Assembly (NCBI RefSeq): GCF_900089605.1
Contig: NZ_LT594324.1
Coordinates: 2,852,001 to 2,916,000 of the forward strand
Source: Micromonospora narathiwatensis
GTDB taxonomy: Bacteria; Actinomycetota; Actinomycetes; Mycobacteriales; Micromonosporaceae
Direction of reading: 5' to 3'
Length of the DNA stretch: 64,000 nt
Shown here piece by piece: positions 1-64,000 of this stretch. The position numbers and the translations under genes are program-made. The notes under the pieces were generated by a model that was not told the origin of the DNA, searched no databases, and saw only the letters and a program-made list of their open reading frames with translations. Every line of letters begins with the position of its first letter. Position 1 is the first letter of the stretch.

Positions 1-3000
1 TCCTCGCGCAGCCGCGCCAGATCCCGGTTGGACTCCGTGGCCCGTTCGAGGAAGGAGACCAGGCCGGTGGCGTGCTCCTGCCAGCGGGCCGAGTCCCCGT
101 CGGCGCGGCTCTGCACGCTGAACCGGAGCTGCCCGTCGCGCTCCTCGACGGTGGTGAACAGCTCGCGGGTCTGCCCGTCGGGCACGATCACCGGCATCAT
201 GAAGAGCACGTCGTGCAGCTCGACCACCCGACCGGCGGCCTGCTCGGCCACCGCCGCGTTGACCAGCTCCAGGTAGGTCGTCCCCGGGACGAGGCCGTGC
301 CCCATGATCCGGTGCTCGTCGACGATCCAGCTCTCGGCGGTGCTCAGCGTGGTGGCGTACGTCCGGGACTTCCCGGTCGAGGCGACCAGCCGGTGCAGCA
401 GCGGGTGCCCGGCCAGCGTCGTACCGCCGTGCAACCGCTCGACGAGGCCGGCGGCCATGCCGGTGTTGCGCCAGGTGTCCCAGTTGACGGCGGCGACCGG
501 TGCCCCGGTGGTGGCACGCCGCCACTGGGCGAACACGTCCAGGAAGGCGTTGGCCGCGCAGTAGTCGCTCTGCCCCGGGCCGCCGAGCAGCGCGGTGAGC
601 GAGGAGCAGAGCAGCAGGAAGTCCAGTTCGTCGGTGCCGCAGACCGCGTCCAGGTTGAGCGTGCCAACGGTCTTGGCGGCCAGGACGTCCGCCACGTCCT
701 GCGCGGACTTGACCGCGATCAGGCCACGGGACGGGAGCCCCGCCGCGTGGATCACGCCGTGCAGCCCGCCGCCGACCGCGCGCAGCCGGTCGACCGCGCC
801 GGCCAGGGCGTCCCGGTCGGTGACGTCGGCCTCCAGCACGATCACCCGGGCGCCCAGGTCGCGGAACTGCTCAAGGCGGCGGATCCGCCGGCTGGTGTCG
901 TCCTGCTCGCCGTGCCCGGCCAGCCAGGCGGGCCACTCCGCCTCGGTCGGGAAGGCCGAGCGGGTGAGCAGCCCGAGCACCGGGGCGTCGACCGCGCGGG
1001 TGATCTGCTCGGCCAGGGCCAGGCCGACGCCGCCGAGGCCACCGGTGATCAGGTAGACGCCGCCGGGGCGCAGCCGGCCGCCCACCGCTCCCGGGGGGTC
1101 CAGCCGGACCGCCTCGAAGGCGCGTACCCACCAGTGCCGGCCGCGCAGGGCCAGCTCCCGTTCGGCGGCGGGCGCGGTCAGCCGGGCCAGGACGGCGGCG
1201 GCGGTGCCGGGCCACCGCCGTCCGGTGGACCCGGCCGGGCCGGTCGGCGTGCCCCCGCCGGTGAGGTCGGCGCCGGTCAGGTCGAGCACCCGGCAGGTGA
1301 CGTCCGGCACCTCCTGCGGGATGACGGTGGTGGCGCCGAGCAGCGGGGCGTTCTCGGGCTGGAGGTCCTCGTCGCCGGTCACGCCGAACAGGCCCCGGCT
1401 GAGCACGTCGAACTCGACCGGGCCGGTAGGCTGCACGTCCCCGACCGCCTGGGCCAGGGCCAGCAGGCTGTCGAAGCCGAACCGGCGGGCCCGGTCGACC
1501 CGGGCCGCGTCCAGCCCGTCGGCCGGCTCGACGGTCAGGCTCCACAGGTGCACCACCCGGACCGTCCCCGGGGCGTACGTCTCCAGCGACTTGAGCAGGC
1601 CGGCGTGCTGATCCCGGCTGGTCGGGTCCAGCGCCCAGGCCCGATCGCCGGTCTCCCGCAGCTCGTCCCCGGCGCTGACCCGCACCACGACGGCCCCACC
1701 GCCGGCCAGTCGCGCCGCCAGTTCGGCGCCGAGGGGCAGCTCGGCGCCGAGCAGCACCCAGATGGTCGCCCCGTCGGCGGTGCCGCCGACCGCCTCGGCG
1801 GCCGGCGTGGTCAGCCGCCGCCAACCGGGTACGTGGAACCACTCCGCGTCCGCCCCGCTGGTCAAGGCACGGCGCGGCGCCGGCGTGGTCTCCGGGTCGA
1901 TCCAGTAGCGCTGCCGCTGGAAGGCGTACGTGGGCAGGCGCACCAGCCGGCGGGCCGCGTCGCCGTCCCGGGTCGTCCAGTCGACGGGCACTCCGGCGGA
2001 CCAGAGATCCCCCAGCCCGGCCAGCAGGTACTCGTGATCGTCCCGTCGCTCGTCCGGGTGCCGTACCGAGCCGGCCACGGTCCGCCGCTCGTGCCAGGCC
2101 CGGTGCTGGCGTACGAAATTGCGCAGCGTCTGCCCCGGGCCCACCTCCAGCAGCGCCAGCTCCTCGTCGGCGAGGAGCACGTCCAGGGCGTCGGCGAAGC
2201 GCACCGGCGCCCGCAGGTGCCGACCCCAGTACGCCGGATCCGTGGCCTGCTCGTCGGTGATCCACGCGCCGGTCACGTTCGACACGAACGGAATCGCCGG
2301 TGGGTGCAACGTGACCTGACGCACCGCCTCGACGAAGGGCGTCACCGCCGCGTCCATGCTCGGCGAGTGGAACGCGTGCGAGGTCCGCAGCCGACGACGC
2401 GCCACCCCGGCCGCCGCCAGCCGCCGCTCCAGCTCGTCGACCGCCGCCGTCGGGCCGGCCACCACACACAGTCCGGTGGAGTTCACCGCGGCCAGGCACA
2501 GCTCGTCGGTCAGCCAGCCGGCCACCTCCGCCTCCGGCAGGAACACCGCCAGCATCGACCCGGTCGGCATCGACTGCACCAACCGGCCCCGGGCCGCCAC
2601 CAGCGCCACCGCGTCCTCGAGGGAGAACACTCCGGCCAGGCAGGCGGCCACGTACTCGCCGACGCTGTGCCCGACCATCGCCGCCGGACGCACGCCCCAC
2701 GACATCCACAGCCGGGCCAGCGCGTACTCGACCAGGAACAGCACCGGCTGGGTGATCGAGGTACGGGCCAACGCCCGTGCCGCCTCGGCCGGCTCGTCGT
2801 CGACCGCGAACAGCGGCACCCGTGGGTCCTCCCCCAGGTGCGCGGCGAACAGTTCGGCACAGCGGTCCAGCTCCACGGCGAACGCCGGCACCGACCGGTA
2901 CAGGTCCCGGGCCATGCCCACGTACTGCGCGCCCTGGCCGGGGAAGAGGAACGCCACCGGCGTGTCCCGCCCGGCCGGCGTGCCGGTGCCCGCCGCCGCG

Positions 3001-4556
3001 ACCTGCCGCAACGCGCCGACCAGGTCGGCGGCCTCCCGACCGACCACGGCCGTCCGGTGCTCGAAGGCCCGACGCCGGCTGGCCAGGGTGTACGCCACGT
3101 CGTCGAGGTCCGCCTCGGGGTGGGCCGCCAGGTGGTCGGCGAGCCGACCGGCCGCCTCGGCCAGCGCCGGCGCCGACCGGGCCGACAACGGCAGCACCCG
3201 GGGCACGGCACGGTCGGCGGCCCCGGCCGCGGCCGGCTGCCCGGCGGGCGCCTCCTCCAGGATCACGTGCACGTTGCTGCCACCGATGCCGAACGAGCTG
3301 ACCCCGGCCCGACGCGGCGCCGCCCGCCGGGGCCACGGCCGCAGCTCGGCGTTGACGAAGAACGGGCTGCTCGGCAGCGCCAGCTCCGGATTCGCCCGGG
3401 TGTGGTGCAGGGTCGCCGGGATGGCCTCGTGCCGCAGCGCCAGCACCGCCTTGATCAGGCTGGTCACCCCCGCCGCCGCGTCCAGGTGCCCCACGTTGCT
3501 CTTCACCGAACCGATCGCGCAGTAGCCGACCCGGTCGGTGTGCTCCCGGTACGCGCGGGTCAGCGCCGTGATCTCGATCGGGTCGCCGAGCGCGGTGGCG
3601 GTGCCGTGGGTCTCCACGTAGCCGATGCTGTCCGCGTCCACCTCGGCCACGGCCAGCGCCTCGGCGACGACCTGCGCCTGACCGTCCACGCTGGGCGCGG
3701 TGTAGCCGACCTTCAGCGAGCCGTCGTTGTTGACCGCGGTGCCCAGGATGACCGCGTCCACGGTGTCTCCGGCCGCGCGGGCGTCGGCCATCCGCCGCAG
3801 CACCACCACGCCCGCGCCGTTGCCGGCGACGGTCCCCTGCGCCTGCGCGTCGAAGGGCCGGCAGTGCCCGTCCGGGGAGAGAATGCCGCCCTGCTCGTAG
3901 AGGTAGCCGCCGTGCAGCGGCACGCTGACCGAGACCCCGCCGGCCAGCGCGATGTCGCACTCGCTGTTGAGCAGGCTCTGCACCGCCAGGTGCACCGCGG
4001 TCAACGAGGTGGAGCAGGCGGTCTGCACGGTCATGCTCGGCCCGGTCAGGTCCAGCTTGTACGACACCCGGGTGGCCAGGAAGTCCTTGTCGCTGGAGAT
4101 CAGCGTCTGGTAGCTGCCGGCCGAGTCCACGGCACGCTGGTTGGCGAGCAGGTTGAACAGCAGGTACGAGTTGAGGCTCGCCCCGGCGAAGACGCCGATC
4201 CGCCCGTCGAAGGTCCTCGGGTCGTACCCGGCCGACTCCAGCGCGGTCCAGACGCATTCCAGGAAGACCCGGTGCTGCGGGTCGAGCACCTCGGCCTCGC
4301 GCGGGTGGAAGCCGAAGAAGCCCGCGTCGAACCGGTCCGCGTCCGCGAGCACCCCCTTGGCCCTGACGTAGTTCTCCCGCGCGGCCAACTCCGGGTCGAC
4401 CCCGGAACCGGTCAGTTCCTCGTCGGAGAGGCTGACGACGCCCTCCCGGCCGGCCGCGAGGTTGGCCCAGAGGGTTTCCACGTCGGGGGCGCCGGGAAAG
4501 CGCCCGGCCATCCCGATGACGGCGACCCGGTTCAGGTCTCCGGTTTCGTCTGACAC
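1..4556 (-). CDS. Type I polyketide synthase, KS-AT-KR-DH, C-terminus beyond window
   Basis: This is the fourth gene of the assembly line; it extends the peptidyl chain left by the serine NRPS module. It starts at a GTG at 4556 (SDETGDLNRVAVIG) with AGGTGAGG just upstream, 16 bp after the NRPS stop. The frame stays open to base 1, so the protein is partial. Domains seen: KS at about 10-430 with active Cys in QTACSTS (near 180), AT at about 520-835 with GHSVGEY and HAFH (malonyl type), a structural half-KR, then a KR at about 1170-1350 with TGGLGGVG and catalytic Tyr in SDYCAAN. A dehydratase follows the KR, with hot-dog motif H-RIM-G-HGLV-P near residue 1417. The KS is expected to accept from a PCP. 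DH after KR is an uncommon order. ACP, second DH half and any later module are not visible. Confidence 0.93.
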   Translation of the reverse strand, partial: MSDETGDLNRVAVIGMAGRFPGAPDVETLWANLAAGREGVVSLSDEELTGSGVDPELAARENYVRAKGVLADADRFDAGFFGFHPREAEVLDPQHRVFLECVWTALESAGYDPRTFDGRIGVFAGASLNSYLLFNLLANQRAVDSAGSYQTLISSDKDFLATRVSYKLDLTGPSMTVQTACSTSLTAVHLAVQSLLNSECDIALAGGVSVSVPLHGGYLYEQGGILSPDGHCRPFDAQAQGTVAGNGAGVVVLRRMADARAAGDTVDAVILGTAVNNDGSLKVGYTAPSVDGQAQVVAEALAVAEVDADSIGYVETHGTATALGDPIEITALTRAYREHTDRVGYCAIGSVKSNVGHLDAAAGVTSLIKAVLALRHEAIPATLHHTRANPELALPSSPFFVNAELRPWPRRAAPRRAGVSSFGIGGSNVHVILEEAPAGQPAAAGAADRAVPRVLPLSARSAPALAEAAGRLADHLAAHPEADLDDVAYTLASRRRAFEHRTAVVGREAADLVGALRQVAAAGTGTPAGRDTPVAFLFPGQGAQYVGMARDLYRSVPAFAVELDRCAELFAAHLGEDPRVPLFAVDDEPAEAARALARTSITQPVLFLVEYALARLWMSWGVRPAAMVGHSVGEYVAACLAGVFSLEDAVALVAARGRLVQSMPTGSMLAVFLPEAEVAGWLTDELCLAAVNSTGLCVVAGPTAAVDELERRLAAAGVARRRLRTSHAFHSPSMDAAVTPFVEAVRQVTLHPPAIPFVSNVTGAWITDEQATDPAYWGRHLRAPVRFADALDVLLADEELALLEVGPGQTLRNFVRQHRAWHERRTVAGSVRHPDERRDDHEYLLAGLGDLWSAGVPVDWTTRDGDAARRLVRLPTYAFQRQRYWIDPETTPAPRRALTSGADAEWFHVPGWRRLTTPAAEAVGGTADGATIWVLLGAELPLGAELAARLAGGGAVVVRVSAGDELRETGDRAWALDPTSRDQHAGLLKSLETYAPGTVRVVHLWSLTVEPADGLDAARVDRARRFGFDSLLALAQAVGDVQPTGPVEFDVLSRGLFGVTGDEDLQPENAPLLGATTVIPQEVPDVTCRVLDLTGADLTGGGTPTGPAGSTGRRWPGTAAAVLARLTAPAAERELALRGRHWWVRAFEAVRLDPPGAVGGRLRPGGVYLITGGLGGVGLALAEQITRAVDAPVLGLLTRSAFPTEAEWPAWLAGHGEQDDTSRRIRRLEQFRDLGARVIVLEADVTDRDALAGAVDRLRAVGGGLHGVIHAAGLPSRGLIAVKSAQDVADVLAAKTVGTLNLDAVCGTDELDFLLLCSSLTALLGGPGQSDYCAANAFLDVFAQWRRATTGAPVAAVNWDTWRNTGMAAGLVERLHGGTTLAGHPLLHRLVASTGKSRTYATTLSTAESWIVDEHRIMGHGLVPGTTYLELVNAAVAEQAAGRVVELHDVLFMMPVIVPDGQTRELFTTVEERDGQLRFSVQSRADGDSARWQEHATGLVSFLERATESNRDLARLRE

Positions 4557-4572
4557 CTGCCTCACCTACCGT

Positions 4573-7500
4573 TCATGCCCGCGCCCGACGAGCGGCCGCC
4601 TGTTGACGTCGACTCAGGGACTGCCGGCGGCTCTCCGCCCGATCCCGGGCGTCGGCCAGCACGTTTTCGCCGCCGCCGGCCCGGTTGAGGTGACCGGCCA
4701 GCGCGCCGACGGTGGGGAACTGGAACAGCTCGACCAGCGCCACGTCCCGACCGACCGCCGCGACGAGCCGGAGACGTACCTCGGCCATCAGCAGCGAGTG
4801 GCCGCCCAGTTCGAAGAAGTTGTCGTCCACCCCGACCCGGTCCACGCCGAGCAACTCCCGCCAGATGCCGGCGACGGTCCGCTCCAGCTCGCCACGGGGG
4901 GCCACGTACGGGCTGCGCAGCTCCGGGCGGGCCAGCTCCGGCTCGGGCAGCGCCCGCCGGTCGACCTTGCCGTTCGGGGTGAGCGGCAGGGCCGGCAGGG
5001 TGGTGAAGACCGACGGCACCATGTACTCGGGCAGCCGCTCCTTGAGCTGCGCGATCAGCTCACCGGCGCCCGGCACGGCCGGCCCGACCAGGTACGCCAC
5101 CAGCCGGGTGTCCCCGGCGTGCGTCCGGGGCACCACGACCGCCTCGGTGACCCCGTCGCACCCGGTCAGCGTCGCCTCGATCTCGCCCAGTTCGATCCGG
5201 AAGCCGCGCAGCTTCACCTGGTGGTCGAGGCGGCCGAGATACTCGATCGCCCCGTCGGCGCGGATCCGGCCCAGGTCGCCCGTCTTGTAGAGCCGGGCCG
5301 GCGGCCGGTCCGCGTCCCGGTCCCCGTCGGCGGCCGGGCTCCCCGTTAGGCCGTCCCGCCGTCCGGTGCCGGCGGTGGCGAACGGGTCGGTCACGAACCG
5401 CTCGGCGGTCAGCTCGGGGCGGTTCAGGTAGCCGAGCGCCACGTTGACCCCGCCGATGTGCAGCTCGCCGGGCACACCCACCGGGACCGGCTCCAGGAAC
5501 CGGTCCAGGACGTACACCTGGGTGTTGACGATGGGACGGCCGATGGGCACCGGCCGCGGGTCGTCCCGTCGGCAGGCCCAGAAGGTGACGTCGACGGCCG
5601 CCTCGGTCGGGCCGTACAGGTTGTGCAGTTCGGCCTTGGACGAGGCGAGGAACCGGTCCTGCAACTCGCGGGGCAGCGCCTCGCCGCTGCAGATCACCCG
5701 GCGCAGGCTGGTGCAGTCCGCCACGTCCGGCTCCCGCAGGAACGCCTGGAGCATGGAGGGTACGAAGTGCATGGTGGTGATCTGCTCGGCCTGGATCGTC
5801 TCGACCAGGTAGCGGCCGTCGCGGTGCCCGTCCGGGCGGGCCACCACCAGGGTCGCGCCGGTCATCAGCGGCCAGAAGAACTCCCAGACCGAGACGTCGA
5901 ACGAGTACGGCGTCTTCTGCAGCACCCGGTCGCCGGGGCCGAGGCCGTACGCGTCCTGCATCCAGAGCAGCCGGTTACGGATGCCGGCGAAGGTGTTCGG
6001 CACCCCCTTGGGCTGGCCGGTGGAGCCCGAGGTGTAGATGACGTACGCGACGTCCGCGCCGCGTACCGGGGTGGCCGGATCGTCGTGGGCGTCGTCGGTC
6101 GTCGCGGTGAGCAGTTCGTCGGCGTACCAGAGCGGCCCGTCCCAGGAGAGCTTCTCGGCCAGCGGCCGCTGGGTGAGCACCACCGCCGGGTCGGCGTCGT
6201 CGAGCATCAGCGCCACCCGACCGGCCGGCAGTCCCGGGTCGACCGGGACGTACGCGCCACCGGCCTGCCAGATCGCCAGCAGGCTGACCACCAGCTCGAC
6301 CGAACGCTCCTGCACCAGGCCGACCAGCACGCCGGGGCCGACCCCGGCGGTACGCAGTCGCCGGGCCAGCCCGTTGGCCAGCCGCACCAGTTCGCCGTAG
6401 CTGACCGTCCGGTCCGCGAAGCGCAGCGCCGGCAGCTCCGGCGTCCGGCGGGCCCGCGCCACGATCTGCTCGTGCACCCAGCCGGCGTCGGGCCACTGCC
6501 GGGCCTCGCCCCGGGACAGGGCCAGCACCGCGCGCCGCTCGTCGGCGTCCAGCAGCGGCAGCTCGTCGACCGGGGTCTCCGGCCGCTCGACGACCAGCTC
6601 GATCACCCGCCGGAAGTGGCCGGCCAGCCGGGCCATCGTCCCGGCCTCGAAGAGGTCCCGGTCGTACTCGAACCAGCCGCTCAACCCGCCCGCGTCGTTG
6701 AAGAACTGCAGCTCCAGGTCGAAGCGGGCGCCCTGGGCGCGCAGCGGCAGCCGCTCGAACTCCACCCCGGCCAGGGCCAGGGTCGGCAGCGGGTCGCTCT
6801 GGTACGACAGCCCCACCTGGAAGATCGGCGGCCGGCTCAGGTCCCGGGCCGGTTTCAGCTCCTCGACCACCTTCTCGAACGGCACCCGCTGGTGGGCGTA
6901 GCAGCCGAGGCAGGCGTCCCGGACCCGGCCCAGCACCTCGGCGAAGGTGGGGTTGCCGGCGAGGTCGGCCCGGACCGGCAGGGTGTTGACGAAGAAGCCG
7001 ATCAGCGGCTCGACCTCGGCCCGGTCCCGGTTGGCCAGCGGTACGCCGACCACCACGTCGTCCTGCCCGCTGTAGCGGTGCAGCAGGACGCCGAAGGCGG
7101 CCAGCAGCGCCATGTACGGGGTGGCGCCGTGCCGCTTGCCGAGCGCGCCCAGCGCGGTGAGCACCGGTTCCGGCAGCTCGAACGGGTGGGAGGCGCCCCG
7201 GAAGCCCTGCACCGCCGGCCGGGGCCGGTCGGTCGGCAGGTCCAGCACGGCCGGCGCGCCGGTCAGGTGCTCCCGCCAGTACGCGAGGTCCGCCGACAGG
7301 TCCTCCCGGCGCAGCCAGTCCTGCTGCCAGGCGGCGTAGTCGCCGTACTGGACGGCCAGCTCGGGCAGCGCCGGCCGCGCGCCGGCGACCAGGGCGGCGT
7401 ACCGGGTGGAGAGTTCGCCGAGCAGCACCCCGACCGACCAGCCGTCGGAGATGAGGTGGTGCATCGCCACCCCGAGCACGCAGTCGTCCGGGCCGAGCCG

Positions 7501-7962
7501 CAGCAGGGCCAGCCGCAGCAGCGGGCCGGTGGTGATGTCGAACGGCTCACGCAGCTCGGCGAGGATCCGCTCCTCCAGCTCGTCACCGTAGGGTGCCGTG
7601 CCGGACAGGTCCGTCTCGGGCAGCGGGAGGTCGAGACCTGCGCGGACCACCTGCACCGGGCGTCCGTCCCGCAGCTCGAACGTGGTCCGCAGCGACTCGT
7701 GCCGCTGGACGACCCCGTTGACGGCCTGGCGCAGCAGCCCGGTGTCCAGCGGGCCGCGGATGCGCACCGCCGCCGGGATCAGGTACGCCGGGTTCCCGGG
7801 CCTGAGCTGTTCCAGGAACCAGATGCCCTGCTGCATGACGGAGATCGGGAAGACGTTCTCCGCCCGGGTGGGCCGTGCCTGCCCGCGTTCCCGCAGCATC
7901 TTCTCGAACAGTGCCCGCTTCTCCGGGGAGAGCGAGGCGAGCCGTGCGTCGAGGTCGGTCAT
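4573..7962 (-). CDS. Nonribosomal peptide synthetase module, C-A-PCP, predicted serine
   Basis: This 1129-residue single module adds one amino acid to the polyketide chain. The condensation domain (about 30-460) carries the HHxxxDG motif as HHLISDG. The adenylation domain (about 480-1000) has YTSGSTGQPKG, YGPTEAA, YKTGDL and LTPNGKVDR. Reading the ten pocket positions by the GrsA alignment gives D-V-W-H-I-S-L-V-D-K, which matches the serine signature known from EntF (DVWHLSLIDK) apart from conservative changes. The carrier domain has the phosphopantetheine motif FELGGHSLL. The N-terminus (about 1-30) looks like a short docking segment. The start is an ATG 1 bp beyond the upstream PKS stop, so the genes are almost certainly cotranscribed. 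No epimerase, methyltransferase or thioesterase domain is present. Confidence 0.95.
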   Translation of the reverse strand: MTDLDARLASLSPEKRALFEKMLRERGQARPTRAENVFPISVMQQGIWFLEQLRPGNPAYLIPAAVRIRGPLDTGLLRQAVNGVVQRHESLRTTFELRDGRPVQVVRAGLDLPLPETDLSGTAPYGDELEERILAELREPFDITTGPLLRLALLRLGPDDCVLGVAMHHLISDGWSVGVLLGELSTRYAALVAGARPALPELAVQYGDYAAWQQDWLRREDLSADLAYWREHLTGAPAVLDLPTDRPRPAVQGFRGASHPFELPEPVLTALGALGKRHGATPYMALLAAFGVLLHRYSGQDDVVVGVPLANRDRAEVEPLIGFFVNTLPVRADLAGNPTFAEVLGRVRDACLGCYAHQRVPFEKVVEELKPARDLSRPPIFQVGLSYQSDPLPTLALAGVEFERLPLRAQGARFDLELQFFNDAGGLSGWFEYDRDLFEAGTMARLAGHFRRVIELVVERPETPVDELPLLDADERRAVLALSRGEARQWPDAGWVHEQIVARARRTPELPALRFADRTVSYGELVRLANGLARRLRTAGVGPGVLVGLVQERSVELVVSLLAIWQAGGAYVPVDPGLPAGRVALMLDDADPAVVLTQRPLAEKLSWDGPLWYADELLTATTDDAHDDPATPVRGADVAYVIYTSGSTGQPKGVPNTFAGIRNRLLWMQDAYGLGPGDRVLQKTPYSFDVSVWEFFWPLMTGATLVVARPDGHRDGRYLVETIQAEQITTMHFVPSMLQAFLREPDVADCTSLRRVICSGEALPRELQDRFLASSKAELHNLYGPTEAAVDVTFWACRRDDPRPVPIGRPIVNTQVYVLDRFLEPVPVGVPGELHIGGVNVALGYLNRPELTAERFVTDPFATAGTGRRDGLTGSPAADGDRDADRPPARLYKTGDLGRIRADGAIEYLGRLDHQVKLRGFRIELGEIEATLTGCDGVTEAVVVPRTHAGDTRLVAYLVGPAVPGAGELIAQLKERLPEYMVPSVFTTLPALPLTPNGKVDRRALPEPELARPELRSPYVAPRGELERTVAGIWRELLGVDRVGVDDNFFELGGHSLLMAEVRLRLVAAVGRDVALVELFQFPTVGALAGHLNRAGGGENVLADARDRAESRRQSLSRRQQAAARRARA

Positions 7963-7963
7963 C

Positions 7964-12792
<4,829 letters not shown>

Positions 12793-12796
<4 letters not shown>

Positions 12797-15700
12797 CCCT
12801 GACGCCTTTCATCGATCTGGGTGAGCTTGGCCAGCAGGAGCGCCTCGACGTCGTCGTCGGAGAGCTGCTCCAGCTCCGTGGCCAGGTCGTCGTCGGCCGG
12901 CGCGGCACCCACTCCGGCGGGTGAACCGCTGCCGGCCCCCGACGTGACGGCGGTGGTGGTCGCCGGGCCGGCTGCCGGGGGCCCGTCGGCGGCGGGTTGG
13001 GCCGCGAGCGGGATGTCCATCCGCTCGGCGAGGAACGGAACCAGCGCGTCGATGGTGGGGAACCGCCACGCGATGGTGGCGGAGAGTTCGACGTCCAGGG
13101 ACGTCTCCAGCCGCTTGCGCAGCTCCAGCGACATCAGCGAGTCGAAACCCATGCTGGCCAGCGGCGCGGTGACGTCGACCCGGGCGACGTCGAGCTTGAG
13201 CACCCGGGCCACCTCCCCGGCCACGTGCTGGGTCAGCAGGTTGCGTCGGCGGCGGCCCGGTTCGACGGTGAGCAGCCGCTGGCGTACCTCGCCGGAGCGC
13301 TGCCGTTCCGCGGCGGCCGGCGTGCCGTCCGCCGCGACCAGGTCGGCCAGGAGCGCCGGCAGCAGCCCGCCGGTGGCCGCCGCGCGGAGCCGGTCCCGGT
13401 CCACGGGCAGGACGGCGGCCTGGGCGGCCGGGGTACGCACCAGCCGGTCCAGCGCCTCGATGCCGTCGCTCGGGTCGATGCTCACGATGCCCTGCCCGGC
13501 GAGCTGGCCGCCCCGGTCCGGGCGGGCCGCCAGACCCGCCTCCGACCAGGGACCCCAGTTGACGCTCAGCGCGGCCCGGCCCTGGCCCCGGCGCAGTCGC
13601 GCGAGGCTGTCCAGGAAGGCGTTCGCGCTGGCGTAGTTGGCCTGGCCCGGGGAGCCGAGCAGCGCGGCGGCCGAGGAGAAGAGGACGAAGAAGTCCAGGT
13701 CCTTGTCGAGGGTGGCCCGGTGCAGGTGCCAGGCGCCGTCCACCTTGGGCGCGGCGACCGCGCGGAACCGGGCCCGGTCGAGCTGGAGCATCAGCCCGTC
13801 GTCGAGCACACCGGCGGAGTGCACGATGCCGGCCAGCGGCGGCAGCTCCCGGTCGATCCCGGCCACCACGGCGGCGACCTCGTCGTAGCGGCCGATGTCG
13901 GCGTGCCGGACCTGGACGTCGACGCCGCGTCCGCGCAGCTCGTCGAGGATCCGCCCGGCCGCCGCCGAGGGCCGGCTGCGGCCGAGCAGCACCAGGTGCC
14001 GGGCGCCGCGGTCGGCGAGCCAGCGGGCGGTACGCAGGCCGAGGGCGCCGAGACCACCGGTGATCAGGTACGTGGCCGCCGGCCGGACGGGGACCTCCCC
14101 CGGCGGTACGACCGCCTCCCGCACGTCCGGCCGCAGCACGATCTTGCCGGTGTGCCGGGCCTGCGCCATCTGGCCGAACGCCTGGGCGGCGTCGGTGTAG
14201 CCGAAGGTGGTGACCGGCAGGGCGGAGAACTCGCCGTCGGCGAAGCCCCGCCGCACCCCGGCGAGAAGGCGCGCGATCAGCTTCGGCTGCTCGGCGAAGG
14301 CGCGTTCCAGGTCGACGGCGAGGAACGACCGGTTGTGCCGGAGCAGCTCCAGGCCAAGGTGGCTGTTGGCGTAGATGTCCTGCTTGCCGATCTCGACGAA
14401 CCGGCCGTTCGGGGCGAGCACGCGGAGGCTGCGGGTCAGCGCCTCGCCGGTGAGCGAGTTGAGCACGACGTCCACGCCCCGGCCGTCGGTCAGCGCCAGC
14501 ACCTCGTCGGCGAAGCGCAGCGACCGGGAGTCCATGACGTGCTTGACGCCGAGGCCGCGCAGCAGTTCCCGTTTCTCCTCGCTGCCGGCGGTGGCCAGCA
14601 CCTCGGCCCCGTTGCGGCGGGCCACCTGGAGGGCGGCCAGCCCGACGCCGCCGGTCGCCGAGTGGATCAGGACGGTGTCGCCCTCGCCGAGGTGGCCCAG
14701 GTACTCCAGGCCGTAGAGCACGGTGAGGAAGGCGATGGGGATCGCGGCGGCCTGCTCGTCGGTGAGCCCGTCCGGGACGCCGGCGACCAGCTCGGCCGGC
14801 GTGGTGGCGTACGCGGCCATGCTGGACGGGGCGACCGCCATCACCCGGTCGCCGACCCGGTGGCCGGTGACGCCCGCGCCGACCGCGGTGATCCGGCCGG
14901 CGCACTCGCCGCCGAGCGGCACGATGCCCGGGGGTACGCCGGGGCAGATCTCCATCGCCTTGAGGACGTCGTTGAAGTTGAGCCCGGCGGCGGTGACCTC
15001 GATCTGCACCTGGCCGGGACCGGGCGGGGTCCGTTCCCAGAGCACCGGGGTCAGGCTGCCCAGGTGTCCCCGCAGGGACAGGAGGCGGTGATTGCCGTCG
15101 GTCCCGTCGAACGGGTGCGGCCGCAGGTCGGCGTCGGTCGGGGCGGGGGCCCGCCAGGGGGCCAGCCGGGGGGTGTGGCGCCGCCCGGCCCGGAGCGCGA
15201 CCTGCTCTCCGCCGGCCCGGTGCAGCAGTTCGTCGGCGAGGCCGGCGATGGTGTGCGCCTCGGTGGCCGGGTCGAGGTCGACAATGGTGGGGCGCAGCTC
15301 GCCGTGTTCCAGGGTGACCACCCGGGCCAGCCCCCAGAGACCGGCCTGGGCCAGCGCCGGGGTGCCGGGCTCGCCGGCCACCACCTGCGCGCCCCGGGTG
15401 ACCAGCACCAGCCGGGGCGACCGGCCGGCGGCCCCGGTGAGGGCCTGGACCAGGTGCAGGACGGCGACCGGGCCGAGCAGTTCGATCCGGTCGAGTTCGG
15501 CGTCCCGCCCGCCGGCCGGGGTGGCGTCGGTGGCCGGGTCCGCGACGGCCGGCTGGCGTTCTCCCCGAGCGGCGTCGGCGAGGGCATGTTCGGTGAGCGC
15601 CGTGTCGAGGCTCCACGCGTGCACCACCCCGGCGCATGGTTCCGGCCGGGCCGCGCGCAGCTCGGTGAGGAGGGTGACGAAGTCCTCCGGACGCGCCGGG

Positions 15701-18700
15701 TCGATCTCGTACCGGTCCGGGGCCGCCTGCCGGTAGGCGTCGCCGGGGGCGACGGTCACGGTGGCCACGCCCCGGCCGGCCAGCTCGGCGCGGAGTTCGG
15801 CGCCGACCGGGTCGGCGTCGGCGAGCAGCAGCCACCAGCCGGCGGCGGCGGTCTCCTCCGGCTGGTCGGCCGTCTCCCGCCAGGAGAGTTCCAGGAGAGA
15901 CTCGGCGACCCGGTCGGCGGCGGCACCGGCCAGCCGCTGGAGCCTGACCCCGGTGATCTCGCCCGCCGGTGCGCCGGCCGCGTCGTAGAGCACGACCCGG
16001 GCGTCGGTGATCTCGGGCGCCCCGACGCTCGCCCCGTCGACCACGGCGTGCGCCCACCTCGGCACCACCCGCTCGGCGGCGAGCCGGAAGCGAGCCACCC
16101 CGACCGGCAGGTACGTCCCGGCGTCGGTGCCGTCGCCGGTCAGGGCGGCCGCCAGCACCTGGAGGCAACTGTCCAGCAGCGCCGGGTGGACCAGGTACGG
16201 GTCGTGGTCCCCGGTCAGCTCGGCCGGGTCACGCAGCTCGGCGAGCGCCTCGTGCCCGTCCCGCCGGATCGAGCCGACGCCCTGGAAGGCGGGGCCGTAG
16301 CGGAGCCCGGAGCGGTCCAGCCGGGCGTAGTGCTCGGCGGCGTCCAGCGGCTGCGCGCAGCGGGCCCGTACCGTGGCCAGCGGCTCGGCGGTCGCGTCCG
16401 GCTGGTCGGGGGCACCGGCGCCGTACCGGCCGTGGGCCACCTCGCGCCACGTCCCGTCGGGCTCGGTCGGGCCGCGGCTGTAGATCCGCAGCGCGCCGCC
16501 GGCGCCGGTCTCCGGCAGCAGGACGAGTTGGAGGGTGTCCTCCTCGGCCAGTTCGTCCACGACGGTGATCCGGGTCAGCTCGATCCGCTCGACGACGGCG
16601 GTCGGGTCGTCCAGCAGTCGCCGGGTGGCCGACAGAGCGGCGTCCAGCAGCAGGCTGGCCGGCAGGACCGGGGTGTCCTCGACCACGTGGTCGCGCAGGT
16701 AGCCGAAGCCGGCCAGGTCGATCCGGGCGCTGAAGTGGTGCCCGCCCGGCTCGGCGGCGGAGCGGACGTACGTCTCCAGCACCGGGTGTCCCCGATGGCC
16801 GGTACGGCGCGGTCGCGGGTACTCGTCGGTGATCCAGTGCCGGTCCCGTTGCCACGGGTACGCCGGCAGGGCGACCATCGGCACGTCCGGCCCGTGGACG
16901 CGGCGCCAGTCGACCGGGTGGCCGGCGGTGTAGAGGCGGCCCAACTCCCCGAGGATGGTGGCGTGGCCGGACTCGTCGCGGCGCAGCGAGCCGACGACGA
17001 CGCCCTCGCGCTGCTGGCGGGCGATCCGCTCGGTGACCGGGTCGCCGAGCATGGCGTGCGGTGAGATCTCCACGAAGATGTCGTGCCCGGCGTCCACCAG
17101 GCCGGTGACGGCGGAGTCGAAGAGGACCGGCTGCCGCAGGTTGGTGGCCCAGTACCCGGCGTCGAGCGCGGTGCCCTCGATCGGGCGGGCGGTGACCGTG
17201 GAGATGATCGGCACGGTGGCCGGCCGTGGGGTGAGCCCGTCCAGCAGCGCGCCGAGTTCGGCGCGCAGCGGTTCCATCTGCGGGCTGTGCGAGGCGTAGT
17301 CGACCGATTCGAGCAGCCGACAGAAGATCCCCTCGGCCTGGACCGTCTCGGCGAGGGCGGCCAGCGCCGTACCGTCGCCGGAGAGCACGGTGGACTCCGG
17401 GCCGTTGCTGGCGGCGACCGAGACGGCGCCCGGTTCGCGCTCGGCGAGCAGCCGCTCGGTCCGGTCCAGCGGAAGCCCGATCACCGCCATCCGTCCGTTG
17501 CCGATGGCGGCCCGGATGACCCGGCCGCGCTGCCAGGCGACCCGCATCGCGTCGGGGACGCTGAGCGCGCCGGCGACCTGGGCCGCGGCCACCTCACCGA
17601 CGGAGTGCCCGACCACGGCGGCCGGCTCGACACCCCAGGAGCGCCACAGCGCGGCGAGGGCGATCTGCACGGCGGTCAGCGTCGGCTGGGCCACCGCCGG
17701 GTCGCTGAGCAGTTGCTCGTCGGCCCGGCCGGTGACCAGGTCGAGCAGGGACCAGTCGACGTACTGCCGCAGCGCCCGGGCGCACTGCTCCAGGGCGTCC
17801 CGGAAGACCGGTACGGCGAGCAGGTCGTCGGTGAGCGGCCACCAGCGCGGGCCCTGGCCGGAGAACATGAAGACGGGCTTCGGGTGCCGGCCGACCCGCC
17901 GGCCGCCCCAGGAGAGTCCGGCCCGTTCCTCGTCCGCCGCGTACGCGGCGAGCGCCTCCCGCAGTTGGTCGGGTGAGTCGCCGACGCAGGCCAGCCGCTG
18001 CTCGTGGTGGCTGCGGCGGGTGGCCGCGGCGGCGCAGACGGCGGCGAGCCCGGCGCCGGCGTCCGGCGCGGCCAGCCGGTCGGCGTAGCGGGCGGCCAGC
18101 TCGCGCAGCGCCTCGGGGGTACGGGCCGAGATGGCCAGCAGCCGGGCCGCACCCCGCTCGGCCGGCTCCGACCCGTCGGCCGCTGTTCCGTCCGACGCCG
18201 GGCCGTGCGCGCCGGTCCGACCGTTGACGTCGATTCGGCCGTTGGCATCGGCCCGGCCATTGACGTCGGCCCGGCCGTTGGTGCCGCTCCGGCCGTTGGT
18301 GAGCGGTCCGCCGGTCGCCGCCGCCGCGTCGGACGTCCGGGCGATGCCGGCGGCCCGGGGCGACTCGCCGAGGACCAGGTGCGCGTTGGTGCCACCGAAG
18401 CCGAAGCTGCTGACCCCCGCCACGGCCGGGGCGTCCGGGGCGGGCCACGGCTGGCGCCGGTCGGCCACCCGGAGGGCGAGCCGCGCGAACGGGATGTGCG
18501 GGTTGGGCTGCTCGTAGTGCAGGCTCGGCGGGATCTCCCGGTGCCGCAGGACCAGCGCGGTCTTGATCAGCCCGGCAATGCCGGCGGCGGCCTCCAGGTG
18601 CCCGAGGTTGGACTTGACCGAGCCGACGAGCAGGGGCTGTCGCGGGTCGCGGTCGACGCAGGCCACCGCGGCCAGCGCCTTGGCCTCGATCGGGTCACCG

Positions 18701-21700
18701 AGGAGGGTGCCGGTGCCGTGCGCCTCGACGTACCCGACCCGCTCCGGCGGTACGCCGGCCCGCTCGTACGCGCTGCGCAGCACCGCTTCCTGGGCGTGCG
18801 GGTTCGGCGCCATCAGCCCGTTGGTCCGGCCGTCCTGGTTGACCGCTCCGCCGAGGATCACCCCGTAGATCGGATCGTGGTCGCTGACCGCCCGGGACAG
18901 CGGCTTGAGGACGACCACTCCCGCGCCCTCGGCCCGGACGTAGCCGTCGGCGCGGGCGTCGAAGGTCTTGCAGCGCCCGTCGCCGGCCATCGCGCCGGCC
19001 TTGCTGAAGTTGATCGCCAGTGCCGGGGAGAGGACCACGTTGACCCCCCCGGCGACGGCCAGCGTGCAGTCGCCCCGGGCCAGGCTGGCCACGGCCTGGT
19101 GGACCGCGACCAGTGAGGAGGAGCAGGCGGTGTCGACGGCGATGCTCGGGCCGCGCAGGTCGAACAGGTACGACAGGCGGTTCGCCGCGATGCTGAACGC
19201 GTTGCCGGTGCCGGTGTAGGCGTCCACCCGGTCCAGGTCCTGGAAGGTCAGCTGCCCGTAGTCGTTGGTCGCGATGCCGACGAACACGCCGGTGGCGGAG
19301 CCGGCCAGGTCCTCGGCGACCACACCGGCGTCCTCCAGCGCCTCCCAGGTCACCTCGGCGAGGAGCCGTTGCTGCGGGTCCATCCGGGCGGCCTCGTGCG
19401 CGGAGATGCCGAAGAAGTGCGGGTCGAACTTGTCGATCCGGTCCAGGAAGCCGCCCCACCGGGTGGTGGTCCTGCCGGGTACGGCCGGGTCGTCGGTGTG
19501 CAGTTCCTCGACGTCCCACCGGTCGGCGGGCACCTCGCGGATCGCGTCGCGCCCCTCGGTCAGCAGCCGCCAGAAGCTCTCCGGGCCGTCCACGCCACCC
19601 GGGAAGCGGCAGCCGATGCCGATGATGGCGACGGGTTCGGGCTGGCCCGCCGTACCCGCGTCACCGGCCCCGCCGGCGGTGGTCGCCGCCGCGCCGGGGC
19701 GGACGGCGGCGTCGCCGGCGGTGGTGGTGGCCGGGCCGTCGGAGGCCGGGGTGGCGCCGGAGGCCGGTTCGCTGAGGAACGCGGCGAGCGCGTCGATCGT
19801 GGGGTACTCCCAGATCAGGGTCGAGGAGAGTTCCCGGCCGAGCCAGCCCTCCAGCTCCCCGACCAGACCGACCAGGTCGACCGACTGCAGGCCGTAGGTG
19901 GCGATGGGCCGGGTCGGGTCGACCGCCCGCGGGCTGACCTTCAGCCGGGCGGCGAGCGTCTCGACGAGACGCCGTTCGACCTCGGCCCGGCCGGGCGTGC
20001 CGGCGGGCGCCGGGGGGACGGTCTCCGCCCGGCCGGGACCGGCGGTGACGCGCTCCGGGTCGGCGGCGCTCCAGCTCGCCAGGATCTCCAGGCGACCGGC
20101 GAGGTACGACCGGCGGGCGGCGTGCCGCTGGAGCTTGCCGCTGGACGTCTTGGGGATGCTCCCCTGTTTGATCAGGACCACGTCGTACGCCTGGAGACCG
20201 TGTTCCTGGGAGACGGCGCCCCGGATCGCCGCGATCAACCGCTCGGCGTCGAACCGGAGCCGGCTGCCGCCGACCTCGTGGATGACGACGAGCTGCTCCT
20301 CGCCGTCGACCTCCACCGAGCAGGCCACACCGCAGCCGGGCCGCAGGGTCGGGTCGCTCTGCTCGACCGTGAACTCGATGTCGCTGGGGTAGTGGTTCTT
20401 GCCGGCGATGATGATCAGGTCCTTGTGCCGGCCGGTCACGAAGAGTTCCCCGTTGTCGTCGACGAAGCCGAGGTCGCCGGTACGGAGGAAGGGCCCGTCG
20501 CCGGTGCCGGCGATCCGTGCCCGGAAGATCTGCTCGCTCTCCTCGGGACGCCGCCAGTAGCCCTGGGCGACGCTCGGGCCGCCGAACCAGATCTCACCGA
20601 CCCGCCCGGCCGGGAGCCGCTCGCCGGTTGCGGGGTCGACGACGGCCAGCTCGTGGCCGGCGGCGGACGGTCCGCAGCTGACCAGGGTCCGGCTCTCCTC
20701 GTCGGGGCCGGCGTCGATCGCCCGGTTGCCGGCGAGGTCGGCGGCGCGCACGCGGCGGATGCCGGGCTCGGCCCCCGCGAGCCCGCCGGCGACGAAGAGG
20801 GTCGCCTCGGCCAGTCCGTAGCAGGGGTAGAAGGCACTGCGCCGGAATCCGCTGGGGGCGAACGCCTCCACGAACCGGTCGATGGTCTCGGCCCGGACCG
20901 GCTCGGCGCCGCTGAACGCCAGGCGCCAGCTGCTCAGGTCCAGCGCGGCCCGCTGCTCCGGGGTCGTCTTCGCCACGCAGAGCTCGTAACCGAAGTTGGG
21001 GCTGCCGCTGAGCGTGCCCCCGTACGTCGAGATGGCCTGCAACCACCGGACGGGTCGCTTGAGGAACGACGTCGGGGACATGAAGGTGGCGGAGAAGCCG
21101 GCGTAGAGCGGTTGCAGCATCGAGCCGATCAGCCCCATGTCGTGGTACGGCGGCAGCCAGCTGATCAACCGGGTGTTCTCGACGTCGGTGACGAAGCGCT
21201 GGTTGGTCACCTCGAGGTTGGCCAGCAGGTTGCCGTGGCTGAGCACCACGCCCTTCGGCCGGCCCGTCGAGCCGGAGGTGTACTGGAGGAAGGCGATGTC
21301 GCCGCCGTCGAGGTCGGGCTCCCGCCACCCCTCGGCGACGGCGTGGTCGATCCGGTCGACGGCCTCCCAGATCAGCGACCCCAGGGCGGGGGCGAGCGCG
21401 GTGATCGGGTCGGCCATCGCGATGATCTCGGCCGGGGCCAGCACGATGGCGGGCTGCGCGTCCTCGATCACGCCGATCAGCCGGGGCAGGGTCCGCTTGA
21501 GCAGCACCGGGTTCGGCGGATACACCGGTACGGCGATCACCCGGGCGTAGAGGCAGCCCAGGAACGAGGCGAGATAGTCCAGGCCCGGCGGGCAGACGAT
21601 GAGCGCCCGGTCGCCCTCGTTCACCCGCTCCCGCAGGGTGGCCGCAATGGCCCGTGCCCGCCGGTCCATGTCGGCGTTCGAGATGACCAGTTCGTCATCC

Positions 21701-21876
21701 TCGCCGTCGACCAGGAACCGATACGTCGACGCCTCCGGATGTCCCAGAAGAACAGCCCGAAACTGGTCGACGAGTGTGCGTGGCTTTCGGGAGCGGCCGG
21801 TGGACCCGGCCGGTCGCCCCACCGGGCCAACCTGGCTCTCATGTACGTCGTCTCGCCCTGGGACCGACATGCTCAC
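12793..21876 (-). CDS. Starter fatty acyl-AMP ligase fused to a fully reducing PKS module
   Basis: This protein of about 3027 residues should prime and start the pathway. Domains in order: FAAL (about 35-600; [31 protein letters not shown]), ACP (YGLQSVDL near 662), KS (745-1165, DTACSSS), AT (1330-1640; GHSVGE and YASH, methylmalonyl type), DH (from about 1700), structural KR, ER (2270-2590; HSATGGVG), KR (2605-2800; [11 protein letters not shown] and Tyr in GQANYAS), ACP (MGFDSLM near 2912) and an acidic docking tail. The expected step is adenylation of a free fatty acid, loading on ACP, one extension and full reduction. The DH motif reads [10 protein letters not shown], with Asp replacing the usual Gly. 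An NGR hexapeptide repeat lies between KS and AT. The start is chosen at GTG 21876 because AGAAGGA lies 8 bp upstream; ATG 21870 is an alternative. Confidence 0.93.
18218..18305 (-). repeat. About 4.8 tandem copies of an 18-bp unit inside the PKS KS-AT linker
   Basis: Consecutive 18-bp units resembling CGGCCGTTGACGTCGGCC (plus strand) fill this stretch. On the coding strand they give a hexapeptide repeat of the form N-G-R-(A/I)-D-(V/A), followed by a low-complexity segment. The repeat stays in frame and lies between the KS and AT domains of the starter PKS, where a flexible linker is tolerated. Confidence 0.85.
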
Positions 21877-22517
21877 AATCCGGTTCCTTCTGACGTCTGC
21901 TCCACGGATCAGCGGGGTCCGGGCGGGCGAAGACATTGCTCCACAATCACGCCCCGGTAAGGTCGCGAAAAGCCGCACACGAATTCCACGACGTGTTTTG
22001 CATTCACCCCCGCCGATGATCCTTTCGATCGCGACGCCAGCATGGCAGCGCCACCAGTCCAATGTCAACGATTGCTGGTCGACTCCGATGAAACCCCTTG
22101 TGAACAGCAGCTTCAGCCCACCCCTAGCGACCGACGGGGGCACCCCTACCCACCATTAAGCTGACCCCTGACCGGGATCGAACCAAGCCTCCACTAAGGA
22201 GGGAGTCGGGCGATCCGCCGCGGTGCGAGATTCGTCGCACAATGGCTGACCCCACACACTCCCGGTCGCACCACGACGTCGTCGGCAATTATGGGAATTC
22301 GGAATGAAATCTGGCGCTCGACCGGCACGGCCACGGGGCGACGTCCGCCGCGTCGTTTCGGCGAATGATGGAAGCGCGCCCATTGACAGAAACAGCAGGT
22401 CGGCATGACGGGCACGGCCGGTGGGTGGATGCGGTATGCCGGGTCGACACGACGACATCGGCGGCGCCGGAGGGTGAACCGAATCGGCCGGGCGCACGAT
22501 GTCGCCGGCGAAAAGGA
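21877..22517. other. Intergenic region upstream of the PKS operon
   Basis: This stretch of about 640 bp separates the PKS operon start from the amine oxidase terminator. It is less GC-rich than the neighbouring genes. The open frames crossing it give low-complexity Arg/Pro-rich proteins without recognisable features, so I call no gene. It holds a candidate promoter for the PKS operon (22039-22068) and a small hairpin, GTGCGA-n6-TCGCAC, near 22224-22241. Confidence 0.6.
22039..22068 (-). promoter_or_regulatory. Candidate promoter of the PKS/NRPS operon
   Basis: On the minus strand a perfect TTGACA (22068-22063) is followed after 18 bp by CATGCT (22044-22039), a weak -10. Transcription would start about 155 nt before the FAAL-PKS start codon. 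Only the -35 is strong, so this is tentative. Confidence 0.35.
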
Positions 22518-22566
22518 ATGGTGCTGCCTCACACCCCGGGACCGCGCCCGGATGAGGCAGCACCAT
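22518..22566 (-). terminator. Intrinsic terminator of the amine oxidase gene
   Basis: ATGGTGCTGCCTCA (22518-22531) and TGAGGCAGCACCAT (22553-22566) form a perfect 14-bp stem with a 21-nt, GC-rich loop. In the minus direction the stem is followed by TCCTTTT. It lies 31 bp past the amine oxidase stop codon. Confidence 0.8.
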
Positions 22567-22596
22567 CGCACACGTTGCCGTTGAGACCCCGGTCGG

Positions 22597-24207
22597 CTAC
22601 GGCCCCGCGACCTCCTTGGCGGCGCGCTCGCCGGATTCGACCGCCCCGTTGAGGTAGCCGAAGTACTCCACCGAGGTGTGCTCGCCGGCGAAGTGGACGT
22701 TGCCCTCGCGGGTGGCCTCGACGCCGAAGAAGCGGGTGGACTGGCCCGGCTTGAGGGACGAGTAGGCGCCCTTCGACCAGGGGTTGAGCGGCCAGGCGTC
22801 CCGGTACGCCCGGCCGTTGTAGGCGGCGGTGATGCCCGGGTAGATCGGCTCCAGCTGGTTCAGGAACGACGTGACCTGGGCGGCCGGTGCCGCGCCGAAC
22901 GCCGCGCCGGTCCACGCCCTGGTCTGGCTGCCGCCGGGGAACTCGCAGAGCACGCCGGTGGTGGTCGACTGGTTGACCGCGTCGTCCCAGGCACACTGGA
23001 AGCCGGTGACGTTGGTGTAGGTGGAGCCGCCGTAGCCCTGCGCGACCCAGGGTCGGCTGGTGAACTGGACGTGGAGCTTCGCGTTGCTGCCCAGGTCGAA
23101 CTCGTTGACGGAACGCATCTTCACCGTCGAGAACCCGGCCCTGGACAGGTCACACTCGCGCAGCGTGGTGAACGGCAGTGCGAGGATGACCTTGTCGGAG
23201 GTCACGTCCGTGTACGTGGTGCCGGTCTGGAAGGTGCAGGTCACCGAACCGTTGGCGTTGGCCTTGACCGCCACCAGCTTACGGTCCAGCGTCACGGTGC
23301 CCGCCGGCAGCTGGGCGACCATGGCGGTCAGCAGCTGGTCGTTGCCGCCGATGATCGTGTACTTCTCGTCGCCGCCGGTGAGCGGGGCCAGCGAGTTCGG
23401 CCCGTTCCAGCCGAGCAGGTAGATCAGGTTGAGCGCCGACTGCTGGTCCGGGTCCATGCCGTACTCGGCGACGACGTTGCTCTGCATCAGCTTCGCGAAG
23501 CGGCTGGAAAGCCCTCCGGGGATGTTCGCGTCCAGCCACTGGTTGACGGTCTGATTGTCCAGTTGCAGCCCCGCGGCGGTGTAGCTGTCGTATCGCTGCG
23601 GGTAGGGAGCGGCCTGCACGGCCGACTTGAACGCCTGGTAGACCTGACCCCAGTCGGCGTTCGCCGCGCTGTAGGGATAGTTTGCGCCGTCGATCCAGTA
23701 CTTGTCCCCGCCGGGCGGCTGGTTGCCGCCGTTCACCAGGCGCAGGCTGAGGCCGAGGTTGTTGGCGAGGCTGCGGATCGTGTTGTGCTCGGTGTTGATG
23801 AACGCGCCGCCGTGCTCGACGACGACCCCGTCGTCGAAGAAGCCGCGCAGGGTGTGGCAACGGCCACCGATCCGGGAGCTGCCCTCGTAGACGGCGGCCC
23901 GGATCCCCTTGACCTTGTAAAGCCAGTGGGCGGCGCGGATGCCGGCGAGCCCCGCCCCCACGATGGTCACCGACGGTGGCGGGGCGGGTGCGGCGGCGGC
24001 CGCGGCGGGCCGGGGCAGGCCGGCGGCCGAGGCGACGGCGGCCGCGCCGACGACCGCGGCGCCGCCGAGCAGCCTGCGCCGGGACAGCCCGGCGGCGCGC
24101 ATCTCGATGACCTCGTCGACCGGGATCCCGGTCCGTTCGGATTCGGCGTGCGCGGCGAACGTCGCACGCAGTTGGCTGGTGAGTTGTGTTCGACCCCTGG
24201 AACCCAT
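22597..24207 (-). CDS. Tat-exported flavin-containing amine oxidase
   Basis: This 536-residue protein belongs to the monoamine/polyamine oxidase flavoprotein family, which oxidatively deaminates amines to aldehydes with release of hydrogen peroxide. A twin-arginine signal is seen at 42-47 (SRRRLL), followed by a hydrophobic Ala-rich segment to about residue 72, so it should be exported folded with FAD. The dinucleotide motif VGAGLAG lies at 83-89, and the C-terminal FAD motif reads HFAGEHTS-n-GYLNGAVESG. The start ATG has GGAGG 6 bp upstream. A 14-bp-stem terminator follows. It stands alone, but it lies next to the SIS/kinase genes and a polyamine-type transporter, so an amine or polyamine substrate is plausible. 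The exact substrate cannot be read from the sequence. Confidence 0.9.
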   Translation of the reverse strand: MGSRGRTQLTSQLRATFAAHAESERTGIPVDEVIEMRAAGLSRRRLLGGAAVVGAAAVASAAGLPRPAAAAAAPAPPPSVTIVGAGLAGIRAAHWLYKVKGIRAAVYEGSSRIGGRCHTLRGFFDDGVVVEHGGAFINTEHNTIRSLANNLGLSLRLVNGGNQPPGGDKYWIDGANYPYSAANADWGQVYQAFKSAVQAAPYPQRYDSYTAAGLQLDNQTVNQWLDANIPGGLSSRFAKLMQSNVVAEYGMDPDQQSALNLIYLLGWNGPNSLAPLTGGDEKYTIIGGNDQLLTAMVAQLPAGTVTLDRKLVAVKANANGSVTCTFQTGTTYTDVTSDKVILALPFTTLRECDLSRAGFSTVKMRSVNEFDLGSNAKLHVQFTSRPWVAQGYGGSTYTNVTGFQCAWDDAVNQSTTTGVLCEFPGGSQTRAWTGAAFGAAPAAQVTSFLNQLEPIYPGITAAYNGRAYRDAWPLNPWSKGAYSSLKPGQSTRFFGVEATREGNVHFAGEHTSVEYFGYLNGAVESGERAAKEVAGP

Positions 24208-24328
24208 GGCTGACCTCCGGTCGCGAACGCCTGAGCTGGCGTGACCGACATTTAAAGGCCGATTCAGTTAGGTAGTCAAGAACTTCACTGGCCAGTCAGG
24301 GGGTTTGCTGTTGAAGCTGACCTCTGAT

Positions 24329-25306
24329 TCAGGAACGGGACCACCAGCGGGCGGCCACGAGTTCGGCGACCAGGGTCTCGGTGAGCAGTCGTACCCCCGG
24401 GTCGTCGTCGCCGTGGTAGCGGATCACCGCCGCGGCGCCGGCCACCTCCGCGCCGACCGCGAGCACGGTCGACCTCCGCTGCCGCAGCCAGTCCAACGCC
24501 GGCGCGTCGTACCGGGAGCCGGGGAAGAGCAGCGCCCGGTAGTCGAGCGTCTTGGTGAGGTAGACGTCGACGTGCGACCAGTCACCGGTCTCGCATCCGA
24601 CGGCGGGCCGGCGGGGGCCCTCGCGGACCATCAACGCCGACTGCATCGCGGAGGAGAGCCGCTCGACCGGTGCGAGGGCGTGGACGCCGTGCGGGCCGTC
24701 CAGGAGCGCGTCGGCCGCGGTCAGCCACTCGTCGCGGCGGGCGAGCAGGTCCTCGGAGGCGTCGGCGGCGCGCCGGGCGAGGCCGGCGACATCCGGCCGC
24801 CCGAGGTCCGCGGCGGCGGTCCGCGTACTCAGCCGGGCCGCCAGGTCCAGCAGCAGGACCAGGGTGTGCTGGAAGGTCCGGCAGGCCACCCCGCCGGTCT
24901 CGGCGCCGGCGTGCATCGGTACGACGAGGTCGGCGACGTCGGCCAGCGGCGAGTCCGGCGCGTTCGTCAGGGCGACTAGGCGGCCCGACCCCTGGTAGCG
25001 GTCGGCGGCGTCGAGGGTCTCCTGGCTGGTCCCGCTGGCCGAGATGGCGACCACCAGGGTGCGCGGTCCCGGTGGGCAGGTGGCGGCGGCCGAGGCGTAC
25101 TCGGCAATCGCGTCGACGCCGGCGGCGCGCAGCCGCAGCGCGGCCATCTCCGCCGCGTAGCGCGAGCTGCCCATGCCGAGCAGGAGCACTCGATCAACCG
25201 GGTCGGGCAGCCCGTGCCACACGTCGCCGTCGGCGAGCGTCGCGGCCAGGCGGCGCAGCGACTCCGGCTTGGCTTCCAGGTCGGCCAGGAACAGGCGCGG
25301 GTCCAT
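24329..25306 (-). CDS. SIS-domain phosphosugar isomerase (GlmS isomerase-like)
   Basis: This 325-residue protein resembles the double-SIS isomerase half of glucosamine-6-phosphate synthase, without the glutaminase domain. The first SIS domain is seen at about 38-170, with LLLGMGSSRYAAE and the phosphate loop SASGTSQET; the second occupies about 195-325. Such stand-alone proteins (AgaS/GlmD/FrlB-like) isomerise or deaminate amino-sugar phosphates. It is the second gene of a two-gene operon: its ATG (GAGGAG upstream) lies 12 bp after the stop of the predicted glucosamine kinase. The pair suggests glucosamine is phosphorylated and then converted towards fructose-6-phosphate. That reaction is an inference from context; the fold assignment is firm. 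Confidence 0.85.
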   Translation of the reverse strand: MDPRLFLADLEAKPESLRRLAATLADGDVWHGLPDPVDRVLLLGMGSSRYAAEMAALRLRAAGVDAIAEYASAAATCPPGPRTLVVAISASGTSQETLDAADRYQGSGRLVALTNAPDSPLADVADLVVPMHAGAETGGVACRTFQHTLVLLLDLAARLSTRTAAADLGRPDVAGLARRAADASEDLLARRDEWLTAADALLDGPHGVHALAPVERLSSAMQSALMVREGPRRPAVGCETGDWSHVDVYLTKTLDYRALLFPGSRYDAPALDWLRQRRSTVLAVGAEVAGAAAVIRYHGDDDPGVRLLTETLVAELVAARWWSRS

Positions 25307-25318
25307 CGGCTCCTCGTT

Positions 25319-26455
25319 CTAGTCGTACCAGCGGCGCAGCACACCCATCGGGGCGTACCGCCAGCGGGGCAGGAAACGGGCGGCGTAGCACAGCTCGCGG
25401 CACTCCTGCTCGACCTCGAACGGCCGCAGCAGTCGCGCGTCGAAGAGGTACGCCATGCCGCGCTCGTCCAGGGTGCGCAGGTAGGTCGCGAGAAGCTCGT
25501 CGACCGCCCGCCGACACCAGTCGGTCACGGCCGACCGGTGTCGGCCCCCGGTACGCCGGTTGGCGATCTCCCCGACGTGCAACAGGCTGGTACGCAGCTG
25601 CGCCACGTCCCGCGCGGTCGGTTCGGTGAGGGTGCCGCCAGGGGTGTCGAGGGTCGGGTTCCCGTCGAAGTCCGTCACGGCGAGCCCGCCGCGCCACCGC
25701 AGGACCTGCCCGACGTGCAGGTCACCGTGCGGCTGGATCACGTACGTCCGGTCCACCTGGCGGGAAGGCTCGATGTCGGCGGCGAGCCGGGGCACCCGCG
25801 CGGCGAACCAGCGGGCCTCCTCGTCGTCGACGGCCGCGACGAGCCGCCGTGCCTGGTCGAGGACGGCCAGGCCGCCGGCCGCCCAGTCCCGGTCGCTGAC
25901 CGCGACGGGCGCCGGGACGGTCTCGGACGGCGTGGCCAGGGCGCAGTGCAGCTCCGCGGCCAGTACCCCCAGGTCGCCGGCCAGGTCGGCCGGCGGCCCC
26001 CCGTCGAGCTGGTCGAGCAGGGCGTCGACGCACCAGTCCCAGCCGTCGGCGGCGTCGGGCAGGAAACCGGTCACCACCGCCACCAGACCGCCCGCCGCCG
26101 CGTCACGGTAGACGGCCGCGTACGGCGTCGGCGTGCGGGCGAAGCCGGCGGCCGTCAGATGCGCCAGCAGGTCGGGGGCCCGGCCCGGCGAACCGTCACC
26201 GGTCACGGGCCGCATCCATTTCACCACCACGCGCTCGCCCACCACGACCGAGGTGTTCGTCTGGTCGACGGTGATCAACCGTTCCCCGAGGGGGCCCGGG
26301 GCGAGCGGGACGAATCGGCGCACCCGCAGACCGGTCACCGCGCCACCGGTGGCGATGGCGTCGACGAGCGCGGCGGAGGCACCGGGCGGGACCTGAGCGT
26401 CTGTTGAATCCAAGTTCAGTTTCCGACGTAAAAACTCAGCTACAAAAGGCGGCAT
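25319..26455 (-). CDS. Maltokinase-like glucosamine kinase (GlcNK family)
   Basis: This protein of about 378 residues has an aminoglycoside-phosphotransferase/maltokinase fold. Seen are the ATP-lobe Lys in VVVKW (about 79), the catalytic loop HGDLHVGQ (Asp about 245) and the metal-binding DFDGNP (about 262). The segment VDQTNTSVVVGERVVVKW and the following DGWDW closely resemble the actinobacterial glucosamine kinase described from Streptacidiphilus jiangxiensis, as I remember that sequence. The expected reaction is ATP plus glucosamine to glucosamine-6-phosphate in the cytoplasm. It is followed after 12 bp by the SIS isomerase and is divergent from the PotD-type binding protein. The start is uncertain: ATG 26455 is used, an upstream frame to 26488 is open, and a TTG near 26412 is possible. 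No start has a strong ribosome site. Confidence 0.8.
   Translation of the reverse strand: MPPFVAEFLRRKLNLDSTDAQVPPGASAALVDAIATGGAVTGLRVRRFVPLAPGPLGERLITVDQTNTSVVVGERVVVKWMRPVTGDGSPGRAPDLLAHLTAAGFARTPTPYAAVYRDAAAGGLVAVVTGFLPDAADGWDWCVDALLDQLDGGPPADLAGDLGVLAAELHCALATPSETVPAPVAVSDRDWAAGGLAVLDQARRLVAAVDDEEARWFAARVPRLAADIEPSRQVDRTYVIQPHGDLHVGQVLRWRGGLAVTDFDGNPTLDTPGGTLTEPTARDVAQLRTSLLHVGEIANRRTGGRHRSAVTDWCRRAVDELLATYLRTLDERGMAYLFDARLLRPFEVEQECRELCYAARFLPRWRYAPMGVLRRWYD
26402..26419. promoter_or_regulatory. Possible second, degenerate TetR-type operator
   Basis: TGTTGAATCCAAGTTCAG repeats one complete half-site (TGTTGAAT) of the palindrome found between the TetR and glycosyltransferase genes; the second half is degenerate. 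It lies between the starts of the kinase and the transporter operon, inside the kinase 5' region as annotated. A regulatory role is an inference. Confidence 0.35.
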
Positions 26456-26525
26456 GAGTCTTGCGCACGTTGACGCTCGTTGCAACACTCCGGTTCACTG
26501 TCTCGACTCCCGACAGGAGCGGCGA

Positions 26526-27638
26526 GTGTTGCTGTTGAGAAGAGCCCGGCGTACGGCCGTCCCGGCGGCCCTCGCCGCGGGCCTCGTGCTCGCCCTGGCG
26601 GCGTGCGGCGGTGGCGCCGACACCGCCGGCGGATCGAGCGCGGACACCCTCGACCCGAACGCCGACCTGAGCAAGCAGAAGCTCACGGTCTCCAACTGGG
26701 ACGGCTACATGCCGGAGGACCTGCCCGCGAAGTTCAAGGCGGCGAAGGGATCCGCGGTCACCGTCACCAAGCACGCCACCAACGAAGAGATCATGGCGAA
26801 GCTGACCGCGGGCGGGGACAGCGGCATCGACGTCGCGTTCGTCTCCGGCCAGTTCGCCCAGGCGCTCGCCGAGCAGGGTCTGGTCGAGCCGATCCACGCC
26901 GATCTCGTGCCCAACCTCAAGAACCTCTACCCGGAGGCCGGGCAACTGGCCTACGACAAGGGCAACAAGTACTCCGTGCCGTACACCTGGGGCACGACCG
27001 GCCTGTGCTACCGCACGGACCTGACCGGCTACACCCCGGACAGCTGGGAGGACCTGCTCTCGCCGAAACCGCAGCTCGCCAAGAAGGTGACCATGATGGC
27101 CACCGAGCGATGGCTCATGCTCCCGGCGCAGAAGTCCCTCGGCTTCTCGGCGAACACCACCGACGCGGAGCAGCTGGAGCAGGTGAAGCAGAAGCTGCTC
27201 GCGGCGAAGAAGACGCTGCTGGCCTACGACGACACCACCTTCGGCGACCGGCTCAAGTCCGGCGAGGCCGCCCTGGTCGAGGCCTGGGACGGCTGGTGCC
27301 CCACCGACGACCCGAGGATCAAGTTCGTGGTGCCGAAGGAGGGCAGCGACCTCTGGGTGGACACCATGGTCGTGCTGAAGACGTCGAAGAACAAGGAGGC
27401 GGCGCACGCCTTCATCAACTACATCCTCGACCCCGACAACCACTCCTGGGCCGCCGCGAACATCCTCTACAAGGTGCCGAACGGCGCCGCCATGGCCAAG
27501 GTCGACGCCAAGCTGCTGGAGACCCATCCGCAGCTGAGGACGGCCCCGGCAGACCTGTTGAAGGGCGAGGTTCCGGTCGACCTGGGTGACGCCGCTCCGG
27601 TTTACACCCGGATCGCGACCGAGGTCTCGGCCAGCTAG
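26526..27638 (+). CDS. potD: PotD/PotF-type solute-binding lipoprotein
   Basis: This protein of about 370 residues is the extracytoplasmic binding component of a polyamine-type ABC importer. The GTG start at 26526 has AGGAG 6 bp upstream and gives a classic lipoprotein signal: RRARR, a hydrophobic core, then LALAAC with the lipidation Cys near residue 23. The mature part shows the spermidine/putrescine-binding fold, for example SNWDGYMPEDLPAKF and the later VEAWDGW and DTMVVLKTSKNKEAAHAFINYIL. Its TAG stop directly abuts the ATG of the first permease, so the four transporter genes form one operon. The substrate could be a polyamine or another cationic compound; the neighbouring glucosamine kinase makes an amino sugar worth considering. 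A longer frame from 26454 would hide the signal peptide and is not preferred. Confidence 0.9.
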   Translation: MLLLRRARRTAVPAALAAGLVLALAACGGGADTAGGSSADTLDPNADLSKQKLTVSNWDGYMPEDLPAKFKAAKGSAVTVTKHATNEEIMAKLTAGGDSGIDVAFVSGQFAQALAEQGLVEPIHADLVPNLKNLYPEAGQLAYDKGNKYSVPYTWGTTGLCYRTDLTGYTPDSWEDLLSPKPQLAKKVTMMATERWLMLPAQKSLGFSANTTDAEQLEQVKQKLLAAKKTLLAYDDTTFGDRLKSGEAALVEAWDGWCPTDDPRIKFVVPKEGSDLWVDTMVVLKTSKNKEAAHAFINYILDPDNHSWAAANILYKVPNGAAMAKVDAKLLETHPQLRTAPADLLKGEVPVDLGDAAPVYTRIATEVSAS

Positions 27639-28562
27639 ATGAGCTCCACTCTCGCCCCTCAACGCGCCGCCCGCGCGGACGTCGGTCCACGCGGGCGGCG
27701 CGCGGCCCGACGTGAGCGGCTGCTCGGGCGGATGGCCACGCTCGGGCCCGGGCTGGGCTACCTGATCGTCTTCATGCTGGTGCCGCTCGCGCTCGTGCTC
27801 AGCTACACGCTGTTCCACCGGGGTCGCTTCGGCGGGATCGTCTACGAGGCCTCGGCGGAGAACTTCACCCGGGTCGCCGACGGTCTCTACCTCAACGTCG
27901 TCTGGACCTCGGTGAAGCTGGCCGGGCTCACCACGCTGTTGGCGCTGCTGCTCGGCTATCCGACCGCGTACCTCATCGCCCGGCTCCCCCGCCGCTGGCG
28001 CACCGTCGCGCTCGTCCTCGTGGTGCTGCCGTTCTGGACCAACTTCCTCATCCGCACCTACGCGTGGATCATCCTGCTCAACAGCGAGGGCGTGATCAAC
28101 CGGACGCTGACCGGGATCGGGATCATCGACCGGCCGCTGGAACTGCTCTACACCCCGGGCGCCGTCGTCGGTGGCCTGCTCTACGCGTACCTGCCGCTGA
28201 TGATCCTGCCGCTGTACTCGGCGATCGAACGCCTCGACCCGCAGCTCCGCGAGGCGTCGGCCAACCTGGGCGCCCGACCGGCCCGGACCTTCTGGTCGGT
28301 GACCCTGCCACTGACCCTGCCCGGCGTGCTGACCGGCTGCGTCTTCGTGTTCGTACCCAGCCTCGGCAACTTCGTCGTCCCCGAGCTGCTCGGCGGCGGT
28401 CGGACGGTGCTGGTCGGCAACCTGATCCGCGACCAGTTCCTCAAGGCGCGGGACTGGCCGTTCGGGTCGACCCTCGCGCTCATCGTGATCGCCCTGCTCG
28501 TGCTGCTGCTCATGGCGCAGGCCTGGGCGGCCCGACGACTGGCGGGCGGCAACCGTGCGTAG
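27639..28562 (+). CDS. potB: PotB-type ABC transporter permease
   Basis: This 307-residue inner-membrane protein is the first permease of the amine importer. After a basic N-terminus it has about six hydrophobic segments, beginning GPGLGYLIVFMLVPLALVL, and a cytoplasmic EAA-type loop LREASANLGARPARTFWSV that contacts the ATPase. This matches the usual PotB length and layout. The ATG follows the binding-protein stop with no gap, and its end overlaps the next permease by 8 bp, so translation is coupled. Confidence 0.92.
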   Translation: MSSTLAPQRAARADVGPRGRRAARRERLLGRMATLGPGLGYLIVFMLVPLALVLSYTLFHRGRFGGIVYEASAENFTRVADGLYLNVVWTSVKLAGLTTLLALLLGYPTAYLIARLPRRWRTVALVLVVLPFWTNFLIRTYAWIILLNSEGVINRTLTGIGIIDRPLELLYTPGAVVGGLLYAYLPLMILPLYSAIERLDPQLREASANLGARPARTFWSVTLPLTLPGVLTGCVFVFVPSLGNFVVPELLGGGRTVLVGNLIRDQFLKARDWPFGSTLALIVIALLVLLLMAQAWAARRLAGGNRA

Positions 28563-29325
28563 ATTCAGTTGGCTCCACGTCCCGGCGGGCCTGACGTACC
28601 TCTTCCTCTACCTGCCGATCGTGGTCCTCGTGATCATGTCCTTCAACGCCGCCGACACCCCGTACCGGTGGGACGGGTTCGACACCGCCTGGTACGGGCG
28701 GCTGTTCGCCGACCGGGCGGTACGCGAGGGCCTCGTCAACACGCTGATCGTCGCGACCGGTGCCACCGCCCTGTCGACGGTGCTCGGCACCCTGCTCGCC
28801 GTCGGTCTCGCCCGGTACACGAGGTCGAAGCTGCTCGACGCGATCGCGGTGGCGCCCGCCGTGCTGCCCGACATCGTGCTCGCCATCGGCCTGCTCGCCT
28901 TCTACACCGCGGTTCAGTTCACGCTCGGCCTGCACTCGATCCTGCTGGCGCACACGGTGTTCGGCACGGCCTTCGTCGCGGCCGTGGTACGCACCCGGCT
29001 GGCCCACGTCGACGGCTCCCTGGAGGAGGCCTCCCGCGATCTGGGCGCCACGGCGGTGCAGACCTTCGTCCGGATCACGCTCCCGTCGCTCGCCCCGGGC
29101 ATCGTCGCCGGCGCGCTGCTGGCCTTCTCCCTGTCCCTCGACGAGTTCGTCATCGCCTTCTTCACCGCCGGCCCGCAGGACCCGACGCTGCCCATCGTGA
29201 TCTATTCGATGGTGCGGTTCGGCGTCACCCCCGAGATCAACGCCCTGGCCACGCTGCTGCTGGCGGTCAGCTTCACGTTCGTCATCCTGGCCCAGCGCCT
29301 GTCCCGCCTGACGGAGTCACTGTGA
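28555..29325 (+). CDS. potC: PotC-type ABC transporter permease
   Basis: This 256-residue second permease starts at a GTG inside the end of the first permease gene. It has the PotC layout: an initial membrane segment (TYLFLYLPIVVLVIMSFN), further hydrophobic segments, and the EAA loop EEASRDLGATAVQTFVRI. Its TGA stop overlaps the GTG start of the ATPase (GTGA). With the first permease it should form the heterodimeric channel. Confidence 0.92.
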   Translation: MRRFSWLHVPAGLTYLFLYLPIVVLVIMSFNAADTPYRWDGFDTAWYGRLFADRAVREGLVNTLIVATGATALSTVLGTLLAVGLARYTRSKLLDAIAVAPAVLPDIVLAIGLLAFYTAVQFTLGLHSILLAHTVFGTAFVAAVVRTRLAHVDGSLEEASRDLGATAVQTFVRITLPSLAPGIVAGALLAFSLSLDEFVIAFFTAGPQDPTLPIVIYSMVRFGVTPEINALATLLLAVSFTFVILAQRLSRLTESL

Positions 29326-30380
29326 GCAATCCCCCGGTCAGCGAACCGCTGGTCAGCATTCAGGGCGTCAGCCGGCGCTTCGGCGACATCCGCGCCCTGG
29401 AACAGGTGAGCCTCGACATCCGCCAGGGCGAGTTCTTCGCCCTGCTGGGTCCGAGCGGCTGCGGCAAGACGACGCTGCTGCGGATCCTCGCCGGCTTCGA
29501 GCACCCGGACAGCGGCTCGGTCACCCTCGACGGCGCCGACCTGCTCGCCGTTCCCCCGCACCGGCGACCGGTCAACCTGATGTTCCAGTCCTACGCGCTG
29601 TTCCCACACATGAGCGTGGCCAAGAACATCGCGTACGGGCTGGAACGCGAGCGGGTGCCGAAACGGGAGATCCGCGAACGGGTGGACGAGGTGCTCGCCA
29701 CCGTCGGGCTCACCGGCCTGGCCCGCCGCCGGCCGCACCAGCTCTCCGGTGGCCAGCGGCAGCGCGTCGCGCTGGCCCGGGCGATCGTGAAGCGCCCCCG
29801 GCTGCTGCTGCTCGACGAGCCGCTGTCCGCGCTGGACAAGAAGGTACGCGCCGAGATGCAACTGGAGCTCAAGCGGTTGCAGCACGAGGTCGGCATCACC
29901 TTCGTGGTCGTCACCCACGATCAGGAGGAGGCGATGTCGCTGGCCGACCGGATCGCCGTGCTGAGCGAGGGCCGGGTGCGCCAGGTCGACGCCCCGGTGC
30001 CCCTCTACGAACGGCCCGCCGACCTGTTCGTGGCGGACTTCGTCGGAGCCAACAACCTGATCACCGGCGTGGTCACCACGGACGGCCTGCGGGTGCCCGG
30101 GGTCGGCGTACTGCCCTGTCCCGCCTCTCCGGACGCCGTCGGGGACACCGCGACCCTGGCGGTCCGTCCCGAGCGGGTCCGGCTGGGCGCCGACGGCGGC
30201 CTGGTCGGGGTGGTGCGGGACGTGACCTTCTTCGGCGGGACCACCCGGGTGGCGGTGGACGTGGCCGGGCTCGATCGACCGCTGCTCGCCACGGTCGCCG
30301 GCGCGGCCGTCGTGAGGCTCGGCGAGAAGACCCGGGTGGACTGGTCGGGCGCCGAAGCGGTGCTGCTCGGCCCGGTCTGA
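29322..30380 (+). CDS. potA: PotA-type ABC transporter ATPase
   Basis: This protein of about 352 residues energises the importer. The nucleotide-binding domain has Walker A GPSGCGKTT, the Q-loop in FQSYALFPHMSV, signature LSGGQRQR, Walker B LLLLDEP with a D-loop (LSALD), and the switch His in VTHDQEEA. A C-terminal TOBE-like domain (about 270-352) follows, as in PotA and other CUT1/polyamine ATPases. The GTG start overlaps the PotC stop. It is the only transporter ATPase in the window; both sugar ABC operons further right lack one. Confidence 0.93.
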   Translation: MSNPPVSEPLVSIQGVSRRFGDIRALEQVSLDIRQGEFFALLGPSGCGKTTLLRILAGFEHPDSGSVTLDGADLLAVPPHRRPVNLMFQSYALFPHMSVAKNIAYGLERERVPKREIRERVDEVLATVGLTGLARRRPHQLSGGQRQRVALARAIVKRPRLLLLDEPLSALDKKVRAEMQLELKRLQHEVGITFVVVTHDQEEAMSLADRIAVLSEGRVRQVDAPVPLYERPADLFVADFVGANNLITGVVTTDGLRVPGVGVLPCPASPDAVGDTATLAVRPERVRLGADGGLVGVVRDVTFFGGTTRVAVDVAGLDRPLLATVAGAAVVRLGEKTRVDWSGAEAVLLGPV

Positions 30381-30409
30381 CCACCGGTGCCGCGCCCGCC
30401 CCGGCCGCG

Positions 30410-31060
30410 CTACGTCGTAGCCTTGCGGGCGCGCGGCGGCTTGGCCGGCTCCTCCGGTACGTCCAGCGGATTGCCGGTGACCAGCCGGGCGTACGACAGG
30501 ATCAGCTCGACGGCCTCGGCGGCGTGCAGGGTCGGGTGCCGGGCGACGATCCGGTAGCCGTACGCGTCCTCCAGCGCCACCAGGTTGCGGGCGATGGTCT
30601 GCGAGTCGGCCGCGAGGGTGAACGCGCTCTGGGCCGCGCCGAGTTCGAGGATCATCTGGTACATGGAGACCTGCCGGTCGTAGAGCGTGGTCAGCAGGGC
30701 GGCGTAGACCCGGTTGCGGCCGGCCGCCCCGCCGAGTTCGCAGAGCAGGCGCACGTCGGCGTCCTCGGCGTCGGTGGGCAGGCCGGAGCGGATGGTCACC
30801 ACGAGCTTGCGTACCGGGTCGGAGATGTCGGCGATCTTCTTCACCCGCAGCTCGTAGAAGCGCTCCATGCCGGCGTGGTGCGCCTCGAGCAGCAGGTCCC
30901 GCAGGTCCGGATAGTGGTAGAGGACCGCGCCGGAGGTGAGGCCCGCCTGCTCGGCCACCTGGTTGAGCAGCACCGTGTCGGTCCCGTGCTGGAGCATTGC
31001 CCGGCGCGCGGCCTCGATGAGGTCCTGCCGGCGCTGGGCGCGGGACTTGCGGGTTTTCAT
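30410..31060 (-). CDS. TetR-family transcriptional regulator
   Basis: This 216-residue protein has an N-terminal TetR helix-turn-helix (about 10-57: RRQDLIEAARRAMLQ, then VAEQAGLTSGAVLYHYPDLRDLL) and a helical ligand-binding C-terminal domain with a basic tail. It is divergent from the glycosyltransferase-oxidase-dehydrogenase operon, and a 20-bp perfect palindrome at 31141-31160 lies in that promoter. Autoregulation and repression of the operon, relieved by an amine or aminosugar inducer, are likely but inferred. The ATG at 31060 is chosen because it begins directly before the HTH; the frame is open far upstream but that extension is antisense to the glycosyltransferase. The gene converges on potA. 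Confidence 0.88.
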   Translation of the reverse strand: MKTRKSRAQRRQDLIEAARRAMLQHGTDTVLLNQVAEQAGLTSGAVLYHYPDLRDLLLEAHHAGMERFYELRVKKIADISDPVRKLVVTIRSGLPTDAEDADVRLLCELGGAAGRNRVYAALLTTLYDRQVSMYQMILELGAAQSAFTLAADSQTIARNLVALEDAYGYRIVARHPTLHAAEAVELILSYARLVTGNPLDVPEEPAKPPRARKATT

Positions 31061-31119
31061 GTGGCACCCGATCCGAAGTACGACGTCAACACTCTCCCCA
31101 ACACCATAGTGCCTGCGTA

Positions 31120-31148
31120 TTGACTGCCGAGCGAGGACCTTGTTGAAT
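31120..31148 (+). promoter_or_regulatory. Promoter of the glycosyltransferase operon
   Basis: TTGACT (31120-31125) and TTGAAT (31143-31148) are spaced by 17 bp and lie 32 bp before the glycosyltransferase ATG. The -10 falls inside the palindromic operator, so a bound repressor would block RNA polymerase directly. Confidence 0.55.
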
Positions 31149-31160
31149 TTCGATTCAACA
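31141..31160. promoter_or_regulatory. Palindromic operator between TetR and glycosyltransferase genes
   Basis: TGTTGAAT-TTCG-ATTCAACA is a perfect 8+8 inverted repeat with a 4-nt spacer, typical in size and position for a TetR-family operator. It overlaps the predicted -10 of the rightward promoter and is 81 bp from the TetR start. Confidence 0.75.
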
Positions 31161-31180
31161 GTCACCCCTCTGGAGATGCG

Positions 31181-32479
31181 ATGTCTCAGCTGACGGTCCT
31201 GTTCATGCCCGAGAGCGCGTACGGCCCCACGAACAACTGCATCGGCATCGGCGACGTGCTGCGCCGACGCGGGCACCGGGTGGTGTTCGCGGCCGAGGCG
31301 TCGTGGCGGGGCAAGCTGACCGCGCTCGGGTTCGAGGAAGACCTCGTCGACCTCGCCCCGCCGCCGGAGAACGTCGAGGAACAGGACGCCGGCCAGTTCT
31401 GGAAGGACTTCATCCGCGACACCGCGCCAGAGTTCCGCAAGCCGACGATCGAGCAGCTGGAGACCTGGGTCAAGCCGGTGTGGGTCGAGCTCATCAACGG
31501 CGCCCGGTACTGCCAGCCCCGGCTGCTGGAGATCATCGACCGGGTACGACCGGACGTCGTCGTCGAGGACAACGTGGTCGCCTTCCCGGCGCTCAACACG
31601 GCCGGTGTGCCCTTCGTCCGGATCGTCTCCTGCAACCCGCTGGAGATGAAGGGACAGGACATCGCTCCCGTCTTCTCCGGATACCCGGCCGCGGACCGGT
31701 CCGGCTGGGCGGCGTTCCGGGCCGAGTACGACCGGGTGCACCGTCCGGTGTGGGAGGAGTTCGACGCCTGGGTCCGCGAGCAGGGCGCGCCGGGCCTGCC
31801 CGAGCTGGAGTTCATCCACGAGGGCGACCTCAACCTCTACGTCTACCCGGGCGTCGCCGACTACGCCGACGCCCGGCCGCTCGGCCCGACCTGGCAACGC
31901 CTGGAGTCGTCGGTACGCGAGACCGACGACGAGTTCACCATGCCGGCCGAACTCGCCGACCGGGACGGCGCGCTGATCTACTTCAGCCTCGGTTCGCTCG
32001 GCTCCGCCGACGTCGAGCTGATGCGACGGGTGATCGACTCGTTGGCGAAGACGCCGCACCGGTACATCGTCTCCAAGGGTCCGCTGCACGCCGAGATCGA
32101 GCTGGCGGAGAACATGTGGGGCGCCGAGTTCCTGCCGCAGACGAAGATCATTCCTCGGGCCGACCTGGTCATCACCCACGGCGGGAACAACACCACGACC
32201 GAGGCGTTCCACTTCGGAAAGCCGATGATCGTGCTGCCGCTCTTCTGGGACCAGTACGACAACGCCCAGCGGGTCGACGAACTCGGCTTCGGGGTGCGCC
32301 TCGACCCGTACCGGTTCACCGACGAGCAGTTGCACGGGGCGATCAAGCGCCTGCTGGCCGACGAGGACCTGCGCGGCCGGCTCGCGGCGCACGGCGCGGC
32401 GATCCGGGCCGCCGACGGCCTGCGGCAGGCGGCCGACGCGATCGAACGGTTGGGCATCACGGCCGGGACTCCTCGTTGA
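31181..32479 (+). CDS. MGT-type (GT1) glycosyltransferase
   Basis: This 432-residue protein has the GT-B fold of the GT1 family that includes macrolide glycosyltransferases and plant UGTs. The N-terminal Rossmann half begins LTVLFMPESAYGPTNN, and the C-terminal donor half contains IYFSLGSLGS and the nucleotide-sugar motif THGGNNTTTEAF (His about 333). It should move a sugar from an NDP donor to a small acceptor in the cytoplasm; donor and acceptor are unknown. GGAG precedes the ATG. Its TGA overlaps the TTG start of the FAD oxidase, so the two are translationally coupled. Its place in an amine/aminosugar locus is unusual for a member of a secondary-metabolite family. Confidence 0.88.
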   Translation: MSQLTVLFMPESAYGPTNNCIGIGDVLRRRGHRVVFAAEASWRGKLTALGFEEDLVDLAPPPENVEEQDAGQFWKDFIRDTAPEFRKPTIEQLETWVKPVWVELINGARYCQPRLLEIIDRVRPDVVVEDNVVAFPALNTAGVPFVRIVSCNPLEMKGQDIAPVFSGYPAADRSGWAAFRAEYDRVHRPVWEEFDAWVREQGAPGLPELEFIHEGDLNLYVYPGVADYADARPLGPTWQRLESSVRETDDEFTMPAELADRDGALIYFSLGSLGSADVELMRRVIDSLAKTPHRYIVSKGPLHAEIELAENMWGAEFLPQTKIIPRADLVITHGGNNTTTEAFHFGKPMIVLPLFWDQYDNAQRVDELGFGVRLDPYRFTDEQLHGAIKRLLADEDLRGRLAAHGAAIRAADGLRQAADAIERLGITAGTPR

Positions 32480-33921
32480 CGAACTGGTACGCCCCAGCGG
32501 CCCGGAACGGCTCGGGCGCGGCGTCGGCGAGGGCGGAACGGGCCCTCGCCGACGCGGCACCCACCATCTTCTGGACCGACCGTCCCGATCGGCCGCCGCC
32601 GCGGCCACGGCTGACCGGCGCGCACACCACCGACCTGGTGGTGATCGGCGGCGGGTTCACCGGCCTGTGGGCCGCCATCCTGGCCAAGCAGGACAACCCC
32701 GCCGCCGACGTGGTGCTGGTGGAGGGCGAGCGGGTCGCCTTCGGCGCGTCCGGCCGCAACGGCGGGTTCGTCGCCGACTCACTCACCCACGGCCTCTCCC
32801 ACGGCACGTCGCAGTGGCCGACCGAGACGGCGGCGCTCGTCCGCCTCGGTCGGGAGAACCTCGCCGCGATCGCCGAGACCGTGCGGCGGTTCGGTATCGA
32901 CGCGGGCCTGCGGCTGTGCGGCAAGACCACCGTGGCGGTCGCCCCGCACCAGGTGGCCGAGCTCGCCGCCCTGGCCGAACTGCACCGGGCGTACGGCGAC
33001 GACGTGACGCTGCTCGACGCCGAGCAGGTACGCGCCGACGTGCCCTCTCCCCTGTATCTCGCGGGCGTACGGCTGCGCGGCACCGGCGGCCTGGTCGACC
33101 CCGCCCGACTGGCCTGGGGCCTGGCGAGCGTGGCCGAGTCGCTCGGCGTGACCATCCACGAGGACACCCGGGTCACCGGCCTCGACCGGTCCGGGGGCGG
33201 CGTCGTGGTGCGCACGGCCGCCGGACGGATCAGCGCCCGGCGGGTGGTCATCGGCACCAACGCCTATCCCCCGCCGCTGCGGCGGTTGCGGCACTGGATT
33301 CTGCCGGTCTACGACTACGTCCTGGTCACCGAACCGCTCGACGACGCCCGGCGGGCCGAGCTGCGGTGGCCCGAGGCGCAGGGCGTCACCGACGCCGGGA
33401 ACCAGTTCCACTACTACCGCCTCACCGACGACAACCGGATCCTGTTCGGCGGCTACGACGCCATCTACCGGTTCGGCAACCGGGTGGACGCGGCACTGGA
33501 CCAGCGCGACGCCACCCACCGGCTACTGGCCCGGCATTTCGCGCAGACGTTCCCGCAGCTCGACGGGCTCCGGTTCACCCACCGTTGGGGCGGGGTGATC
33601 GACTCCACCACCCGGTTCACCCCGATGTTCGGCACCACCCGCGACCGGCGGATCGCGTACGCGGTCGGCTACACGGGTCTCGGCGTGGCCGCGTCCCGTT
33701 TCGGCGCGCGGGTGGCGCTGGACCTGCTCGCCGGGCGGGAGACCGAACGGACCCGGCTGCGGATGGTACGGCGGCGGCCGGTGCCCTTCCCGCCGGAGCC
33801 GCTGCGCTATCCGGTGGTGGAGATGACCCGCCGCGCGCTCGCCGCCGCGGACGCGCGTGACGGGCGCCGGGGGCCGTGGTTGCGGCTCCTGGACCGATTC
33901 GGTGTCGGTTTCGACAGCTGA
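32476..33921 (+). CDS. FAD-dependent amine oxidase (DadA/PuuB-like)
   Basis: This protein of about 481 residues is a DAO-family flavoenzyme. The FAD motif VVIGGGFTGLWAA lies at 55-67 and the characteristic FGASGRNGGF at 89-98, both typical of gamma-glutamylputrescine oxidase and related amine oxidases; a C-terminal AYAVGYTGLGVA closes the FAD site. It should oxidise a secondary or primary amine to an imine/aldehyde. The start is a TTG at 32476 that overlaps the glycosyltransferase stop (TTGA); no better start precedes the FAD motif. An aldehyde dehydrogenase follows 9 bp downstream, which suits consecutive amine and aldehyde oxidation. Confidence 0.87.
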   Translation: MTNWYAPAARNGSGAASARAERALADAAPTIFWTDRPDRPPPRPRLTGAHTTDLVVIGGGFTGLWAAILAKQDNPAADVVLVEGERVAFGASGRNGGFVADSLTHGLSHGTSQWPTETAALVRLGRENLAAIAETVRRFGIDAGLRLCGKTTVAVAPHQVAELAALAELHRAYGDDVTLLDAEQVRADVPSPLYLAGVRLRGTGGLVDPARLAWGLASVAESLGVTIHEDTRVTGLDRSGGGVVVRTAAGRISARRVVIGTNAYPPPLRRLRHWILPVYDYVLVTEPLDDARRAELRWPEAQGVTDAGNQFHYYRLTDDNRILFGGYDAIYRFGNRVDAALDQRDATHRLLARHFAQTFPQLDGLRFTHRWGGVIDSTTRFTPMFGTTRDRRIAYAVGYTGLGVAASRFGARVALDLLAGRETERTRLRMVRRRPVPFPPEPLRYPVVEMTRRALAAADARDGRRGPWLRLLDRFGVGFDS

Positions 33922-33930
33922 GGAGCGACC

Positions 33931-35337
33931 GTGGCGATATTGACCAACCCGGCGACCGGTGCCGTCATCGGCGAGTTGCCGGATACCGACCCCGCGCAGG
34001 TCGCGGAGCGGGTGGCCCGGGCGCGGGGCGCGTTCGAACAGTGGCGGGAGGCCACCCCGGCGGAACGTTCGCGCGTCCTGCTGCGCCTGGCCGACCTCGT
34101 GGAACGGGACGCCGAGGAGCTGAGCCGGCTGGAGGTCGAGGAGACCGGAAAGCCGGTGTCGGTCATGCGCGACGGCGAGCTGCCGTTCGGCGTGGACAAC
34201 CTGCGGTTCTTCGCCGGCGCGGCGCGCTCCCTGGACGGCACGGGCGCGGGCACCCTCTCCGCCGGCTACACGTCGCTGCTGGTACGCCGGCCCGTCGGCG
34301 TCGTCGGCTCGATCGCGCCCTGGAACTTCCCGCTGATCATGGCCGTCTGGAAGATCGCCCCGGCGCTGGCGGCCGGCAACGCGGTGGTCGTCAAGCCCGC
34401 GCCGCAGACACCCCGCACCACCCTGGCGTTGGCGCGACTGGTCGAGGAGGCGGGTGCGCCGGCGGGTCTGGTGCAGGTCGTCACGGGTGGCGCCGACGTG
34501 GGGACGGCCCTGGTCGCGGACCCGGGCGTGGACATGGTCAGCGTCACCGGATCGACCCGGACCGGGCGCGAGGTGATGCGTGGCGCGGTGGCCGGGCTCA
34601 AGCGGGTGCACCTCGAACTCGGCGGCAAGGCGCCGGCGATCGTCTTCGACGACGCGGACCTGTCCGAGATGGCGTTCGGCGTGGCGATGGGCGCGACGTA
34701 CAACTCGGGCCAGGACTGCACGGCCGCCACCCGGGTCTACGTCCAGCGGTCCGTCTACCCGGACGCGGTCGGTGCGCTGGAGGCGGCGCTGGCGAAGGTG
34801 CGTGCCGGTGACCCCTGGTCGGCGGAGACCGACATCGGCCCGCTCATCTCGGCCGACCATCGGGACCGGGTGGCGGGGTTCGTGGCCCGCGCGGCGGCCG
34901 AGGGCGCCACCGTCGCGTTCGGTGGTTCGCCCGCGGAGGGGCCCGGGTTCTTCTTTCCGCCCACCCTGGTCGTCGGCGCCGAGCAACGCAGCGAGATCGT
35001 GCAGGGGGAGGTCTTCGGGCCGGTGGTCGTGGTGCTCGCCGTCGACGACGAGGACGACGCGGTGCGGCTGGCCAACGACAGCCAGTACGGCCTCGCGTCG
35101 TCGGTCTGGACCCGCGACGTCTCGCGGGCGCTGCGGGTCAGCCACCGCCTCGACGTCGGCGTCACCTGGATCAACGACCACCTGCCCATCGCCTCCGAGG
35201 CGCCGCACGGCGGCGTGAAGGGCTCCGGCTTCGGCAAGGACATGAGCCAGGAGGCGGTCGCGGAGTACTCGGTCACCCGGCATCTCATGATCAAGCACGC
35301 GGCGCCGGCCGCCCGCGACTCGTTCCGGCCCGCCTGA
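33931..35337 (+). CDS. NAD(P)-dependent aldehyde dehydrogenase
   Basis: This 468-residue enzyme has the complete aldehyde dehydrogenase fold: NAD-site PWNFPLIM, general base Glu229 in LELGGKAP, and nucleophile Cys263 in NSGQDCTAAT. The sequence resembles aminobutyraldehyde/betaine-aldehyde dehydrogenases, so it may oxidise the aldehyde made by the upstream FAD oxidase to an acid. The GTG start has GAGGAG 6 bp upstream. It is the last gene of the TetR-linked operon. The specific substrate is not determined by sequence alone. Confidence 0.92.
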   Translation: MAILTNPATGAVIGELPDTDPAQVAERVARARGAFEQWREATPAERSRVLLRLADLVERDAEELSRLEVEETGKPVSVMRDGELPFGVDNLRFFAGAARSLDGTGAGTLSAGYTSLLVRRPVGVVGSIAPWNFPLIMAVWKIAPALAAGNAVVVKPAPQTPRTTLALARLVEEAGAPAGLVQVVTGGADVGTALVADPGVDMVSVTGSTRTGREVMRGAVAGLKRVHLELGGKAPAIVFDDADLSEMAFGVAMGATYNSGQDCTAATRVYVQRSVYPDAVGALEAALAKVRAGDPWSAETDIGPLISADHRDRVAGFVARAAAEGATVAFGGSPAEGPGFFFPPTLVVGAEQRSEIVQGEVFGPVVVVLAVDDEDDAVRLANDSQYGLASSVWTRDVSRALRVSHRLDVGVTWINDHLPIASEAPHGGVKGSGFGKDMSQEAVAEYSVTRHLMIKHAAPAARDSFRPA

Positions 35338-35426
35338 CCGCCGTCGGCCGCTCGGGCCCCGGGCCGGATACGGTACCCGCGGCGCGGGTCACCCCCGCCC
35401 GGGTGGTCGAGCGATGGGAGGGCCGG

Positions 35427-36278
35427 ATGCGGCTGCACGTGGGGTGCGCGATGTGGACGCACAAGTCCTGGCAGGGGCGCTTCCTCGCGCACCCGCTGCC
35501 GGCACACGAGCGGCTGCGCGCGTACGCCGGGTGGTGCACCGCGGTCGAGGGGAACACCACCTTCTACGCGACCCCGTCCCGGGAGACGGTGGCGTCGTGG
35601 GCGGGGCAGACCGGCCCCGACTTCCGGTTCGTGCTCAAGCTGCCGAAGGTCGTCACGCACGAACGGCGACTCACCGGCGCCGACGAGGAGCTTCGGGCCT
35701 TTCTGAGCGCGATCGAGCCTCTCGGCCCCCGGGCGCACGCGCTGTGGATCCAGTTGCCGGGCTCGTTCGGCCCCGCCGACGTGCCCGCGCTCGCCCGCTT
35801 CCTGCGCGGGCTGCCCACCGCCCACCGGTACGCCGTGGAGGTCCGCCACCCCGCGTTCTTCGACGATCCCGGGGCGGTGCGGACGTTGGAGGAGATGCTC
35901 GTCAGGGTCGACGCGGAGTGGATACCGTTCGACACCACCGCGTTCTTCCGCACGCCGCCGACCAGCGACGCGGAACGGGAGGCGTGGACCCGGAAGCCGC
36001 GTACGCCGCTGCGCACCCGCGCGCTGACCGAGCGGCCGATCGTCCGGTACCTGGGCCGGGACGACCCCGCGCGGACGGTCGAGGGTTGGCAACCGTGGCT
36101 CGACGTGGTGACCGGCTGGCTGCGCGAGGGCCGTTCGCCGACCGTCTTCCTGCACACCCCGGACAACGCCGACGCGCCCGACCTCGCGCGCCGGTTCCAC
36201 GACGAGGTCCGGGCGCGGCTGCCCGAGGTCGAGCCGCTGCCCGAGCCGACGCCGGTCGGGCCGCAGACCCTGTTCTGA
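35427..36278 (+). CDS. DUF72 family protein
   Basis: This 283-residue protein belongs to the DUF72 (YecE-like) TIM-barrel family of unknown function. Seen are the N-terminal HVGCAMWTHKSWQGRF, the conserved VEGNTTFYATPS and EVRHPAFF, and a C-terminal FLHTPDNADAPDLAR. The ATG at 35427 is chosen over a GTG at 35403 because GGGAGG lies just upstream. It lies 89 bp after the aldehyde dehydrogenase and ends in a hairpin shared with the convergent esterase. No role in the neighbouring pathways can be argued. Confidence 0.88.
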   Translation: MRLHVGCAMWTHKSWQGRFLAHPLPAHERLRAYAGWCTAVEGNTTFYATPSRETVASWAGQTGPDFRFVLKLPKVVTHERRLTGADEELRAFLSAIEPLGPRAHALWIQLPGSFGPADVPALARFLRGLPTAHRYAVEVRHPAFFDDPGAVRTLEEMLVRVDAEWIPFDTTAFFRTPPTSDAEREAWTRKPRTPLRTRALTERPIVRYLGRDDPARTVEGWQPWLDVVTGWLREGRSPTVFLHTPDNADAPDLARRFHDEVRARLPEVEPLPEPTPVGPQTLF

Positions 36279-36317
36279 GGCCCGGTGCGGAGGCTCGCCG
36301 CCCCGCACCGGGCCTCA
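36276..36317. terminator. Bidirectional hairpin terminator
   Basis: TGAGGCCCGGTGCGG (36276-36290) and its exact complement at 36303-36317 form a 15-bp stem with a 12-nt loop between convergent genes; the left arm contains the DUF72 stop codon. There is no T-run, as is common in actinomycetes. Confidence 0.75.
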
Positions 36318-36322
36318 GCGGG

Positions 36323-37981
36323 CTATCTGGCGGTGCAGGTGGGGGTCTGCCCCGGGGCGGTGCCGGTGCCCTGGAAGCCGAACTCGGTCGACTGGCCGGG
36401 CGCGATGGAGCCGTTGTAGCTGACGTTGGTGAACTGGACCGTGCCGGTGCTCCCGCTGGCGGTGGCGTTCCAGGTGTTGGTGACGCTGCTGCCTGACGGC
36501 AGGGTCACGCCGACGGTCCAGCCGTTGACCGGCGAGGAGCCGGCGGTGACCCGCACCGTGGTGGTGAAGCCACCCACCCATTGGTTGTTCGTCACCGACG
36601 CCGAGCAGCCACCGGTCGGCGGGTTGGTCGTCGGCGGCGCGGTGGTGGGCGGCGCGGTGGTGGGCGGGGTGGTCGTGGGCGGCGCGGTGGTGGGCGGCGG
36701 CGTGGTCGGGCCGCCGTCGGAGAGGGTCGGCGTCTGCCAGTCGCGCCAGTCGGCGAGGTTGCCGGCCTTCTTGCTGGCGATCCTGATCGTGCCCGGGTCG
36801 TTGCCCGTCCTGGTCAGGAACTTCTTGATGAACTTCTGCAGGGGGTCGCGCCACTCGGACCGGACCGCGCAGTGGGTGCCGTCCTGGATGTCGGACCAGT
36901 AGGTGATGTTGTCGCCCGCGCCGAGCGCCTTGTAGACCTCGGCGCCGCCGAGCGCGGCGACGCTGCCGGACCTGGCGGCCAGCCAGTCGATGTGGGGGTT
37001 CTCCATGATGAGCAGCCCGCGCGGGGCGACCATGGCCACCATCTCGTGGGTGTCCACCGGCAGCGTGTTCGGGTTGCCGGTGAAGGAGTTGAACGCGTCA
37101 CCCAGCCACGGCTGCTCGCCGTAGGCGCTGCTCAGCGGCTGCGATCCCGACTCCCCGGGGGTGCCGCGGAAGATCGGAGCCCCACCGCTGCCCGACTCGA
37201 TCGGCATGGTCAGCGCGATGCGCTGGTCGAACGCACCGGTCACGAAGGTGCCCTTGCCGTATCGCGAGCATCCCGTGACGCCGGTCGCGTCCGCCTTGAG
37301 GATGTTGCCGCCCGACTGCTCGATGACGTCGATGATGCGGCTCACCCCCCAGGCCCAGGCCATCAGCAGACCGGTGCTGCTCGTCGCGCCGTAGATGCTG
37401 TAGAACGCGCCCTGCTTGTTGTTCCGTGGCGTGCCCTCCTTCCCGACGGAGAGGGGGTCGTAGCTGATGACGGCGGCACCGGCGGCCTTGATGGTCGCCG
37501 TGTCCGCGCCGAGTCCGCCGAGGACGACGACGGCCGGGAAGGGCCCGGTGCCGCTCGGCAGTTCGACCCGCGTCGAGAAGCTGGAACTCCTGCCCTGGTC
37601 GGTCACGTTCACCGTGATGTTGGTGGCCGAGACCGTACCCGTGACGGTCGCGGGCTTCCGGGGTTTCCTGCCGTAGACGTACCGCTCCGCCAGGTCCTTG
37701 ATCTCCGCCCGCCGGCACCGCCAGTCCGACCTGGTGGTGATCCGCGTACCGTTGATCTTCTTGAAGGGATCGGGAAGCTTGGCGTTGGCCGTCAAAGAGC
37801 CAGGGTCGGGCACCGCGCAGTCGGCCCCCTCGTCCTCGACGGGCGCGGCGGCCGCGAGGACGCCGGCGGCGGCGGTCGTGGTTCTCGCTACTACCGTCAC
37901 CGTTCCGGTGACCGCGAGCGCCGCCGCCGCCAGCACGACGACCGCCGAACGGGTCCTGGAGCGGCCCGAGCCGATGATCAC
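36323..37981 (-). CDS. Secreted glucuronoyl esterase (CE15) with CBM2
   Basis: This 552-residue protein should cleave ester bonds between 4-O-methylglucuronic acid of xylan and lignin outside the cell. It has an N-terminal signal (about 1-40), a CE15 catalytic domain (about 55-415) with nucleophile Ser239 in GCSRYGKG, Glu262 in PIESGSGG and His370 in DGTHCA, a Pro-Thr linker (425-457) and a CBM2 (458-552) with terminal Cys residues that binds crystalline polysaccharide. The GTG start at 37981 has GGAGA 7-8 bp upstream. A CCGRAA-n-TTYCGG box lies about 110 bp upstream, suggesting co-regulation with the xylan genes. It fits the downstream GH67 alpha-glucuronidase, which processes the released glucurono-oligosaccharides. 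Confidence 0.93.
   Translation of the reverse strand: MIIGSGRSRTRSAVVVLAAAALAVTGTVTVVARTTTAAAGVLAAAAPVEDEGADCAVPDPGSLTANAKLPDPFKKINGTRITTRSDWRCRRAEIKDLAERYVYGRKPRKPATVTGTVSATNITVNVTDQGRSSSFSTRVELPSGTGPFPAVVVLGGLGADTATIKAAGAAVISYDPLSVGKEGTPRNNKQGAFYSIYGATSSTGLLMAWAWGVSRIIDVIEQSGGNILKADATGVTGCSRYGKGTFVTGAFDQRIALTMPIESGSGGAPIFRGTPGESGSQPLSSAYGEQPWLGDAFNSFTGNPNTLPVDTHEMVAMVAPRGLLIMENPHIDWLAARSGSVAALGGAEVYKALGAGDNITYWSDIQDGTHCAVRSEWRDPLQKFIKKFLTRTGNDPGTIRIASKKAGNLADWRDWQTPTLSDGGPTTPPPTTAPPTTTPPTTAPPTTAPPTTNPPTGGCSASVTNNQWVGGFTTTVRVTAGSSPVNGWTVGVTLPSGSSVTNTWNATASGSTGTVQFTNVSYNGSIAPGQSTEFGFQGTGTAPGQTPTCTAR
36603..36716 (-). repeat. Pro-Thr linker repeats in the glucuronoyl esterase
   Basis: Imperfect 12-18 bp units (GGCGGCGCGGTGGTG on the plus strand) encode a run of PPTT(A/T) between catalytic domain and CBM2. 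This is an ordinary glycosidase linker. Confidence 0.8.
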
Positions 37982-38088
37982 TACGGCTCTCCTTCCGGTT
38001 GGGGTGATGGACGGGATCGTGATCGATGATCACAGATGTCCAGGTACGCCCCAGGGTCGAGCAAGACACCGCTGCGGGTCAACGACTT

Positions 38089-38102
38089 CCGGAAATTTTC
38101 GG
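38089..38102. promoter_or_regulatory. Xylan-regulon box (CCGGAAATTTTCGG)
   Basis: A 14-bp near-palindrome of the CCGRAA-n-TTYCGG type, 108 bp upstream of the glucuronoyl esterase start. Half-sites match those at 41296, 59508, 59627 and 62723; the centre here is one base longer. Confidence 0.6.
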
Positions 38103-38287
38103 CATTCTCGCCGTAATCGTTTCGTCATCGGAAGAGGTCGCCGCAATCGGCTGCCACGGACGCGTTGCGGCTCGGCGTGTGGCCAAGGCGCTTCACCTGC
38201 CGGCACCGGGCAAACCGCGCCGTGCCGGCGGCACCCGACGACACGGGGGCGCGCCGACCCGACCTACGCCGACGATCGGCGGCGGTT

Positions 38288-38300
38288 CCGAAACTTCCGA
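38288..38300. promoter_or_regulatory. Weak xylan-regulon-like box
   Basis: CCGAAACTTCCGA matches the left half of the recurrent box, but the right half is degenerate; it also reads as a TTCCGA direct repeat. Low confidence. Confidence 0.25.
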
Positions 38301-38370
38301 GGGCCAGGGCCGTCATCGACCCGATCCGATCGCTCGCCGCCCGGCGGCCACCCGGCCCGCCCCGGCACGC

Positions 38371-39747
38371 TCAGCGCAGCAGTTCGCCGAGCGCGTCGGC
38401 GAAGACCTCGTGGTGCCGGGCGACGTCCTCGACGGTGGTCTGCGGGCACATCAGGGCCATGTTGTGGAACGGCGTCATCAGGACGCCCCGGTTGATCAGG
38501 TAGACGTGCAGGTAGTCCTCCAGGCCCGGGTCGGCGCAGCCGGCCGACTCGGTGCCGGTGCGGGGCGCCGGAGCGGCGAAGCGGTACTCCACCCGCGCGC
38601 CGAGCTGGCTCACCGACCAGGGCAGCGCGCACCCGTCGATGATCTTGCGGATACCGTCGGCGAAGACGGTCGCCACGTCGATCATGCCGGCGAACGCGTC
38701 GTCGGTGAGCACCTCCCGCAGGGTGGCCGCAGTGGCCGCGATCGAGACCGGGTTACCGGCGAGCGTGCCGCCCACCCCGCCCATGTCGACCAGGTCGAGG
38801 TCCGGCCGTCCGGTCAACGCGGCGGCGAGTTCGGCGGAGAGGCCGTACGCGCCGACCGGGACGCCGCCGCCGATGGCCTTGCCGATCGTGACCACGTCCG
38901 GCGCCAGGCCCCAGGCTGCCGTCGCCCCGCCCGGGCCGGCGGAGAACGTGTGCGTCTCGTCGTTGATCAGGTAGGTGCCGTGCTGCCGGGTCAGCGCCCG
39001 GACCCCGTCGAGGTAACCGGGCTCGGGCAGCACGATGCCGATGTTGGTCAGCGCCGGCTCCATCAGCACCGCGGCGACGTCGCCGTGTGCGAGTTCGCGG
39101 GCCAGCCCGTCGAGATCGTTGAACTCGGCGACCCGGCTGGTGACGGTCACGTCGCAGGGGGCGCCGACGTTGCCCTCGCGGCTGCGCGGACGCCCGTCCG
39201 GCCCGACCACGATCAGTGACTCGTCCACGGAGCCGTGGTAGCAGTAGCTGTTGACCAGGATGCGCGGACGGCCGGTGACGGCCCGCAGCAGCCGGATCGC
39301 CCACCGGTTGGCGTCGGTGGCGGTCAGGGTGAAGCTCCAGGCGGGGAGCCCGAAGCGGCGGCTGAGTTCGGCGCCGACCGTCGCCGCCTCCTCGGTGGGC
39401 AGCATCGTGCTCGCCCCGCCCAGCTCGGCCAGTCGCCGGGTGACCGCGGCGACGACCGGTGCCGGCGAGTGGCCGGCCATCGCCCCGGTGTCGCCGAGGC
39501 AGAAGTCGACGTAGTCGTTTCCGTCGATGTCGGTGAGCCGAGCCCCGCGGGCCCGCTCCACGTACACCGGGAAGCCGGCCGCGTTCTTGTTCATCCAGGT
39601 CATCGGCACCTTGCCGAACAGGTGCTCGGCGCGGTCGTACGCGGCGGCCGACCGGGGGTGCCGGGCGACGAACGCGGCCCGCTCCCGCTCCAGCAGCCTG
39701 CCGAGGCGTTCGCGGTCGACCCCGCCAGCTTCGAAATCCGTAGGCAT
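38371..39747 (-). CDS. Class III PLP-dependent aminotransferase (HemL-like)
   Basis: This 458-residue enzyme belongs to the glutamate-1-semialdehyde aminomutase/omega-aminotransferase group. The PLP Lys is Lys290 in VTIGKAIGGG, and Asp263 in INDETHTF should contact the cofactor. The N-terminal region carries DIDGNDYVDFCLGDTGAMAGH, typical of HemL-like proteins, but the extended N-terminus and the absence of other haem genes argue against a haem role. It probably acts on an amine or amino acid such as a beta- or omega-amino acid; I cannot name the substrate. It lies between two xylan esterase genes with its own spacing (134 bp upstream gap), so pathway membership is unclear. Confidence 0.85.
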   Translation of the reverse strand: MPTDFEAGGVDRERLGRLLERERAAFVARHPRSAAAYDRAEHLFGKVPMTWMNKNAAGFPVYVERARGARLTDIDGNDYVDFCLGDTGAMAGHSPAPVVAAVTRRLAELGGASTMLPTEEAATVGAELSRRFGLPAWSFTLTATDANRWAIRLLRAVTGRPRILVNSYCYHGSVDESLIVVGPDGRPRSREGNVGAPCDVTVTSRVAEFNDLDGLARELAHGDVAAVLMEPALTNIGIVLPEPGYLDGVRALTRQHGTYLINDETHTFSAGPGGATAAWGLAPDVVTIGKAIGGGVPVGAYGLSAELAAALTGRPDLDLVDMGGVGGTLAGNPVSIAATAATLREVLTDDAFAGMIDVATVFADGIRKIIDGCALPWSVSQLGARVEYRFAAPAPRTGTESAGCADPGLEDYLHVYLINRGVLMTPFHNMALMCPQTTVEDVARHHEVFADALGELLR

Positions 39748-39881
39748 CGGGCGACGGTACCAACGAAGTAGTCATCCAACCAGTGGCCGCGCGACTGATT
39801 CCCGCCCTCGACGCCGGGCGGACCGCCTCCGCAACCTCATCGCGCGCCGGCGCGGCAGAGGGACCAGGCCCGCGCGGGTGG

Positions 39882-40946
39882 CTACGGCCGGCCGGCCACC
39901 GGCTCGACCGACCGACCGATCGGCCCGGGTACGCCCGGCCGATCGACCCGTCCGGGCTCCGGCAGCACCGACGCGAGCCACCGCAACTGGCGCCGCACGT
40001 GCAGGGCCTCCCCGCCCTCGTGCTGGTTGAACGGATAGACGTGCAGCTCCCGCGCCGGTGGCGTCGGCCGACCGTTGGCGGCGCCGTACTGGTTGTGGGC
40101 GGCGAAGCCCGTGCTCGGCGGGCACACGTTGTCGCGCAGGCCGATCCCGAAGTGCGCCGGGGCGGTGGCCCGGCGAGCGAACGTGACACCGTCGACGTAG
40201 GACAGGGTCCGCCGGACCGCCCCCTCCGCCTCCCGGTTGACCGCCAGGTAGCGCACGATCTCGCCGTACGGGGCGGCGTCGGTGATCTCGATGGCTCGCT
40301 GGATGTGGCAGAGGAACGGGGCCGTGGTGAGGACCGCGGCGAGGTCGGGCACCAGCCCCGCCACGGCGAGAGCGAGACCGCCGCCCTGGCTGTTGCCGGC
40401 CGCGACGACCCGGGCGGGGTCGACGCCGGGCAGGGCACGCGCCGCCTGGACCGCCCGCACGGCGTCGGTGATGAGCCGACGGTAGTGGTAGTCGTGGGGC
40501 GACAGGATGCCCCAGGTCGCCGGCCAGGGACCGCCGGCGGCCCCCTGCCCCGGGTCGGGAGTGTCCCCGCCGCCGTGCTGGCCGGCCTGTCCCCGGCAGT
40601 CCATCAGCAGGTGCGCGTAGCCGGCCACCGGCCAGGTCAGGCGCTCGTGCGGCAGGCCGCGTCCGCGCCCGTAACCGGTGAACTCCACCACTGTGGCCAG
40701 CGGTTCGTCCACTCCGGCCGGACGGGTGTACCAGGCCCGGACCGGATCGCCGCCGTAGCCGGAGAAGGTGACGTCCCAGGAGTCGACCAGGCGCAGGTCG
40801 GTCGGCTCCGGCCGCACGTCGAGCAGGATCGGCCGGTTGGCGGCCTCCGCGAGCGTCGTACGCCAGAACGCGTCGAAGTCGGTCGGCTCGGCGACCACCG
40901 GCGCGTACCGGCGCAACTCGTCGAGGGGCAGGTCGAACAGGGGCAT
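39882..40946 (-). CDS. CE7 acetyl xylan esterase
   Basis: This 354-residue alpha/beta hydrolase belongs to the CE7 acetyl xylan esterase/cephalosporin-C deacetylase family. Seen are GNSQGGG with nucleophile Ser186, Asp272 in GLRDNVCPPST and His309 in NQHEGG, plus the family RGQ motif at 118-120. It has no signal peptide, so it should deacetylate imported xylo-oligosaccharides in the cytoplasm. The ATG at 40946 with GAGGAG directly upstream is chosen over an open extension to 41099 that is Pro/Arg-rich and unlike the family N-terminus. It is divergent from the sugar ABC operon, and a regulatory box lies 160 bp upstream. Confidence 0.92.
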   Translation of the reverse strand: MPLFDLPLDELRRYAPVVAEPTDFDAFWRTTLAEAANRPILLDVRPEPTDLRLVDSWDVTFSGYGGDPVRAWYTRPAGVDEPLATVVEFTGYGRGRGLPHERLTWPVAGYAHLLMDCRGQAGQHGGGDTPDPGQGAAGGPWPATWGILSPHDYHYRRLITDAVRAVQAARALPGVDPARVVAAGNSQGGGLALAVAGLVPDLAAVLTTAPFLCHIQRAIEITDAAPYGEIVRYLAVNREAEGAVRRTLSYVDGVTFARRATAPAHFGIGLRDNVCPPSTGFAAHNQYGAANGRPTPPARELHVYPFNQHEGGEALHVRRQLRWLASVLPEPGRVDRPGVPGPIGRSVEPVAGRP

Positions 40947-41105
40947 GGCTCCTCGCGGGGTCGGCGCGGCGGGCGGCGGGCGGCGGGTCGGTGACACGGC
41001 GACTGGTGGGTCATACGGCGCGACGCCCCGCCCGGCACCACCCACGATCACGGCGGGGTCGGGAACGCGCCCGCCGACGACCGTCGCGGATGCCTGCAAG
41101 AGCGT

Positions 41106-41118
41106 CCGGAAGTTTCGC
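41106..41118. promoter_or_regulatory. Xylan-regulon box (CCGGAAGTTTCGC)
   Basis: A 12/13 match to CCGRAA-n-TTYCGG, 160 bp upstream of the CE7 esterase start and about 250 bp upstream of the ABC operon. It probably serves the leftward gene. Confidence 0.6.
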
Positions 41119-41242
41119 CGAACCGTATCACGTTTGCCGTCGGGCCTACGCCCTCGCGAGGGCCGCCACGGTCGACAAGGGAATTCATCTTCGTCAGTGG
41201 CGCCTGCCGTAACAACCCTTCGTAACCTTCACTTGGTGGCCC

Positions 41243-41272
41243 TTGACACATTCACGCCGACACCCCTAGGTT
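41243..41272 (+). promoter_or_regulatory. Promoter of the xylo-oligosaccharide ABC/GH operon
   Basis: A perfect TTGACA (41243-41248) and TAGGTT (41267-41272) are separated by 18 bp. The expected start point lies about 15-20 bp before the perfect box at 41296-41308, a good position for repression. Confidence 0.6.
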
Positions 41273-41295
41273 GCCGAAAAAGTACCGTCGCGCCG

Positions 41296-41308
41296 CCGAA
41301 AGTTTCGG
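41296..41308. promoter_or_regulatory. Perfect xylan-regulon operator (CCGAAAGTTTCGG)
   Basis: A perfect 13-bp palindrome with a single central base, just downstream of the predicted promoter of the ABC/GH39/GH42/GH67 operon. CGAAA-n-TTTCG elements have been described upstream of Streptomyces xylanase genes, which supports a role in xylan control. Confidence 0.75.
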
Positions 41309-41369
41309 TGGCCGATACCGTGCGGACCGGGTGGCATACGGATTGCCCGGGTCGGTCGAGGGGGTCCAC

Positions 41370-41432
41370 GTGAACAGCAGATTGCCCGACGACGGTCGTT
41401 CGACCAGCCGGGCCGAAGCGCGCCGACCATGA
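41370..41432 (+). CDS. Possible 20-residue leader ORF coupled to the permease
   Basis: A GTG at 41370, preceded by GAGGGGG at a good distance, opens a 20-codon frame (VNSRLPDDGRSTSRAEARRP). Its TGA overlaps the permease ATG as ATGA. The permease itself has no clear ribosome site, so translation may depend on reading this small frame. The peptide resembles nothing I know. It could be a coupling leader rather than a functional product. Confidence 0.35.
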   Translation: MNSRLPDDGRSTSRAEARRP

Positions 41433-42418
41433 CCACGTCGGACACGGTGAGCCCGGTCGCGGGGCCGGAGAGCCCGCCCGGGCCAGCCAGCGGTACGCGC
41501 CGCCGACGCGCCGGTCGGCGTACCTGGCGGCAGGCGCTGCGGCGGGACTGGCAGCTCTACTCCCTGGCGATCCTGCCGCTGCTGTTCTTCCTGATCTTCC
41601 GCTACCTGCCGATGCTGGGCAACGTGATCGCCTTCCGGCGGTTCCAGCCCGGCGGGAGCGTCTTCGGCGAGCGCTGGGTGGGCCTGCGGTACCTGCGCAT
41701 GTTCCTGAGCGACCCGACGTTCTGGGACGTGTTCACCAACACGCTGGTGCTGGGCGCGCTGACCCTGTTGTTCTGTTTCCCGCTGCCGATCGTCCTGGCG
41801 TTGCTGCTCAACGAGTTGCGCAGCCGCCGGCTCAAGCGGTTCGTCCAGTCGGTGTCCTACCTGCCGCACTTCCTGTCCATCGTGATCGTGGCGGCGATGG
41901 TCATGCAGCTGGTGTCCGTCGACGGGGCGGTGAACCAGTTCGTCCGCGCCCTCGGGGGCGAGGCGGTGCCGTTCCTGCAACAGGCCGGTTGGTTCCGGAC
42001 GATCTACGTCTCCTCCGAGGTCTGGCAGACCGTCGGCTGGGGCACCATCCTCTACCTCGCCGCGCTGACCGCCGTCGACGAGGACCTGTACGAGGCGGCC
42101 CGCATCGACGGCGCCAACCGGTGGCGGCAGACGTGGCACGTGACGCTGCCCGGGATCCGGCCGACGATGGTCACGCTGCTGATCCTCAACATCGGCACGT
42201 TCATGGCGGTCGGCTTCGAGAAGATCCTGCTGCTGTACAACCCGCTGACCTACCCGACGGCCGACGTGATCTCCACCTACCTGTTCCGGGTCGGCATCGT
42301 CTCCAGCAACTTCAGCTACGCGGCGGCGATCGGCCTGTTCGAGTCCGTGATCGGGCTGACGCTGGTGCTGTCGGCGAACGCGATCTCCCGGCGCACGGTG
42401 GGGACGAGCCTGTGGTGA
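41429..42418 (+). CDS. LplB-type sugar ABC transporter permease
   Basis: This 329-residue membrane protein is of the LplB/YtcO type, used for complex oligosaccharides. A Pro/Arg-rich N-terminus (about 1-45) precedes six hydrophobic segments, starting LYSLAILPLLFFLIFRYLP, and the EAA loop YEAARIDGANRWRQTWHVTLPGI. It begins an operon of seven genes with repeated 4-bp overlaps. The operator and promoter lie 120-190 bp upstream. Co-transcription with GH39 and GH67 points to glucurono-xylo-oligosaccharides as substrate, which is an inference. Confidence 0.93.
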   Translation: MTTSDTVSPVAGPESPPGPASGTRRRRAGRRTWRQALRRDWQLYSLAILPLLFFLIFRYLPMLGNVIAFRRFQPGGSVFGERWVGLRYLRMFLSDPTFWDVFTNTLVLGALTLLFCFPLPIVLALLLNELRSRRLKRFVQSVSYLPHFLSIVIVAAMVMQLVSVDGAVNQFVRALGGEAVPFLQQAGWFRTIYVSSEVWQTVGWGTILYLAALTAVDEDLYEAARIDGANRWRQTWHVTLPGIRPTMVTLLILNIGTFMAVGFEKILLLYNPLTYPTADVISTYLFRVGIVSSNFSYAAAIGLFESVIGLTLVLSANAISRRTVGTSLW

Positions 42419-43344
42419 CCCTCGACACGAGCACGCCCGCCCCCGCGACCAACCGCCGGCACGGCCCCCACAGCAGCCGGGGCTACCGGATCTTCCGGGT
42501 GGTCAACGCCGTCGTCCTGACCGGCGTCGTGCTGGTGACGTTGTACCCCTTCGTCAACATCGTGGCGCGCTCGCTCAGCGACAACGCGTCCATCGTGTCG
42601 GGTGAGGTGAACCTGATCCCGCGCGGGTTCAACATCGCCGCGTACAAGGCCGTGATGGCCGACCCGATGTTCTGGACGAACTATCGCAACACGCTGGTGT
42701 ACACGGCCGTCGCCACGGCCGTCTCGCTCGTGCTGACCACCTGCTACGCCTACGTCCTGTCCAAGAAGCACCTCAAGGGCCGGACGGCGCTGGTCGGGAT
42801 CGCCGTGTTCACCATGTTCTTCAGCGGCGGGCTGATCCCCAACTACATCCTGGTCACCAGCCTCGGGCTGAAGAACACCGTGTGGGCGATCGCGCTGCCC
42901 AACGCCATCAGCGTGTTCAACCTGCTGGTGATGAAGGCGTTCTTCGAGAGCCTGCCGGTCGAACTGGAGGAGGCCGCCGCCGTCGACGGGCTCAACACGT
43001 ACGGCATCCTGCTGCGGATCGTGCTGCCGCTGTCGAAGGCGGTGGTCGCCACGATGTTCCTGTTCTACGCGGTCTCCTTCTGGAACTCCTGGTTCGCCGC
43101 GTTCCTGTACATGGACCGCATGGATCTGTTCCCGGTGACCGTGTACCTGCGCAACCTCATCGCCGGCGCGACCGACGCGACCTCGACCGGCGGCGGCCTC
43201 GGCAGCGCCAGCGACGTCGTGCAGTCCGCCGCGACCATCCAGTCCGTGACCATCGTGCTCACGGTCCTGCCGATCCTGGCGGTCTACCCCTTCATCCAGC
43301 GGTACTTCGTCTCCGGAGTCATGCTCGGCGCGGTCAAGGGATAG
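42415..43344 (+). CDS. YtcP/AraQ-type sugar ABC transporter permease
   Basis: This 309-residue second permease starts at a GTG overlapping the previous stop (GTGA). Hydrophobic segments begin VVNAVVLTGVVLVTLYPFVN, and the EAA loop reads EEAAAVDGLNTYGILLRIVLPL. The C-terminus VSGVMLGAVKG is typical of the YtcP group. It pairs with the LplB-type permease; no ATPase is encoded here, so a shared MsmK-like ATPase from elsewhere is expected. Confidence 0.93.
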   Translation: MTLDTSTPAPATNRRHGPHSSRGYRIFRVVNAVVLTGVVLVTLYPFVNIVARSLSDNASIVSGEVNLIPRGFNIAAYKAVMADPMFWTNYRNTLVYTAVATAVSLVLTTCYAYVLSKKHLKGRTALVGIAVFTMFFSGGLIPNYILVTSLGLKNTVWAIALPNAISVFNLLVMKAFFESLPVELEEAAAVDGLNTYGILLRIVLPLSKAVVATMFLFYAVSFWNSWFAAFLYMDRMDLFPVTVYLRNLIAGATDATSTGGGLGSASDVVQSAATIQSVTIVLTVLPILAVYPFIQRYFVSGVMLGAVKG

Positions 43345-43394
43345 CCGCCGGCGCAACCACCCCCCACCGCTCCCCCACCCGAAAGGAATTCCCC

Positions 43395-45032
43395 ATGGTT
43401 CAGCTGTCCCGGCGCCATCTGCTGTTCGCCGCGGGCGCGGCCGCCGTCGTCTCGATGGCCGGCTGCGGCGACGACGACGCCGACAACAAGGACCTCGCCG
43501 ACAACCGGGTCGGCGCCATGGACAAGTACGGCGTCGGCGACCAGTTCAAGGCCACCTCGGCGGTGTCCTTCTCGATGCTCTACAACAACCACCCGAACTA
43601 CCCGTTCAAGGACGACTGGCTGTTCTGGTCGGAGCTGCTCAAGCGGACCGGGGTCAAGATCGAGCCGGTCGCCGTGCCGCTGAGCGACTACGAGCAGAAG
43701 CGCAGCGTCCTGATCGGCGCCGGTGACGCGCCGTTCATCATCCCGAAGACGTACCACCCGCAGGAGGACGCCTACGTCTCCTCCGGCGCGATCCTGCCGG
43801 TCAGCGACTACCTCGACCTGATGCCCCACTTCAAGGACCGGATCGAGAAGTGGAACCTCCAGCCGGAGATCGACTCGCTCCGGCAGGAGGACGGCAAGTT
43901 CTACCTGCTTCCGGGGCTGCACGAGAAGCCGTGGCAGGACTACACCCTCGCGGTCCGGATGGACATCCTCGAGGAACTCAAGATCCCCGTCCCGACGACC
44001 TGGGACGAGGTGTACGACATGCTCAAGGCGATGAAGGCGGCGTACCCGGACGTCTACCCGTTCTCCGACCGGTTCGGTAAGCCCAACCCGGCCGGCAACC
44101 TGCTGAACATGCTCGCCGTCTCGCACGGCCTCGCGGGGGCAGGCTGGGCCTACCAGCACACCAGCTGGGACGCGAACGCCAAGAAATTCGTCTACACCGG
44201 CGCCTCCGACAAGTACAAGGCGATGCTGGAGTTCCTGCACAAGCTGGTCGACGAGAAACTGCTCGACCCGGAGACCTTCACCCAGACCGACGACCAGGCC
44301 CGCCAGAAGCTCGCCAGTGGCAAGTCCTTCGTCATCAGCGCCAACGCGCAGTCCATCGTCAACGACTACCGGCCCGACATGGCGAAGAGCCTGCCGAACG
44401 CGCGGATGGCCAAGATTCCGTTCCCGATCGGACCGGTCGGGCCGATCAACCCGGCGAGCCGGCTCGAGAACGGCGTCATGATCTCCAAGAAGGCCCGCGA
44501 CAGCAAGAACTTCGTGGCCATGATGCAGTTCATCGACTGGCTCTGGTATTCCGACGCCGGCCAGGAGTTCGCCAGGTGGGGTGTCGAGGGGACCACCTAC
44601 ACCAAGGACTCCGCCGGCAAGCGCACCCCCACCCCCGACGTCGACGTCCTCGGGCTCAACCCGAAGGGGACCAAGCATCTGCAGAAGGACTTCGGCTTCT
44701 ACAACGGCATCTTCGCCTACGGTGGCCACCTCGAACTGGTCCAGTCGTTCTTCTCCGCGGAGGAGATGGAGTTCCAGAAGGTGCTCAACGAGCGGCCGAA
44801 CGTCACGGTCGCGCCCCCGCACCCGCTCAGCGACACCGAACGCGAGCAGGTGACCCTCTGGGAGACGCCGCTGAAGGACTACGTCTACCAGAACACGCTG
44901 AAGTTCACCCTGGGCCAGCGCCCCCTCGGCGAGTGGGACGCCTACGTGACCGAGCTCAACGGCAAGAACATGGGCTCCTACGTGGACGTCGTCAACAAGG
45001 CGTACGACCGCTACCAGCAGAAGCACGGCTGA
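43395..45032 (+). CDS. LipO-type solute-binding lipoprotein
   Basis: This 545-residue protein is a large oligosaccharide-binding lipoprotein, longer than usual CUT1 binding proteins, as normal for LplB/YtcP systems. The signal reads LSRRHLLFAAGAAAVVSMAGC with the lipidation Cys near residue 22; RR in front suggests Tat-dependent export. The ATG has AAAGGAATT upstream; a longer open frame exists but is antisense-like and excluded. A hairpin (45040-45071) directly follows the stop. Confidence 0.92.
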   Translation: MVQLSRRHLLFAAGAAAVVSMAGCGDDDADNKDLADNRVGAMDKYGVGDQFKATSAVSFSMLYNNHPNYPFKDDWLFWSELLKRTGVKIEPVAVPLSDYEQKRSVLIGAGDAPFIIPKTYHPQEDAYVSSGAILPVSDYLDLMPHFKDRIEKWNLQPEIDSLRQEDGKFYLLPGLHEKPWQDYTLAVRMDILEELKIPVPTTWDEVYDMLKAMKAAYPDVYPFSDRFGKPNPAGNLLNMLAVSHGLAGAGWAYQHTSWDANAKKFVYTGASDKYKAMLEFLHKLVDEKLLDPETFTQTDDQARQKLASGKSFVISANAQSIVNDYRPDMAKSLPNARMAKIPFPIGPVGPINPASRLENGVMISKKARDSKNFVAMMQFIDWLWYSDAGQEFARWGVEGTTYTKDSAGKRTPTPDVDVLGLNPKGTKHLQKDFGFYNGIFAYGGHLELVQSFFSAEEMEFQKVLNERPNVTVAPPHPLSDTEREQVTLWETPLKDYVYQNTLKFTLGQRPLGEWDAYVTELNGKNMGSYVDVVNKAYDRYQQKHG

Positions 45033-45039
45033 ACCCGGC

Positions 45040-45071
45040 CGCGGTCGGGTCCGGCACCGGGCCCGACCGCG
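45040..45071 (+). other. Stem-loop after the binding-protein gene
   Basis: CGCGGTCGGG (45040-45049) pairs with CCCGACCGCG (45062-45071), with further inner pairing. It lies 7 bp after the binding-protein stop, within the operon, where such hairpins often stabilise the upstream message or attenuate downstream genes. Confidence 0.55.
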
Positions 45072-45118
45072 CCGGTGAGACCGGCCGGCAACCCGCCCGG
45101 GCGGAGGAGAGGAACGAG

Positions 45119-46678
45119 ATGCGGATCGTCGTACCGGAGCAGGCCACGGGCCGGCTGACCGACGCGTGGCGGGCCTGCGTCGGCACCGGCCGGTTCGAGC
45201 TGGCGCTCCGGCGTGACTACCAGGAGTCGCTGGCCGTCGTCCAACGCGACATCGGTTTCCGCCACATCCGCGGGCACGGGCTGTTCAGCGACGGCACCGG
45301 CGTCTACCGGCCCTACGAACACCAGGGGTCGCGCCAGGTGCGGTACGCGTTCACGTACGTCGACCAGGTGATCGACGCCTACCTCGCGCTCGGCGTCCGG
45401 CCCTTCCTGGAGTTGGGCTTCATGCCCGCCGCCCTCGCCTCCGGCGACCAGACCGTCTTCTGGTGGCGCGGCAACGTCACCCCGCCGAGGTCCTGGACGG
45501 ACTGGGCCGACCTGGTCCGGGCCACGCTGCGCCACCTCGTCGACCGCTACGGGCTCGACGAGGTACGCCACTGGCCGATCGAGGTGTGGAACGAGCCCAA
45601 CCTCACGGTGTTCTGGCAGAACGCCGACCAGGACGCCTACCACCGGCTCTACGAGGTGACGGCGCACGCGGTCAAGGAGGTGGACGCCGCGCTCCAGGTC
45701 GGCGGCCCGGCCATCTCCCCCGGCTCCGACGAGTGGCTGCTGCCGTTCGCCGAGTTCGTCACCGCCCGGTCGGTGCCGGTCGACTTCGTCAGCCGGCACG
45801 CGTACACCTCCGGGCCCGCCCAGCACGTGCCGTTCGGCACCCACCAGACCCTCGCGCCCGCGTCCAGCCTGCTGGACCAGTTCGCCAGCCCGCGCCGGCA
45901 CCTGCGCGGCAGCGCGCTGGCGGAGCTGCCGGTGCACATCACCGAGTTCAACTCCTCGTACCGGCCCGACAACCGGGTCCACGACACCGCCTTCAACGCC
46001 GCCTACCTCGCCCCGGTGGTGGCCGTCGGCGGCGACCTGGTCGACTCGTTCTCCTACTGGACCTTCAGCGACATCTTCGAGGAGGAGGGGGTGCCGACCT
46101 CGCTGTTCCACGGTGGGTTCGGCCTGCTCACCCACCGCCAGATCAAGAAGCCCACCTACCACCTGTACGCGTTCATGGCCCGCCTCGGTGACGAGGTCCT
46201 CGCCCGCGGCCCGGACCACCTGGTCACCCGGGACGCCGCCGGTCGGATCGCCGTGCTGGCCTGGGCGCCGGTGGACGCCGCCGGAGACACCCCCGGCCCG
46301 GACCGGCACACGGTCCGCCTGTCGCTGCCCCTGGGCACCGCGACGGGCGCGGCGTTCCTGCTGCGCTCGTCGGTCGACGAGGAGGTGGGCAACGCCTGGA
46401 CGGCCTGGTGCGAGATGGGCCGCCCGCACTCCCCCACCACCCGGCAACTGGACAACCTGCGGGAGGCCGCCGAAGCGGCCCGGCGGCACGCCAGGCTGCC
46501 GATCGAGGGCGGCCGGGTCGCGCTCGACCTGCACCTGTCCCGGCACGAGGTGACCCTGGCCGAGCTGACGGCGGTGGCCGACGAGACCCCGCCGTGGTGG
46601 GACGACGACCGGCTGCTCGGCCGCACCGCCGGCGACGGGTCGCCGCGCGGTGCCGGGCCCGACAAGGAGGCGACGTGA
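45119..46678 (+). CDS. GH39 beta-xylosidase
   Basis: This 519-residue enzyme has the GH39 (clan GH-A) barrel: acid/base Glu159 in IEVWNEPNL and nucleophile Glu276 in VHITEFNSSY, followed by a beta-sandwich C-terminal half. No signal peptide is present, so it acts on imported xylo-oligosaccharides in the cytoplasm by releasing xylose with retention. GGAGAGGAAC precedes the ATG. Its stop overlaps the next start (GTGA). Some GH39 members are alpha-L-iduronidases or arabinosidases, but the neighbours favour xylosidase activity. Confidence 0.88.
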   Translation: MRIVVPEQATGRLTDAWRACVGTGRFELALRRDYQESLAVVQRDIGFRHIRGHGLFSDGTGVYRPYEHQGSRQVRYAFTYVDQVIDAYLALGVRPFLELGFMPAALASGDQTVFWWRGNVTPPRSWTDWADLVRATLRHLVDRYGLDEVRHWPIEVWNEPNLTVFWQNADQDAYHRLYEVTAHAVKEVDAALQVGGPAISPGSDEWLLPFAEFVTARSVPVDFVSRHAYTSGPAQHVPFGTHQTLAPASSLLDQFASPRRHLRGSALAELPVHITEFNSSYRPDNRVHDTAFNAAYLAPVVAVGGDLVDSFSYWTFSDIFEEEGVPTSLFHGGFGLLTHRQIKKPTYHLYAFMARLGDEVLARGPDHLVTRDAAGRIAVLAWAPVDAAGDTPGPDRHTVRLSLPLGTATGAAFLLRSSVDEEVGNAWTAWCEMGRPHSPTTRQLDNLREAAEAARRHARLPIEGGRVALDLHLSRHEVTLAELTAVADETPPWWDDDRLLGRTAGDGSPRGAGPDKEAT

Positions 46679-47364
46679 GCGACGTCCTCGGCGCACGGCG
46701 CCAGTTCGGTGACGGGCCGCTGTCCCGCGCCACGGCACGGATCTACACCGTGCTGGTGGTCGAACTGCTGCTCCTGGTCACCACCGCACCCGGCCTGGTC
46801 GCGCTGCTGCTGCTGGACCGGGACGTCAGCAACCTCCCGCTGGTCGTGGCCTGTGCCCTGCCGCTCGGCCCGGCCGGCTCCGCCGCCCTGTACGCGCTGC
46901 ACCACCAGCGTCCCGACCCGACGGAGCTGCGCCCGGCCCGCGCCTTCTGGCGCGGCTACCGCACCAACCTCGCCGACGTCCTGCGGATCTGGGTCCCGCT
47001 GCTGCTCTGGCTGGCCGTCATCGGGGTGAACCTCGCCCACCTCCCGGCCGCGGGCGTCCCCCGCTGGTGGGCGGTGCCCCTCGTGCTGGTCGGGGCCGGC
47101 GTGACGCTGGTCGGGATCAACGCGCTGGTGATCACCTCGCTGTTCTCCTTCCGCGTCCGGGACGTCCTGCGGCTGGCCCGGTACTTCCTCGGCCGCACCC
47201 CGTCGGTCACCCTCGGCAACAGCTGCCTGCTGGTCGCGGTCGCCGCCCTCACCCTGGTCACCTCGGAGGCGGTGGTCGCGGCACTGGGCGCGGTGCTCGT
47301 GCTGGCCCTGCTGGCCGGCAGCGGCCCGATGATCACCGCCATCCGGAAGGACTTCACCCCGTGA
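46675..47364 (+). CDS. YesL/DUF624 family membrane protein
   Basis: This 229-residue protein has about five hydrophobic segments and matches the DUF624 family represented by Bacillus YesL. These proteins commonly sit inside LplB/YtcP/LipO oligosaccharide operons; their molecular role is unknown. GTGA overlaps at both ends couple it to GH39 and GH42. Confidence 0.85.
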   Translation: MSDVLGARRQFGDGPLSRATARIYTVLVVELLLLVTTAPGLVALLLLDRDVSNLPLVVACALPLGPAGSAALYALHHQRPDPTELRPARAFWRGYRTNLADVLRIWVPLLLWLAVIGVNLAHLPAAGVPRWWAVPLVLVGAGVTLVGINALVITSLFSFRVRDVLRLARYFLGRTPSVTLGNSCLLVAVAALTLVTSEAVVAALGAVLVLALLAGSGPMITAIRKDFTP

Positions 47365-49403
47365 GCGAGCTGAGCCTGCCGGTCACCGTCAAGATCGGCT
47401 TCGGGGGCGACTACAACCCCGAACAGTGGCCCGAGCCGGTGTGGAAACAGGACTACGAACTCTTCGATCTCGCCCGGATCGACACCGTCACCCTCGGCGT
47501 CTTCGACTGGGCGCTGACCCAGCCGGCCCCCGACGTCTACGACTTCACGCTGCTGGACCGGATCGTCGGACGGGCGACCGCCGAGGGCCGGAGGATCTGC
47601 CTGGCGACCGGGACGGCGGCCCACCCGCCGTGGCTGGCCCGCCTCCACCCGGAGGTCACCCGGGTCGACTTCGAGGGCCGCCGGCACCGGTACGGGCAGC
47701 GGCACAACTCCTGCCCCAGTTCCCCGGTCTTCCGCCGGCTCTCCGCCGAGCTGGCCCGCCGCGTCGCCGCCCGGTACGCGGCCAACCCGGCGATCGTGGC
47801 GTGGCACGTCGGCAACGAGTACGGCGGCGCGTGCTATTGCGAGCTGTGCGCCGCGGGCTTTCGGGACTGGCTGCGCCGCCGGTACGGGACCCTCGACGCG
47901 CTGAACACGGCCTGGTGCACCACCTTCTGGTCGCACACCTTCACCGACTGGGACCAGATCGAGCCGCCGTCGGCCCTGACCGAGCACTGGCGCGGCCCCG
48001 ACCACACCGCGTTCCAGGGCATCACCCTCGACTACCTCCGGTTCTCGTCCGACGCGATGCTGGCCAACTTCCTCGACGAGAAGGCGGCGATCCGCGAGTC
48101 CAGCCCGGACGTGCCGGTGACGACCAACCTCATGGGCATGTACCGCCCCATCGACTACCACCGCTGGGCGCCGCACCTCGACTTCGCCTCGTGGGACAAC
48201 TACCCCCCGAACGACGACTCCCCGGCCTGGATGGCGCTGAGCCACGACCTGATGCGGGGCCTCAAGGACGGCCAGCCGTTCTGGTTGATGGAACAGACCC
48301 CGAGCCACACCGCCTGCCGGGACGTCAACCCGCTGAAACGTCCCGGGGTGATGCGGTTGTGGAGCTGGCAGGCGGTGGCGCACGGCGCGGACGCCGTGCT
48401 GTTCTTCCAGCTCCGGGCCGCCCGTGGGGCCTGCGAGAAATACCACGGCGCGGTCGTCGGCCACGCCGGCCGCGCCGACACCCGAGTCTTCCGGGAGGTC
48501 TCGCAACTCGGCGCGGAGTTCGACCGGCTCGGCGGGGCGACGCTGGGCGCCCGGACCCCGGCCCGGATCGCGCTGCTGTTCGACTGGGACAGCTGGTGGG
48601 CGCTGGAGATCTCCGACGGTCCGTCCCGCCTGGTGCGCTACCAGCAGGTCGTGCTGGCCTACCATCGGGCGCTCTGGGACGCGGGGGTCGACGTCGACGT
48701 CGTCGCGGTGACCGCGGACCTGTCCCGCTACGACGTGGTCGTCGCGCCGGCGCTGCACCTGATCAAGGGCGACCTGCCGGTACGGCTGGCGGAGGTGGCC
48801 GCCCGGGGCGGGTCGGTGGTGACCACCTTCCTCTCCGGACGGGTGGACGAGAACGACAACGCCTTCCTGATGGACGTGCCCGGCCCACTGGGAGAGCTGA
48901 TGGGCGTACGCGTCGACGAGTGGGACGCCCGCGGCCCGGAGTTCGTGAACCCGGTGCTGCTGCGGGCGGGCACCGACCGGATCGAGGTGGCCTCCCGGCT
49001 GGTGTTCGAGCTGGTCATCCCCCAGGGCGCGGAGGTGGTCGGCACGTACCAGGCCGACTTCTACGCCGACACCCCGGCGGTCACCAGGAACGCGTTCGGC
49101 GACGGCGAGGGCTGGTACGTCGCGGCGGGGCTGGATCAGGAGGGGGTCTCCTGGGTGATCCGCCAGGTCCTCGACCGGCACCACCTGGCCGGCCCCTACG
49201 CGGACGTGCCGGACCTGGAGACGGCCGTCCGGGTCGCCCCCGACGGGGTGCGACTGCGCTTTCTGCTCAACCACCGCGCGGAGCCCGTCGAGGTGACCGC
49301 GTACGCCGGCGGGGTCGACCTGCTGACCGGCGACCGGGTCGAGGGCGGCCAGCCGGTCCGGCTCGACCCGCGGGGGGTCATGGTCGTACGTGAGGACGGC
49401 TGA
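47361..49403 (+). CDS. GH42 beta-galactosidase family protein
   Basis: This 680-residue enzyme has the GH42 layout: barrel with FGGDYNPEQWPE at the N-terminus, acid/base Glu153 in HVGNEYGG, nucleophile Glu311 in FWLMEQTPS, then a trimerisation domain and a small beta domain. Cys118, Cys158, Cys160 and Cys163 form the metal-binding cluster of this family. It lacks a signal peptide. GH42 enzymes cleave beta-galactosides, and some accept alpha-L-arabinopyranosides; within a glucuronoxylan operon it may remove a galactose or arabinopyranose decoration. This last point is inference. Confidence 0.9.
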   Translation: MSELSLPVTVKIGFGGDYNPEQWPEPVWKQDYELFDLARIDTVTLGVFDWALTQPAPDVYDFTLLDRIVGRATAEGRRICLATGTAAHPPWLARLHPEVTRVDFEGRRHRYGQRHNSCPSSPVFRRLSAELARRVAARYAANPAIVAWHVGNEYGGACYCELCAAGFRDWLRRRYGTLDALNTAWCTTFWSHTFTDWDQIEPPSALTEHWRGPDHTAFQGITLDYLRFSSDAMLANFLDEKAAIRESSPDVPVTTNLMGMYRPIDYHRWAPHLDFASWDNYPPNDDSPAWMALSHDLMRGLKDGQPFWLMEQTPSHTACRDVNPLKRPGVMRLWSWQAVAHGADAVLFFQLRAARGACEKYHGAVVGHAGRADTRVFREVSQLGAEFDRLGGATLGARTPARIALLFDWDSWWALEISDGPSRLVRYQQVVLAYHRALWDAGVDVDVVAVTADLSRYDVVVAPALHLIKGDLPVRLAEVAARGGSVVTTFLSGRVDENDNAFLMDVPGPLGELMGVRVDEWDARGPEFVNPVLLRAGTDRIEVASRLVFELVIPQGAEVVGTYQADFYADTPAVTRNAFGDGEGWYVAAGLDQEGVSWVIRQVLDRHHLAGPYADVPDLETAVRVAPDGVRLRFLLNHRAEPVEVTAYAGGVDLLTGDRVEGGQPVRLDPRGVMVVREDG

Positions 49404-49439
49404 GGTCCACGTGATCGACCCACTCGACCGGGAGGTCCG

Positions 49440-51548
49440 GTGAACACCGTACTGCCGAACGACGTCCACCCCGCCTGGCTGCCGCCGGAGGCGTTCCGTG
49501 CCCTCGGTTCGCGGCGCAGTCTCGTCTGCGGCGAGGGCACGCTCGTCGACACTGTGCGCCACGAGCTGGCCCTGGCGTGCGCCCGGTACGGCGGCAGCAC
49601 GGACCAGCCGCACCCGCGCCCGGACGCGCCGCCGTCCGACGACCGGCCGGCCGCCGGCACCTCGTACGAGCTGGTGTTCGCGCTGGTCCCGGCCGGTCTC
49701 CTGCCGATCGCCGCGGCGGCGGTCGACGTCGTGTATCGGCGGCGGCACGGGGCGGGCGCGCTCGGCGAGGAGGGTTTTCTGCTGGCCCGGCACGCCGAGG
49801 TCACGGTGGTGCTGGCCGAGGCGCCCGCCGGGCTGCTCCACGGCCTGTTCCACCTGGTCCGGCTCGGCGAGTCGGCGTTCGGTCTCACCCGCCCGATGGA
49901 GCTGCACCGCCCGGCGACGCGGCTGCGCATGCTCGACCACTGGGACAACGTCGACGTGCACCCGGTGATGGGGCAGGTCGAGCGCGGCTACGCGGGCGGA
50001 TCGATCTTCTGGCAGGACGGGGCGCGGCGGGAGGACCTGACCCGGGTGGGGGCCTACGGACGGCTGCTGGCCGCCGGCGGCGTCAACGCGGTCTCGGTGA
50101 ACAACGTGAACGTCCACGCCACGGAGGCGCGGCTGCTGACCGACCGGCTCGGCGACGTCGCCGCGTTCGCGGACGTCCTGCGGCCGTACGGGATCCGGGT
50201 GCACCTGTCGGTCAGCTTCGCCGCGCCCGTCACCCTCGGCGGCCTGCCCACCGCGGATCCGCTCGACGACGGCGTGCGGGGATGGTGGGCCGACACCACC
50301 AAGCAGGTGTACGAGAGCATCCCCGACTTCGGCGGCTATGTGGTGAAGGCGGACTCCGAGGGGCAGCCGGGCCCGTTCGGGTACGGGCGCAGCCACGCCG
50401 ACGGCGCGAACGTCCTCGCCGACGCGCTGGCGCCGTTCGGCGGTGTGGTGCACTGGCGCGCCTTCGTCTACAACCACCGGCAGGACTGGCGTGACCGGTC
50501 GACCGATCGGGCCCGCGCCGCCCACGACCACTTCGCCCCGCTCGACGGGCAGTTCCGGGACAACGTGATCCTGCAGGTGAAGCACGGCCCGATGGACTTC
50601 CAGCCCCGGGAACCGATCTCCCCGGTGATCGCGGCCATGCCCCGCACCCGGCTGGCGGTGGAGTTCCAGGTGACCCAGGAGTACACCGGCCAGCAGCGCC
50701 ACGTCTGCTACCTGGCCCCCTGGTGGAGCGAGGTGCTCGGGTTCGCGCCGTGGGGCGACGACGGGCCGACCGTCGCCGCCGTGGCGGCCGGCGGGCCGGC
50801 GGACGGCGGTGGTCTGGTCGCGGTCTCCAACGTGGGCGACGATCCGTTCTGGACCGGGCATCCGTTGGCGCAGGCGAACCTGTACGCCTTCGGCCGGCTG
50901 GCCTGGGACCCCCGGCTGGACCCGGCGGCGGTGCTCGACGAGTGGATCGAACTCACCTTCGCGGGCGCGTCGCCCGGCGGCCCCGGGCCGGTGCGCCGGG
51001 CGCTGCACGCGATCATGGACGACTCCTGGCGCACCTACGAGCGGTACACCGCCCCGCTGGGCGTCGGTTTCATGGTCCGTCCCGGCCACCACTACGGACC
51101 CGACGTGGACGGATACGAGTACACCCCGTGGGGGACCTACCACTTCGCCGATCGGGACGGCGTGGGCGTCGACCGTACCCGCGCGTCGGGGACCGGTTTC
51201 ACCGGCCAGTTCCCGCCGCCCTGGCGTGACGTGTACGAGTCGATCGAGAGCTGCCCCGACGAACTGCTGCTCTTCTTCCACCACGTGCCGTACGGGCACG
51301 TGCTGCACAACGGGTCGACCGTGATCCAGCACATCTACGACACCCACTTCGACGGCGTGGAGCAGGTGGCGGCGATGCGACAGCGCTGGGAGCGGCTCGC
51401 CGGCGTGGTCGATCCGGGGGTGCACGCCCGGGTGCGGGAACGCCTCGACGAGCAGTTGCGGTGCGCCGAGGAGTGGCGGGATCAGATCAACGCCTACTTC
51501 TTCCGCAAGTCGGGGGTGCCGGACGCCCGTGGCCGCCGGATCCACTGA
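49440..51548 (+). CDS. GH67 alpha-glucuronidase
   Basis: This 702-residue enzyme removes (4-O-methyl)glucuronic acid from the non-reducing end of aldouronic acids. It shows the family motifs KADSEGQPGPFGYGR (Glu307, acid), KHGPMDFQPREP (Asp386) and QVTQEYTGQ (Glu414); the last two should correspond to the paired general base of the inverting mechanism. There is no signal peptide, so the substrate must be imported by the operon's transporter. The GTG start has GGGAGG upstream. It is the last gene of the operon, ends in a bidirectional hairpin, and is the strongest sign that the operon handles glucuronoxylan. Confidence 0.95.
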   Translation: MNTVLPNDVHPAWLPPEAFRALGSRRSLVCGEGTLVDTVRHELALACARYGGSTDQPHPRPDAPPSDDRPAAGTSYELVFALVPAGLLPIAAAAVDVVYRRRHGAGALGEEGFLLARHAEVTVVLAEAPAGLLHGLFHLVRLGESAFGLTRPMELHRPATRLRMLDHWDNVDVHPVMGQVERGYAGGSIFWQDGARREDLTRVGAYGRLLAAGGVNAVSVNNVNVHATEARLLTDRLGDVAAFADVLRPYGIRVHLSVSFAAPVTLGGLPTADPLDDGVRGWWADTTKQVYESIPDFGGYVVKADSEGQPGPFGYGRSHADGANVLADALAPFGGVVHWRAFVYNHRQDWRDRSTDRARAAHDHFAPLDGQFRDNVILQVKHGPMDFQPREPISPVIAAMPRTRLAVEFQVTQEYTGQQRHVCYLAPWWSEVLGFAPWGDDGPTVAAVAAGGPADGGGLVAVSNVGDDPFWTGHPLAQANLYAFGRLAWDPRLDPAAVLDEWIELTFAGASPGGPGPVRRALHAIMDDSWRTYERYTAPLGVGFMVRPGHHYGPDVDGYEYTPWGTYHFADRDGVGVDRTRASGTGFTGQFPPPWRDVYESIESCPDELLLFFHHVPYGHVLHNGSTVIQHIYDTHFDGVEQVAAMRQRWERLAGVVDPGVHARVRERLDEQLRCAEEWRDQINAYFFRKSGVPDARGRRIH

Positions 51549-51550
51549 AA

Positions 51551-51587
51551 GGTCCGCCGGCCGCCCCGGGGGGACGGCCGGCGGACC
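51551..51587. terminator. Bidirectional hairpin terminator
   Basis: GGTCCGCCGGCCG (51551-51563) and its exact complement (51575-51587) form a 13-bp stem with an 11-nt loop between the convergent GH67 and GH3 genes. Confidence 0.8.
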
Positions 51588-51591
51588 GACC

Positions 51592-53910
51592 TCAGCTGAT
51601 CTCGGACGTCGTCCACCGCGCGGAGGCGCTGGTGACCGGCACGATGCCGCCGACCAACGTGGTCAGCGCCTGCGTGTCCCGCTGCGCGCTGGTACCGACC
51701 CAGAGTTCGACGTCACCGGGCTCCACGACCCGGGTGAGGGTGCGGTCGGAGAGGGCCAGGCGGGTGGTGGGCACCGTCAGCTCGACCGTGACCGACTGGC
51801 CCGGTTCCAGGTGGACCCGGCGGTAGCCGAGCAACTGCGCCACCGGTCGGGTCACCGAGGCCACCAGGTCGCGGCCGTAGAGCTGCACCACGTCGTCGCC
51901 GGCGACCGCACCGGTGTTCGTGACGCGTACGGTCACCGGCAGCGCGCCGTCGGTCGGCACCGTGGCGGGCACGGTCAGGCCGGTGTGCTCGAACGTGGTG
52001 TAGGACAGACCGTGGCCGAACGGCGCCGCCGGCGTCGCCGGCAGGTTGGTCACCTCGTTCCCCTCGCCGAGCGTGGGATGCAGGTACGAGTACGGCTGCG
52101 CCCCCGCCGAGGCGGGCAGGCTGACCGGCAGCTTGCCCGACGGGTTGACCCGCCCGGAGAGCACTCCCGCGATCGCCCCGGCACCTTCCTCACCGGGGAA
52201 GAACGCCTGTACCACCGCCGCGCACCGGGCCAGCGCCCAGTCGACCGCGTACGGTCGGCCGGTGAGCAGCACGAGGACGACCGGCGTACCCGTCGCCAGG
52301 ACCGCCTCGACGAGTTCGCGCTGGACCCCGGGCAGCTCCAGGTCGTCGCGGTCGCAGCCCTCGCCGACCGTGCCGCGCCCGAAGAGGCCGGCGTGGTCGC
52401 CGACGACCAGTACGGCGACCTCCGCGGCGGCTGCCGTGGCGACGGCCTCGTCGAAACCGGACCGGTCGTCGCTGTCCACGTCGCAGCCACGCGCCCAGGT
52501 GACGTGGTCGGCGCCGAACTCGTCGCGCGTCGCGTCGAGAACGGTCGGCACCTCGATGCCGGTCTCCACGTCGGGGTGCTGGACGAGCACGTGGTTGAGG
52601 AACGAGTAGCACCCGAAGAGCGCGCCCTGCCGGTCGGCGTTCGGGCCGATGACCGCCACCCGTCGTCCCGCGGGCAGCGGAAGCACGTCCCGGTTGGCGA
52701 CCAGGACGATCGACTTCTCCGCGAGGCGGCGGGCGATCGACCGGTGTTCGGGCGAGTCGAGGTCGACCGCCTGGGGCGGTTCGTCCGTGAAGGTGGCGTC
52801 GAGCAGCCCGAGGTCCAGCTTCTGGCGCAGGACCCGCAGCACCGCCCGGTCGACGAGCGCCTCGTCGAGCCCGCCGGCCCGTACCGTCTCCCGCAGCGTC
52901 AGATAGGCGTCGCCCGTCGGCAGCTCGATGTCGACACCGGCGGCCAGCGCCTGCCCGGCCGCCTCGGCGTGGTCGCCGGCCACGTGGTGCAGCAGGTTCA
53001 GGAACGCCACCCCGTAGTAGTCGGCCACCACCGTGCCGTCGAAGCCCCACCGGTCCCGCAGCACGCCGGTCAGCATGGTCGGATCGGCGGCGACGGGCAC
53101 GCCGTCGATCTCGGCGTAGGAGTGCATGACCGAACGCGCGTTGCCGTCGAGGATCGCCATCTCGAACGGGAGGAACAGCACGTCGGCGAGTTCCCGCGGG
53201 CCGGCGTGCACCGGGGCGAAGTTGCGCCCGGCGCGCGAGGCGGAGTAGCCGGCGAAGTGCTTCAGCGTGGCGTGCACCCCCTGGGACTGCAGGCCCCGCA
53301 CGTACGACGTGCCGACGGTCCCGACCAGGTAGGGGTCCTCGGAGATGCACTCGTCGACCCGACCCCAGCGCGGGTCGCGGATCACGTCGAGCACCGGGGC
53401 GAGCCCCTGGTGGATGCCCAGGTCCCGCATCGACGCCCCGATCGCCGCGGCCATCTCGGTGACGAGAGCGGGATCGAACGCGGCGCCCCAGGCCAGCGGG
53501 GTCGGGAAGGTGGCCGCCTTCCACGCGGAGAGCCCGGTGAGACACTCCTCGTGGACGATCGCCGGTATGCCGAGCCTGGTGCCCGTCACCAGGTCCGACT
53601 GGAACTTCCACAGCCACGACGCGCGCGCCGCGGGCTCGACGGGACGCGTGCCGTAGGCCCGGGTGAGATGCCCGAGACCGTGCCGGGAAAAGTCCTCGAG
53701 CTTGGTGATGTCGCCGAACTCGCCCTGCAGGGGTGCGACGGCCTCGCCGTCCTCCTTCTCCCAGAAGCCGACGAGCTGCGCGACCTTCTCCTCGATCGTC
53801 ATCCGGCTGAGCAGCTCACGTACGCGAGCCTCGCCGGCTTGCCCATCCGGCCGGTCGTGGTCCGGACCTGCCGGTGCCGGCCCGTCCACCGCCCCGTGGA
53901 CCTCACTCAT
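51592..53910 (-). CDS. bxlA: Cytoplasmic GH3 beta-xylosidase, BxlA-like
   Basis: This 772-residue GH3 enzyme hydrolyses imported xylobiose and longer xylo-oligosaccharides. The N-terminal barrel carries KHF (217-219) and nucleophile Asp297 in VVADYYG, where Ala precedes the Asp instead of the common Ser. The alpha/beta sandwich and a C-terminal fibronectin-III-like domain follow. No signal peptide is seen. Length, GH3 type and position last in a binding-protein/two-permease operon with a divergent LacI gene match Streptomyces BxlA. AAAGG lies upstream of the ATG. Beta-glucosidase activity is the main alternative. Confidence 0.88.
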   Translation of the reverse strand: MSEVHGAVDGPAPAGPDHDRPDGQAGEARVRELLSRMTIEEKVAQLVGFWEKEDGEAVAPLQGEFGDITKLEDFSRHGLGHLTRAYGTRPVEPAARASWLWKFQSDLVTGTRLGIPAIVHEECLTGLSAWKAATFPTPLAWGAAFDPALVTEMAAAIGASMRDLGIHQGLAPVLDVIRDPRWGRVDECISEDPYLVGTVGTSYVRGLQSQGVHATLKHFAGYSASRAGRNFAPVHAGPRELADVLFLPFEMAILDGNARSVMHSYAEIDGVPVAADPTMLTGVLRDRWGFDGTVVADYYGVAFLNLLHHVAGDHAEAAGQALAAGVDIELPTGDAYLTLRETVRAGGLDEALVDRAVLRVLRQKLDLGLLDATFTDEPPQAVDLDSPEHRSIARRLAEKSIVLVANRDVLPLPAGRRVAVIGPNADRQGALFGCYSFLNHVLVQHPDVETGIEVPTVLDATRDEFGADHVTWARGCDVDSDDRSGFDEAVATAAAAEVAVLVVGDHAGLFGRGTVGEGCDRDDLELPGVQRELVEAVLATGTPVVLVLLTGRPYAVDWALARCAAVVQAFFPGEEGAGAIAGVLSGRVNPSGKLPVSLPASAGAQPYSYLHPTLGEGNEVTNLPATPAAPFGHGLSYTTFEHTGLTVPATVPTDGALPVTVRVTNTGAVAGDDVVQLYGRDLVASVTRPVAQLLGYRRVHLEPGQSVTVELTVPTTRLALSDRTLTRVVEPGDVELWVGTSAQRDTQALTTLVGGIVPVTSASARWTTSEIS

Positions 53911-53948
53911 GCTGTGCCTTTCTCTGGTTGTGCTGGTACCGCTGTCGC

Positions 53949-54809
53949 TCAGCCCTTGACCGCGCCCTGCAGGCCACCGACGATCTGCTTCTCGGCGAAC
54001 GTGAAGAAGAGCAGTGCCGGCAGCATCGCCAGCGACGTGAAGGCGAGAACGCCCGCGGTGTCGGTCGTGTACTGGCTTGAGAAGTTCTGCACGCCCAGCG
54101 GCAGGGTGTGCAGGTTGACGTCGCCGAGGACGAGCAGCGGCAGGAGGAACGCGTTCCAGCTCGCCACGAACGCGAGGACCCCGACGGTGACGAGCGCGGG
54201 CCGCGACAGCGGCAGCACGATGCGCCAGAGGAAGCCGAGCCGGCCCGTGCCGTCGATCGCGGCGGCGTCCTCCAACTCGCGGGGGATGGCGGACAGGAAG
54301 GGACGCAGGATCACGATCGTGAGCGGCAACGAGAACGCGACCTGCGGGAGGATCACGGCGTAGTAGGAGTTGGTCAGGTTCAGGTCACGCAGCATGAGGT
54401 AGAGCGGCAGGATCGCCGCCCCGGCCGGGAAGAGCAGGCCGAGGGTGAAAAAGGTGTAGAGCCCCTCGCGCCCGCGGAAGGTGTACCGGGCGAGCACGAA
54501 CGCGGCGCAGACCCCGAGCACCACGACGCTGAGCGTCGTGCCCAGGGCGATCACCGCGCTGTTGAACGCCTGCTGCCAGAAGTTGCTCTGCGTCAGCACC
54601 CTGGCGTAGTTGTCCCAGACCCAGGGGTCGGGCAGCCCGGACGGGTTCGCGACGATCTGCGGCGTGGTGCGGAAGCCGCCGATGATCACGTAGAGCACCG
54701 GGGCGATCGACACGGCCGCGACCGCGAGCGCCAGCGCGTACGTCAGCGGTGTGCTCCACGCCACCGGGCGACGGTCGGAGGGCCGGGAGAGGACGGTGTT
54801 CGCGGCCAC
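53949..54809 (-). CDS. bxlG: BxlG-like CUT1 sugar ABC permease
   Basis: This 286-residue permease of the MalG/CUT1 type has six hydrophobic segments and the EAA loop EDAAAIDGTGRLGFLWRIVLPL; the C-terminus reads VGGLQGAVKG. The GTG start lies 2 bp after the stop of the preceding permease. Together with the upstream genes it forms a xylo-oligosaccharide importer like the Streptomyces bxl system. Confidence 0.88.
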   Translation of the reverse strand: MAANTVLSRPSDRRPVAWSTPLTYALALAVAAVSIAPVLYVIIGGFRTTPQIVANPSGLPDPWVWDNYARVLTQSNFWQQAFNSAVIALGTTLSVVVLGVCAAFVLARYTFRGREGLYTFFTLGLLFPAGAAILPLYLMLRDLNLTNSYYAVILPQVAFSLPLTIVILRPFLSAIPRELEDAAAIDGTGRLGFLWRIVLPLSRPALVTVGVLAFVASWNAFLLPLLVLGDVNLHTLPLGVQNFSSQYTTDTAGVLAFTSLAMLPALLFFTFAEKQIVGGLQGAVKG

Positions 54810-54811
54810 GG

Positions 54812-55810
54812 TCAGTTCACCCTTCCGGTGGTGGCGCCCTGGATGTCACGACGCAGGAGGAAGCGCTGGAACAGCAGCGCCGCGACGAACGAGATGACGA
54901 ACAGGATCACGGCGACCGCGTTGCCGTAGCCCCACAGCCGGGCGAAGAAGCCGTTGTCCACCATGTACGTCGCCATGGTGGCGGACGCGCCGAGCGACCG
55001 CACGGCGGGCACCGAGGTCACCCAGATCACGTCGAAGACCTGCAGCGAACCGATCATCGACAGGAACATCCAGATCCGGATCGTCGGACCCAGCAGCGGG
55101 AGCGTGATGTGGCGCTGGATCTGCCACCAGCTGGCGCCGTCGATCGCGGCGGCCTCGGTCAGCTCGTGCGGCACGTTCGACAGGCCGGCGAGCAGGAGGA
55201 TGATGGCGAAGCCGACGTACTTCCAGGTGAGGACGAACAGCAGCGTCCAGATCACGACGTCGAGGTCGGCGAGCCACGCCTGCACCAGGCCGCCCAGTCC
55301 CAGCGACCGCAGCATCGCGTCGACCGTGCCGCCGTCGGTCAGGATCAGCTTCCACATGATGCCGACGGTGACCTCGGCCAGCACGTAGGGCACGAACACC
55401 AGCAGGCGGAACACGGTACGCCCGCGGAAGCGACGGTTGAGCAGCAGGGCGATGCCCAGCGCGATGGGGCCCTGGATCAGCAGCGACCCGAACACGATGA
55501 TGGCGTTGTTGCGCAGCGCGTCGAGGAAGATCGGATCCTGGAAGGCGAGCTTGTAGTTGTTGAACCCGACGAACTCGGTGGGCGGTCCGACCCCACGCCA
55601 ACGGAACAGGCTGTAGTAGACCGCGAAACCCATCGGCACCAGCACGAACATCACGTACACGACGATCGCCGGCGTGGTGAGGCCGATGATCTCGTACCAC
55701 TTGCGTCGGGTTCCGGCCGCCCGGGAGGAGGAACGGCGGGCAGGCCGGACACCCGCCGGCGACGCGGACGCGCCGCCGGCGGGGTTCAGGGTTGGGTGGA
55801 TGGAGGTCAC
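54812..55810 (-). CDS. bxlF: BxlF-like CUT1 sugar ABC permease
   Basis: This 332-residue MalF-type permease has a Ser/Arg-rich N-terminus (about 1-38), hydrophobic segments beginning IIGLTTPAIVVYVMFVLVPM, and the EAA loop TEAAAIDGASWWQIQRHITLPL. The start is a GTG overlapping the stop of the binding-protein gene (GTGA); the open frame further upstream runs out of phase through bxlE and is not used. Confidence 0.88.
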   Translation of the reverse strand: MTSIHPTLNPAGGASASPAGVRPARRSSSRAAGTRRKWYEIIGLTTPAIVVYVMFVLVPMGFAVYYSLFRWRGVGPPTEFVGFNNYKLAFQDPIFLDALRNNAIIVFGSLLIQGPIALGIALLLNRRFRGRTVFRLLVFVPYVLAEVTVGIMWKLILTDGGTVDAMLRSLGLGGLVQAWLADLDVVIWTLLFVLTWKYVGFAIILLLAGLSNVPHELTEAAAIDGASWWQIQRHITLPLLGPTIRIWMFLSMIGSLQVFDVIWVTSVPAVRSLGASATMATYMVDNGFFARLWGYGNAVAVILFVISFVAALLFQRFLLRRDIQGATTGRVN

Positions 55811-57114
55811 TTGCTTGCGGCCGACTTCATTGCCGAGACGACCTTCTCGGGCGTGCCGGTGCCCGCGAAGATGGCGACGATCCCGTCGTTCATCGCGTTG
55901 CCGACGGTGCTGCCGTAGGCCGTGTCCAGCCAGAGCTGCACGTAGGTCGCGCTGGACGTGGCCTCCAGGATGGACTTCAGCGCGGGGTCCTCGACGCCGC
56001 CCTCGGCGCCCTTGGCGACAGGCAGGCCGGTGCCGGTCTCGGCGTAGCCCTTCTGCACCTCGGGGCTGACGATGTACTTGAGGAACTCGACGCACTCGGC
56101 CGGGGCGTTCTTGGCGCAGGCGAAGCCGTCGCCGCCGCCCAGGGCCGCCTTCGGGTCACCGGCGGAACCGGAGATCGCCGGCACGGGGAACCAACCGAGG
56201 AACTTGGCCAGGGCGGCCTTGTCCGCGGCGACGGTCTCCAGGGTGCCCTTGTTCCAGTCGCCCATCAGCTCCATCGCGGCCTTGCCGTTCGCGAGCAGTC
56301 CGTTCGCGCTGGTCGGGTCGTTCTGGCCCGGCGTGGCGATGAAGTTGGGCTGGAACGGCTTGGTGTCGATGAACTTCTTCAGGTCCTCGCCGGCCTTCAC
56401 GAAGCACGGGTCGTCGAAGACGCGGTCGGTGGACGCCTTCTTCAGCGTGTCGATCGAGCAGGCGCGCAGGGCGAAGTTGTACCACCAGTGCGCGGCCGGC
56501 CACTTGTCACCGGCGCCCACGGCGATCGGGATGACGTTGATCGCCTTGAGCTTCGCGACCGCGTCGTTGAGCTCGTCGAACGTGGTCGGCGGAGCCGCGA
56601 TGCCCGCCTTGGCGAACATCTCCTTGTTGTACCAGATGCCCTCGATGCCCATCCGGAACGGCAGGCCGTACTGCTTGCCGTTGACCTGCCAGATCTCGAC
56701 CGCGCTGCCGATGTTGGCGACCTCGCCCTTGACCTGGTCGGTGATGTCCTTGAGGTAGTCGGCCTCCACCTGCTCGCGGATCTCGCCACCGCCCCAGGCC
56801 TGGAAGATGTCCGGCGGGTCGTTGGTCAGCAGCGCGGCGGGGAGCCGGGTGCGCTGGAGCTGATTCGTCTCGATCGCCTCGATCTCGATCTTGACGGTCG
56901 GGTGGAGTGCGGAGAAGTCCTTGGCGACCTTCTCCCAGTAGGTCTTGCCGGGTCCGTCCTGCGAGGCGTTGTGCCACCAGGTCAGGGTCACCGGGTTCTT
57001 GTACAACTCGTTCGCGCTTGGCGCTTCGCTGTCGCCGCTGTTACAGCCGGCGGCAAGGAGTGCGCTGGTCGCGATCAGCGCTAGGACGGCGCCGGCGCGG
57101 CGCTTCATCGCCAT
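55807..57114 (-). CDS. bxlE: BxlE-like xylo-oligosaccharide-binding lipoprotein
   Basis: This 435-residue CUT1 binding protein has a lipoprotein signal (MKRRAGAVLALIATSALLAAGC, lipidation Cys near 24) and a family-1 solute-binding fold (TLTWWHNASQDGP, then MELMGDWNKG). GAGGAG lies 6 bp before the ATG. It is first in the bxlEFGA-like operon and divergent from a LacI-family gene. The xylobiose/xylo-oligosaccharide substrate is inferred from the co-transcribed GH3 enzyme and from synteny with the Streptomyces bxl locus. Confidence 0.88.
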   Translation of the reverse strand: MAMKRRAGAVLALIATSALLAAGCNSGDSEAPSANELYKNPVTLTWWHNASQDGPGKTYWEKVAKDFSALHPTVKIEIEAIETNQLQRTRLPAALLTNDPPDIFQAWGGGEIREQVEADYLKDITDQVKGEVANIGSAVEIWQVNGKQYGLPFRMGIEGIWYNKEMFAKAGIAAPPTTFDELNDAVAKLKAINVIPIAVGAGDKWPAAHWWYNFALRACSIDTLKKASTDRVFDDPCFVKAGEDLKKFIDTKPFQPNFIATPGQNDPTSANGLLANGKAAMELMGDWNKGTLETVAADKAALAKFLGWFPVPAISGSAGDPKAALGGGDGFACAKNAPAECVEFLKYIVSPEVQKGYAETGTGLPVAKGAEGGVEDPALKSILEATSSATYVQLWLDTAYGSTVGNAMNDGIVAIFAGTGTPEKVVSAMKSAASK

Positions 57115-57159
57115 TGAAATCTCCTCGACTAGCAGTCGCGGTACTCGGCCTGACGGGGA

Positions 57160-57187
57160 GTTTTACAGCCGTGTAACTCGATGTCAA
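57160..57187 (-). promoter_or_regulatory. Promoter of the bxlEFGA-like operon
   Basis: On the minus strand TTGACA (57187-57182) and TAAAAC (57165-57160) are spaced by 16 bp, about 50 bp before the bxlE start codon. The LacI-type operator lies immediately upstream of the -35. Confidence 0.6.
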
Positions 57188-57193
57188 TCGGTA

Positions 57194-57209
57194 TCGATAA
57201 CGTTTTCGA
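57194..57209. promoter_or_regulatory. LacI-type operator between bxlE and bxlR
   Basis: TCGATAACGTTTTCGA is a 16-bp palindrome with one mismatched pair and the central CG typical of LacI/GalR operators. It lies in the divergent promoter region and differs from the CCGRAA-n-TTYCGG boxes elsewhere in the island. Confidence 0.7.
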
Positions 57210-57256
57210 CTCGGCCCGCAGTGAGATGCTGGGGGGCCTCTATCATCGTCGGCGTG

Positions 57257-58258
57257 GTGTTCTCGCAGCGCGTGAAGATGTCGGACGTGGCCCGAACCGC
57301 CGGCGTCTCCGTGGCAACCGTGTCCAAGGTTGTCAACGGGCGGTACGGCGTGGCGCAGGCGACCGCGGAGCGCGTCCAGCAGGTCATCCGCGAACTCGGG
57401 TACGAGGCCAGCCTGGGCGCGCAGGGCCTGCGCAGCCACCGCACGAACGTGCTGGGCATCCTGGTCGCCGAGTTCGAGCCGTTCTCGACCGAGCTGCTCA
57501 AGGGCGCGTCCCGGGAGGTCGCTGGCAGCGGATACCAACTCCTGGCCTATTCCAGCGGCGACGGCGACGGCGCGGCCATCGGCTGGGAACGACGGTCGTT
57601 GGCCCGTCTCTCCGGCACCCTCATCGACGGGGCCGTGATCGTCACGCCGACCGTGCTCGAGACCAAGCACGGCTTCCACGTCGTGGCCGTCGACCCCCAC
57701 ACCGGCCCGTCCGGCCTGCCCACCGTCGACTCCGACAACTTCGCCGGCGCCGTGCTCGCGACCAACTACCTGCTCGGTCTCGGCCACCGCCGGATCGGGC
57801 ACATCAGCGGCCGCCCCGACCTCGAGTCGGCCCGCCTGCGCGAGGCCGGCTTCCGCAAGGCCATGACCGACGCCGGCGTGCCGGTGGACGAGAGGCTCGT
57901 ACGCGTCGGCGGATTCCGGATCGAGAGCGCCGCCGGCACGGCCGCCGAGCTGCTCGCGCTCCCGGACCGGCCGACCGCGATCTTCGCGGGAAACGACCTT
58001 TCGGCGATCTCCACGATGGACACCGCCCGGAGCATGGGCCTCACGGTGCCCGATGACCTGTCCGTGATCGGCTTCGACAACGTCCCGGAGTCGGCGCTGG
58101 TCAATCCGCCGCTCACGACGATCATGCAACCGTTGCAGCGGATGGGCGCCGAGGCACTGCGCCTGCTCATCGACCTGATCGGCGGCGTCGAACGCGACAC
58201 CCACATCCAACTCCCCACCGAGCTGGTCATCCGCGCGTCCTGCCGCCCTCATCGCTGA
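57257..58258 (+). CDS. bxlR: LacI-family regulator, BxlR-like
   Basis: This protein of about 333 residues has an N-terminal LacI HTH (MSDVARTAGVSVATVSKVVNGR) and hinge helix, followed by the periplasmic-binding-like effector domain (GILVAEFEPF, HRRIGHISGR, FAGNDLSAI, VIGFDNVPES). It is divergent from bxlE, with a palindromic operator between them, and should repress the importer operon until a xylo-oligosaccharide binds. The start is unclear: GTG 57257, GTG 57272 and ATG 57278 all lie just before the HTH and none has a strong ribosome site. Confidence 0.87.
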   Translation: MFSQRVKMSDVARTAGVSVATVSKVVNGRYGVAQATAERVQQVIRELGYEASLGAQGLRSHRTNVLGILVAEFEPFSTELLKGASREVAGSGYQLLAYSSGDGDGAAIGWERRSLARLSGTLIDGAVIVTPTVLETKHGFHVVAVDPHTGPSGLPTVDSDNFAGAVLATNYLLGLGHRRIGHISGRPDLESARLREAGFRKAMTDAGVPVDERLVRVGGFRIESAAGTAAELLALPDRPTAIFAGNDLSAISTMDTARSMGLTVPDDLSVIGFDNVPESALVNPPLTTIMQPLQRMGAEALRLLIDLIGGVERDTHIQLPTELVIRASCRPHR

Positions 58259-58289
58259 CCGGTGATGATCATCGCCGCTCACCCGAAAG

Positions 58290-59309
58290 TCAGGCGTGCA
58301 GCGGGGCGGCGCTGTCACGGACGATGAGTTCGGTGGCCAGTTCCACCCGCGGGCTCTCGATCCGCTCGCCCTGGGCCAGCCGCAGGACCGTACGGGCGGC
58401 GAGCAGACCCATCTCGGCGAGGGGCTGACGGACGGTGGTCAGCGGCGGGGAGCACCACCGGACCTCCGGCAGGTCGTCGAAGCCGACGACGCTGATGTCG
58501 TCGGGCACCCGCAGGCCGCGTTGCCGCACGGCCTCGTAGACGCCGAGGGCCATCTGGTCGCTGGAGGCGAAGATGGCGGTGGGCGGGTCGGGCAGACGCA
58601 GCAGGTGGCTGCCGCCGGCGAAACCGCCCTCGTGGTAGAAGTTGCCCTGGTAGATCAGCTTGTCGTCGACGCCGAGACCGGCGGTCTCCAGCGCCGCCCG
58701 GTAGCCGTCGAGGCGAGCGCGGCTGCACATCAGCTGCGGTGGCCCGGCGATGAAGCCGATCCGGCGGTGGCCGAGACCGAGCAGGTACTCGGTGGCGCGC
58801 AGGCTGCCCACCCAGTTGGTCGCGCCGATCGTGGGCGCCTCCTGCGGGGGCACCCCGGCGGGGTCGACGATCACCACGGGGATGTTGAGGCGGCGCAGCT
58901 CGGCCTGTAGCGGCGGCTCCAGGGTGGAGGTCACGAAGATGACCCCCTCGGTGGAACGGGTGCGCATGTTGTCCAGCCACTGCTTGGCCGACGAGCTGCG
59001 CCGGTGGATCGCGGACACCACGGTACCGATACCGGCCGCGTGCGCGACGTCCTCGACCCCACGGATGATCTCGACCGCCCACGGGCTGTCCAGGTCGTTG
59101 AAGACCAGGTCGACCAGGCCGGAGCTGGCCCGCATGCTTGGCGGGCGACGGCGGTAGCCGTGCCGGGTGAGCAGCTCCTCGACCCGTTCCCGGGTCTGCG
59201 GTGAGACGTCGGAGCGGCCGTTGATGACCCGCGAGACGGTGGGCACCGAGACGCCGGCCAGGCGCGCAATCGTCGCGATGGTGACTTTCCGGGAATCGTC
59301 CAAGGCCAC
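58290..59309 (-). CDS. LacI-family regulator of the xylan genes (candidate)
   Basis: This protein of about 339 residues has the LacI HTH (VTIATIARLAGVSVPTVSRVINGR) and an effector domain with HRRIGFIAGPP, IFASSDQMA and VVGFDDLPEV. GTG 59309 is preferred because AAAGGG lies 6 bp upstream; ATG 59327 is an alternative. It is convergent with bxlR and divergent from the GH43 gene, and two CCGRAA-n-TTYCGG boxes lie in that shared region. It is therefore the best candidate for the protein that reads this box across the island, which would make it a second, broader xylan regulator. Direct evidence is lacking. Confidence 0.88.
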   Translation of the reverse strand: MALDDSRKVTIATIARLAGVSVPTVSRVINGRSDVSPQTRERVEELLTRHGYRRRPPSMRASSGLVDLVFNDLDSPWAVEIIRGVEDVAHAAGIGTVVSAIHRRSSSAKQWLDNMRTRSTEGVIFVTSTLEPPLQAELRRLNIPVVIVDPAGVPPQEAPTIGATNWVGSLRATEYLLGLGHRRIGFIAGPPQLMCSRARLDGYRAALETAGLGVDDKLIYQGNFYHEGGFAGGSHLLRLPDPPTAIFASSDQMALGVYEAVRQRGLRVPDDISVVGFDDLPEVRWCSPPLTTVRQPLAEMGLLAARTVLRLAQGERIESPRVELATELIVRDSAAPLHA

Positions 59310-59507
59310 GGTTAGCCCTTTCGTCATCGCCGGAGCCCACGGCGGGAATCTCCCCGGCCCGGCCACCACGGCGGTGGGGCGCCGTGTCGCCGCCCGCCAC
59401 CCGAGGGGCGGCGTCCACCAGCCCTGGCCGGTGCGGTCATGCGCCCTCCCTTTCGCGGGCCGTCGAGGTGCTCGGAACCGATCAACGGTGGGTGCGGAAG
59501 CGTGGTC

Positions 59508-59520
59508 CCGGAACTTTCGG
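59508..59520. promoter_or_regulatory. Xylan-regulon box (CCGGAACTTTCGG)
   Basis: A full match to CCGRAA-n-TTYCGG with a single central base, 199 bp upstream of the LacI GTG start and 168 bp upstream of GH43; it could autoregulate the LacI gene. Confidence 0.7.
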
Positions 59521-59626
59521 CCGGGTGCCGGTATTTCTGAGTGATTGCGGGCACGTTATGACGCGCGGCGTTCCGGGTCAAGGCTCTGTCGCATCTCGAT
59601 CGGAACCGATACGGTGGGCGGGATTT

Positions 59627-59639
59627 CTGAAACTTCCGG
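59627..59639. promoter_or_regulatory. Xylan-regulon box (CTGAAACTTCCGG)
   Basis: One mismatch to CCGRAA-n-TTYCGG, 48 bp upstream of the GH43 start codon, a position suited to repression. Confidence 0.6.
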
Positions 59640-59687
59640 CCATCCTTTCCGGAAGCTCGTCGGGGCACTCGACCAAAGGAGCCGTAC

Positions 59688-61313
59688 ATGTCGACCGAGA
59701 CCGCAGACGTGGCCACCACCGCCCGGTCGATCCGCAACCCGGTCCTCACCGGCTTCCACCCGGACCCGTCGATCCTGCGGGTGGGTGACGACTACTACCT
59801 GGCCACCTCCACCTTCGAGTGGTATCCGGGCGTCCGCGTCCACCACTCCCGCGACCTGGTCCACTGGCGCGCGCTGGGCGGCATCATCACCAACCGTCGC
59901 CTGCTGGACCTGCGTGGCTGTGGCGACTCAAACGGCGTATGGGCGCCCGACCTGACGTACCACGACGGCTTGTTCCACCTGGTCTACAGCGACGTCGCCA
60001 GCTTCGCCAGCGGCTACTGGGATCCGCAGAACTACCTGGTCACCGCCCCGGACATCAGCGGGCCATGGTCGGACCCGGTGAAGCTGCACTCGCACGGCTT
60101 CGACGCCTCGCTGTTCCACGACTCCGACGGCAGCACCTGGCTGCTCAGCATGAGCGCGGACTGGCGACCGGGGCGCGACCGCTTCGGCGGCATCGAGATC
60201 CAACGCTACGACCGCGAGCGACGCCGGATGGTCGGCGAGCCCCGGATCATCTTCCGCGGCACCTCGGCCGGCCTGACCGAGGGACCGCACATCTACCGGC
60301 GGGACGGCTGGTACTGGCTGGTCACCGCCGAGGGCGGCACCAGCTGGGAGCACCAGGTCACCGTCGCGCGGTCACGGCACCTGCACGGCCCGTACCTGGC
60401 CGACCCGAACGGTCCGCTGCTCACCTCCGCGGGCCACCCGGAGCTGCGGCTGCAGAAGGCCGGCCACGGCTGCCTGGTGGAGACCCAGCACGGCGACTGG
60501 TACCTGGCCCACCTGGTGGGACGCCCCTACACACCGCTGGGCAACTGCGTGCTCGGCCGAGAAACCGCGATCCAGAAGGTCGACTGGGCCACCGACGGGT
60601 GGCCCCAGGTCCCCGGTGGGGTGCCGGCCGAGGCCATTCCCGCGCCAAACCTGCCCGCGCACCCCTGGCCGGACGAGCCGGCGACCGACCACTTCGACGG
60701 CCCCCAACTGGCCACGTGCTGGTCGACGCTGCGCCGCCCGGCGGACGCCGACTGGCTCGACCTGCGGGCGCGTCCGTCACACCTGCGCGTCCACGGCGGA
60801 CAGTCGCCGGTCGGCAAGCAGACGCCCAGCCTGATCGGCCGACGGGTCGGCGCGGCGCGCTGCACGCTGGAGACCGTGGTCGAGTTCGATCCCGTCAACC
60901 ACCGGCACCTGGCCGGCCTCACCGCCTACTACAACACCCTGAACTGGCACTACCTCTACCTGACCCGGGCCGACGACGGCCGGGCGGTGCTGGAGTTGCT
61001 CAGCTGCGACCAGGGCCGCCGGCGCGTCCACCCGGACTTCACCGTCGATGTCGCCGACGCCGTCCGGGTCGGCCTGCGGGCGGAGTTCGACGGGCCGGTG
61101 GTGCGCTTCGGCTACGACCTCGGCGCCGGCTGGCGGGAGCTGCCGATGGAACTGGACGCGACGATCCTGTCCGACGAGCACGCCGCGATGATCATCGACG
61201 GCGAGCCGGCGGCCTGGGGTTTCACCGGCGCCTTCCTCGGGCTGTGGGTACAGGATCTCGGCAACGACGGCGTCTACGCCGACTTCGACCACGCCACCTA
61301 CCTCGAGCACTGA
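59688..61313 (+). CDS. GH43 beta-xylosidase
   Basis: This 541-residue enzyme has the five-bladed GH43 propeller: base Asp26 in GFHPDPSI, pKa-modulating Asp139 in HGFDASLFHD and acid Glu198 in TEGPHIY, followed by a C-terminal beta-sandwich (about 330-541) typical of the long bacterial beta-xylosidases. No signal peptide is present, so it acts inside the cell on xylo-oligosaccharides with inversion. AAAGGAG lies upstream of the ATG. A regulatory box lies 48 bp upstream. Arabinofuranosidase side activity is common in the family. Confidence 0.92.
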   Translation: MSTETADVATTARSIRNPVLTGFHPDPSILRVGDDYYLATSTFEWYPGVRVHHSRDLVHWRALGGIITNRRLLDLRGCGDSNGVWAPDLTYHDGLFHLVYSDVASFASGYWDPQNYLVTAPDISGPWSDPVKLHSHGFDASLFHDSDGSTWLLSMSADWRPGRDRFGGIEIQRYDRERRRMVGEPRIIFRGTSAGLTEGPHIYRRDGWYWLVTAEGGTSWEHQVTVARSRHLHGPYLADPNGPLLTSAGHPELRLQKAGHGCLVETQHGDWYLAHLVGRPYTPLGNCVLGRETAIQKVDWATDGWPQVPGGVPAEAIPAPNLPAHPWPDEPATDHFDGPQLATCWSTLRRPADADWLDLRARPSHLRVHGGQSPVGKQTPSLIGRRVGAARCTLETVVEFDPVNHRHLAGLTAYYNTLNWHYLYLTRADDGRAVLELLSCDQGRRRVHPDFTVDVADAVRVGLRAEFDGPVVRFGYDLGAGWRELPMELDATILSDEHAAMIIDGEPAAWGFTGAFLGLWVQDLGNDGVYADFDHATYLEH

Positions 61314-61435
61314 CCCCTCCGCCGCCACGGACCCGTTGACGCACGCCATCGACCTCCGCACGTCTGTGGCGTCACCCGCACCACCCCACGTTCCCGTGCC
61401 CTCGACCCAGTCGACCCCGCCCCGGAAGGAACACC

Positions 61436-62629
61436 ATGAAGCTGAGACGCTGGCTCGCCGCCGGCGCGGTCGCCGTCGCGACCGTCGCCGCCCTCAACGT
61501 CACCCCCGCCACGGCGGGCCGCCCGTACGACCCCGCGGCCCAGAGCCTGCGCGACCTGGCCATCCGCCACGGCCTGTACGTGGGCACCGCGGTCGACATG
61601 GCCGTCCTCAACGACGCCGCGGACCCGCGCTACCGCGAGCTGACCGCGTCGGAGTTCTCCACCGTCACGGCGGAGAACGTGATGAAGTGGGAAAGCCTGG
61701 AGCCGACCCGCGGCAGCTACAACTGGGGGCCGGCCGACGAACTCGTCGCCTTCGCCCGCCAGCACAACCAGCGCGTACGAGGTCACGTGCTGGTCTGGCA
61801 GAACCAGCTGCCGAGCTGGTTGACCAGCGGGGTCGAGAACGGCTCCATCAGCAAGGCGGAGCTGCGCCAGATCCTGCGCAACCACATCACCAACGTGGTC
61901 ACCCACTTCAAGGGCCGCATCTGGCAGTGGGACGTCGTCAACGAGGCGGTCAGTGACCCCTGGGACAACCCGTCGACCCTGCACTACAAGGGCTTCTGGG
62001 CCCAGCACCTCGGGCCGGACTACATCGCCGACGCCTTCCGTTGGGCCCGTGCCGCCGACCCGAAGGCGCTGCTGTTCTACAACGACTACAACATCGAGGC
62101 CTTCGGCTCCGGCAACCCGGCCAACGACAAGACCCAGTTCGTGTACGACATGGCCCGCGACCTGCTGGCCAAGCGCGTGCCGATCGACGGTGTCGGCAGC
62201 CAGGGCCACCTCGGCACCCAGTACGGCAACTACGACACCCTCCAGGTGGCCGCGGCGCTGAAGAAGTTCGCGGGGCTGGGTCTGGCCACCGCGTTCACCG
62301 AGGTCGACGTGCGCAGCCAGCTCACCGCGGGGGTCCAGGCGGGCGACTCCGCCGAGATCAACCCCCGGCTGCAGGCGTCCGCGGCGAACTTCAGCGTCCT
62401 GCTGCGGGCCTGTCTGGCCGAACGGCACTGCCTGTCGTTCACCCTCTGGGGCTTCACCGACCGGCACTCGTGGGTGCCGGGCTGGTTCTCCAACCCGCCG
62501 GAGGGCCTGGCCACGGTGTACGACGAGAACTACCAGCCGAAGCGGGCGTACCAGGAGATCAAGGCCGACCTGATCTTCGCCGGGCCGCCCTACGTGCTGC
62601 CCCGGGCGGTGCAGACGCCCCGCCGGTAG
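61436..62629 (+). CDS. Secreted GH10 endo-xylanase, catalytic domain only
   Basis: This 397-residue protein has a signal peptide (about 1-28, ending ATAG) and a GH10 barrel with acid/base Glu170 in WDVVNEAVSD and nucleophile Glu289 in AFTEVDVR. The usual nucleophile motif is ITELD, so FTEVD is a variant, and the substrate loops differ from the second GH10. No carbohydrate-binding module follows. GGAAGGA precedes the ATG; the gap from GH43 is 122 bp with no box, so it may be cotranscribed with GH43. It should cleave the xylan backbone outside the cell. Confidence 0.92.
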   Translation: MKLRRWLAAGAVAVATVAALNVTPATAGRPYDPAAQSLRDLAIRHGLYVGTAVDMAVLNDAADPRYRELTASEFSTVTAENVMKWESLEPTRGSYNWGPADELVAFARQHNQRVRGHVLVWQNQLPSWLTSGVENGSISKAELRQILRNHITNVVTHFKGRIWQWDVVNEAVSDPWDNPSTLHYKGFWAQHLGPDYIADAFRWARAADPKALLFYNDYNIEAFGSGNPANDKTQFVYDMARDLLAKRVPIDGVGSQGHLGTQYGNYDTLQVAAALKKFAGLGLATAFTEVDVRSQLTAGVQAGDSAEINPRLQASAANFSVLLRACLAERHCLSFTLWGFTDRHSWVPGWFSNPPEGLATVYDENYQPKRAYQEIKADLIFAGPPYVLPRAVQTPRR

Positions 62630-62637
62630 ACGCCAAC

Positions 62638-62674
62638 CGACGGCGGGGCGGTCAGCCGACCGGCCCCGCCGTCG
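62638..62674 (+). terminator. Hairpin terminator after GH10
   Basis: CGACGGCGGGGC (62638-62649) and its exact complement (62663-62674) form a 12-bp stem; the loop itself can pair as GGTC/GACC. It lies 9 bp past the xylanase stop. Confidence 0.75.
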
Positions 62675-62722
62675 CCCCGTCGCCGCCCAGCGGGTGGCAG
62701 GCCGCCTACCCGGCGGAAAGCT

Positions 62723-62735
62723 CCGAAAATTCCGG
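62723..62735. promoter_or_regulatory. Xylan-regulon box (CCGAAAATTCCGG)
   Basis: A full match to CCGRAA-n-TTYCGG, about 200 bp upstream of the predicted promoter of the second GH10 gene; a half-site (CCGGAAG) overlaps its right end. Confidence 0.6.
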
Positions 62736-62937
62736 AAGTTGGTTCCAGCGCGGCGCGGCGATCTCGGCGGCGTACCGGGCCAAGTGGCCGGCTCCGGCCG
62801 GCGTACCCTCGCCCGGTCCCGCTGCAGGCCACATCGGATCGTTGGCGCCCCGGGCAGTCCGGTGTACCGGTCGCCACGCCGGCCCCGCGACGCCGTCCGC
62901 AGGCACCGACGGCCGCTGGATACGACGCGATCGTGAG

Positions 62938-62966
62938 TTGAGAATTCGGTACCGTCCCGGTACTTT
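62938..62966 (+). promoter_or_regulatory. Promoter of the second GH10 gene
   Basis: TTGAGA (62938-62943) and TACTTT (62961-62966) are spaced by 17 bp. The -10 is embedded in CCGGTA-CTT-TTTCGG (62957-62971), which itself resembles a spaced version of the regulatory box. The leader would be about 145 nt. Confidence 0.5.
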
Positions 62967-63001
62967 TTCGGGAGAGATGGCTTTCGATCAGCTCACGGTG
63001 A

Positions 63002-64000
<999 letters not shown>

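Follow-up and report, generated by a model that had tools for sequence, protein, structure and literature searches.

The genome of Micromonospora narathiwatensis is a single 6.6-Mb contig, and the window, meaning the whole 64,000-nucleotide stretch of DNA analysed here, is G000:C1:2852001-2916000. Positions are given in window coordinates w, for which genome position = 2852000 + w, so that a base 0 exists; a further 32 kb to the left of the window was added to the analysis, giving 96 kb in total. A set of 11 genes, all on the minus strand, runs from window position 21876 to -19703 (G000:C1:2832297-2873876); the cluster extends about 20 kb beyond the left window edge, and the window holds its front half. 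The four genes in the window overlap or nearly abut: rakAB (12793..21876; FAAL-ACP-KS-AT-DH-ER-KR-ACP, loading module and module 1), rakC (7964..12796; KS-AT-KR-ACP, module 2), rakD (4573..7962; C-A(Ser)-PCP, module 3) and rakEF (4565..-1134; KS-AT-KR-DH-ACP, module 4, 1899 aa), all assigned with Pfam. The last of these, the fourth gene named in the initial annotation, is cut by the window edge, with 1..4565 inside and its terminal carrier domain to the left. The initial annotation had read FAAL-ACP-KS-AT-DH-ER-KR-ACP, KS-AT-KR-ACP, C-A-PCP and KS-AT-KR-DH, in this order, as one coupled operon, and both parts of this reading hold: every domain is found by Pfam, and the four genes all lie on the minus strand, where neighbours either overlap or are separated by a short gap.

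The longest rakAB frame (22143..12793) encodes 3116 aa, or about 3027 aa from the likely start, a Val codon near residue 90 that agrees with the end at 21876 originally assigned to the gene. The similarity of this frame to M. chalcea DSM 43026 begins at residue 83, and the M. chalcea frame opens just 12 codons before the start of similarity. For the FAAL-like acyl-AMP ligase domain (approximately 20077..21780; Pfam PF00501 and PF23024), the highest-scoring NCBIfam ligase models are those for fatty-acyl-AMP ligases, none of which reaches its cut-off, and the side-chain length is not readable from this domain. The first carrier (19774..19974; PF00550, E = 5.8e-12) lies between FAAL and KS, and the module 1 reductive loop (approximately 13540..16788, Pfam) comprises DH (16788-15916), ER (15021-14134) and KR (14076-13540), these limits also being approximate. 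The DH keeps its His and Asp, but within the His motif the usual Gly is replaced by Asp. The strength of the domain matches (e.g., KS, E = 6.3e-99) indicates that the open frames are not due to chance; the NCBIfam names Pks13, Pks2 and PfaA were set aside as family resemblance alone, below threshold.

The AT motifs are of the YASH type in RakAB, TSSHS in RakC and HAFHS in RakEF, by which the RakAB domain is predicted to be methylmalonyl-type and the RakEF domain malonyl. The signature residues of the RakD A domain, read by eye, are D-V-W-H-I-S-L-V-D-K; these support the Ser specificity proposed from the start. In rakEF the KR (468..1061) stands ahead of the DH, an unusual order, and only the start of the DH, with an HxxxGxxxxP motif, falls within the window (1..407); in both domains the residues that we take to be catalytic are kept. 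A Ser-type A domain is thus followed by KS-AT(malonyl)-KR-DH, the arrangement expected for a pentadienoate unit. Both the KR-before-DH order and the TSSHS motif in the second AT are common to this locus and the published rakicidin clusters; the motif was remarked on in Micromonospora sp. DSW705 as likely methylmalonyl (PMC5075396), and the domain order was pointed out as unusual in Streptomyces sp. MWW064 (PMC5073741).

Extending the sequence leftwards, as the initial annotation had advised, brought out a C-A(Gly)-MT-PCP and a C-A*-PCP-C protein (A* denoting a degenerate A domain), transporters, a thioesterase, RakN and a dioxygenase. These are encoded by rakG (-1229..-5956), rakH (-5959..-10644; G000:C1:2841356-2846041), an ABC transporter gene (-10641..-12371), a type-II thioesterase gene (-12325..-13095), rakN (-13223..-16120; G000:C1:2835880-2838777), a rakO-like dioxygenase gene (-16262..-17245; TauD Pfam) and an MmpL transporter gene (-17379..-19703). 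The signature residues of RakG, by eye D-I-L-Q-L-G-M-I-W, presumably specify Gly, so that rakG carries the Gly module with methyltransferase that characterises rakicidin clusters; the methyltransferase presumably acts on N. RakH ends in a condensation domain with HHxxxD, and no thioesterase domain is fused to it. RakN combines a condensation-like part with an A domain, and Pfam finds no carrier (T) domain in it. For the dioxygenase none of the nearest NCBIfam models (GntD, clavaminate synthase and VioC) reaches its cut-off; RakN and this Asn oxygenase-like RakO lie downstream of the assembly genes, again as in rakicidin clusters. RakO-like matches at E <= 1e-60 occur in 12 of 121 genus genomes, four of them at least 81% identical and the other eight 40-62%.

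On the other side, a flavin amine oxidase gene (22597-24207, minus strand) lies directly upstream of rakAB, followed by a SIS-domain gene (24329-25306, minus strand); in DSW705 this place is taken by a regulator, a monooxygenase and two unknown genes (PMC5075396). Both genes are probably outside the cluster because they have no match in the compared M. chalcea region. The flanks differ from those of M. chalcea: of 17 flanking frames compared, some of which are surely non-genes, none has a match in the 96 kb at E <= 1e-10. ABC importer genes (solute-binding protein and permease) occupy 26454-28562 beside the cluster, and ten selected frames in 33931-61313, including a glucuronoyl esterase with CBM2, an acetyl xylan esterase, GH67, GH43, a solute-binding protein and an aldehyde dehydrogenase, mark a probable xylan/glucuronoxylan utilisation region. 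Elsewhere in the genome, G000:C1:1936519-2031033 holds many more KS domains in frames of up to 5963 aa, so this genome contains at least one additional large modular PKS locus.

Compared by sequence, M. chalcea DSM 43026 has all 11 genes collinear with the locus at 78.5-87.7% (79-88%) identity, with 79% for rakAB, 86% for rakC, 86% for rakD and 84% for rakEF. Rakicidins A and B are reported from this strain, confirmed by HPLC-MS (PMC12916061). Compared by its published table, the rakicidin cluster of DSW705 also has all 11 genes in the same order (PMC5075396 Table 6), with similar protein sizes (aa in DSW705 versus here: rakAB 2944 versus 3116, or about 3027 from the likely start; rakC 1608/1610; rakD 1123/1129; rakEF 1883/1899; rakG 1517/1575; rakH 1563/1561; ABC transporter 570/576; type-II thioesterase 287/256; rakN 955/965; rakO 329/327; MmpL 771/774). 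The rakicidin D cluster of MWW064, which is more distant and was likened by its published description rather than by sequence, has the same six assembly proteins together with RakL, RakN and RakO (PMC5073741), and MIBiG is said to hold a rakicidin A/B cluster (PMC10232511). Here the six assembly proteins AB-C-D-EF-G-H stand in the published order and domain layout. Moreover, the AT motifs, the Ser of RakD and the Gly with methyltransferase of RakG lead to a predicted backbone R-C3-C3-Ser-C2-(N-Me)Gly-X, in agreement with Komaki et al., who list R-C3-C3-Ser-C2-Gly-X for rakicidins (PMC5075396 Table 5; PMC5073741 Table 5).

The 11-gene order, the DSW705-like sizes, the identity to M. chalcea and the Ser plus KR-before-DH step together make a rakicidin biosynthetic cluster in a further Micromonospora the best explanation of the locus as a whole, and we hold it with high confidence; the source strain would accordingly be predicted from its genes to make a rakicidin. 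The interpretation first given thus divides into two. The chemistry, a fatty acid extended with one full reduction, then a hydroxyl-bearing unit, Ser and a further extension, matches the rakicidin backbone as published (PMC5075396, PMC5073741). The view that the order belongs to no characterised pathway does not survive, since DSW705 has the same gene order with a known product (PMC5075396), and the lack of a recognised product is in substance contradicted by the collinear orthologue in the rakicidin A/B producer M. chalcea. The rakicidin cluster itself is already a known kind, and its product is recognised.

A loading/PKS part, a Ser module and a KR-DH step are common to APD clusters, and the locus could in principle specify a different cyclolipodepsipeptide of this class, of the vinylamycin/microtermolide, BE-43547 or boholamide type. 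Similar cores are present in A. viridilutea, K. griseola, S. alfalfae and one further genome (G325), where a PKS(KR-DH) follows Ser as it does here and where a Gly-type module and a second, terminal condensation domain are also shared. However, in these four relatives RakG and RakH are fused, the last A domain is intact (reading NEKLD at A10 in G325), and no RakN match is found in their genomes at E <= 1e-150. The vinylamycin type was rejected because a last A domain predicted for Val is expected there, whereas the RakH A domain is degenerate. BE-43547 clusters are described with Gly, Ser and Gly at m3, m4 and m6, whereas the locus here has the order Ser-C2-Gly-(Asn), one NRPS module (Ser) before rakEF and a gene resembling an Asn oxygenase, and this type was rejected as well. 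Another APD-class product is thus quite improbable. That the pathway has no known product could be entertained only in so far as the window stops short of the diagnostic second half, and it is practically untenable in view of the published rakicidin cluster of the same order and the collinear producer cluster in M. chalcea.

For the rakicidin cluster the following route can be proposed. A free fatty acid would be activated by the FAAL domain of RakAB, which would extend the acyl chain with a methylmalonyl unit and reduce it fully; RakC would add a second methylmalonyl unit, leaving a hydroxyl later used for ring closure. RakD would then add Ser and RakEF malonate, the KR and then the DH turning Ser-malonate into 4-amidopentadienoate. 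Formation of the pentadienoate from Ser and acetate is reported from 13C feeding, and the RakEF DH was proposed to remove the Ser hydroxyl as well (PMC5073741). RakG would next add N-methylglycine and RakH Asn, which a RakO-type dioxygenase would hydroxylate. As the A domain inside RakH is degenerate, the activation of Asn probably falls to RakN, acting in trans, and the ring is probably closed onto the fatty-chain hydroxyl by the terminal condensation domain of RakH, because there is no fused thioesterase. In the published route, Asn addition is assigned to RakH alone (PMC5073741), and in PMC5075396 the amino acid of RakH is an unpredicted "X" (Komaki et al.).

RakN matches at E <= 1e-250 are found in 5 of 160 genus genomes, the window's own included. 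In all five rakN-bearing Micromonospora genomes, M. chalcea and M. yasonensis among them, A3, A5, A7, A8 and A10 are missing from the RakH A domain, even when looser patterns are allowed, and RakN keeps all five motifs. The two proteins thus show what is expected of supply in trans, an in-line A domain without core motifs and a free A protein with them. Their TIGR01733 scores are 237.0 bits for RakH (cut-off 317.4) and 405.5 for RakN, as against 450.0 for RakD and 441.3 for RakG. The signature residues of RakN, by eye D-L-P-K-I-A-E-I-G-K, resemble the Asn code. Towards its N-terminus RakN is condensation-like, but the HHxxxD motif is absent there. A3, A5 and A10 are also missing from all seven best RakH relatives (67-97% identity) of the 120 listed, these not being all independent since at least three are M. 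yasonensis or M. chalcea proteins; a TGD match among the seven falls by eye in the C domain, and the relatives ranked next (39-45% identity) were left out of the motif count. In two more distant relatives (G047 and G138) the domain is intact, with TSGTTG as a variant motif, and the G047 genome holds a RakN-like match of 44% at another place; G471 was left out of this scoring because its contig ends. The absence of core motifs from RakH and the intact, carrier-free A protein RakN suggest that RakH and RakN share the Asn module, which would be loaded in trans.

Substitution rates give partial and mixed support for decay of the RakH A domain. Its dN/dS of 0.34-0.52 is higher than that of the RakD and RakG A domains (0.20-0.29) and of the first C domain of RakH (0.10-0.28), but rates alone do not single it out, as it overlaps with the RakH carrier (0.29-0.79) and terminal C domain (0.29-0.49). 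For RakN the values are 0.49-0.68 in the C-like part and 0.20-0.38 in the A domain. These ranges come from four comparisons per RakH or RakN domain, one for RakD and three for RakG, after three RakD rows that compared paralogues and one incomplete RakG row were removed. A tree built from 29 A domains places that of RakH with the Micromonospora RakD domains (local support 0.965, on a long branch), and the grouping with A. viridilutea RakD added has local support 1.000. The RakH A domain may thus have arisen by duplication of the Ser-type RakD A domain and have decayed since, subject to long-branch effects and a small sample.

It could be argued instead that the RakH A domain is active despite its unusual motifs and that RakN serves elsewhere, for example in repair or supply. 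The RakH frame is open in all five orthologues, and a dN/dS below 1 that overlaps with those of the carrier and terminal C domain agrees with continued function. Against this stand the absence of the five motifs in every orthologue and of A3, A5 and A10 in the best relatives, and the lower conservation relative to the RakD and RakG A domains; we regard a working RakH A domain as unlikely. A reciprocally decayed hydroxy-Asn module is the reading we favour as likely: RakH would carry a dead A domain derived from a RakD-A duplicate but retain a live C domain, carrier and terminal C domain, and RakN, in which the Asn A domain is live and the C domain dead, would load the RakH carrier directly in trans without a carrier of its own.

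In the albicidin, ramoplanin and enduracidin systems, a free A-T protein is described as standing in, in trans, for a dead A domain (PMC8949500). As in these systems, RakH and RakN would pair a dead in-line A domain with a live one on a separate protein, and the ramoplanin/enduracidin-type free protein has an N-terminal extension, as does RakN; unlike them, RakN has no T domain and has a decayed C-like part in front. The pathway section of PMC5073741, the only paper among the matches listed to name both RakN and rakicidin, gives RakN no role. The RakH/RakN split was not found in the literature covered, which extends neither to the boholamide paper nor to the main study of the biosynthesis (Villadsen et al. 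2017, 10.1038/nchem.2657), and no paper was found by text search that combines asparagine with an inactive adenylation domain; we make no claim that the split module is unpublished.

In a contig search with RakEF, the top identities among the best 80 of 571 stretches are to M. yasonensis (87%) and M. chalcea DSM 43026 (83%). At E <= 1e-80, a 530-residue RakEF piece (DH to ACP) has matches in 7 of 160 genus genomes: five, counting the window's own, at >=85% and two at 43%. In a class sample of 394 genomes it matches 3, one of them again the window's own and the remaining two at 66%. The core is thus uncommon and yet present beyond the genus, as also described in PMC5075396.

These results name a likely product for a locus flagged as unrecognised and add one more Micromonospora genome as a probable source of rakicidins, ring-shaped lipopeptides of interest for their hypoxia-selective toxicity and their activity on Gram-positive anaerobes (PMC12916061). 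If the split module is true, it would fit the unpredictable amino acid X of Komaki et al., RakH/RakN would be a carrier-free variant of the ramoplanin/albicidin type of trans-complementation, and RakN would be a natural free-standing Asn-loading enzyme for module engineering.
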